This document shows positions 1 through 37,359 of a stretch of DNA of 37,359 bases, piece by piece (the first letter of the stretch is position 1; each line of letters starts with the position of its first letter). The notes beneath the pieces were generated by a model. The model searched no databases and was not told where the DNA came from. It worked only from the letters and a program-made list of their open reading frames with translations. The position numbers were made by a program, and so were the translations under genes. This stretch comes from Blastopirellula sediminis (lineage in GTDB: Bacteria > Planctomycetota > Planctomycetia > Pirellulales > Pirellulaceae): assembly GCF_020966755.1 (NCBI RefSeq), contig NZ_JAJKFT010000008.1, positions 1 through 37,359 of the forward strand, given 5' to 3'.

Positions 1-357
1 CCGCGACGCGGCCAACTGGACGTCTGCGTCGGGCAGTTGATTCAAAGCCTGGACGATCTTGTTCGGCGAGGGGACGTTGTCCAGCGCACGCAGTACCTCC
101 GGGCCATACCGAACTGTCAGTTCCGCGGTCTCCGTAACCAACGCTTCACCACCTTCACGCATCACCTTTGCCGATACCCGTTCGACCATTTCTGATCCAA
201 GTTCCTTGGCGATTCGCTCCGCGACATCTTCGCCAACTTCTTTGGCGCCCAACCTGAGCAGTGACTGGGAAAGCATCGACGCCGGCGAGCCGTTCGCTGA
301 CGCCAAAGCGGTGAAGCCAATCAAGACGCCAACAAAACAAAATGTAAAGGCTCTCAT
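1..357 (-). CDS. Secreted protein of unknown function, C-terminus beyond the window
   Basis: The visible part is 119 codons with no stop before the window edge, so the C-terminus is missing. It begins with a classical signal peptide: a short basic start (MRAFTF), a hydrophobic core (CFVGVLIGFTALA) and a likely cleavage near ASA-NG at residue 21-22. The mature part is helical and charged, with alternating Ala/Glu/Val/Lys and no recognisable catalytic motif. The ATG at 357 overlaps the stop of the upstream gene in an ATGA arrangement, so the two are probably translationally coupled and may act together at the cell envelope. I do not recognise the family. Confidence 0.75.
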   Translation of the reverse strand, partial: MRAFTFCFVGVLIGFTALASANGSPASMLSQSLLRLGAKEVGEDVAERIAKELGSEMVERVSAKVMREGGEALVTETAELTVRYGPEVLRALDNVPSPNKIVQALNQLPDADVQLAASR

Positions 358-1436
358 GTTGCATCTCCGAGCAGGCGTTGCCGAAAGACTTCGCCATAGG
401 CCCGCTGCAGCTGGTCGCACGAGTCGTTCAAAAGGTTCTTCAAACCAGGGCGCGGCTGCAAATCGGGCATTTCTTCGCCCGTGACTCCGTTCAAAACTGC
501 TTGTTCGACTTGATCGATCAGCCGACGCACCGTCTCGCGCAGTTCCCCCTGCACACTTTCGGTACACCACCGTTCGACAGCCAGTGCAACGATCACGCCA
601 ACTGCAACACCGAGCGTTGCGCCGACGGGCCCTGTGACAAGCCCCCCTCCTCCGCCCACCGCTGCTCCGGCGCCGAGCGAACCACCGCTGACGCCGACCA
701 AGCGGATCAGAATCGCGACGAAGATCTGCTCGGCGACGACCCCGGCGACGCCGGAAGTCGCTTCCGTAGCCACGAACAAAGCAGCGTCGCGTCGACCTGT
801 CTCCGCAGCGAACGACAGCAGCATTTCATGAACTTCGCGCGTGAACGTGGCCGCATCGAGTTGATCGAACTCCGGAATCGAAGCGCTGCTGACGGCGGCC
901 TGAATCTGCGCGAGCATTCTCGCCTGGTTCGTCTCAACGTCCTGGCGAAACATCGTAACCGACGCCCCTAGATCTCGCTCGATACGTTCCGCCGAAAAGA
1001 CATACTTCTCTAACTTCCTGCCGATAAAGTCCCCCACGGTATTGCCTTCGTACCACCAGTCGATCGGCATCCGGCGAATGACGCCGAATCGACTTCCCAT
1101 ACTTGTGACGTCCCGCGTAAACGGAACAATCCCGGAGCGATATCCCGCGAACGACTCAGCGATTCGCGCCAAACATCGATCTGCGGCAGCGCGATTCGCC
1201 TCGTCCGCTTCGCGAATCGCCGGCAACACCTGCTCGTCAAAGACCGTTCGGCGAATCGCCGCTGGATCCTGAAACGACTTCGAACCGCGTTCAACTGTCG
1301 GCGGCCCGACGCGACGCCAGCAGACTGCTGTTACCCCAGCAACGAGAACACATAGTCCCATCGCGAAGACCAATCGTGGAACACCATAGGGTTCGTAACA
1401 AAGACGACGAATACTCCGCTGTTCTCCATGTTTCAT
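354..1436 (-). CDS. Glycine-rich membrane protein of unknown function
   Basis: About 360 residues. An N-terminal membrane anchor (around residues 20-40, RLVFAMGLCVLVAGVTAV) is followed by a long helical, probably extracytoplasmic region. A second hydrophobic block near residues 235-290 is very rich in Gly and Ala (GAGAAVGGGGGLVTGPVGA), resembling glycine-zipper membrane hairpins. A charged helical tail ends the protein. The ATG at 1436 is preceded by AAAGGA seven bases upstream and is preferred to the in-frame TTG at 1442. Its stop overlaps the start of the downstream secreted-protein gene by four bases. Glycine-zipper hairpins occur in pore-forming and surface proteins, but nothing here proves that role. 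Confidence 0.7.
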   Translation of the reverse strand: MKHGEQRSIRRLCYEPYGVPRLVFAMGLCVLVAGVTAVCWRRVGPPTVERGSKSFQDPAAIRRTVFDEQVLPAIREADEANRAAADRCLARIAESFAGYRSGIVPFTRDVTSMGSRFGVIRRMPIDWWYEGNTVGDFIGRKLEKYVFSAERIERDLGASVTMFRQDVETNQARMLAQIQAAVSSASIPEFDQLDAATFTREVHEMLLSFAAETGRRDAALFVATEATSGVAGVVAEQIFVAILIRLVGVSGGSLGAGAAVGGGGGLVTGPVGATLGVAVGVIVALAVERWCTESVQGELRETVRRLIDQVEQAVLNGVTGEEMPDLQPRPGLKNLLNDSCDQLQRAYGEVFRQRLLGDAT

Positions 1437-1532
1437 ACTCAATTCCTTTCTAAGAGTGGAATGCGAACAACTCGTTCGCCGGCCGATCCAGCGAACTTCT
1501 TCCGCTTCTCGCTCAGAACCGACGCGTAACGC

Positions 1533-1685
1533 TCACTTGGAACATCTCGCCTTGGCGTCCTTCTTTACGACGATTTTTCGAGCGACGATTCGCGCCAGCA
1601 TCCTGACAAAGTCCCGCGTTGCGGCGGCGACTTCCTTGGTTGCTGAATTCGAGGGGCGACTTTCGCCCCGATCTCGGTTCGACAT
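1533..1685 (-). CDS. Small basic protein (50 aa) downstream of the serine recombinase
   Basis: A 50-codon frame starting at ATG 1685, with a good ribosome-binding site (AAAGGAG, about 8 bases upstream). The N-terminal half is polar. The C-terminal half forms a strongly basic, probably amphipathic helix (FVRMLARIVARKIVVKK). The frame stays open further upstream to 1751, but that extension would run through the terminator hairpin at 1724-1749, so I use the internal ATG. It lies just past the recombinase terminator, so it may need its own promoter or read-through. It could be a small DNA-binding accessory factor or simply unrelated; I do not recognise it. Confidence 0.45.
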   Translation of the reverse strand: MSNRDRGESRPSNSATKEVAAATRDFVRMLARIVARKIVVKKDAKARCSK

Positions 1686-1717
1686 AAGACCTGCTCCTTT
1701 CAATTCGACTGGCGCAT

Positions 1718-1749
1718 AAAAAAGCCCACGGCGATAACTTGCCGTGGGC
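1718..1749 (-). terminator. Rho-independent terminator of the serine recombinase gene
   Basis: A perfect 9-bp GC-rich stem (GCCCACGGC at 1724-1732 pairing with GCCGTGGGC at 1741-1749) with an 8-base loop. On the minus strand it is followed directly by a run of six T (1718-1723). It lies about 28 bases beyond the recombinase stop codon. Confidence 0.9.
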
Positions 1750-1777
1750 AAAACGAATTCAATTTTCGCTTAGCGGA

Positions 1778-3709
1778 TCATTGTTCAATCTCGTTCGTTT
1801 TCGGTTGAAACTTGTAGCGAGGATGTTTGTGTCGGCGCATCTTCAGCAAATCAGCGGGAGGTGCGTCGACCGGTACGTACGGTTTTTCGAGTCCCAATTC
1901 GTTCATTCGCGCCTGCAATCGCAGCGCATTTTGGACTGCCGGTTGCGTAATCCTAAGTTCGGCCGCGATTTGCCGCTGGAATTTGCCGGCGGCTCGCAGG
2001 GCAACGATCTCTTCGCGATGTTGCTCACGCTGAACCGGGTCGAACAAATCGACTTCCAACGTCCGCGTCAACAACTCGCTGGCCGCCGGAATCTCGCTCA
2101 AGTCGGGGAAAAGTCCCGAGAGACGCAGTTCAAACTTCGCCCGGATGAACAGGGCGCCGCCGTCGCACAGACGAATCGGGAACGCATCGATCCGACGAAT
2201 CAATTGGCGCATCACGCGACTGAGGGCGTAGGGGTCCGAGGCCATCTCCTTCAGCGAGTTCCGCGCGATTTCGCGCACCTCGCTCGCCAACGGAAGTTGC
2301 GGAGCAGCGTCAGGACGTGCGGTCATCTCCTTTAACCGTAACTTCGCGTCGCTAATTTGCTCTTCGCGCTCCGTAATCTTCGCGGCGATCGACGCTGATG
2401 CGTTCCCGCTTGCGATGAACTCAACGAGATTATTCATCTCCCGCTCCAAGCTGGCTATTTCGCGTTCGAGTTTTCCGGTTTGCGTCTTGCGTGCGCCCGT
2501 CAACGCCCAAAACTCAGCCTGAACCGCCTGGTAAAGCGTTTCGGGAAACTCCGGTAACGCTTCGATTTCGTCGTAGACGGCTGTCAAAATCTTTTCCGCA
2601 GCCAGCGTCCCATCAAACGAAGCGCTCTGCCAGCAGGCGTATTCCTTCGCCCCTTTACACATCATGTGATCTTGCTGGCCATGTCCTCCCCAAACGAACG
2701 GATGGCCGCAAATCCCGCAAAACGTCTGCTGACCCGGAAACCGCGTTCGCTTCTTCGGGACGTTAGCCCGAGAATCGCGTCCGTTAACCTTCTTACGGCG
2801 AAACGGAGCATTCCTTTCGTCCAACATCCGAATCAAACGGTCGTACCGATCGGCATCCAGATAGGCGAGATGCGAGCACTCGCGCACCAGCAGTTCTTCC
2901 GGCGGAGCTTTTACCGATACCCGACGCCCAGTCTTGTTGATCCGTTTCGAAATCTTCCGATTCGCCTCCCGCACCCCTTTGAGGATCGGGTTGTGCAGGA
3001 GATTCGAGAGAGTGGAAACGGTCCACTTGTTCGAACGAACATAGCGTCCGGTCGGAACGCCGCTAAGATTCAACCAGTCGACGACTACGGAGTACGACTC
3101 CCCCTTTTCCAGGCGTTCGATCATCTCCGCAATGATTAATTCGGCCTTCGGATCCTTCGTGACCTCAGCGTCCGTCGCACCATGCGACGGTTTGATGTAG
3201 CCATAGGGGACCGTTTTGATCATCCCTTGCCCAAAACGATTCCGTAGGGTACGACGAATTCGCTTCGACGTATCGGCATTGCTGAATTCATGGCGCATCG
3301 TCGCAAAACCCGCCTTGAAACGCCAATCATCCTGGTCGGTATCCAGATCGTCGTTGAGGGTGACGACGCGAACGTCATTATCTTCCGCCAATTCCAAGAA
3401 CGTAATCGCAGCGCTTCGCCGACAGATCCGCCCGAGGTCTTCCGCGATCACTAAATCGCACGTTCTCAACTCAATTGCGTCTTCCAAATCCCGCAGTTCC
3501 CGGCGATCCAGTCGCTCGCCGCTACCTCGACTTTGGATGACTTCGACGACCTTAAATCGGTCAGGCAGATTCTGATCGCACCAACGACGACAGGTCGCGA
3601 CCTGATCATCCAAGGAGCGAGGATCTTGATGCTCCGTACTGATCCGAGCGACGATGAGGACGCGAATTACATTAGCGCTGCCGAAAAAACCCTGTTGATG
3701 ATTCGTCAT
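1778..3709 (-). CDS. Large serine recombinase (site-specific integrase/resolvase family)
   Basis: About 643 residues. The N-terminal resolvase domain carries the catalytic signature VARISTEHQ, with the nucleophile Ser24 and Arg22, and a later arginine-rich patch (EDLGRICRRS) typical of the active site. The 'recombinase' domain follows (GYIKPSHG region). Next come a zinc ribbon around residues 330-360 (CGICG then further Cys residues), a coiled coil around 415-465 (EREIASLEREMNNL) and an unusual C-terminal helix-turn-helix around 573-595 (QRQIAAELRITQPAVQNALR). This matches large serine integrases, which integrate or excise elements between att sites. ATG 3709 is chosen over the upstream ATG at 3781 because GGAG sits seven bases before it and the resolvase fold starts shortly afterwards. 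Confidence 0.92.
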   Translation of the reverse strand: MTNHQQGFFGSANVIRVLIVARISTEHQDPRSLDDQVATCRRWCDQNLPDRFKVVEVIQSRGSGERLDRRELRDLEDAIELRTCDLVIAEDLGRICRRSAAITFLELAEDNDVRVVTLNDDLDTDQDDWRFKAGFATMRHEFSNADTSKRIRRTLRNRFGQGMIKTVPYGYIKPSHGATDAEVTKDPKAELIIAEMIERLEKGESYSVVVDWLNLSGVPTGRYVRSNKWTVSTLSNLLHNPILKGVREANRKISKRINKTGRRVSVKAPPEELLVRECSHLAYLDADRYDRLIRMLDERNAPFRRKKVNGRDSRANVPKKRTRFPGQQTFCGICGHPFVWGGHGQQDHMMCKGAKEYACWQSASFDGTLAAEKILTAVYDEIEALPEFPETLYQAVQAEFWALTGARKTQTGKLEREIASLEREMNNLVEFIASGNASASIAAKITEREEQISDAKLRLKEMTARPDAAPQLPLASEVREIARNSLKEMASDPYALSRVMRQLIRRIDAFPIRLCDGGALFIRAKFELRLSGLFPDLSEIPAASELLTRTLEVDLFDPVQREQHREEIVALRAAGKFQRQIAAELRITQPAVQNALRLQARMNELGLEKPYVPVDAPPADLLKMRRHKHPRYKFQPKTNEIEQ

Positions 3710-4134
3710 CACGAAACTCCGAAAGAGGAGTCCGTCTAGAACGTAGTCGCGTTGGCCCAATGGGACAACAACCTTGATCAATCGCGAGAAACCATGATCA
3801 CAGGCGATAACGAATGATCGCCTTAAAACAATTCCGAGATCAGGACTTACGACCGCAAGTCGTCGCTTTGCACGAACTTACGACATCCCTTTTTCAGAAT
3901 CCCGCTCTCTCCGCTTCCGTCGAAAGCCGTCAACGTAAGTCGTTGCCGGCTTTTATTTTGCGCCGATGGCAAATCGTTTGTCCCCCTCACTGAGACAAAC
4001 ACTGGGACAAATAAACCGGCTTGTCCTCCCCAGTTTGACTGGGTTGGCGGCGACTTCGTCTCCTTTTACCCATCTTCGTCTGCGTCACGCTTCTCCCTGT
4101 TGGTCGTCATGTCGACGAAAGCCAAGTCCAAAAA
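3710..4134. other. Non-coding gap between two recombinase genes, with short repeats; possible att or operator region
   Basis: No convincing gene is present. The stretch holds ACTTACGAC at 3845-3853 and again at 3876-3884 (31 bases apart), with the inverted form CGTAAGT at 3934-3940. It also holds an inverted repeat GTTTGTC (3976-3982)/GACAAAC (3994-4000), and further TTGTCC/GGACAA copies lie between 3978 and 4030. Attachment sites of large serine integrases commonly lie just upstream of the integrase start, and those of tyrosine integrases beside their gene, so this position is where such sites would be expected. That role is inference. Confidence 0.4.
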
Positions 4135-5364
4135 CTACGCGACGTCAAAACTCGAACCTTCCTCGTCGTCGCTTCCGAGGAAGTTGATTTGCTCCATGCG
4201 CCGATGGCTGTCTTCCCGTAGGAGATGCCGATACAGCTGCGTCATTTCCGAATCGCGATGACCGAGCCATTCCAGCAGTTCGGCGTCTCGCGCTCCGTTG
4301 CGATACGCCTCACTACAGAAAAAGTGCCGCAGGCCGTGGACCGTCCCGGACTGAAATCCGATCTCACCAGGGGGCGTCGGAAACTCTTTCGTAAGCGGTT
4401 TGATGATCCGCTGCTGCAGATTCTCCAGCACGCGCCGATCGCTCAGGCGCCCGCCACGCGGACCATGGAAAATGCGCCCATCGGCCTGACGCGGAATCTG
4501 CTGCAAGACCTTGAAAAACTCTACGTGCATCGGCAGCGCACGTCCGCGCTTCCCCTTAATCCGGCGTTCGCTCCCAGTTTGCCGACGCCGCGGTACAGAC
4601 CGCTCATCCGTAATCCGAATGGTACGTACGTCCAGGTCGACATCGCTCCAACGAAGCTGAGCCAGCTCGTTGATCCGCAGCCCCGACGTCGCAAGGCAGG
4701 TGATCACTTGCCCCATCCAAACAAGATCTTCGGTCTCGTTGCAGAACTCGATCATCCTGGCGACTTGGCGCCGCGTGTAGCAAAACGTCGAACTACCGCT
4801 TACCTTCGTCATCTTCAGGAGGAAACGGCAAGCCTGCGGCAGATGTCCCTCTTCCGTTAGCCATTTCGATACCGAGCAGACCATGTTCGCCTCACAGACG
4901 ATCGTTCGGTCTGCGTAGTTCTTCTTGGCCAACATCGCGCCGTAGTCCAGCGTGTTCGCTTTCGAAATCTGCGACCAATACTGCAGCGATTTTTTGGCGC
5001 AGTATTCTTGGTGCTTGTCGCGAACCGACTTGTACCGCTGGACCGTCTTGCGACTGACGCCCCCCAACAACTCCGGCTTCTCGCAGCGCTCGATGTAGAG
5101 CGCCCATCCGGCCTCGATGGTCACGTCCTGGTCGGCGGCGACTGCCGCTGCGTCAATCAGTCCAACTTCAACCGCCTTTGCATGATCAAGCCGCTGTAAT
5201 TGGCGAAAGGCCTCCTCTCGGTCTTTCGTGCCAAGCGACGGCTTTCCAAGCTGATACTTGCTGTTCATGCGACCATCGGCGAAATAAACGCCGGTTGGCT
5301 TACGCCGCAAATACCAGGTGAAGTTTGCGCACACGATCGGCGCATCTTTCGGTTTTCTGGGCAT
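4135..5364 (-). CDS. Tyrosine recombinase / phage-type integrase
   Basis: 409 residues with the full catalytic set of tyrosine recombinases: Arg230 (SGLRINEL), a basic beta-hairpin region near Lys272, His343 and Arg346 (HGLRHFF), His369 (LGHRD) and the nucleophile Tyr378 (QLYRH). The N-terminal part (roughly residues 85-185) looks like a SAM-like core-binding domain, preceded by a short arm region. It would cut and rejoin DNA through a 3'-phosphotyrosine, integrating or excising an element. ATG 5364 has GAGGA five bases upstream. It follows the double-HTH gene by 18 bases, which suggests one transcript with that gene acting as excisionase or regulator. Confidence 0.92.
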   Translation of the reverse strand: MPRKPKDAPIVCANFTWYLRRKPTGVYFADGRMNSKYQLGKPSLGTKDREEAFRQLQRLDHAKAVEVGLIDAAAVAADQDVTIEAGWALYIERCEKPELLGGVSRKTVQRYKSVRDKHQEYCAKKSLQYWSQISKANTLDYGAMLAKKNYADRTIVCEANMVCSVSKWLTEEGHLPQACRFLLKMTKVSGSSTFCYTRRQVARMIEFCNETEDLVWMGQVITCLATSGLRINELAQLRWSDVDLDVRTIRITDERSVPRRRQTGSERRIKGKRGRALPMHVEFFKVLQQIPRQADGRIFHGPRGGRLSDRRVLENLQQRIIKPLTKEFPTPPGEIGFQSGTVHGLRHFFCSEAYRNGARDAELLEWLGHRDSEMTQLYRHLLREDSHRRMEQINFLGSDDEEGSSFDVA

Positions 5365-5382
5365 GTAATTCCTCGAATGAGT

Positions 5383-5796
5383 TTACGTACGAGCCGCAGA
5401 CATCCAGGCCGGACGCGGCCCAGGAAGCGGCCCGCTGGATGTTTTGTTCGTAGTTTTCGCCTCGACCTGTTCGCTCGCAGCGGTTCCGTTTCGCTCGAGC
5501 GCATCGCTCGGAAACAAGACACGCCCCCCTTTCCCGGCCGGTTGGCGATAAGAGATCTTGTTATCGCGCTTGAGACGCCAGATGGTCGCCAAGGACAGTC
5601 CGGTACGACTCGCCAACGTCTCTGCGTCGACGTATTCCAATTGACGGTGAGATTCATCCGTACGCGATCCGTTCAGAAACGGGGAAATCGCTTCCGACTT
5701 CACCCATCGCCGCAGCGTGTCGACGGAAACGCCAGAGCGTTTACTAAGCTCTTGAATCGAGAGCAATTGCGTTGCTTCACCAGAAGAATTGGACAT
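5383..5796 (-). CDS. Double helix-turn-helix DNA-binding protein, possible excisionase/regulator
   Basis: 137 residues with two consecutive MerR/excisionase-like HTH units. Residues about 11-33 contain IQELSKRSGVSVDTLRRW, and residues about 55-85 contain VDAETLASRTGLSLATIWRL followed by a basic wing. The remaining tail is polar, rich in Thr, Lys and Pro, and probably disordered. It lies 18 bases ahead of the tyrosine integrase gene on the same strand, the usual place for an excisionase or integration regulator. No strong Shine-Dalgarno precedes ATG 5796, and the hairpin at 5801-5845 ends only a few bases before it, so expression may depend on that structure. The excisionase role is inferred from fold and position. 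Confidence 0.75.
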   Translation of the reverse strand: MSNSSGEATQLLSIQELSKRSGVSVDTLRRWVKSEAISPFLNGSRTDESHRQLEYVDAETLASRTGLSLATIWRLKRDNKISYRQPAGKGGRVLFPSDALERNGTAASEQVEAKTTNKTSSGPLPGPRPAWMSAART

Positions 5797-5800
5797 GCTT

Positions 5801-5845
5801 CAACCGGAAAAAAAAGAGGATGAACTTCCTATCCTCTTCCGGTTG
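5801..5845 (-). terminator. Hairpin with T-run between two minus-strand genes (terminator or attenuator)
   Basis: On the minus strand AAGAGGAT and ATCCTCTT form an 8-bp stem with a 9-base loop, followed by a T-run. The flanking CAACCGG and CCGGTTG can extend the pairing with the T-run as a bulge. It lies 17 bases past the stop of the 389-residue gene and ends 5 bases before the start codon of the double-HTH gene, so it could end the first transcript and also act as a leader structure for the second. Confidence 0.7.
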
Positions 5846-5861
5846 CAAAATAACGGTCTCG

Positions 5862-7031
5862 CTATTTTGGCTCGACCCGCGCACGAACTAGCTCAATCAG
5901 TTGATCGAATTCGACCGCAGTCGTAGCGTCAATATCCAGAGCTTCTCGGATTTGATCGTTCGACTTCGCGCTTCTAACAAGACTCTCGATATCCATTATC
6001 AATTCCGCCAACGCCGTATTCGCTTGCGTTTGTGAATCTGCTTGCTCGCTCGCGATTCCCCCCAACGTTTCGTTACCTGCCAGTCCAGATTCGGGCAAAG
6101 CCGATTTCGCCCGTGATTTGGTTGGACGATGTTGAGCGACCTTCCCAATTGATTCCTGAACGACCTTTGACAACTTCTCGATTCCCATGAACCGAACCCA
6201 CATCGGGATCAAATAGGGATGCCCGGTAACTAATTGAAACGCAGACCGATAACGCATGTTCGCCGTCGAAGGTTTGATCTCCAATTCGTTCGCCACTTCT
6301 TTGAGCGTCCTCTCCCTATCGGCCGAGTAAGCGCCCGCTTCCCAACCTTCACGCAGATCCCAAACGCGAAGGTAATCGGCATAGCTGTCCGATCGATCTC
6401 GACCAACGACAATACCTTTCTCATTGCGCCAGCGAGAGAGCATTGGCTTCAAATCACGTTCGATCTGCCGATCCGAGACTTCAGGATTGATGTAGACGAT
6501 CGGCTCGTTCAGCATCTGATCGATCTTCATCTCTTCGATCTGACGAAGAGCCCCCAGGCCCGCCGCTTTCCGAAACCCTGGATCCTTCTCATCGCTCATT
6601 GCCGCAGTAATCTGCGTAGCGGCATCCTGAAAGTCCTCAGCCGACATCGCTGAAATCAGAATTCCCCAAATTCGCCGCAAGCTTACCGGTGAAATGGAAC
6701 CGCCGAGCCATGGTGTTAGCCGTTCTGATCCTTCAAGGTCGTCGAACTCAAGCTGCGGATCAGGCGCGAAGGAGGAAACGCCAATCGCATTAAGTAGCTG
6801 GGCGGAACGAGCCGCTACCTGAATTCGCAGCGACGATTCATTGTCGGTCGGCATTTCCCGGCCTTGCTGCGCCCACTCAAAGAAAAACTGGGCGAACTTC
6901 CAATTCTGGAGATAGACCGGATGCCGTCGCGTGACTTCCCAACGGAACTTTACAGGCAACTTCCGCAATTGGCCCTCAGGACGAGGAATAACGAGATAGG
7001 GTTGGCTCCCGACATCGCCCTGCTCTTCCAC
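5862..7031 (-). CDS. Unknown protein with a helix-turn-helix-like segment, beside recombinase genes
   Basis: 389 residues, mostly helical and soluble, with no signal peptide or membrane segment. Around residues 244-268 the stretch TLKEVANELEIKPSTANMRY looks like a sigma-4 or LuxR-type helix-turn-helix. The C-terminal part is rich in Ala, Glu and Asp. The start is GTG 7031, supported by a near-perfect AGGAGG six bases upstream. It heads the minus-strand gene group that ends with the two recombinases, separated by a hairpin terminator. A role in controlling or replicating the element is plausible. I do not recognise the family. Confidence 0.7.
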   Translation of the reverse strand: MEEQGDVGSQPYLVIPRPEGQLRKLPVKFRWEVTRRHPVYLQNWKFAQFFFEWAQQGREMPTDNESSLRIQVAARSAQLLNAIGVSSFAPDPQLEFDDLEGSERLTPWLGGSISPVSLRRIWGILISAMSAEDFQDAATQITAAMSDEKDPGFRKAAGLGALRQIEEMKIDQMLNEPIVYINPEVSDRQIERDLKPMLSRWRNEKGIVVGRDRSDSYADYLRVWDLREGWEAGAYSADRERTLKEVANELEIKPSTANMRYRSAFQLVTGHPYLIPMWVRFMGIEKLSKVVQESIGKVAQHRPTKSRAKSALPESGLAGNETLGGIASEQADSQTQANTALAELIMDIESLVRSAKSNDQIREALDIDATTAVEFDQLIELVRARVEPK

Positions 7032-7507
7032 CAGAATCCTCCTTGCGTCACGTTCTCAAATCTTCCGCTGAAACTGCCGCAGTATCTCGGCTCGAACGCC
7101 TGTTCAATGCATCCGTAAATGCTAAACCGTTCACCATATTATTATGACGCAAAAGCGGCCAAAATTTAGCGCAACTCGCACCGCACGACGCGCCAATAAA
7201 TGCGTTTTTCGTTTTATGCCGCGATCACGGCGATTTTTTAGCTTCACCGGCTTGGTCAAATCGCAATCCGGTGACAACGCGACGCCGAATTCCGCCAAAA
7301 GAACCCTGATGCGGGACCGCCCCAATTGACCAACCGTGTCAAACCCCACCGGTAAAACCATCTATACCGCCCCCGCCCCAGTTTCCGCCTGGTTCCGGCG
7401 TCAACAGGGATGCGTCCAGCCTCCCGCCCCGTTAAATTAGGCGGGTTACTGCTACCCTTCGCGGCGAATGAGCGCCGTTTTGAATTTGCCTGAATGCAAA
7501 GACTGCG
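7032..7507. other. Divergent intergenic region between the recombinase module and the hsd operon
   Basis: About 475 bases that must hold promoters for both the minus-strand 389-residue gene and plus-strand hsdM. An AT-rich patch near 7120-7150 reads TAATAT on the minus strand and could be a -10 element, but I see no matching strong -35. The short open frames here lack ribosome-binding sites and protein-like composition, and I do not call them genes. Confidence 0.4.
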
Positions 7508-9262
7508 ATGAATCAGAATCTCTCTTCGTTTATTTGGTCGGTCGCCGATCTGCTCCGCGGCGACTACAAGCAGTCGGAATACGGCCGCGTTATTCTTCCC
7601 TTTACCGTCCTTCGCCGCCTCGACTGCGTGTTGGAGTGGACCAAGGTCGCCGTTCTAAAGGAGTACGACAAGCGGAAAGCGGCCGGGGTCAATCCCGAGC
7701 CGTTCCTCCGGAAGAAATCAAAACAGCACTTTTACAATACCTCTCCCCTCGACCTGAAGAAGCTCATGGGGGACGCGGATAACATTCGCGAGAACCTCTT
7801 CTCCTACGTCGAGGCCTTTTCGGCCGACGTTCGCGACATCTTCGACTGCTTCGACTTCCACAACCAGGTGCAGCGGCTCGACAAGGCCAATCTCCTTTAC
7901 CTGGTGACCGAGAAGTTCGCCAATATCGATCTCCATCCCAACGTCGTCTCCAACGAGCAGATGGGGCACGTCTTTGAAGAGCTGATTCGCAAGTTCGCCG
8001 AAATCTCCAATGAGACCGCCGGGGAGCACTTCACGCCGCGGGAAGTGATTCGCCTGATGGTCAACTTGCTCTTCATCGAAGATGACGAGGCCCTCACCAA
8101 GCCGGGCGTCGTCCGCTCCCTCTACGATCCGACCGCTGGGACTGGGGGCATGCTCTCGGTCGCTGAAGAGCATCTCGCCCAGCTCAATCCTGACGCGCGG
8201 CTCGTCATGTACGGGCAAGAGCTGAATGCCGAGTCGTACGCCATCTGCAAGGCCGACATGCTGATCAAAGGGCAGGACGTCAGCCAGATCGTCCTCGGCA
8301 ACACCCTGGCCGACGACGGGCTCGCCGGGCAGCAGTTCGACTACATGCTTTCCAATCCGCCGTTCGGCGTCGAATGGAAGAAGATCCAGAAGGCGATCCA
8401 GGACGAACACAAGCAGCAAGGCTACAACGGCCGCTTCGGTCCCGGGCTACCGCGGGTCAGCGACGGTTCGCTCCTCTTCCTAATGCACCTGATCTCGAAG
8501 ATGCGCCCCGCAAAGGATGGCGGCAGCCGGTTTGGGATCGTGCTCAACGGTTCGCCTCTTTTCACCGGCAATGCCGGCAGCGGCGAAAGCGAGATCCGCC
8601 GCTACGTGCTCGAGAACGACCTGCTGGAAGCGATCATCGGGCTGCCGACCGACATGTTCTACAACACCGGGATCAGCACCTACGTCTGGATCGTCACCAA
8701 CCGCAAGCCGAAGCATCGCCAGGGGAAGGTGCAACTGATCGACGCCAGCGGCCTGTGGCAGAAGATGCGGAAGAGTCTCGGCAGCAAGCGAAAAGAATTG
8801 TCGGACGACCATATCGAGCAAATCACCAAGCTGTTCGGCAAAGCGAAAGCAGCCAGCACGACCGACGCCGACGGCCAACAGGTCCCGATCAGCCGGATCT
8901 TTAAGAACCAGGACTTCGGCTACCAGACGATCACCGTCGAACGCCCCGAGCGCGACTCCAAGGGAAACGTCGTCAAAGAGACGAAGGGAAAACGCAAAGG
9001 ACAACCGAAGCCCGACAGCAGCCTCCGCGATACGGAAGACGTCCCGCTGGCCGAAGAGATCGAAGCCTACTTCGAGCGGGAAGTGTTGCCCCATGTGCCG
9101 GACGCCTGGATCGATCACGAGAAGACGAAGACCGGCTACGAAATCCCCTTCAACCGCCACTTCTACGTCTTCAAACCGCCGCGCGATCTGGCGGAAATTG
9201 ACGCCGAGCTGAAGGTGGTAACCGATCGGATTGTGGAGATGATTGGGGGGCTTTCGCAGTGA
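7508..9262 (+). CDS. hsdM: Type I restriction-modification system, DNA methyltransferase subunit
   Basis: 584 residues. An N-terminal HsdM helical domain (about 1-150) precedes a class gamma N6-adenine methyltransferase domain. SAM-binding motif I is DPTAGTGGM near residue 207 and the catalytic motif IV is NPPF near residue 283, both intact. With HsdS it methylates adenine in a bipartite recognition sequence; with HsdR it forms the restriction complex. The C-terminal part (about 430-530) is charged and lysine-rich. It is the first gene of the hsd operon, and its TGA overlaps the GTG start of hsdS by four bases. The Shine-Dalgarno is weak. Confidence 0.95.
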
Positions 9263-10587
9263 GTTTTCCCCAATACGCAGATTACAAGGAAAGTGACGTC
9301 GCATGGCTTGGGGAAATCCCGCGTTCATGGGAAGTACGTCGTCTTGGTTCGCTGTTTCGTCAGGTGGCAGAGGAAGGAAGTGAAGGCTTGCCAATACTCT
9401 CGGTCTCGATACATCATGGTGTTTCTGACCGCGAATTTGACGACGAAGAACTCGATCGAAAAGTAAATCGCAGCGATGATCGATCTAAGTATCGAAAAGT
9501 TCAACCAGGCGATTTGGTTTACAACATGATGCGCGCTTGGCAAGGAGGGTTCGGAGCTGTATCGGTTGAAGGCATGGTCAGTCCCGCATATGTAGTTGCG
9601 CGGCCTTTATCGGACATGTCTACTCGGTTTATCGAGCTTCTATTGCGCACCCCGCAAGCGATTGTAGAGATGCATCGGCATTCGCAAGGTGTTACAGACT
9701 TTCGACTGCGACTCTACTGGGAAGAATTCAAATCTATAAAGATTCTGTTTCCCCCGCTGGATGAACAGAACGCTATTGTGAACTTCCTCGACCGCGAGAC
9801 CGCCAAGATCGACGCGCTCGTCGCCGAGCAGCGGCGGCTGATCGAGCTGCTCTCCGAAAAACGCCAGGCGGTCATCAGCCACGCCGTGACCAAGGGGCTC
9901 GATCCGAACGTGAAGATGAAGCCGTCGGGGATTGAGTGGATTGGTCTCCTGCCCGAACATTGGAGCACGCCTCCACTGTTTGCGAGGTACTATGCGGTAT
10001 TGGGAAAGATGGTCGACGAGCAAAAGGCGACCGGAAAGTACCCGATTCGTTATCTGCGCAACGCAGATGTAAATTGGGATTCGATAAACACTCACGATCT
10101 CCCTGTGATCGATATTGAACCGGGAGAGATCGAGCGATTTACAGTCTCACCAGGAGATCTCCTAATCTGTGAGGGTGGCGCCGGCATCGGTCAAACGGCG
10201 ATATGGGACGGTCAACCGGCGCGATTCGCGTTCCAAAAGGCATTGCATCGCCTTCGTCCGTGGAAGGCGAACAAGGAAAACCCAAGGTTCTTCTATTACT
10301 GCATGAGGTACGTTGTTGAAACTGGATTCGTGCTGGCGGGAGGGACGGCCACCATACCGCACCTGACTGGAGAAGCACTTCGAAAGTACCGTTTTCCAAC
10401 ACCACCGTTCAAAGAACAGAATCAGATCGTCCAATTTCTCGACTGCGAAACAAGTAGATTTGATCAACTGCAATCGGAGGCAGAGCAAGTGATCTCTCTC
10501 CTCCAAGAACGCCGCACAGCGATTATCTCCGCGGCAGTCACCGGCAAGATCGACGTACGCGAATTCGCTTGTCAGGAGGCGTCATGA
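9259..10587 (+). CDS. hsdS: Type I restriction-modification system, specificity subunit
   Basis: 442 residues with the usual two half-sites. Target-recognition domain 1 spans about 1-160. A first conserved helical spacer follows ([17 protein letters not shown]), then domain 2 (about 215-375, beginning [13 protein letters not shown]) and a second helical spacer ([17 protein letters not shown]). The two spacers are clearly repeats of each other. The protein decides which sequence is methylated or cut. It starts at a GTG overlapping the hsdM stop. The base composition of domain 1 (about 9380-9740) is visibly more AT-rich than the spacer, consistent with exchange of recognition domains by recombination. 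Confidence 0.95.
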
Positions 10588-11255
10588 ACCTCCCCCAAGC
10601 TTCCGCACAAAGCGTCGCGAGAGAACTCAAGAAACGCCATTTCCCAGGACAGCACGTCCTTCCCTACAACCGCTTCAGTGTTGAGAACTCTACGCATTGG
10701 TGGCTTTCGCCAACCGGCGATAAGGGGGCGTTTCGCTACGGCAAGTATATCTTGACGACCGACGGCGGCTGGCTGAAAGAGGGGACGCTTTTTTGCGGGT
10801 GGAACATCGAAAAGGGAATGCTCCATTCCGGCTCGTGGCCGGCCAGTAACGTCATGAACAAGTCGTGGCATTGGCACAAATTCTTGCTGGTCGCCAACGA
10901 GCCGCTGGTGCAGATGATGGACGAAGCCCGAGCAGCGACCGATGGCGATCTACAACTGGTCGTTTGTGCCGGCATGCCGGGGGCCGAAACCGCAACGGTC
11001 GTGATGAGCGTCAACGGATCAAGACTAAAGCCAGCTGCGTATCAGGCCAGCGATGGAATCCTGGTCGACTTGGCCCGCAGCGCCGATATGGCGACGTTCG
11101 TCGACGCGCTGCGAAAACTGGATGGAGCGCCGACCGCGTGGCATTGGATCGACATCCGGATCGGGCAAGCGTTTACTCTCGATCGTAATGGTCCGGATCA
11201 ACTGGACGATTGCGCGAGGATGCTCAAGCCTTTTCAGCGATGGGTACATTCGTAA
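10584..11255 (+). CDS. Unknown protein inside the type I RM operon (accessory gene A)
   Basis: 223 residues, soluble, no signal peptide. It is rich in Trp and aromatic residues in the first half (HWWLSP, SWHWHKF) with an alternating beta/alpha look later. I do not recognise the family or any catalytic motif. The start at ATG 10584 overlaps the hsdS stop by four bases and has AGGAGG just upstream, so it is translated together with HsdS; an upstream in-frame TTG at 10569 is less likely. Placement between hsdS and hsdR suggests an accessory or anti-phage partner, but this is inference from context only. Confidence 0.75.
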   Translation: MNLPQASAQSVARELKKRHFPGQHVLPYNRFSVENSTHWWLSPTGDKGAFRYGKYILTTDGGWLKEGTLFCGWNIEKGMLHSGSWPASNVMNKSWHWHKFLLVANEPLVQMMDEARAATDGDLQLVVCAGMPGAETATVVMSVNGSRLKPAAYQASDGILVDLARSADMATFVDALRKLDGAPTAWHWIDIRIGQAFTLDRNGPDQLDDCARMLKPFQRWVHS

Positions 11256-11306
11256 TGGGCGATACTCAGCGATTACGCCAAACTCGGACTTGGGGGCAAC
11301 CGCGTC

Positions 11307-12080
11307 ATGGCTGAAACGCCGGACATTACCGATTCCTGGTGCCAGCATATTCCTCTGCTGCATCGGATCGTGTCAGGAGCAACGCCGGCGTCGCAGTTTC
11401 CGGAGCCTGCCCGCACGACGGAGCTTTTTGCCGCCTGCGCCGTTTGGGAAACGCTGCACTACGCGCTGAAATACCTCCTCGGTTGGCAACGGCCGGGCGA
11501 CGGACTGGCCTGGTGGTATGGCGCCGGCAAGCCGGTTGAAGATTCACCACTGTTAGGTATCGTGTCGGAAATCTGGGATCGCGCTGGGGAGCTTGATTAC
11601 TACGCTGCCTACGTTTGGCGAATCGAGAGTCCTGACCATGCGGTGTATACATCCGATCTCGCCAAATCGATGGCCGCTGTCTCGTCGAATTCGGATGAAC
11701 AATGGTGGCGAGACCTGCTACGACGGAAAGATACGACTTGGTTAAATCCGTTCGACGGCGGAGGCAACTCGCTCCATCTCGGCCATAGCGACTGGTTTGG
11801 AAGCGACGAGCCAGAAACCGATCGGGCCGAGTTGTATCACAATCCAAAGACCCGCCGCGCGGTTCTGGTCGTCAACCAGATCGGCGCCTGGCGACACGAC
11901 CTTAAAAGGGCCGAGTCGCAGCTTCCCGACCTGGGAGATCGCTCCTGGCACGTGCGGGTGGTCGATCCGCGCTACGGCTGCCTGGGAACGTTCCGCCGGA
12001 GTCGCGTCACCGGACTTTGGTTTCAGGGGAAGCATTCGATACATTTGCGTGGGAATCCATCAAAACCCGATTCGCCGTAA
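11307..12080 (+). CDS. Unknown protein inside the type I RM operon (accessory gene B)
   Basis: 257 residues, soluble, with many aromatic residues (ETLHYALKYLLGWQ, GLAWWYGAG, NEIW-like stretches) and a C-terminal beta-rich basic part (VRVVDPRYGCLGTFRRSRV). No signal peptide, membrane segment or known catalytic motif was found. It starts 52 bases after accessory gene A and ends 30 bases before the methyltransferase-like gene, so it belongs to the same transcript. A G-rich stretch (GGGGG) lies about 10 bases before ATG 11307 as a possible ribosome-binding site. The family is unknown to me. Confidence 0.7.
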   Translation: MAETPDITDSWCQHIPLLHRIVSGATPASQFPEPARTTELFAACAVWETLHYALKYLLGWQRPGDGLAWWYGAGKPVEDSPLLGIVSEIWDRAGELDYYAAYVWRIESPDHAVYTSDLAKSMAAVSSNSDEQWWRDLLRRKDTTWLNPFDGGGNSLHLGHSDWFGSDEPETDRAELYHNPKTRRAVLVVNQIGAWRHDLKRAESQLPDLGDRSWHVRVVDPRYGCLGTFRRSRVTGLWFQGKHSIHLRGNPSKPDSP

Positions 12081-12110
12081 TTCCGGCGAACTATCATTAG
12101 GTAAACCGAT

Positions 12111-12962
12111 ATGGGGCAAGACCGCAACTCGGGCAACAAAGGCGATCAACTAAAGCACTGCCTTTTGGCGGAGACTTTGGGGAATTGCGGAGATTGGTCG
12201 AACATTACCTATGCCGAGACTCATGCAGGCGCAGGAGTTTATAGTCAGACGAAACAAGAGGAAGAAGGAGCGACGCATATTGCTGACCTTAGGGCCGACA
12301 TCTTGAGCGTTGGCAAGTTAGATCCTTCGAGCGCCGGGAGTCGGTATACGAATCTTTTAGAAGATTGGTGGCAAGCCGAATCAAATCAAAAACTCTATCC
12401 CGGAAGCGTTTGCCAAGCACTACTGCAAACAGCGTCCATGAATGAGAACTGCGGCATTGAGGAAGTTCAAGTCCGAGTTACGGAGGCATGCCCGCATACT
12501 CATGAAAGACTGACGGAAGCATTAGCCCCATTCGGATACCAAGCCAGGCATGATGCGTTCCAACACAATCTGGACTGGCTTACCGAAAACGACGACCTGT
12601 TCCTGTTGATCGACCCTTTTACTTATACGACAAACCGAGACGCTCTAGACATAGGGCACATCGATTTGGAAACGCTCAGCAAGTTCGTATCCGCTTGCCT
12701 AAACAAATCTCGATGTATAGTAGGTTTCTGGTGTGCGATGGGGCGAAAACAGCCTGAGGGGAAGACTCTTCAAACGCAGTTCAATTCCGAACTTCGGCAA
12801 CTTGCGGAACGACAAGACGCACTATTTCGTTATTTCAGCTATGGTCAGTATTCTATCGCCTGGATTGGTATCGCTGGTGGTCGGCCTGCAATCGAGCAAA
12901 TTCCCCGCAAAGCCAATTGGAAGCGGACATGGCTTGAGAAAGTAATCAAAGAGTCAGAATAG
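12111..12962 (+). CDS. RlmJ-like methyltransferase homologue inside the type I RM operon
   Basis: 283 residues resembling the 23S rRNA A2030 methyltransferase RlmJ in order and spacing of motifs. GNKGDQLKH near the N-terminus matches the RlmJ GN-AD-LKH segment. THAGAGVY near residue 36 is the SAM-binding motif. LYPGS lies about two fifths along, and LLIDPFTY near residue 166 stands where RlmJ has LIDPPYE. The catalytic DPPY is therefore changed to DPFT. Activity may be altered or lost, or the substrate may differ. It ends four bases before hsdR. Its codon use is more AT-rich than hsdR, which hints at separate origin. The RlmJ relation is from motif memory, not a search. Confidence 0.65.
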   Translation: MGQDRNSGNKGDQLKHCLLAETLGNCGDWSNITYAETHAGAGVYSQTKQEEEGATHIADLRADILSVGKLDPSSAGSRYTNLLEDWWQAESNQKLYPGSVCQALLQTASMNENCGIEEVQVRVTEACPHTHERLTEALAPFGYQARHDAFQHNLDWLTENDDLFLLIDPFTYTTNRDALDIGHIDLETLSKFVSACLNKSRCIVGFWCAMGRKQPEGKTLQTQFNSELRQLAERQDALFRYFSYGQYSIAWIGIAGGRPAIEQIPRKANWKRTWLEKVIKESE

Positions 12963-12966
12963 AAAA

Positions 12967-15900
12967 ATGAGCCTGCACACCGAAGACAAATTCGAGATCG
13001 CCATCTGCGAGCATCTGGCCGAAAACGGCTGGTCGTACGCCGAGCAGGACGCCGCTGGGTATGATCGGGCGCTGGCGCTCTATCCGGCCGATGTGATCGC
13101 CTGGGTGAAGGAGACGCAGCCGGACGCCTGGGAGCGGCTAGAGAAGAATCATGGCGCCGCGGCCGAGCAGGCTCTGTTGAAGCGGCTGCGCGACATGCTG
13201 AACCAGATGGGGACGCTTGATCTGTTGCGGGTCGGCTTTGATGTGCTGGGGCTGAAGCAGCCGGTGAAGATGGCGCAGTTCAAGCCGGCGCTGGCGATGA
13301 ACCCCGATATCTGGCAGCGGTACCAGGCGAATCGCCTGCGGGTGGTGCGGCAGGTTCGCTATTCGCAGCATAACGAGAACAGCATCGACCTGGTCTTCTT
13401 CCTGAACGGCATCCCGGTCGCGACGGCCGAACTGAAAACCGACAACACGCAAAGCGTCGACGACGCGGTCAAGCAATACAAAAAGGATCGCGACCCCAGC
13501 CCCAAGGGGCAGACGGCCGAACCGCTGCTGTCGTTCCCGTCGGGGGCGCTGGTCCACTTTGCGGTGAGCAGCAGCTTGGTTCGGATGACGACGCGGCTGG
13601 CGGGGATGAAGACGCAGTTCCTGCCGTTCGATCTGGGAGATGACGGCGCGGCGGGGAATCCACTGAACCCGGACGGATACCGGACGGCGTATTTGTGGGA
13701 ACAGGTCTGGCAGCGTGATAGCCTGCTGGAGATTTTGGCCCGCTACATGGTCGCCGAGCGGGACAAGAAGAAGCAGATCACGCGGCTGATCTTCCCGCGG
13801 TACCATCAACTGAACGTTACGCGGCGGCTGCAAGCGGCGGTGCTGGAGGAAGGGCCGGGGCGAAAGTATTTGATTCAGCATTCGGCCGGCTCAGGGAAGA
13901 CCAACTCGATTGCCTGGACGGCCCACTTTCTGGCGGACCTGCACGACGCCGACAACCAGAAGGTGTTCGATACGGTGTTGGTCGTTTCCGACCGGAAGGT
14001 GATCGACGGGCAATTGCAGGACGTCATCTACGGCTTTGAGCGGACCGCCGGCGTGGTAGCGACGATCAAAGGGGACAAAGGGAGCAAAGCGGCGGAACTG
14101 TCCGAGGCGCTCTCCGGCACGAAAAAGGTAGTGGTCTGCACGATCCAGACTTTTCCGTTTGCCCTGGAGAAGGTGCGCGAACTGGCGGCGACCGAGGGGA
14201 AGCGGTTCGCGGTGATCGCCGACGAAGCGCACAGCAGCCAGACCGGCGAAGCGGCGTCAAAACTGAAGCAGGTGCTATCGGCCGAAGAGCAAGAGTCGCT
14301 CGCCGACGGCGGCACGGTCAGCAGCGAAGATATCCTAGCGGCGGAAATGGCAAGCCGGGCCAGCGACAAGGGGATCACCTACGTCGCGTTCACGGCGACG
14401 CCGAAGTCGAAGACGCTGGAGCTGTTTGGGCGCGTGCCTGATCCGACGCAACCGGCGTCGAAGACGAACCTGCCGGAGCCGTTTGACGTCTACTCGATGC
14501 GCCAGGCGATCGAGGAAGGTTTTATTCTTGACGTGCTGCAAAACTACACGTCGTACAAGGTCGCCTTCAAACTAGCGAGCGCCGGGCAGTACTTTATCGA
14601 CTCGGAAGTCGACCGGGGCGCCGCGATGAAGGGGCTGATGAACTGGGTGCGATTGCACCCCTACAACATCGCCCAGAAGGTGCAGATCGTCGTCGAACAT
14701 TACCGCGAGAACGTCGCCCACCTGCTCGACGGCAAGGCGAAAGCGATGGTCGTGGTGAGCAGCCGCGTCGAAGCGGTCCGCTGGCAACTGGCGCTCTGCA
14801 AGTATATCGCCGATATGGGCTACCCGCTGAAGTCGCTGGTGGCGTTCTCTGGCGAAGTGGACGACAAGGAATCGGGGCCGGAGCCGTTCAAGGAAGCGAG
14901 CAGTGGGCTGAACCCGGGGCTGAACGGCCGCGATATTCGGGAAGCGTTCAAAGAGGACCAGTTCCAGATCCTGTTGGTGGCGAACAAGTTCCAGACCGGC
15001 TTCGATGAGCCGCTGCTGTGCGGGATGTACGTCGACAAGCGGCTGGACGGCATCCAGGCAGTGCAGACGTTGTCGCGACTGAATCGTTGCTATCCGGGGA
15101 AGGATACGACGTACGTCCTCGACTTCATCAACGAGCCAGACGACATCCTGGCGGCGTTCAAGACGTACTACACGACAGCGGCCCTGTCGGACGTGACCGA
15201 CCCGCAATTGATTTTGGACCTGCGAACCAAGCTGGATGCGATGGGGTACTACGACGAGTTTGAAGTCGAGCGGGTGGTCAATGTGATGCTTGACCCGAAA
15301 GCGAAGCAGAAGCAACTGGAAGCGGCGATCGTGCCGGTCGCGGATCGGCTGCTGAAACGTTACACCGCGGCGCAAGACGCCTATCGAGCGGCAAAGGAAG
15401 CTGGCGACGACAAGGCCGAAGCCGATGCGAAGGATACAATGGACGCCCTGTGGATGTTCCGGACCGACATCATGACCTACGTCCGGGCCTACACCTTCCT
15501 GTCGCAGATCTTCGACTACGGCAACACCGACTTCGAGAAACGGGCGATTTTTTACAAAGCCCTGTCGCGACTCCTGAAGTTCGGCCGAGAACGAAGCGGC
15601 GTCGACCTCTCCGAGATCACCCTAACCCACCACCACGTCCGCAACCGCGGCAAACGGAACCTGGCCCTCTCCACCGAAGACGCCCCCACGCTCAAACCGA
15701 TGACAGAAGCCGGCAGCGGCGCCCTGCAAGAGAAGCAAAAGGCGCTGATGAGCGAGATCATCGACCAGTTGAACACCCTGTTCGGCAGCGACATGACGGA
15801 AGGGGATCAGCTCTCGTTCCTGAACACTCTGGTCGAAAAGACGCTGGAATCCGAAGTCCTGCAAATGCAGGCCGCGAACAACTCGAAAGAGCAGTTCGCC

Positions 15901-16074
15901 AACTCGCCGGACCTGAAAAGCGAGTTTATGGACGCAATTATGGAGAGCATGGATAGCCAGCAGGAACTCAGCCATCGAGCACTCAGCTCGCCGCAGATTC
16001 TAGGGGGACTATTGCTGTTGGCGATGGAGAAGCTGGATCTGTATGAGAAGCTGAAGACGCGAGCGGCGGGGTAG
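12967..16074 (+). CDS. hsdR: Type I restriction-modification system, restriction/translocase subunit
   Basis: 1035 residues. The N-terminal PD-(D/E)xK-type nuclease core includes AELKT near residues 153-157. A superfamily 2 helicase motor follows: Walker A SAGSGKT near 305-311, DEAH near 418-421, and motif III FTATPKSKT near 475. Helicase domain 2 contains QTGFDEP. A long helical C-terminal region contacts the methyltransferase. The enzyme pumps DNA using ATP and cuts far from unmethylated sites. The start codon follows the methyltransferase-like gene by four bases and has no clear Shine-Dalgarno, so coupling to that gene is likely. It closes the operon. Confidence 0.96.
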   Translation: MSLHTEDKFEIAICEHLAENGWSYAEQDAAGYDRALALYPADVIAWVKETQPDAWERLEKNHGAAAEQALLKRLRDMLNQMGTLDLLRVGFDVLGLKQPVKMAQFKPALAMNPDIWQRYQANRLRVVRQVRYSQHNENSIDLVFFLNGIPVATAELKTDNTQSVDDAVKQYKKDRDPSPKGQTAEPLLSFPSGALVHFAVSSSLVRMTTRLAGMKTQFLPFDLGDDGAAGNPLNPDGYRTAYLWEQVWQRDSLLEILARYMVAERDKKKQITRLIFPRYHQLNVTRRLQAAVLEEGPGRKYLIQHSAGSGKTNSIAWTAHFLADLHDADNQKVFDTVLVVSDRKVIDGQLQDVIYGFERTAGVVATIKGDKGSKAAELSEALSGTKKVVVCTIQTFPFALEKVRELAATEGKRFAVIADEAHSSQTGEAASKLKQVLSAEEQESLADGGTVSSEDILAAEMASRASDKGITYVAFTATPKSKTLELFGRVPDPTQPASKTNLPEPFDVYSMRQAIEEGFILDVLQNYTSYKVAFKLASAGQYFIDSEVDRGAAMKGLMNWVRLHPYNIAQKVQIVVEHYRENVAHLLDGKAKAMVVVSSRVEAVRWQLALCKYIADMGYPLKSLVAFSGEVDDKESGPEPFKEASSGLNPGLNGRDIREAFKEDQFQILLVANKFQTGFDEPLLCGMYVDKRLDGIQAVQTLSRLNRCYPGKDTTYVLDFINEPDDILAAFKTYYTTAALSDVTDPQLILDLRTKLDAMGYYDEFEVERVVNVMLDPKAKQKQLEAAIVPVADRLLKRYTAAQDAYRAAKEAGDDKAEADAKDTMDALWMFRTDIMTYVRAYTFLSQIFDYGNTDFEKRAIFYKALSRLLKFGRERSGVDLSEITLTHHHVRNRGKRNLALSTEDAPTLKPMTEAGSGALQEKQKALMSEIIDQLNTLFGSDMTEGDQLSFLNTLVEKTLESEVLQMQAANNSKEQFANSPDLKSEFMDAIMESMDSQQELSHRALSSPQILGGLLLLAMEKLDLYEKLKTRAAG

Positions 16075-16085
16075 GCGACGCGGAG

Positions 16086-16107
16086 ATTTTAATTACGTAA
16101 TTAAAAT
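16086..16107. repeat. 22-bp perfect AT-rich palindrome after hsdR
   Basis: The two 11-base arms, ATTTTAATTAC and GTAATTAAAAT, are exact reverse complements with no loop. GGCGA and TCGCC lie nearby outside and could extend pairing across a bulge on the left. It begins 12 bases after the hsdR stop. It may act as a transcript end for the hsd operon or as a protein-binding site. Confidence 0.7.
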
Positions 16108-16132
16108 TCGCCGCAGGCGACTGGCTGCTGAT

Positions 16133-16324
16133 CCTCTCGTTTCCTGGGAAGCGATCGCCTTCAAATTGGCCGACAACGTCATCAAGGTATTTGTCAGGTT
16201 ATCGGATGAGAATGCGATGGAAACCTTGATTGCGAATTTTGCCTTTAAGTCATATGTCGATAACGGTTTGCGGCCAATGCCCAATGGCTCACTGCACCCT
16301 CTACGCGGTGATCCTGCCTACTAA
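16133..16324 (+). pseudogene. Possible C-terminal gene remnant without a start codon
   Basis: This plus-strand frame is open for over 60 codons, ends at TAA 16322-16324 and has a natural protein look (SWEAIAFKLADNVIKVF, then FKSYVDNGLRPMPNGSL). It has no upstream ATG or GTG with a ribosome-binding site, and its first internal ATG would leave only about 35 residues. It may be the tail of a lost gene, left by rearrangement beside the hsd operon, or a chance open frame. I do not recognise the family. Confidence 0.3.
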
Positions 16325-16635
16325 TTTTGCCATGATACCTGAATATGCGGCAGGAAGTCTTCCGATGAACGAACACTTCGACGAACACTCAGGATGCTCT
16401 TTTGACATGCACGTCGCCGAGGGCTATCCCAATACGGAGACGTGCTGACGTCAGTTCACTGGCTTGGGCTTGTACGGTTCCATCTGGCGCCAGACGCAAA
16501 GAGAATTCGGCGGAAATGCGAGGTCTGAGGGGCTAGAATGAATTTCCCGACGCGTCATGCTTCCTCGGGATTGTTGGATTACCTACACTTGATCGACTGG
16601 TCTCGACCTGAATGCCCGAAGATCAAGGAACTGCA

Positions 16636-19005
16636 ATGACGCAGGAAACAGACGTCAATCTGCTTTTTGGCTTGATCGCAATGCAGAGCGATCTGATCGA
16701 TATGCGGCAGTTTGTAGATGCCTGTACGCTGTGGGGATCGCGCAAAGACGAGTCGCTGGCGGACATTCTGGTCCAGCAAAAATGGCTGCTCCCTGAAGAC
16801 AAGCAGCATGTCGACTACCTGATTAAACGCCGCATGCAGAAGGCCGGTGGGGACGTCAAGAAGTCGCTCTCCAGTATGCCCAGCGACGTGAAAGCTGTGC
16901 TCGAAAGTCTCGGTGATGATGACATCCTGCAGACGCTTGGCGCGGTGCGGCAAGGCGACCGGATTACGATGACCGGCGTCATCTCGGCCGATTCGCTTTC
17001 TGACGAACGGATCACGCGGCGCGGCTTGCATTCCACTGGCGGGATCGGCCATGTCTGGCTGGCCTACGATAAGGTCCTCGACCGCGAAGTTGCTTTGAAA
17101 GAACTCAAAGCGAATCAGGTCGGGTCGGAGCTTAACCGGCAGCGATTCTTCCGCGAGGCCCAGATTACCGCCCAGTTGACGCATCCAGGCCTGGTACCAG
17201 TATACGACTACGTCGAGGACGATCGGGGCACCTACTACACGATGAAATTCGTGAAAGGCCGTACATTTGCGGAAGTTATTTCCGACTATCACGACTGGCG
17301 ACGACAGCACAGTAAAACGGGCGTCTCCAGTCGCTTGGTACAGCTACTGAATCAGTTTGTCAGCATCTGTAATACGATTGCCTTTGCTCACTCGCGCCTC
17401 GTCATTCACCGCGATCTCAAAGCGGAAAACGTCATTGTCGGTGATTTCGGCGAAGTCGTCGTCTTGGATTGGGGCCTGGCCAAGAGGCTGGACGAAGGGG
17501 AATCCCCCAATGACCAGAAAGCCGTCGTTTCCGAAATGACGCTCGCCCCGGGCGAAGCACGTGAGACGAAGACGCCGTCCCAGACCATGCAGGGGGATCG
17601 ACTTGGTACGCCAGCCTATATGTCTCCGGAACAGGCGCGAGGGGCAGTCGACCTTGTGGACCAGCGAAGTGATGTGTACGGGCTGGCGGCAATTCTGTAC
17701 GAATTGCTGGTTGGTGAGCCGCCGTTTCTTGGCACGAGTATTGTCGCCGTGCTCGATAGCGTCATTCACGATAGCCCCAAGCCGCCCAGCGAGTGCGTAG
17801 CAGGAATTCCGCGGGAGCTGGAACTTGCCTGCTTGCGAGGGCTTGCCAAGAAGCGAGACGATCGTCAGCAGTCCGCATCGGAGTTGGGAGAGGAGATTCA
17901 GACATGGATTGCGGAACGTGCCGAGCGCAAGCGGACCGAGCAGGAACGCGAGCGGTTCTTCAACCTATCGCTTGACTTGCTGACCATCATCGACACCAAG
18001 GGTGGACTGACGCAGACGAACCCGGCCTGGGAAACGCTGCTCGGCTGGACGGAGGACGATCTTCACACGAAATCGGTCTGGGATCTAATCGATCCGGAAG
18101 ACCACCCGCGGGCGATGAAGAACCACGAAAGAATCCTGTCGGGTGAGTCGCTATCAGAAATCGAGTATCGATGTCGCTGCAAGGATGGTAGCCGACGCTG
18201 GATCTTATGGAATGCGAAGCTAATTCCGGGAGAGTCGTCGATTTATCTCGTCGGGCGTGATATCACCGAACGGAAACAGGCCGAGCAGACCTTTCACGAG
18301 CTACTTGAATCGGCGCCCGATGCGATGGTCGTCATCAATGACGCCGGGAAAATCGTTCTCGTCAATTCTCAGTTGGAACGACTATTCGGTTACCCGCGTG
18401 AAGAATTGCTTGGCGGCCCTATCGAAGTACTTGTCCCCAAGCAGTTTCGCGTTAATCACCCGAAGAATGTGACGGCGTATATGGCAGCGCCAAGCGTCCG
18501 GCCAATGGCATCCGGGCTGGATCTGATGGGAGAGCGAAAGGATGGCACAGTCTTTCCCGTGGAAGTCAGTCTGAGCCCTGTCGAAACAGAACAGGGGCGT
18601 CTGGTTTCCTGTGCCGTTCGCGATACGACGGAACGCAAGAAGGAACGGCAAGAGCTGCAAGCGCTTCTCGAATCGGCGCCGGATGCGATGGTAGTGGTAG
18701 ACGTGAACCGCCGGATCAAGTTCGTTAATTCGCAAACCGAACGAATCTTTGGTTTCGGTAGATCCGAACTCCTGGGAGAAGTTATCGAGATTCTCATGCC
18801 GGAACGCTTCCGTGCTGGTCACCCCGAGAAGTTCGCCTCCTTCGTCAACGATTGTCACGTGCGTCCCATGGGGGCTGGCCTTAAGCTGTTTGGCCGGCGC
18901 AAGGATGGTTCCGAGTTCCCCGTCGAAATCAGCCTCAGCCCGGTAGAAACGGACGACGGACTGTTGATCTCATGTGCGATTCGGGAAGTGAGTCATCGAG
19001 AATAG
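16636..19005 (+). CDS. Ser/Thr protein kinase with three C-terminal PAS domains
   Basis: 789 residues. After an N-terminal helical segment (1-125) comes a Hanks-type kinase domain: a glycine-rich loop near 129-137 (STGGIGHVW), the ATP-binding lysine near 154 (VALKEL), the catalytic loop HRDLKAEN near 258, and a metal-binding DWG near 278 instead of DFG, as is common in planctomycete kinases. SPEQARG follows. Three PAS domains follow at about 441-550, 553-670 and 673-788; the last two are near-duplicates. There is no histidine kinase or other output after them, so the PAS units probably sense a signal for the kinase. ATG 16636 has AAGGA six bases upstream and is preferred to ATG 16612. Confidence 0.93.
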   Translation: MTQETDVNLLFGLIAMQSDLIDMRQFVDACTLWGSRKDESLADILVQQKWLLPEDKQHVDYLIKRRMQKAGGDVKKSLSSMPSDVKAVLESLGDDDILQTLGAVRQGDRITMTGVISADSLSDERITRRGLHSTGGIGHVWLAYDKVLDREVALKELKANQVGSELNRQRFFREAQITAQLTHPGLVPVYDYVEDDRGTYYTMKFVKGRTFAEVISDYHDWRRQHSKTGVSSRLVQLLNQFVSICNTIAFAHSRLVIHRDLKAENVIVGDFGEVVVLDWGLAKRLDEGESPNDQKAVVSEMTLAPGEARETKTPSQTMQGDRLGTPAYMSPEQARGAVDLVDQRSDVYGLAAILYELLVGEPPFLGTSIVAVLDSVIHDSPKPPSECVAGIPRELELACLRGLAKKRDDRQQSASELGEEIQTWIAERAERKRTEQERERFFNLSLDLLTIIDTKGGLTQTNPAWETLLGWTEDDLHTKSVWDLIDPEDHPRAMKNHERILSGESLSEIEYRCRCKDGSRRWILWNAKLIPGESSIYLVGRDITERKQAEQTFHELLESAPDAMVVINDAGKIVLVNSQLERLFGYPREELLGGPIEVLVPKQFRVNHPKNVTAYMAAPSVRPMASGLDLMGERKDGTVFPVEVSLSPVETEQGRLVSCAVRDTTERKKERQELQALLESAPDAMVVVDVNRRIKFVNSQTERIFGFGRSELLGEVIEILMPERFRAGHPEKFASFVNDCHVRPMGAGLKLFGRRKDGSEFPVEISLSPVETDDGLLISCAIREVSHRE

Positions 19006-19567
19006 CGTTTCCGTCAGCGGGCCAAACGGCCCGTGGGCCGAACCGTACGCCGAGGACTGGTCGCGTCAAAGACAACCTGCGGTGACGATCCAGGCGTCAT
19101 CTCCAACGGACAAGGCTTGCGTCGACGTGACATTCGACACTGGAAATTAACCGTACGCAATCGGCGAGGGAAATCGCGTTCCGACCGCTTGTGTTATTCC
19201 CAAGAACTTTTGGGGGAAACGATTGATTGTACGATGATTCCTGCGATATCCTAAAGCTTGATGGTCGGCTCAGCTTCACGTGTTTTGCAATTTGAATCAT
19301 CTTTTCGCCCGACAGTCTCGTGTTCGATTCGGAATCAACGGAATCCGACAGCGCTTCGCCGTGGTCGCGTGACATTTGTCCGCCGATTCACCGCGACGGG
19401 CGTATCTTGACTTGCGAGCATTCGACTCGCCTCCCTTGGCTGTTTCCGCTCACGGCTTGGAACACCAAGCTTAGCCGCGACGTTGGGCGTCGTCGCCTAC
19501 GATACGCTTCTGCGGCTTCCCACCCCAATAATCGACAGTTAGCATCCGTATCATCGGAGAACATAGC
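19006..19567. other. Intergenic region without a convincing gene
   Basis: A 6-bp stem (CGGGCC/GGCCCG, 19018-19033, loop AAAC) lies 13 bases after the kinase stop but lacks a T-run, so it is at best a weak terminator. The rest shows short open frames on both strands with no ribosome-binding site or protein-like composition. It must hold the promoter of the next gene. Confidence 0.4.
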
Positions 19568-20464
19568 ATGAAACGCATAGGTATTACCGTCGCTGCACTG
19601 TTTGTCTTGATAGCGGGCGCCCTGCCCGCTTTCGCCGATCAGGCCAGTGACGAAGCGCTGATCCGTAAGTCAGTTCAAGATTACGTCGAAGCGTTCAATT
19701 CGGGAAATGCGAAGCTATTGGCTTCGATGTGGTCGCCCGATGCGGTCTACACCAATCCCGACAGCGGCGAGCAAGTGGTCGGACAAGAGGCGATTGAGGC
19801 GCAGTTCGCCGAGATCTTTGAAACGAACAAAGGCATCAAGCTGAGCGCGGCGACCAGTTCGGTCAGCTTCATCTCCCCGACGGTCGCTGCCGAATTTGGC
19901 GCCGCGCACTTGATTCGTTCTGAAGGAGAGCCGGAAGAGTCGCAATATACGGCAATCTATGTCAAGCGAGATGGAAAATGGCTGCTCGATCGAGTCACCG
20001 AAGAAGACGTCCCCGTGGTCCACTCCAACTACGAACATTTGAAAGAGTTGGAATGGATGATCGGCTCTTGGCTGGACGAAGACGACCAGGCGACGGTCGC
20101 GACAACCTGCGAGTGGACGAAGAACCGCAATTTCATGACTCGCATGTTTACGGTCGCGGTGCGTGATCGGATTGAGGTTTCCGGCATGCAGATCATCGGC
20201 TGGGATCCTGGCGCCAAGCAGGTTCGCTCGTGGGTTTTCGACTCCGACGGCGGGTTCGGCGAGGGAGTCTGGAGCAAGAAGGGGAAAGCGTGGCAGGTTC
20301 AAGTCAGCGGAACGGCGCCCGATGGCAGCAAGTCTTCGTCGGTCAATATGTTTACCCCCGTGGATGACGACACCTTTTCGTGGGAATCGGTCTCGCGCGT
20401 CGCTGGGGGCGAACTCTTGCCCAATGTCGGTCCGTTACGCGTCAATCGACAATCGAGCCCGTAA
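19568..20464 (+). CDS. Secreted NTF2-like (SgcJ/EcaC-type) two-domain protein
   Basis: 298 residues. A signal peptide (residues 1-23, ending LPAFA) precedes an NTF2/SnoaL-like domain (about 25-145) with the typical opening DEALIRKSVQDYVEAFNSGN and a later AVYTNPDSGE motif. A second beta-rich domain (about 155-290, ELEWMIGSW start) resembles the DUF1579-like lipocalin fold. Such proteins are often annotated as SgcJ/EcaC-family oxidoreductases in planctomycetes, but no catalytic residues are evident; small-ligand binding in the periplasm is a safer guess. ATG 19568 has CGGAGAA nine bases upstream. It precedes the Gly-rich secreted-protein gene by 60 bases. Confidence 0.8.
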   Translation: MKRIGITVAALFVLIAGALPAFADQASDEALIRKSVQDYVEAFNSGNAKLLASMWSPDAVYTNPDSGEQVVGQEAIEAQFAEIFETNKGIKLSAATSSVSFISPTVAAEFGAAHLIRSEGEPEESQYTAIYVKRDGKWLLDRVTEEDVPVVHSNYEHLKELEWMIGSWLDEDDQATVATTCEWTKNRNFMTRMFTVAVRDRIEVSGMQIIGWDPGAKQVRSWVFDSDGGFGEGVWSKKGKAWQVQVSGTAPDGSKSSSVNMFTPVDDDTFSWESVSRVAGGELLPNVGPLRVNRQSSP

Positions 20465-20524
20465 CCCTCACATCGCTTCCGGCGTGATACTCCTCCAATA
20501 ATCGCTCCACTCCTGAGGGAGACA

Positions 20525-21955
20525 ATGATGAAACGCATCCTGTTCTTTGTGCTGGTCGGGCTCGCAACGAGCCTCATGGTGGTCACCGACAGCTTTGCCC
20601 GCGGCGGTCGCGGGGGCGGCGGAGGTGGCCGAGGAGGCGGCGGATTTAGCGGGGGTGGCGGTGGATATCGTGGCGGTTCTTCGGTAAGCCGCTCTCCCGC
20701 CGTGAGCCGTCCCGCATCACGTCCTTCCGTTTCGCGCCCGTCGACGCCGAGCGTATCTCGCCCCAGCACCTCCCGTCCTAGCGTTTCGAATCCGAGTATT
20801 GGCAGCTCGCGTCCGGGAGGCTCAAGACCGGGAGGCGCAACGCCTTCGACTCGTCCGGGAAATGTCGCCGGCTCACGTCCTGGCGGAGTCACTGGGGGCG
20901 CTCGCCCCAGCCACAACGATCTCCAAAATTTCCTGGGACTGAGCCCTTCGACCGGGAACCGACCAAGCACTCTTCCTTCCGGTTCACGTCCAAGCACTCG
21001 GCCCGGAAACGTCGCCGCAGGTATTGCAGGCGGAGCGGCAGGCAGTGCTGCTGCCGACTTCCTTCGTGACTCCGGCGCTCGTCCCAGTACCCTGCCGGCA
21101 CAACGACCCGGCGGCGGCGATCGACCAGGGATCGCAGATCGCCCCGGGGCAGGCGACCGTCCCGGCCCCGGAGATCGACCTGGTGTCGGCGACCGCCCAG
21201 GCGCTGGTGACCGGCCAGGCATCGCCGATCGGCCTGGTCCCGGAAATCGACCGATTGCCGACAACCGCCCCAATCGCATTGAAAACCGTGGGGATCGTCA
21301 GGAGATCCGCCAAGATCGCCGCAACGAAATTCGAGACCATGTTCACGACCATCCAATTCGCGATTTCTGGTCGGATCACCCGCTTTGGGGCGCATGGGCG
21401 ATTACGCGTCCATTCCGCTGGGCGGCCTGGTCAGGCGTAGCAGGCTGGGGCAATTATGGTTGGTCCGAGCCGTACTATTACAACTACGGCGAAAACGTTT
21501 ACTACGACGATGGTCAGGTCTATTACGGCGACGATCCGATTTGCACCGAGGCCGAATATGCCGCCCAGGCCGAAGCGATCGCCGCCAGCGCTCCGGAAAC
21601 TCCTCCAGAACAAAGCGAGTGGATGTCGCTCGGCGTTTTTGCGCTAACGCCCGACGGACAAGAAGACGCGCCCGATCCGACCTTGTTCCTGCAACTTGTT
21701 TTGAGCAAGGAAGGGATCATTTCCGGCACGCTCAACAATACCGTCACCAGTCAAACGCAAACGATTGAAGGAATGGTCGACAAGAAGTCGCAGCGTTGCG
21801 CCTGGAATGTCGTCGGCAAGACGCGACCGATCATGGAGTGCGGGATCTCGAATCTAACGCAGGATACCGCTCCCACTTTGGTCCATTTCGCCGACGGAAC
21901 GACGCAGCAGTGGCTGATGGTTCGCCTGGACGACCCGCAGGGTCAAAACCCGTAA
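20525..21955 (+). CDS. Secreted Gly/Ser/Arg/Pro-rich low-complexity protein
   Basis: 476 residues. A signal peptide (about 1-25, ending DSFA) leads into a Gly-rich stretch (RGGRGGGGGG), then Ser/Arg/Pro repeats (VSRPS units), then a tandem GDRPG/ADRPG repeat block around residues 194-240. An Arg/Asp-rich spacer follows, then a Trp/Tyr-rich segment (WGNYGWSEPYYYNYG) and a folded C-terminal domain of about 110 residues. The repeats suggest a disordered wall- or surface-interacting region. A second ATG at 20528 has slightly better spacing from GGGAG. The gene ends 19 bases before the RND adaptor gene, so it may share that transcript. Confidence 0.8.
   Translation: MMKRILFFVLVGLATSLMVVTDSFARGGRGGGGGGRGGGGFSGGGGGYRGGSSVSRSPAVSRPASRPSVSRPSTPSVSRPSTSRPSVSNPSIGSSRPGGSRPGGATPSTRPGNVAGSRPGGVTGGARPSHNDLQNFLGLSPSTGNRPSTLPSGSRPSTRPGNVAAGIAGGAAGSAAADFLRDSGARPSTLPAQRPGGGDRPGIADRPGAGDRPGPGDRPGVGDRPGAGDRPGIADRPGPGNRPIADNRPNRIENRGDRQEIRQDRRNEIRDHVHDHPIRDFWSDHPLWGAWAITRPFRWAAWSGVAGWGNYGWSEPYYYNYGENVYYDDGQVYYGDDPICTEAEYAAQAEAIAASAPETPPEQSEWMSLGVFALTPDGQEDAPDPTLFLQLVLSKEGIISGTLNNTVTSQTQTIEGMVDKKSQRCAWNVVGKTRPIMECGISNLTQDTAPTLVHFADGTTQQWLMVRLDDPQGQNP
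21105..21260 (+). repeat. Tandem coding repeat encoding GDRPG/ADRPG units
   Basis: About nine imperfect copies of a short unit encoding x-D-R-P-G, inside the Gly-rich secreted-protein gene. The units vary at the first one or two residues (GD, AD, GN). The repeat bias also produces a long open frame on the opposite strand. Confidence 0.75.
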
Positions 21956-21974
21956 CATACTGGGAAGACAAGCA

Positions 21975-23219
21975 ATGTTGAGGTTTGCAGGACCGATCGC
22001 CGCTTCGGCAGTCCTTTTTATTCTAGCCGGTTGCGGATCATCCCCTCCGGCGTCGCCGCCGCTTCGTCCGGTGCGAACGTTACAGGTTGGGAAACTTTCG
22101 GCCGTCGACAGCCGCGAGTTTCCCGGTCGCGCCAAAGCGAAAGATGAGGTCGAATTGTCGTTTCAGGTCGCCGGCCCCCTGATTTCGCTCCCGGTCGATG
22201 TGGGGGCTAACGTCAAAAAGGGAGATGTGATCGCCGTCATCGATCCGCGCGACTTTGAAGCGGCGCTGGCGAACAGTCAGGGCAACTTGGAACGGGCCAA
22301 GGCGAATCTGCTAGCGATGGAACGGGGCGCGCGGCCGGAAGAAATTGAACAACTGAAAGCGGCGGTTGATCAAGCGGTCGCATCCTACGACCAGGCGGCC
22401 GCAGAACATGCCCGCAATGAAGTGCTTGTCGTGTCCAAGACGGTATCGCAATCTGATTTTGATATTACTCTGGCAAGAAAACAGCGAACCGAAGCCGAGG
22501 TCAAAAACGCCAAAGAAGCGTTGAACATCGGCATGACCGGCGCCAGAGAAGAAGATCTGAACGCCAAGAAGGCGGAGATCCGCGCCTTGGAGGCGGCCGT
22601 CGCCGGCGCCAAAAACCAACTCGACTATTCCACGTTGACCGCTCCTTTCGACGCGGAAGTCGCCGCAAAATACGTCGAGAACTTTCAGTCGGTCCAGCCC
22701 AAGCAGAACATTGTCCGGCTCCTAAACACTTCCAAGATCGAAATCACCATTCAAGTTCCCGAAACGCTCATCTCGCTTGTGCCGCAGGTCAAGAGGGTCG
22801 CTTGTCGCTTCGACGCCTTTCCGGATCAAGAGTTCTTTGGCAAGGTGACCAAGATCGGCAGTGAAGCGTCGCAAACGACACGCACCTATCCGGTGACTAT
22901 CGAGATCGATCAGCCGGAAGATGTTCGTATTTTGCCCGGCATGGCGGCGACGGTTCGCCACTCTCCGGAAGAGACCAACGGCGACGCGCCAACCGCCATG
23001 ATCGTGCCCGCCAGCGCCTTGTTTACCCCCACCGACGCCCCCGGCAGTTTTGTCTGGATTGTCGATCCAAGCTCGAAGACGGTAGCCCGCCGCGAAGTGA
23101 AGACCGGAAAACTGACTCCCGTAGGCGTAACGATCGACGAAGGATTGGCCGGCGGCGACCTGGTCGTAATATCGGGCGCCAACATGCTTCGTGACGGCCA
23201 AGAGGTCAAGCTGCCGTGA
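21975..23219 (+). CDS. RND efflux periplasmic adaptor (membrane fusion) lipoprotein
   Basis: 414 residues. A lipoprotein signal with lipobox LAGC (Cys20) anchors it to a membrane. Then come the first half of a lipoyl/barrel-sandwich domain (GANVKKGDVIAVID), a long alpha-helical hairpin of about 110 residues (about 85-200), the second lipoyl half (TLTAPFDAEVAAKYVE) and beta-barrel and membrane-proximal domains to the end. This is the AcrA/MexA family order. It links the RND permease to an outer-membrane channel, but no TolC-type gene is present here. Its stop lies about 80 bases before the permease start, on the same strand. Confidence 0.92.
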   Translation: MLRFAGPIAASAVLFILAGCGSSPPASPPLRPVRTLQVGKLSAVDSREFPGRAKAKDEVELSFQVAGPLISLPVDVGANVKKGDVIAVIDPRDFEAALANSQGNLERAKANLLAMERGARPEEIEQLKAAVDQAVASYDQAAAEHARNEVLVVSKTVSQSDFDITLARKQRTEAEVKNAKEALNIGMTGAREEDLNAKKAEIRALEAAVAGAKNQLDYSTLTAPFDAEVAAKYVENFQSVQPKQNIVRLLNTSKIEITIQVPETLISLVPQVKRVACRFDAFPDQEFFGKVTKIGSEASQTTRTYPVTIEIDQPEDVRILPGMAATVRHSPEETNGDAPTAMIVPASALFTPTDAPGSFVWIVDPSSKTVARREVKTGKLTPVGVTIDEGLAGGDLVVISGANMLRDGQEVKLP

Positions 23220-23297
23220 TTGTGCGGACCATCGTGCAGCGATGGTGACGACGGATCGAATAGTAGCGAACGCAAAACAACGAGAACGGGAACATCG

Positions 23298-26200
23298 ATG
23301 AATCTGGCTGCCTTGGCAATTCGACAGCGAGCCGTCACCTATTTCGGCGTGTTTCTCGTCATAGCCGGCGGAATATTTTGCTACTTCCAGCTCGGACAGT
23401 TGGAAGACCCGGAGTTCTCCGTCAAGACGGCCGTGATCACCACCACCTATCCCGGCGCCACCGCCCAGCAGGTGGAACTGGAAGTGACCGATCGTATCGA
23501 GACCAAGCTGCAAGAGATGAGCGAGGTCAAGAACGTCTACTCCAATTCGCGGCCAGGACTTTCCATCATCAAGGTCGACATCAAAAGCAGCTATTGGTCC
23601 GATCGCCTTCCCCAGGTTTGGGACGTGCTGCGCAAGAAGGTGGCCGACGTCGAACCGACCCTGCCCAGCGGCGCCGGCAAACCGAAAGTGGGTGATGATT
23701 TCGGCTATGTGTTCGGCTTTCTGCTAGCCGTCAGCAGCGACGGTTTCAGCTACGCCGAGCTGGAAAAATACGTCAAAGATATGCGGAAGGAACTCAGCGT
23801 CGTCAAAGGGGTCGCCCGGGTCGATTTCTGGGGAGTGCAAGACAAGCGGATTTACCTCGAAGTATCATCGTCGCAATTGGCGGAATTGAATCTTACGCCC
23901 GCCCAGATCATCGATACGCTGCAAGGTCAAAACCTGGTTGTCGACTCGGGTGAAGTCGATTTCCAGTCGCAACGAATTCGCATCGCTCCGACCGGAGAAT
24001 TTCGGGATCCGGTCGAAATTGGCGACCTCGCGATCGCCGGCGTCGTCGACGGTCGAGATGAGATCATCCGGATTCGCGACTTCGCGACGGTAAAGACCGG
24101 CTATATCGATCCTCCCATTCATTTGCTGCGTCACAACGGCCGCCAGGCGATTGCCTTGGCGATCGCTCCGGCCTCGGGCGAAAATGTCGTGGAAGTCGGC
24201 GAGAGGATCGACAATCGAATCAACGAGCTACTGGCCGATCTCCCAATTGGAATCAATGTCGAACGGATCTCGTGGCAATCGGATCAGGTGAGCGAGTCGA
24301 TTCGCGCCTTCATGGTCAGCCTGATCGAAGCGGTCGCGATCGTCTTGGCTCTCTTGGCGGTAACGATGGGGATTCGCCCCGGCATTATCATCGGTATCAG
24401 CGGACTCGTCTTTCCGATTCTCGGCACATTCGTCGTTATGGCGATCGTAGGTATCGACCTTCATCGCATCTCGCTGGGGGCCTTGATCATCGCGATGGGG
24501 ATGATGGTTGATAACGCCATCGTCGTTACGGATGGCATCATGGTCCGTATTGCGCAAGGAATGGATCGAGAAAAAGCGGCAATCGAAGCGGCGGGCGGAC
24601 CAGCCATTCCGCTATTGGGCGCCACGATCGTCGCCTGCATGGCCTTCTTTCCGATCTTCGCTTCCAGCTACGACACCGGGGAATATGCCGGCAGTCTCTT
24701 CACGGTCGTTTTGATTTCGCTGTTGCTCAGTTGGGTCTTCTGCCAGACGGTCGCTCCGCTCCTTTGCATCGCGATGCTTCCTGGTCCGAAGTCGGGCGAA
24801 GCGATCCGTGATCCCTACCAAAGCAACTTCTACCAACTATTTCGGAATCTGTTGGGTTGGACGATTCGCTACCGGGTTTTGTTTCTGGCGAGCATGGTTG
24901 GGCTCCTATTCTTTTCCGTCTTCGCCTTTCGCTGGGTACCGCAACTCTACTTTCCCGACTCCAGCCGGCTGCAGGTCATGATTGACTACTGGGCGCCGGA
25001 AGGAACCCGCATTCAGCAAACAAGCGCCAACGTCGCCCGTATTGAGGAATTCGTCCGCCAGCAAGATGCGACCGTCTCGGTCAGCACGTTCATCGGTAAA
25101 GGGCCGCCGCGGTTCTACCTGCCGGTCAGCGCTGAAGATCCGTATTCGTCCTACGCGCAGATCATCATCAATACGAAAGACCTTGACGGCGTCAATCAGT
25201 TGGTCGCCGATACCGACGCGTGGGTCCAAGAGAACGTTCCCGAGGCGATGGTCCGCGTTCGGAAGTACGCCGTCGGCGCATTCGACGACTGGAAGATTGA
25301 AGCGAGATTCAGCGGGCCCGCCAACGCCGATCCTGAGACCTTGCGGAGCCTGGCGGAACAAGGCGCAAAGATATTGCGAGATACGCCGCTGGCGAAAGAC
25401 GTTCGCGTCAATTGGCGCGAACCGGTTCAAGTACTCTCGCCGCAATTTAACGAAGAGCGAGCGCGCTGGGCCGGCGTCTCACGCGAGGACCTTTCCCGGA
25501 CGATGCTGCGAGCGTCCGAAGGGGTTGTCGTTGGAAGCTACCGCCAGGAGGACGACGTCATTCCGATTGTCGCCCGCAATGTCGAAGCGGAAAGAGAACG
25601 AGCGGCGACTTCGCTGGACGAACTGCTAGTCACGCCGAGGTTATCGACGCATTCGGTGCCCGTCTCGCAGATCATCGACGGCGTGCAGTTGAAATGGGAA
25701 GATCCGCTAATCTGGCGTTGGGACCGACGCCGTGCGATCACCGTTCAATGCTCCCCCAACGGCGTCACGGCTCCAACTCTGCGCAATGAAATCGTGGAGG
25801 AATTCAACGCGATCGAGCTACCGCCCGGCTACCGTCTTGATTGGGATGGCGAATATTGGAGCGCCAAGCAATCGCAGGAAGCCCTGGCGCCGGGCATGGT
25901 TCCAGCGCTGGTCGTCATGCTGTTTATCTTGGTGGCGCTCTTTAACGGTTTTCGGCCGATGCTGATTTGTATCGGCGTGATCCCGTTTGTCATGATCGGG
26001 ATTACCGGCGGCTTGCTCCTGACCCAGACTCCGTTTGGATTTATCGCGCTGCTCGGCGCGATGAGCTTGTCCGGCATGATGATCAAGAACGTGGTGGTGC
26101 TGCTCGATGAAGTCAACGTCAACCTGACGAAAGGCCTTTCCCCCTATCACGCGGTTGTTGAAGCGGCCGTCTCTCGTTTGAATCCGGTCGTGAATGCCGC

Positions 26201-26384
26201 CGGGACAACGGTGCTAGGCGTGCTACCGATGCTGCAGGACGTATTTTGGGTCGCACTGGCGGTGACGATCTTCTTTGGTTTGATCGTCGGGACGCTGTTA
26301 ACCATGGTCATGGTCCCCACGCTCTACGCGCTGCTGTACCGCATTCCCGCTCCCAATGGTCAGGAGTCCGGGAATGGCGAGTAA
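23298..26384 (+). CDS. RND-family efflux permease (AcrB/MexB-like)
   Basis: About 1028 residues, the normal length of the family. The first membrane helix starts near residue 10, and the porter region includes TTYPGATAQQVE. The transmembrane helix 4 signature GMMVDNAIVV has a single Asp-Asn in place of the AcrB Asp-Asp pair. Two large periplasmic loops alternate with clusters of membrane helices, and the second cluster ends with GMMIKNVVVLLDEV. It exports compounds in exchange for H+ or Na+. ATG 23298 (MNLAALAIRQRAV) is chosen because an earlier in-frame extension from 23220 is arginine-rich and unlike the family. Its last 11 bases overlap the ntpB start. Confidence 0.93.
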   Translation: MNLAALAIRQRAVTYFGVFLVIAGGIFCYFQLGQLEDPEFSVKTAVITTTYPGATAQQVELEVTDRIETKLQEMSEVKNVYSNSRPGLSIIKVDIKSSYWSDRLPQVWDVLRKKVADVEPTLPSGAGKPKVGDDFGYVFGFLLAVSSDGFSYAELEKYVKDMRKELSVVKGVARVDFWGVQDKRIYLEVSSSQLAELNLTPAQIIDTLQGQNLVVDSGEVDFQSQRIRIAPTGEFRDPVEIGDLAIAGVVDGRDEIIRIRDFATVKTGYIDPPIHLLRHNGRQAIALAIAPASGENVVEVGERIDNRINELLADLPIGINVERISWQSDQVSESIRAFMVSLIEAVAIVLALLAVTMGIRPGIIIGISGLVFPILGTFVVMAIVGIDLHRISLGALIIAMGMMVDNAIVVTDGIMVRIAQGMDREKAAIEAAGGPAIPLLGATIVACMAFFPIFASSYDTGEYAGSLFTVVLISLLLSWVFCQTVAPLLCIAMLPGPKSGEAIRDPYQSNFYQLFRNLLGWTIRYRVLFLASMVGLLFFSVFAFRWVPQLYFPDSSRLQVMIDYWAPEGTRIQQTSANVARIEEFVRQQDATVSVSTFIGKGPPRFYLPVSAEDPYSSYAQIIINTKDLDGVNQLVADTDAWVQENVPEAMVRVRKYAVGAFDDWKIEARFSGPANADPETLRSLAEQGAKILRDTPLAKDVRVNWREPVQVLSPQFNEERARWAGVSREDLSRTMLRASEGVVVGSYRQEDDVIPIVARNVEAERERAATSLDELLVTPRLSTHSVPVSQIIDGVQLKWEDPLIWRWDRRRAITVQCSPNGVTAPTLRNEIVEEFNAIELPPGYRLDWDGEYWSAKQSQEALAPGMVPALVVMLFILVALFNGFRPMLICIGVIPFVMIGITGGLLLTQTPFGFIALLGAMSLSGMMIKNVVVLLDEVNVNLTKGLSPYHAVVEAAVSRLNPVVNAAGTTVLGVLPMLQDVFWVALAVTIFFGLIVGTLLTMVMVPTLYALLYRIPAPNGQESGNGE

Positions 26385-27696
26385 CCTGCAATCGCTGATT
26401 CGGCATACCCGCGTTGAGGAAATCGTCGGCGACGTAATCCGCCTGCGAGCGACGAACGTCGCCCTGGGCGATATGGCGGAAATTGAAAATACCGACGGCG
26501 AGACCTCGCTGGCTCGCGTGATTGGCATTCAGCGCGACTTGGTCAGTCTGCAGGTATTTGCTGGGGGAAAGGGGCTCTCGACTGACGCGACAGTAAGGTT
26601 CCAAGGAAAGCCGCTAGAGGTCGTCTACTCACCCAACATCCTCGGTCGGATCTTTCGCGGTTCCGGCGAACCGATGGACGGCGGTCCGGATCTCGCTTCG
26701 GATCCTCACGTGCGGGTCGCTGGTCCGACGGTTAATCCCGTCATGCGCGTCATGCCGACCAAGATGATCGAGACCCGCGTGCCAATGATCGATCTCTTCA
26801 ACTGTTTGGTCGAAAGCCAAAAGATCCCGATCTTTACCGTGGCCGGCGAACCGCACAGCGAACTGCTAGCCCGCATCGGATTTCAAGCCGACGCCGACGT
26901 ACTCGTCTTTGGCGGCCTCGGCTTGATCTTCGACGACTATCACTTTTTCCGAACCGCTTTCGAAGATCATGGCGTCTTCGGCCGCACGGTAATGTACGTC
27001 AATCAGGCCTCCGATCCCCTAGTCGAACGGCTGTTAGTTCCCGACATGGCCCTGGCTGTCGCCGAGCACTTCGCCGTGGAAGAGGGAAAACGGGTGCTTG
27101 TGTTGCTGACCGACATGACCGCTTACGCCGACGCAATGAAAGAGATCGGCGTCGCCCAGGAACGCATCCCCGCAGTCCGCGGCTACATGGGGGATCTCTA
27201 TACGCAACTCGCTCAGCGTTATGAAAAGGCGTGCGATTTTAAGGGCGCCGGCTCGGTCACGATTCTTACCGTCACCACGATGCCCGGCGACGACGTTACG
27301 CATCCTGTTCCCGACAACACCGGTTATATCACCGAAGGTCAGTTCTACTTGCATAGCGGCATCATCGACCCGTTCGGATCGCTGTCGCGTCTCAAACAGC
27401 ACGTGATTGGCAAAGCGACTAGAGAAGACCACTCGCAAATCATGAATACGATGATCCGCTTCTATTCCGAGTCGGTCGAGGCGCAACGGAAGCAGGCGAT
27501 GGCGTTCGAGCTCTCCTCGTTCGACGTCAAGCTCCTGAAATTCGGAAAACTCTTTCGCGAACGTTTTATGGACATTCGCGTTTCACTTGGGGTGATCGAG
27601 GCGCTCGATCTTTGCTGGAAAACGCTGGGCGAATGCTTCGAGCCGCAAGAACTGCTCATGAAACAACACCTGGTCGACAAGTACTTCCCAAAATGA
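26374..27696 (+). CDS. ntpB: V-type ATPase subunit B (non-catalytic)
   Basis: About 440 residues. It has the beta-barrel N-domain, then a nucleotide-binding-fold domain without a Walker A lysine loop, replaced by FTVAGEPHSELLARI as is normal for the non-catalytic subunit. Conserved IDPFGSLSRLKQ lies later. Three copies alternate with subunit A in the V1 head. ATG 26374 has AGGAG seven bases upstream and lies inside the end of the RND permease gene, so translation of the ATPase operon is coupled to the exporter. ATG 26356 upstream is not supported by a ribosome-binding site. Confidence 0.95.
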   Translation: MASNLQSLIRHTRVEEIVGDVIRLRATNVALGDMAEIENTDGETSLARVIGIQRDLVSLQVFAGGKGLSTDATVRFQGKPLEVVYSPNILGRIFRGSGEPMDGGPDLASDPHVRVAGPTVNPVMRVMPTKMIETRVPMIDLFNCLVESQKIPIFTVAGEPHSELLARIGFQADADVLVFGGLGLIFDDYHFFRTAFEDHGVFGRTVMYVNQASDPLVERLLVPDMALAVAEHFAVEEGKRVLVLLTDMTAYADAMKEIGVAQERIPAVRGYMGDLYTQLAQRYEKACDFKGAGSVTILTVTTMPGDDVTHPVPDNTGYITEGQFYLHSGIIDPFGSLSRLKQHVIGKATREDHSQIMNTMIRFYSESVEAQRKQAMAFELSSFDVKLLKFGKLFRERFMDIRVSLGVIEALDLCWKTLGECFEPQELLMKQHLVDKYFPK

Positions 27697-27706
27697 TGTG
27701 ACCGCG

Positions 27707-28336
27707 ATGGCCAAGCTGCGACTCAGTAAGAATTCTCTGCAGCACGAGCTGCAACAATTGAAGCTGTACAAACGGTTGTTGCCATCGCTCGATCTGAAAC
27801 GACGCCAACTGACGGTCGAAGCGAAGAAGGCACGAGCGGAACTCGCCGCAGCCGTCGAGGCGGCCGATTCTCTGGAGACGCGAATCGGGCAAGAGCTTCC
27901 CATGTTGGCCGATGACGACTTGGACGCTTCGGGGCTGGTCCGCATGGAAGGATACCGACTCGGCGAGCAAAACGTCGTCGGCATCCGGTTGCCGATTCTC
28001 GATCAGGTCGAGTTTGCGGTTTCGCCCTATTCCCGGATCGGCACGCCGGCCTGGACCGATCTTTTGGTCGGCCGTTTGAAAGCCGCCGCCGAGGCTCGCG
28101 TCCATGCACGGATCGCCGAACAGCGGGTCGCCATCCTTGATCAAGCGGTCCGCCGAATTACCCAGCGAGTGAATCTGTTTGAGAAGATTCTCATTCCCAC
28201 CGCTAAGAAGAACATCCAGCGCATTCGGATCTACTTGGGGGATGCCGAACGAGCTGCGGTCGTAACGTCCAAACTTGCCAAAGGGAAACAACAGCACGCG
28301 AGCGGACCTTCGGATACGGAGGAACAGCCGGAATGA
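27707..28336 (+). CDS. ntpD: V-type ATPase subunit D (central rotor stalk)
   Basis: About 209 residues. The N-terminus MAKLRLSKNSLQ is characteristic of subunit D, followed by long coiled-coil helices (residues about 10-75 and 125-190) with a less regular middle. It forms the rotating shaft inside the A3B3 head. ATG 27707 matches the family start better than GTG 27698; neither has a strong Shine-Dalgarno, which fits translational coupling to ntpB ten bases before. The stop overlaps the start of ntpI by four bases (ATGA). No separate subunit F gene is seen next to it. Confidence 0.93.
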   Translation: MAKLRLSKNSLQHELQQLKLYKRLLPSLDLKRRQLTVEAKKARAELAAAVEAADSLETRIGQELPMLADDDLDASGLVRMEGYRLGEQNVVGIRLPILDQVEFAVSPYSRIGTPAWTDLLVGRLKAAAEARVHARIAEQRVAILDQAVRRITQRVNLFEKILIPTAKKNIQRIRIYLGDAERAAVVTSKLAKGKQQHASGPSDTEEQPE

Positions 28337-30198
28337 GCATTGTTCCCCTAGTTCGCGTTTCGCTCATCGGTATGAGTTGCGACAAGGCGTCGCTTCTCGA
28401 CGATCTCTACCGGTTTGGATGCCTCGAGATCATCCCCCCCAGCGCGAACTCGACATCCTCTCCTGACCTGGAGGCGACCGAACGACCCCGTGAGGCGTTG
28501 CGTTTTCTGCTGGCATCGCCGCAACGCAGACGCCAGGCGCTCGATGCGTCTCGATTCGATGCGATCGAAGTCGAGTCGCAGGCATTGGAGTTGCAACAGC
28601 GATTGAGCGATCTTGAGGCGGAACGAGACGATGTTTTCCGTCGGCTCCAATTGGCTCTCCCCTTCGGAGATTTTGACTTCGCCGCGCCCGAGACGATGGC
28701 AGACTGGCGACTCTGGTTCTATGCCGTCCCTCGCAGCGAACGGAAGAAACTCCCCGAGACTTCAGGCGTAGATGAACAGGGAAATCGATTCGCCTGGGAA
28801 CAAGTGCAAAGCGACAACAGCAACGTCTACTTGGTGGTGGTCTCGGAATCCGAGCCAACCTTCATGCCGACGCCGCGAATCGAAATTGGTTCGGTCGGCT
28901 CAAAGGCGCTTAAACGACGCTTGGAAGAGGTGGAGCTGGCGATTGAAGACGCTCAGGCGGAGCGCGCTTATCTTACGCGCTGGTGCGTACTTTTGTCGCA
29001 AAGTCTGACCGAGTTGCACGACGTCGCAATCCGAGAGATGGCGCTGCGTCACACCAGCGACAACGGAGAGTTGTTCGCCCTGGAGGCCTGGGTTCCCCAA
29101 GAGCACTATGAAGAACTCGGCCAATACGCTCAACAGCACGGCTACGCGTGCCAATATCGCCTGCCGACCATCGAGGACGCTCCGCCAACCTTCATGCGAA
29201 ACGAAAAACGGATGGAGGCGGGAGAAGACCTAGTCAACTTTTACATGACCCCTGGCTACTGGACATGGGATCCCTCTTCCATCGTACTCGTTTCCTTCGC
29301 CATTTTTTTCGCCATGATCTTGTCCGACGCCGGTTATGCCGCGGTACTGGGACTTGCGCTCGCGATAAGTTGGGCCTGGCTAGGACAACCTGCACCTAGC
29401 TTAGCCGACGGGAGCGCCCGTGAAGATCGTGACGACGACGTTTCCCCCACGGTCGGGCAACGATTCCGTCCCATGTTGTTGCTGATTGTGGTCGTTTCGC
29501 TGGTCTATGGCGTTCTCGTCGGCAGCTACTTTGGGAATACGCCGCCGTCCGATTCGCTGCTCGGTCGGCTCCACCTGTTGGACATGAACAATTCCCGGCT
29601 CATGATGGGCATTTCCGTTCTGATCGGCGGACTTCACGTCGTACTGGCGAACGTCATGGATGCCCGCCGGCACGCTGATTTTCGGGACGGACTCGCATCC
29701 GTCGGTTGGGCGCTCGCCGTTAGTAGCGGATTGCTCTTAGGAGCCGGAGCGGCAATCGCTTCGCTGGCGCCGCTAAAGGTCGTGGGCGGAATTGGAGTCG
29801 TCATCGGCCTTCTGCTGGTCGTCGCATTTACCGCCTGGCGTGAGAGTCCGCTGCCTCGGCTGCTTCAAGGGCTGCTTGGCCTTACCAAGATTTCAGCGGC
29901 GTTCGGCGACGTGCTCAGCTACTTGCGACTTTTTGCACTGGGTCTCGCCTCCGCATCGCTGGCGACCGCCTTTAACGATATGGCGGAGGGAATTCGCGCC
30001 AGCCTTCCCAGGCTGGGACTACTGCTAGCACTGCTAATTTTACTCTTCGGACATTCCTTGAACTTGCTGCTGGGAATATCAAGCGGCGTCATTCACGGGC
30101 TACGTCTGAATGTCATTGAGTTCTTCAACTGGGGATTGAAAGACGAAGGTCGAAGATTTTCGCCGTTTCGGCGAAGGGAAGGTTCACTATGGAAGTAG
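28333..30198 (+). CDS. ntpI: V-type ATPase subunit I (membrane stator, a-subunit homologue)
   Basis: 621 residues. The cytosolic N-terminal half (1-310) contains coiled-coil segments (ALELQQRLSDLEAERDDV). The membrane half begins near 315 (SSIVLVSFAIFFAMILSD) with about seven helices and includes the conserved FGDVLSYLRLFALGLASA segment, whose Arg faces the c-ring carboxylate. It forms the ion half-channels. It starts by overlapping ntpD by four bases, and its stop overlaps ntpK by ten, so the rotor and stator genes are tightly coupled. Confidence 0.94.
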   Translation: MSIVPLVRVSLIGMSCDKASLLDDLYRFGCLEIIPPSANSTSSPDLEATERPREALRFLLASPQRRRQALDASRFDAIEVESQALELQQRLSDLEAERDDVFRRLQLALPFGDFDFAAPETMADWRLWFYAVPRSERKKLPETSGVDEQGNRFAWEQVQSDNSNVYLVVVSESEPTFMPTPRIEIGSVGSKALKRRLEEVELAIEDAQAERAYLTRWCVLLSQSLTELHDVAIREMALRHTSDNGELFALEAWVPQEHYEELGQYAQQHGYACQYRLPTIEDAPPTFMRNEKRMEAGEDLVNFYMTPGYWTWDPSSIVLVSFAIFFAMILSDAGYAAVLGLALAISWAWLGQPAPSLADGSAREDRDDDVSPTVGQRFRPMLLLIVVVSLVYGVLVGSYFGNTPPSDSLLGRLHLLDMNNSRLMMGISVLIGGLHVVLANVMDARRHADFRDGLASVGWALAVSSGLLLGAGAAIASLAPLKVVGGIGVVIGLLLVVAFTAWRESPLPRLLQGLLGLTKISAAFGDVLSYLRLFALGLASASLATAFNDMAEGIRASLPRLGLLLALLILLFGHSLNLLLGISSGVIHGLRLNVIEFFNWGLKDEGRRFSPFRRREGSLWK

Positions 30199-30626
30199 TA
30201 TTGGGGTGGATCGGGCTCTATGCGCCGTTGGCGCTCGGAGCGATCGGCAGCATGATCGGCTGCTTACGTGGAGGCATGGCGGCTTGCGGCGCCATGATGG
30301 AAGTGGAAAGCGGGTACGGACGTTACGTCGGCGTTGCGGCGATGCCCTCGTCCCAAACGATCTACGGCATCGTCGTTACCATGGCGCTGCCGGCGGTGAT
30401 CTCCGCCGCCAATTCACCCGGCATCTTCGCTCTGGGCATCTTGTCGGGAATGGCCCTACTAGTCAGCGCCTACGCCCAAGGAGTCGCCTGTGCATCGGCG
30501 ATCAACGCCTCCAAGAACAAGCCGGAAGTCTTCGGCATCTCGCTGGCGCCGGCTGCGTTGATCGAAGGCTTTGCGGTATTTGCGTTCGTATTTGCCCTCG
30601 TCCTGGCGGGACGACTTCCTGAGTAA
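30189..30626 (+). CDS. ntpK: V-type ATPase subunit K (rotor c-ring proteolipid)
   Basis: 145 residues in four membrane helices, i.e. two fused hairpins, as in E. hirae NtpK. The ion-carrying carboxylate is Glu126 (LIEGFAVF). Other residues align with known Na+ ligands of NtpK: Met52 for Leu61 (backbone), Ser55 for Thr64, Gln56 for Gln65, Tyr59 for Tyr68, Gln97 for Gln110. The first hairpin lacks its own carboxylate, as expected. Na+ transport is inferred from these ligands and not proven. AAGG lies about 8 bases before ATG 30189, inside the end of ntpI. Confidence 0.94.
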   Translation: MEVVLGWIGLYAPLALGAIGSMIGCLRGGMAACGAMMEVESGYGRYVGVAAMPSSQTIYGIVVTMALPAVISAANSPGIFALGILSGMALLVSAYAQGVACASAINASKNKPEVFGISLAPAALIEGFAVFAFVFALVLAGRLPE

Positions 30627-30651
30627 CTCATTTCTACGGAGAGCCGACGCC

Positions 30652-31302
30652 ATGACCAATGTCGCAAATGACTCCGGCGGCGTTCAAAGCCTGATCGATC
30701 GAATTCGAGACGACGGCGTCCAGGCCGCTCGGGCCGAAGCGGATCTATTGCTAAAAAACGCCCGCAACCAGGCATCTCAAATCGTTGATCAGGCCCGACA
30801 GGAAGCGGACGCCCTACGAAGTGCGGCCGCCAACGAGATTGAAGGACATCGAACCGCTGCGCTTGACGCCCTGCAGTTAGCCGCTCGCGACACGGTGATC
30901 GAGTTAAAGGCTCGCGTCGCTGCGCGGTTTGAGGAATTCATCAAACGCTTGGTCGTCTCCGCAACCCATGACGAAGAGCTGGTTCGCAACCTCGTCCTCG
31001 TTCTCGCGGGTCATACGGCGTCGGAATTCATTCAAAACAAAGAGATGGAGATTCGGATATCCAGGGCGCTCTTTGGTGAAGAAACCTTGGAGGAAGAGGG
31101 AAATCGCGCACTGCTGGCCCTCTCCAGCGACATGCTCCGGGAAGGGGTCGAGTTGATCCCCGATGACGGGATCGATGGTGGGGCTCGCGTAAAACTTGTT
31201 GACGATCAACTCGAAATTGACCTTTCGGACCAGGCAATCTCGCGCATGATCGCCCAGCAGATGATCCCGCGGTTCCGAGATCTCCTTAGCGGTAAGCAGT
31301 AG
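30652..31302 (+). CDS. ntpE: V-type ATPase subunit E (peripheral stalk)
   Basis: About 216 residues. A long charged N-terminal coiled coil (about 10-100, with repeated Ala/Glu/Arg such as QARQEADALRSAAANEIEG) leads to a globular alpha/beta C-terminal head (about 110-216). That is the subunit E pattern. It holds the stator against rotation. ATG 30652 has ACGGAGAG about 9 bases upstream; an upstream frame to 30571 overlaps ntpK and is not needed. In the usual Chlamydiae/Bacteroidetes operon E is first, but here it follows K. Confidence 0.9.
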   Translation: MTNVANDSGGVQSLIDRIRDDGVQAARAEADLLLKNARNQASQIVDQARQEADALRSAAANEIEGHRTAALDALQLAARDTVIELKARVAARFEEFIKRLVVSATHDEELVRNLVLVLAGHTASEFIQNKEMEIRISRALFGEETLEEEGNRALLALSSDMLREGVELIPDDGIDGGARVKLVDDQLEIDLSDQAISRMIAQQMIPRFRDLLSGKQ

Positions 31303-31339
31303 CGTAACGAGCCACTTCCACGAGCTCTCCTGAAGCGCC

Positions 31340-32002
31340 ATGTACTACGACCTCGTTTCCAGCCTCCCCTACTTGCCGTACTTCCAAGAGGCGGACCGGC
31401 TGCCGATCACTCCACTGCGACTGGAACAGCGACTGCGGCTGCTTAAGCCCCGGTACGCCGAACAATTGTTCCTGGTTCGACCCCTGGTGAGTTGGCGTAT
31501 GGAACGCCAGGAAATGCCAACCGATGACCAATTGCGAGCGCAACGTTCCCAACTAGCCGAGTTGTCGCTTGATCGCGATCTGCGTGAGTATGTCAACTTT
31601 CGCATGACGCAGCGTTGGCTCGTCGCGGTGCTGCGATATAGACAAGCCGAACTTGAGCTACCGACGTCTTTGGAGTCGTGGAATGTCGACGTCAACATCC
31701 GCCGCCTACAACGCCATTGGACCGAACCAGGACTCGGGCTGGTTCACGTCCATAAATGGCTTCCCCAGGCGGAAAACTCCTTGTCCACGCTAGACTCGCT
31801 AGGACTGGAGCGACTGCTGATCGACCTGAATTGGACCTGGCTGACCCGCTGCGCCGATCAAGGGATGTTTCGCTTCGCCGCCGTTTTTGCCTACGTCTTC
31901 AAGTGGGACATGTTGCAGACTTGGCTTCGAAACGATCCGAACGCGGCCAAGGCGAGATTTACACAATTGGTAGATGAGGTAACGCATGTCGCAGAATCCT
32001 GA
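31340..32002 (+). CDS. DUF2764-family protein of the V-type ATPase operon
   Basis: 220 residues. The start MYYDLVSSLPYLPYF matches the DUF2764 family, found in V-ATPase operons of Chlamydiae and Bacteroidetes between subunits E and A, exactly as here. It is all-helical with many Leu, Arg and aromatic residues, and no signal peptide or catalytic motif. These operons lack subunit C, so this protein may take over C's task of linking head and membrane sector; that role is inference. The last 17 bases overlap the start of ntpA, so translation is coupled. Confidence 0.85.
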   Translation: MYYDLVSSLPYLPYFQEADRLPITPLRLEQRLRLLKPRYAEQLFLVRPLVSWRMERQEMPTDDQLRAQRSQLAELSLDRDLREYVNFRMTQRWLVAVLRYRQAELELPTSLESWNVDVNIRRLQRHWTEPGLGLVHVHKWLPQAENSLSTLDSLGLERLLIDLNWTWLTRCADQGMFRFAAVFAYVFKWDMLQTWLRNDPNAAKARFTQLVDEVTHVAES

Positions 32003-33791
32003 AGCTGACGCCTCGGCCCTAGGGGCTACGGTCGTCGAGGTCCGCGAAAGCCTGGTTCTGATCGAAGTGGACGACAAGGCGGCCGTGAAGAAGAACGAAG
32101 TCGGCTTCGTCCATGTCGGAGAAGAACGACTCAAGGCGGAAGTCCTGCGCATTCGCGGCCGGACGGCCGACATGCAGGTGTTCGAAGATACCAGCGGCGT
32201 ACGCGTGGGAGACGCCGTCGAAATGACGGACGAAATGCTCTCGGCCGTCCTCGGTCCCGGGCTTCTGGGCAATGTTTTCGACGGTCTGCAGAATCCGCTA
32301 CATGTACTCGCGGACCAATTTGGCTTCTTCCTGCCGCGCGGCGCAACCGTCCCTCCACTCAACATGACGCGAACCTGGGAATTTACGCCAACTGTTTCCA
32401 GCGGCGATCGTGTCCCGCCGGGTGGCGTTCTTGGGACCGTTCCCGAAGGTCCGTTCGTTCATAAGATCATGGTCCCATTTGGCGAGCGCGAGCCGGTCAC
32501 CGTTTCCTGGATCGGCGCGGGACATTTTACCCTGCAAGATGTCGTCGCTCGCATCGAATCGAACGGACAAGAACGCGAGGTCACGATGATGCAGCGCTGG
32601 CCCGTCCGCAAGCCGATTCCCGAGTCGCTCATCCGCCGCCAGTTTGCCGAACGCCTTTTCTCCCAAGAGCCGTTGACCACCGGCACTCGCATCATTGACG
32701 CCTTTTTTCCCATCGCGATGGGCGGTACCGGTTGTATTCCTGGACCATTTGGCGCTGGAAAAACAGTTCTGCAGAGCACGATCGCTCGTTATTCTTCCGT
32801 CGATATCGTGGTGGTAGTAGCGTGCGGCGAACGTGCTGGTGAGGTGGTGGAAACCATCACCCTCTACCCTGAAACGCACGATCCTCGGACCGGCGGGACG
32901 CTAATGGATCGCACGATCATCATTTGCAACACCTCTTCGATGCCGGTCGCTGCCCGCGAAGCGTCGATCTACATGGGGATTACACTCGCCGAATACTATC
33001 GGCAGATGGGGCTTAACGTACTACTGATCGCCGATTCCACCTCGCGCTGGGCCCAAGCGATGCGGGAAACGTCGGGGCGGATGGAAGAGATCCCTGGTGA
33101 AGAGGCGTTTCCGGCGTATCTCGACTCGTCGATCAAAAGCGTTTACGAACGAGCTGGCGTCATTCAATGTCCCGATGGTTCGCAGGGAAGCCTCACGATG
33201 ATCGGCACCGTTTCCCCCGCCGGCGGCAATTTTGAAGAGCCGGTCACGCAATCGACCCTAGGCACGGTCAAAACTTTTCTCGGCCTCTCGTATGACCGCG
33301 CCTACAAGCGGTTCTATCCGGCCATCGATCCGCTGATTTCCTGGTCCCGCTACTTAGGTCAGCTTGATCCCTGGCTCAGCAAGAACTTGGATCCCAACTG
33401 GGGACGCGACATCGCCCAATTGCGACAACTCCTGCTAGACGGCGATACGATCAACCAGATGATGCAGGTCACCGGTGAGGAAGGGATCACGTTAGAGGAC
33501 TTTGTAACCTGGCAAAAGTCGGTGTTGATCGACATGGCGTTTCTTCAGCAAGACGCCTTCGATGAAGTCGACGCCTGCATGCCAAGACCTCGGCAATTAG
33601 CCAGTCTCCGCATGATCAAGCGTCTCGTCACCCTCGACTTTGGCTTCACCAACCGGGACGAAGCGCGCAACTTTTTCACCCAGGTGACGGGACTTTACAA
33701 GAACTGGAACTACAGCCCGCCAGATTCGCCCGATTATGCCAAGTACGAACAAGCGATTGAGACGGCCATTCAGGAACAACTGGCGAAATAG
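31986..33791 (+). CDS. ntpA: V-type ATPase subunit A (catalytic)
   Basis: 601 residues, the normal length. It has an N-terminal barrel, the A-subunit-specific bulge around 110-190, then the P-loop GPFGAGKT near 253-260, GER with the catalytic Glu (CGERAGEVVE) and Walker B-like LLIADSTSRWAQ. It hydrolyses or makes ATP at the A/B interface. ATG 31986 has GAGG six bases upstream, inside the DUF2764 gene. In this operon it is last, whereas normally A is next to B; here the whole operon is circularly permuted. Confidence 0.96.
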   Translation: MSQNPEADASALGATVVEVRESLVLIEVDDKAAVKKNEVGFVHVGEERLKAEVLRIRGRTADMQVFEDTSGVRVGDAVEMTDEMLSAVLGPGLLGNVFDGLQNPLHVLADQFGFFLPRGATVPPLNMTRTWEFTPTVSSGDRVPPGGVLGTVPEGPFVHKIMVPFGEREPVTVSWIGAGHFTLQDVVARIESNGQEREVTMMQRWPVRKPIPESLIRRQFAERLFSQEPLTTGTRIIDAFFPIAMGGTGCIPGPFGAGKTVLQSTIARYSSVDIVVVVACGERAGEVVETITLYPETHDPRTGGTLMDRTIIICNTSSMPVAAREASIYMGITLAEYYRQMGLNVLLIADSTSRWAQAMRETSGRMEEIPGEEAFPAYLDSSIKSVYERAGVIQCPDGSQGSLTMIGTVSPAGGNFEEPVTQSTLGTVKTFLGLSYDRAYKRFYPAIDPLISWSRYLGQLDPWLSKNLDPNWGRDIAQLRQLLLDGDTINQMMQVTGEEGITLEDFVTWQKSVLIDMAFLQQDAFDEVDACMPRPRQLASLRMIKRLVTLDFGFTNRDEARNFFTQVTGLYKNWNYSPPDSPDYAKYEQAIETAIQEQLAK

Positions 33792-33874
33792 CGCGAGCTC
33801 AAGCGAGCATGGCGCCAACCGTTTGATTCTGACGCGTGGCGTCACGAATCTTGTTTCGTTGATCCGTCGAGGCG

Positions 33875-35704
33875 ATGATAAGGGAAAGGCATCGCAGCAA
33901 ACCTATGCTCCCATTCGGTCGGACAATGAATCGAGTTTTCCTCATTTCCCAATGCAGTTTCGGGGACGCCACTGACGTTGGGCGGGTTTGCGTCGCCTTG
34001 GGCGCCTTGATTGCGTTCTTCCTTCTGCCGCTCGAGGTGATGGCGCAAGATGCTGGCGCCAACTTAGCCCCACCCACTACCTCCAGCCCTCGCGCGACGC
34101 TCAAGACTTTCATCGACTACGCGAACGAAATTAACCGGATCATCCAGGACGACCGCTATCTAGACCGAAGCGACCCCAGACATCGGCGGCTGATACGCGG
34201 CGTCGTCGACTGCCTCGACGTAAGTCAACTGCCGGAATACGCGCGCGAAGATAAAGCGGCGGAAGCTGCCGTCTGCTTGAAAGAGATTCTCGATCGCACC
34301 GAACTTCCCCCTTGGGATGAAATCCCGGATCTGGAGGCGATCGACGCCGCCGGCGGCCCCGAGAAGCTCTCAAAATGGCAGATCCCCGGTACGCAATTGA
34401 CGATCGCTCGCGTGGAAGAGGGTTCCCAACAATACGAATACCTCTTTTCCTCCGGTACGGTTACCCGCGCGTACGAGCGGTTCGAAGAAGTTCAGCATCT
34501 GAAATATCGCGAATCCGGGCCCGCCGTTTCAGAAGGGCTCTATCGCTGGTACTATTCCACGCCCGGCAATCCGACTATCGCCATGGTGGTAAGTCGCCTT
34601 CCCGAATGGACGCAAGCTCGGTTGTTCTCACTTGCGATCTGGCAATGGCTTGCGATTCTCCTCGCTCTGGCCCTCTCCCTGGTTGTTATGGCGGGCGCAC
34701 TCCGACTCGAACTTCGACTGGCGACCCTTTGGCGCGAAAAGCACGTCTTCCTCTATGGGGCGACGATCCTTCTTCCGATCATCGCCATGTTAGTGCCTCT
34801 AGCTTTTCGGCGACTTATCGATGACGGGTTGACGATTCGCGGCGTTCCCCTCTACGCCCTCAGCTTTTCAGCCAGTCTCGTCGCATTAATTGGCGCGATG
34901 CTCGTCGCATTCCAATTGGGCGGACGAGTCGCGGCGATCATTATCTCCAGCCCCCGGGTTACTTCCCAAGGCCTAAACGCTCAGCTAATTCGGATCGCCT
35001 GTCGCATCGGCAGCATCGTCGCGGCCGTAATTATTTTTCTCGAAGGGGGACAATACCTGGGGATCCCTGTTACGACACTCTTAGCAAGTGCTGGCGTCGG
35101 CGGCCTGGCAGTGGCCCTGGCGGCGCAGGACATGCTCAAGTCGCTATTCGGAACCATCATGCTGTTGGCCGACAAACCATTCCAAGTTGGTGAGCGGATC
35201 ATCGTTGGGAAATACGACGGCGTCGTCGAAGACATCGGTCTCCGCTCGACCAAAATCCGCCTCCTCACCGGAAACCAGGCCTATATCCCCAACGACGAAC
35301 TAGCGCGGACCGACATCGAGAACGTCGGCCGTCGCCCTCATATTCGCCGAAAGGCGACGATCCAATTCCCTTCCGATACCTCCGTCGAGAAAATTAAAAG
35401 CGCCCTCGATATCGTCCGCACTACGCTAGATAACCACGAAGGAATGGATCCTGACTTTCCACCCCGCGTCCATCTTTCCGACATGAACGAAGGCTCCATC
35501 GGCATCGTCGTTTTCTATTGGTACCATCCGGCCAACTTCTGGCAGTACCTCGCATTTACCGAAAAGGTAAATCTGCAGATCATGGAGAAGTTGGAGGCGG
35601 AACAAATTCCGTTTGCGATGCCTGCATTGGCGATTCGGACGGTTGATCCAGGTTCAGTGGAAAACCTTCCCGTTCCCACGACGTCAGACATCTCCTCCCA
35701 ATAG
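33875..35704 (+). CDS. MscS-family mechanosensitive ion channel with a periplasmic domain
   Basis: Up to 609 residues. A signal or anchor (ending LPLEVMAQ) precedes a soluble domain of about 200 residues. Five membrane helices follow (from about residue 250), the last being the glycine/alanine-rich pore helix (SAGVGGLAVALAAQDMLK), then the MscS beta domain with GERIIVGKYDGVVEDIG and a C-terminal alpha/beta domain. It lets solutes out under membrane tension. The start is uncertain: ATG 33875 has GAGG too close, while 33905 and 33926 are weaker but would suit the signal peptide better. It begins 83 bases after ntpA. Confidence 0.88.
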   Translation: MIRERHRSKPMLPFGRTMNRVFLISQCSFGDATDVGRVCVALGALIAFFLLPLEVMAQDAGANLAPPTTSSPRATLKTFIDYANEINRIIQDDRYLDRSDPRHRRLIRGVVDCLDVSQLPEYAREDKAAEAAVCLKEILDRTELPPWDEIPDLEAIDAAGGPEKLSKWQIPGTQLTIARVEEGSQQYEYLFSSGTVTRAYERFEEVQHLKYRESGPAVSEGLYRWYYSTPGNPTIAMVVSRLPEWTQARLFSLAIWQWLAILLALALSLVVMAGALRLELRLATLWREKHVFLYGATILLPIIAMLVPLAFRRLIDDGLTIRGVPLYALSFSASLVALIGAMLVAFQLGGRVAAIIISSPRVTSQGLNAQLIRIACRIGSIVAAVIIFLEGGQYLGIPVTTLLASAGVGGLAVALAAQDMLKSLFGTIMLLADKPFQVGERIIVGKYDGVVEDIGLRSTKIRLLTGNQAYIPNDELARTDIENVGRRPHIRRKATIQFPSDTSVEKIKSALDIVRTTLDNHEGMDPDFPPRVHLSDMNEGSIGIVVFYWYHPANFWQYLAFTEKVNLQIMEKLEAEQIPFAMPALAIRTVDPGSVENLPVPTTSDISSQ

Positions 35705-35775
35705 AGTGCCTATTTCAGCCCAATGTGGCACGGGTATTCGGAAAAAGCTTCACTTGCTACTGGCCCCTAATAGCT

Positions 35776-35812
35776 AAAAAAAAGACCGGGGCGTCCCAAC
35801 GGACGCCCCGGT
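35776..35812. terminator. Strong hairpin terminator between convergent genes
   Basis: A perfect 12-bp GC-rich stem (ACCGGGGCGTCC 35785-35796 with GGACGCCCCGGT 35801-35812, loop CAAC). A run of eight A at 35776-35783 becomes a T-run on the minus strand, so it is a complete terminator for the minus-strand genes to the right. On the plus strand it has a poor T-run but still follows the MscS gene by about 80 bases, so it may serve both. Confidence 0.9.
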
Positions 35813-35990
35813 TGTATCATTTACATCGAGCTCGAGATAGCATCGACTTCAAGCTCTTGCTAATTCTTGCTATCGCTGCAATCTCCGGTTCTGTCGCCGC
35901 GTTTCTCTTCCGCCCCGCCGTTGACTATTCCGAAGCTGGCGACGCCAGATTTCACGCTGCCGCCAATACGCCGTGCGTTGCTTCACCTGG

Positions 35991-36212
35991 CTAAGCGGCG
36001 TAAAGCGAGTCATCGGTTAGCCCCCAATACGCTTGCTGAAATCGATCGGACTCGACTTGATCCCAGTCGATCAGTTGCGGCGAATCAACTTCTTCTAAGC
36101 GGTCCACCGCCAACGTTGGACTCTCCAACTGAAACCCGAGTCGTTCGATATCGGCAAGCGATTCGCCCGTCGCAGCCGCGACGGCGCGATGGATATCTCG
36201 AATGCGCATCAT
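35991..36212 (-). CDS. Small protein of unknown function (73 aa)
   Basis: Begins MMRIRDIHRAVAAATGES and contains an HTH-like helical start, then an acidic C-terminal half (EEVDSPQLIDWDQVESDRF). ATG 36212 (or 36209) has AAGGA four bases upstream, better than the upstream ATG at 36281, which would add a basic stretch without a ribosome-binding site. It is the last of three minus-strand genes and lies about 180 bases before the strong hairpin. I do not recognise the family; it may act with the two genes upstream of it. Confidence 0.6.
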   Translation of the reverse strand: MMRIRDIHRAVAAATGESLADIERLGFQLESPTLAVDRLEEVDSPQLIDWDQVESDRFQQAYWGLTDDSLYAA

Positions 36213-36313
36213 GTTTTCCTTGATTCTAAAATGGCGAAGAACTCCCTTTCCGCGCATGGACAGGCGTAGTAGGGGAGACAAAAGCTGACGTCAAAAACAG
36301 AGAATTGGCTGCG

Positions 36314-36547
36314 TTACAGCCAGTGGCGTTCTAGCCAGGCGACTTCGGCCGCCAGGGCGTCGCTGCGTCGAGCGAACGGGCCGAGTCGTGGACCTTGGAC
36401 TGGCGTTAGGTCAGCCCACCAGGTTCCATCGAGATTGGGTTCGACGAACGAACCGCGAGAAATCGTCAACTGGCCGAGTTGCGAAATGTCGATCGCCTCT
36501 TCATAGAGGCAGCGAATTTGGCCGTTGGCTTCGATGATCAGATGCAT
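36314..36547 (-). CDS. Small conserved-looking protein of unknown function (77 aa)
   Basis: A compact beta-rich protein: MHLIIEANGQIRCLYEEAID, then a segment ISRGSFVEPN, a Trp-Trp pair (GTWWADLTP) and a helix at the end (SDALAAEVAWLERHWL). Short proteins of this kind are widespread in planctomycetes and cyanobacteria, from memory, with unknown role. ATG 36547 has GAGG five bases upstream, and it starts 7 bases after the gene on its right, so they form one transcript. Confidence 0.75.
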   Translation of the reverse strand: MHLIIEANGQIRCLYEEAIDISQLGQLTISRGSFVEPNLDGTWWADLTPVQGPRLGPFARRSDALAAEVAWLERHWL

Positions 36548-36554
36548 GCGAACC

Positions 36555-37358
36555 TCACTTCGGGGCCCGAAGCAACCGCCGACGAGGCCGGTCGACGAGA
36601 AGATCGTCCAGCAACCCGGTTACGCCTGATAGCTGACTGGCGACTTCTCGCCGCAGATTTGCATCATCGCGCAGTGTTTGCGGACGCACCCCCTGGACGA
36701 TCTGCTGGCATTGCTCGACCAGCGAATCGAGCTGCTCGCTGGATCGCAGGTTGAGCGATTGAAAGCGAGTGAAGAACTCTTGTAGGTTGCCGATCGCGGA
36801 ATCCCGAAAGACTTTCGGTTGTCCATCCGCTTCGCCGGTCAATCGTTCAGTCAGGTGAGAGACGAGTCGCCCCAACTCTTCGACGAACGCCTGCTCCGCC
36901 ATTTGGACCGCTTCGTCGAAGCGAGCCTGGACGCGGCGAGACTCGGCTTCAAACAGTTCGGGATCGAGCCGTCGCAAGTAGGTCGGCGGCTCGACGCTTG
37001 GGAAATCCCAGCTCACCTCAAAAGCGCCGTCCAAGGAAGCAGGATAGTCCCGTTCGTTGTAGAGCGTTCCGAGTCGAATTCGGGCAGCTGTCTTGAGTTC
37101 CTCAAACTCTGCGTCGAGATTCGTCACCGCGAGCGTCAGCTCGTCGCGAAAGCGTCCCATTTCGTCTTGAAACGCCGAGAGTCGATTCTGCGGGATCAGG
37201 CGGATCGCGGGCTCTGGAAATGGCAGGCTGATTGCTCGCCAGTAGCCGCGGGCGTTATTGCGAACGGCCGAGACCGCCTTGAAGGCGGGGCATCGCGTAT
37301 CCAACAGTTTTTTCCCGGCGCTTAAGAAATCGCCAGCCGCATCAAACGACTCGGCGGC
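36555..37358 (-). CDS. Coiled-coil protein of unknown function, N-terminus beyond the window
   Basis: 268 codons are visible, including the stop. The reading frame stays open to the right edge, so the true start is outside. Visible parts include an early aromatic-basic segment (SYWRAIS-like: ARGYWRAISLPFPEP), then long charged helices (about 60-200, LTLAVTNLDAEFEELK), a helix-rich middle with FRDSAIGNLQEFFTRF, and a basic end (VDRPRRRLLRAPK). The organisation recalls DUF3150-like proteins linked to MoxR ATPases, but this is from memory and weak. An internal TTG near 37304 is unlikely to be the real start. Confidence 0.7.
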   Translation of the reverse strand, partial: AAESFDAAGDFLSAGKKLLDTRCPAFKAVSAVRNNARGYWRAISLPFPEPAIRLIPQNRLSAFQDEMGRFRDELTLAVTNLDAEFEELKTAARIRLGTLYNERDYPASLDGAFEVSWDFPSVEPPTYLRRLDPELFEAESRRVQARFDEAVQMAEQAFVEELGRLVSHLTERLTGEADGQPKVFRDSAIGNLQEFFTRFQSLNLRSSEQLDSLVEQCQQIVQGVRPQTLRDDANLRREVASQLSGVTGLLDDLLVDRPRRRLLRAPK

Positions 37359-37359
37359 T

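Follow-up and report, generated by a model that had tools for sequence, protein, structure and literature searches.

In a type I restriction-modification (RM) operon of Blastopirellula sediminis, the hsdS-hsdR interval probably serves this RM lineage as an accessory pocket, in which three separately acquired cargo genes, here called X1, X2 and X3, would have docked. The operon lies in a stretch of 37,359 nucleotides, referred to in its entirety as the window.

Layout of the operon

An earlier reading, made from the sequence alone, had placed three same-strand genes between hsdS and hsdR, and this was confirmed by the coordinates and by the Pfam matches of the flanking hsd genes. The features are as follows.

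hsdM, 7508 to 9262, plus strand: DNA N6-adenine methyltransferase subunit (Pfam N6_Mtase E 6.9e-62, HsdM_N E 6.8e-29; PADLOC MTase_I E 7.8e-277)
hsdS, 9259 to 10587, plus strand: specificity subunit (Pfam Methylase_S E 2.7e-18; PADLOC Specificity_I E 9.6e-122), with AGGAGG and an ATGA start/stop overlap at its 3' end
AGGAGG ribosome-binding-like site, 10574 to 10579, plus strand: within the last hsdS codons, 4 nt 5' of the X1 ATG; read directly
X1, 10584 to 11255, plus strand: 223 aa, uncatalogued; one relative in the Deinococcus grandis hsdS-hsdR interval, others outside RM
X2, 11307 to 12080, plus strand: 257 aa, rare uncatalogued family, here between X1 and X3 inside the RM operon
X3, 12111 to 12962, plus strand: 283 aa, orphan; weak resemblance to RlmJ/TcmP-type class I methyltransferases (ETHAGAG, YPGS, DPFT); low GC
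hsdR, 12967 to 16074, plus strand: restriction/translocase subunit (Pfam SWI2_SNF2 E 1.1e-19, HSDR_N E 4.1e-17, T1R_D3-like E 5e-12)

The borders described earlier proved correct as well: X1 starts at 10584 in a 4-nt overlap (ATGA) with hsdS, behind the AGGAGG, and X3 ends four bases 5' of the hsdR start. X1 and X2 are separated by 51 nt, and X2 and X3 by 30 nt. This arrangement supports the proposal that the genes are set out for production together with the RM enzyme. Under a simple composition model, the chance of such long frames, calculated per single frame and uncorrected, is 2.3e-4 for X1, 1.6e-4 for X2 and 4.0e-7 for X3. X1 and X2 can be taken as real genes because they have homologues elsewhere, while the prediction of X3 as a gene rests on its open frame, its fit to the operon and a weak resemblance. 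Recombinase and integrase genes lie near the RM locus, and a kinase gene downstream, at 16612, matches PADLOC mad6 (E 2.6e-44), yet fits PD-T4-6 kinases better (E 1.9e-68).

The hsdS-hsdR interval in related operons

We examined 27 related operons, four without a visible hsdS and 23 with both flanks. Among these 23, the interval was empty in five and filled with other genes in 18. None held X1, X2 or X3, so the trio, whose recurrence at this position the sequence-only reading had proposed to check, was absent from all of them. Instead, the cargo in relatives belongs to families that include DUF4268/PDC-S11, DUF5655/PDC-S18, putAbiC, deaminase, DUF4357 with GIY-YIG, PIN, Fic, AAA, PLD-like, HEPN and AbiEii-like, with the PLD, AbiEii and one of the two GIY-YIG matches falling below the Pfam cut-off. 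In a genome of the same genus (G266), whose HsdR orthologue is 81% identical, PDC-S18 and PDC-S11 occupy the pocket, replacing X1-X3. At another locus, the first 52 codons of a GIY-YIG-type cargo gene remain ahead of Fic, with 39 of the first 42 residues identical. A second set of 12 operons contained 10 with both flanks (seven empty, three filled), and in the 45-48% HsdR clade the pocket was empty in six of the nine loci with both flanks visible; there the 4-nt overlap is not the usual arrangement. With extra same-strand genes between hsd genes and a slot that is empty or differently filled in relatives, the locus shows two hallmarks of embedded accessory genes of type I RM operons. Judging from these comparisons, the hsdS-hsdR slot is a rotating accessory pocket. 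Since relatives carry toxin-type, nuclease-type and defence-candidate genes in this slot, the earlier suggestion of an added defence layer is plausible; a conserved three-gene extension of the RM enzyme is not supported.

The 3' end of hsdS and traces of insertion

Junctions were tabulated for 20 of the 24 operons, window included (15 filled, 5 empty). hsdS ends in ATGA or GTGA in 16 of the 20, with GGAG within the 15 nt before it in 12 of those 16. When the pocket is empty, hsdR starts in the 4-nt hsdS overlap (5/5); when it is filled, that overlap holds the start of the first cargo frame in 10 of 15 cases, window included, three of the frames being short, and these counts are not independent because L054 and L056 have common cargo, as do L057 and L063. 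The 3' end of hsdS often offers a ribosome-binding-like site and a 4-nt start/stop overlap that serves hsdR when the pocket is empty and, often, the first cargo frame when it is filled. Cargo would thereby be translated along with the RM enzyme, leaving the operon unbroken.

Insertion probably occurred via recombination in the flanking hsd genes. In D. grandis, the block containing the X1 relative is flanked by 91% identical copies, of about 410 nt, of the hsdR 5' end. No border repeats were found at the window pocket, where the longest shared word is 6 nt, the same as in shuffles. The GC content at third codon positions (GC3) is 0.82 for hsdM and hsdR, 0.68 for X1, 0.65 for X2 and 0.50 for X3; because hsdS is itself low (0.55), composition alone is no proof of separate arrival.

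X1 and X2 recur one at a time

X1 matched no Pfam, NCBIfam, PADLOC or PHROGs family at E 1, and one X1 relative scanned with the PADLOC models likewise matched none. For X2 there was no Pfam, NCBIfam or PADLOC family at E 1 and one weak PHROGs match (E 0.063), and two of its relatives scanned with the PADLOC models matched no family. As structure models of X1 (pLDDT 74) and X2 (pLDDT 60) gave no PDB match with E < 0.001, we claim no fold for either protein.

One X1 relative lies inside the D. grandis hsdS-hsdR interval, in an operon confirmed as type I by its hsdM, hsdS and hsdR; the gene behind it was considered as an X2 relative and rejected, having no similarity. Since other copies stand alone (57% identical, in a same-genus genome), sit in a hydrogenase-maturation neighbourhood (two copies from one genus, HypA being confirmed for one) or lie on a Deinococcus plasmid (one orphan copy), X1 is not RM-specific; it may act as an auxiliary protein. 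A match in G235 (E 9e-4) was dropped, as it sits within the 862-aa frame of another protein.

X2 is rare, and its contexts are therefore few. Besides the window, it was found in three intact, distinct loci: directly behind the hsdS of an R-M-S operon; directly downstream of a PDC-S11-like gene (E 2e-5), which it overlaps by 4 nt; and at the end of a gene run with matches to mad2, mad5, mad6, mad7 and mad8 (E 3e-101, 4e-42, 4e-126, 2e-155 and 7e-42), directly behind mad8, where mad1, mad3 and mad4 were not identified. The methyltransferase of this MADS-like run fits the MTase_II model (E 3e-278) better than mad2. In the window, X2 touches X1 and X3 and no hsd gene. A copy in G227 consists of the C-terminal half alone and has no RM neighbour. 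G191 was dropped as a second locus, its 5205-nt contig being 100% identical to a Sandaracinus contig; as one of these bins has to be wrong, the phylum of that X2 copy is unsure. A plasmid search found no relatives of X2 or X3, and viral contigs and pattern scans yielded no confirmed relatives of X1, X2 or X3. The neighbours of the X2 relatives point to a role in defence, in at least two phyla. The sequence-only reading had judged a functional link unlikely should homologues occur only outside RM loci; X1 and X2 recur singly, in part within such loci.

These distributions bear on two other accounts of the locus. If X1, X2 and X3 formed one dedicated three-protein module (for example a sensor, an effector and a methyltransferase) acting with or extending the RM enzyme, their single strand, short spacers and tight flanks would be expected, and embedded two-gene systems needing both proteins do exist, such as TgvAB in V. 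cholerae, according to the accessible part of its report (PMC11411939). We nevertheless regard such a module as very unlikely: among 245 phylum and 198 class genomes no other carries two of the three, which also speaks against the conserved trio proposed earlier; at its three further intact loci X2 is found beside different genes; and the GC of X3 differs. Alternatively, X1-X3 might be passive hitchhikers with no defence role, tolerated since their insertion preserves the reading of hsdR. The X1 copies that stand alone or beside hydrogenase-maturation genes, the orphan status of X3, and the nearby recombinase and integrase genes, because of which a general gene influx is likely, all fit this account, but we consider it fairly improbable, given that defence-type genes precede each of the three further intact X2 copies and that toxin-type, nuclease-type and defence-candidate families are frequent, as a raw count, in the pocket of relatives.

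A weak methyltransferase resemblance in X3

The description of one of the three genes as methyltransferase-like applies, weakly, to X3. It had no Pfam match at E 1 and scored 15.8 bits (E 0.01) against TcmP (TIGR04474), below the curated cut-off of 53 bits; a single-pair hhalign comparison with the TcmP profile gave a probability of 47.5% and E 0.00019, with the acidic-Pro motifs aligned. A TcmP family search over 89 genomes, source genome included, found no match in the source genome. Of six PDB matches up to E 10, five are named RlmJ (best E 0.41) and one, 2oo3, is named otherwise. The likeness to the 23S rRNA methyltransferase RlmJ and to TcmP lies in the N-terminal layout and a glycine-rich SAM motif, whereas X3 falls below the family cut-offs and differs in its catalytic motif and RM context. 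The catalytic motif of RlmJ is DPPY; X3 lacks it and cannot be assigned to that family.

Among 245 phylum and 198 class genomes there was no credible X3 homologue: a relative in G352 (E 0.016) was rejected, since the match spans 39 residues and lies among unrelated genes, away from any RM gene, and six other rows from the class at E 0.1 were matches of 33-57 residues. X3 probably arrived recently and probably encodes a methyltransferase-like protein able to bind SAM. That it modifies DNA or RNA, shielding the host from the RM enzyme or marking phage nucleic acid, would be compatible with the pocket and with a resemblance spanning motif I (ETHAGAG) and the acidic-Pro motif (DPFT). We think this unlikely, however, in view of the sub-threshold scores, the absence of DPPY, the differing motifs of six TcmP proteins (DPFG or DPYG in four, DPCG, DPIK) and the protection that HsdM already gives.

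Discussion

Genes embedded within type I RM operons have been published before, and X1-X3 add to them. Payne et al. 2024 (bioRxiv 10.1101/2024.01.29.577857) reportedly described genes embedded in defence operons, the PDC families, to which the PDC model names in PADLOC are presumably linked. PDC-S11 and PDC-S18 fill the same pocket in G266, and X1-X3 matched no family among the PADLOC 2.0.0 models, these two included, at E 1. Nor does the window operon (HsdM, HsdS, X1-X3, HsdR) belong to MADS: HsdR matched eight PADLOC families, none of them mad, no mad7 or mad8 match appeared among the matches listed, and among these HsdM is far closer to MTase_I than to mad2 (E 2.9e-29).

The accessible part of the TgvAB report (PMC11411939) describes an antiphage pair, likewise uncharacterised genes embedded in a type I RM operon, on V. 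cholerae VPI-2, which protects alone and does so better with the whole cluster. It is there a GmrSD-like type IV restriction pair, whereas X1-X3 had no GmrSD-type match in family scans. DarTG2 in EPEC, together with RptR, occupies the identical hsdS-hsdR position in the available portion of its report (PMC12255303); that cargo is a toxin-antitoxin pair whose island encodes a dedicated repressor, while the window cargo consists of uncatalogued families.

On the accessory-pocket reading, the cargo would form a second antiphage layer, either independent of the RM enzyme or triggered by it. X2 is the best candidate for this layer, given that a second hsdS, a MADS-like operon and a PDC-S11-like gene precede its relatives. 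More tentatively, and with more doubt than confidence, X2 may found a new portable family of defence proteins whose members join recognition-based immune operons of more than one kind (type I RM, MADS-like, PDC-S11-like), acting in at least two phyla as an effector or sensor common to these operons, with the hsdS 3' end an evolved translational docking site for swapping genes, coupled to the RM enzyme.

As far as the accessible parts of the two reports go, genes within RM operons have turned out to form genuine antiphage systems (TgvAB, PMC11411939; DarTG2, PMC12255303). The present locus yields a rare uncatalogued protein family, X2, and a testable rule, the hsdS stop region as a docking site, and scanning the hsdS-hsdR slot across genomes may be a cheap route to new defence genes.

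Three genes lie between hsdS and hsdR

Family scans identified hsdM, hsdS and hsdR of the type I restriction-modification (RM) operon in the window as genuine. As the sequence-only reading had described, three same-strand genes (X1, X2 and X3) occupy the interval between hsdS and hsdR (the pocket), and its account of the layout, overlap, AGGAGG and hsdR spacing was accurate.

9259-10587 (+): hsdS
10574-10579 (+): AGGAGG, ahead of the X1 start
10584-11255 (+): X1, 223 aa
11307-12080 (+): X2, 257 aa
12111-12962 (+): X3, 283 aa
12967-16074 (+): hsdR

The end of hsdS and the start of X1 share a 4-base overlap (ATGA), and hsdR begins four bases after the end of X3. At E 1, no model of Pfam, NCBIfam or PADLOC was matched by X1 or X2; X2 gave one weak PHROGs match (E 0.063), and the sole family-scan match of X3 was a weak one to TcmP.

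Upstream of the operon, a resolvase/recombinase gene (1778-3781, -) and a phage-type integrase gene (4135-5364, -) suggest a mobile island. Downstream of hsdR lies a gene with protein kinase and PAS domains (16612-19005, +); among the PADLOC kinase models matched by its kinase part, PD-T4-6 scores best (E 1.9e-68). RND-type efflux and V/A-type ATPase genes (21975-26384 and 28333-33791, +) are ordinary neighbours. Elsewhere in the same genome is a broken HsdR C-terminus fragment, 69% identical (G000:C2:67527-67670).

X1, X2 and X3 do not travel together

The suggestion that the trio is conserved was not borne out, since no second genome among 245 phylum and 198 class genomes carried two of the three. 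In the phylum genomes, X1 matched four (its own, G019, G192 and G235, the last dropped as spurious), X2 matched four (its own, G191, G193 and, as a half copy, G227) and X3 its own genome alone. In the class genomes, a profile search with X1 found its own genome and G281, and X2 was present in its own and G227; at E 0.1, X3 matched 8 of 198 including its own, the other seven matches being short and at chance level. Within the groups to which the Sandaracinus and Actinomycetota genomes belong, X2 was detected in 1 of 282 and 1 of 98, each time in the query genome itself, and a pattern scan of one genome per species (84,980 species) confirmed four contigs, two of them the known G191 and G193.

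X1 has six copies including that in the window. One lies in the pocket of a Deinococcus grandis plasmid operon; an orphan copy is carried by a plasmid of D. wulumuqiensis, with transposases and an N-6 methylase nearby; two, from a single genus, adjoin hydrogenase-maturation genes (for one, the Pfam neighbours are AIRS-type, NUBPL-type and HypA); and a stand-alone copy, 57% identical, is found in a same-genus genome. Because copies stand outside RM loci, X1 is not confined to RM. Its structure model (pLDDT 74) had no PDB relatives at significance.

X2, flanked in the window by X1 and X3, has three other distinct intact relatives. In a Planctomycetota MAG (L013), it immediately follows hsdS of an R-M-S operon with an EcoEI-type HsdR, with a 1-nt overlap. 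In a Sandaracinus MAG (L016), it ends a run matching mad2, mad5, mad6, mad7 and mad8, 61 nt past mad8. In an Actinomycetota MAG (L018), it overlaps by 4 nt a gene resembling PDC-S11 (E 2e-5), and we read a nuclease-like motif in that gene. The L016 methyltransferase fits an MTase_II model more closely than mad2, and no gene there was assigned to mad1, mad3 or mad4; for these reasons we label that operon MADS-like, taking MADS as a system from PADLOC names. The phylum of this copy is unsure, as an identical contig occurs in a Planctomycetota-binned genome. CRISPR-like repeated sequence lies just past the operon (L016:12423-14976). No RM gene adjoins the half copy in G227. The alignment defines a conserved core, PDLG-R-SWHV then GTFRRSR-TGLWF-G-H--H, with L018 deviating in the first part. 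Structure prediction yielded a weak model that gave no significant structural relatives.

Judging from its alignments, X3 is probably related to class I methyltransferases, its catalytic motif being altered. Six PDB sequence matches to E 10 (five RlmJ-named, one otherwise named; best E 0.41) all cover the N-terminal third, and hhalign against a six-row TcmP profile gave a probability of 47.5%, aligning DPFT with the DPFG of the profile's first row. On the tests made, X3 falls outside both the RlmJ and TcmP families.

The pocket is variably filled in relatives

HsdR relatives from the 198 class genomes and from plasmids formed a first set of 27 loci with surroundings read (20 and 7); hsdS was not seen in four. 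Among the remaining 23, the pocket was empty, with hsdS and hsdR overlapping, in five (L053, L058, L069, L075 and L064, the last counted as empty but fragmentary) and held other frames in 18, counting L060, where the border of hsdS is unclear. Twelve further plasmid loci made up a second set, from which L106, where the annotation shows no hsdS next to hsdR, and L111, whose proteins are those of L075, were removed; of the other ten, seven were empty and three filled. Nine of these ten belong to a clade at 45-48% HsdR (six empty, three filled), and the tenth, L112, comes from Roseomonas and is closer (60%). Pooled, 21 of 33 pockets were filled, and none held X1-X3.

Pocket cargo in relatives
Pfam or PADLOC: PDC-S18 and PDC-S11 (L050); putAbiC and PDC-S18 (L051); dCMP deaminase (L052); DUF4357 with GIY-YIG (L054, L056); PIN (L057, L063); Fic (L059); AAA ATPase (L066); PLD-like (L067); HEPN (L068); AbiEii-like (L073)
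No Pfam match: L055, L060, L072
Plasmid annotation: VapC (L070); DUF5655 (L071); GIY-YIG (L074)
Second set: 102-aa gene (L108); DUF262 (L110); nucleotidyltransferase set (L114)

The 459-aa pocket gene L055:8480-9859, lacking a Pfam or PADLOC match, is another uncatalogued cargo. A RhuM-type gene (L075:5597-6655) and an Abi-family gene (L107:3660-4634) mark the hsdM-hsdS interval as a possible second pocket.

A recurrent junction and a possible route of entry

Junctions of hsdS with the next gene were tabulated for 20 of 24 first-set operons, window included (L060 and L066-L068 left out). In 16 of the 20, hsdS terminates in ATGA or GTGA, with GGAG within the preceding 15 nt in 12 of the 16. The overlap is where hsdR starts in 5/5 empty operons and where the first cargo frame opens in 10/15 filled ones, three of the ten frames being short (L057, L059, L063); these counts are not all independent, given the cargo common to L054/L056 and to L057/L063. 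L055 has the overlap without a long frame, L051 has TGATG, and the junctions of L052, L070 and L073 differ. In the 45-48% clade the overlap is not the rule. We infer that the last hsdS codons often hold a ribosome-binding site that would couple whichever gene comes next.

Cargo may be swapped by recombination in flanking hsd sequence, a replacement that fits two observations. In the plasmid operon of D. grandis (HsdM, HsdS and HsdR confirmed by Pfam), the pocket holds the X1 relative and a DUF4268 gene, a block flanked on both sides by a ~410-nt repeat of the hsdR 5' end, 91% identical (L006:6414-6820 and 10322-10739), and a second repeat (80%) is present; at L059, Fic is preceded by 52 codons left over from a GIY-YIG-type gene. 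No border repeat was found at the window pocket. GC3 there is 0.82 for hsdM and hsdR, 0.68 for X1, 0.65 for X2 and 0.50 for X3, hsdS also being low (0.55).

Discussion

Embedded genes have reportedly been surveyed in general by Payne et al. Antiphage genes within type I RM operons are already published for TgvAB (PMC11411939) and for DarTG2, which lies between hsdS and hsdR, where its authors suggested a hotspot (PMC12255303). The new elements, as far as we have seen, are the X2 family together with the genes beside it, the comparison of junctions and the D. grandis repeat; they were not found in the literature searched, which is weak evidence of absence. The window holds a genuine accessory pocket whose three cargo genes have separate histories, and they are not a conserved three-gene system in the phylum and class genomes searched. 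From the company it keeps, we infer that the cargo serves in defence, most strongly for X2.
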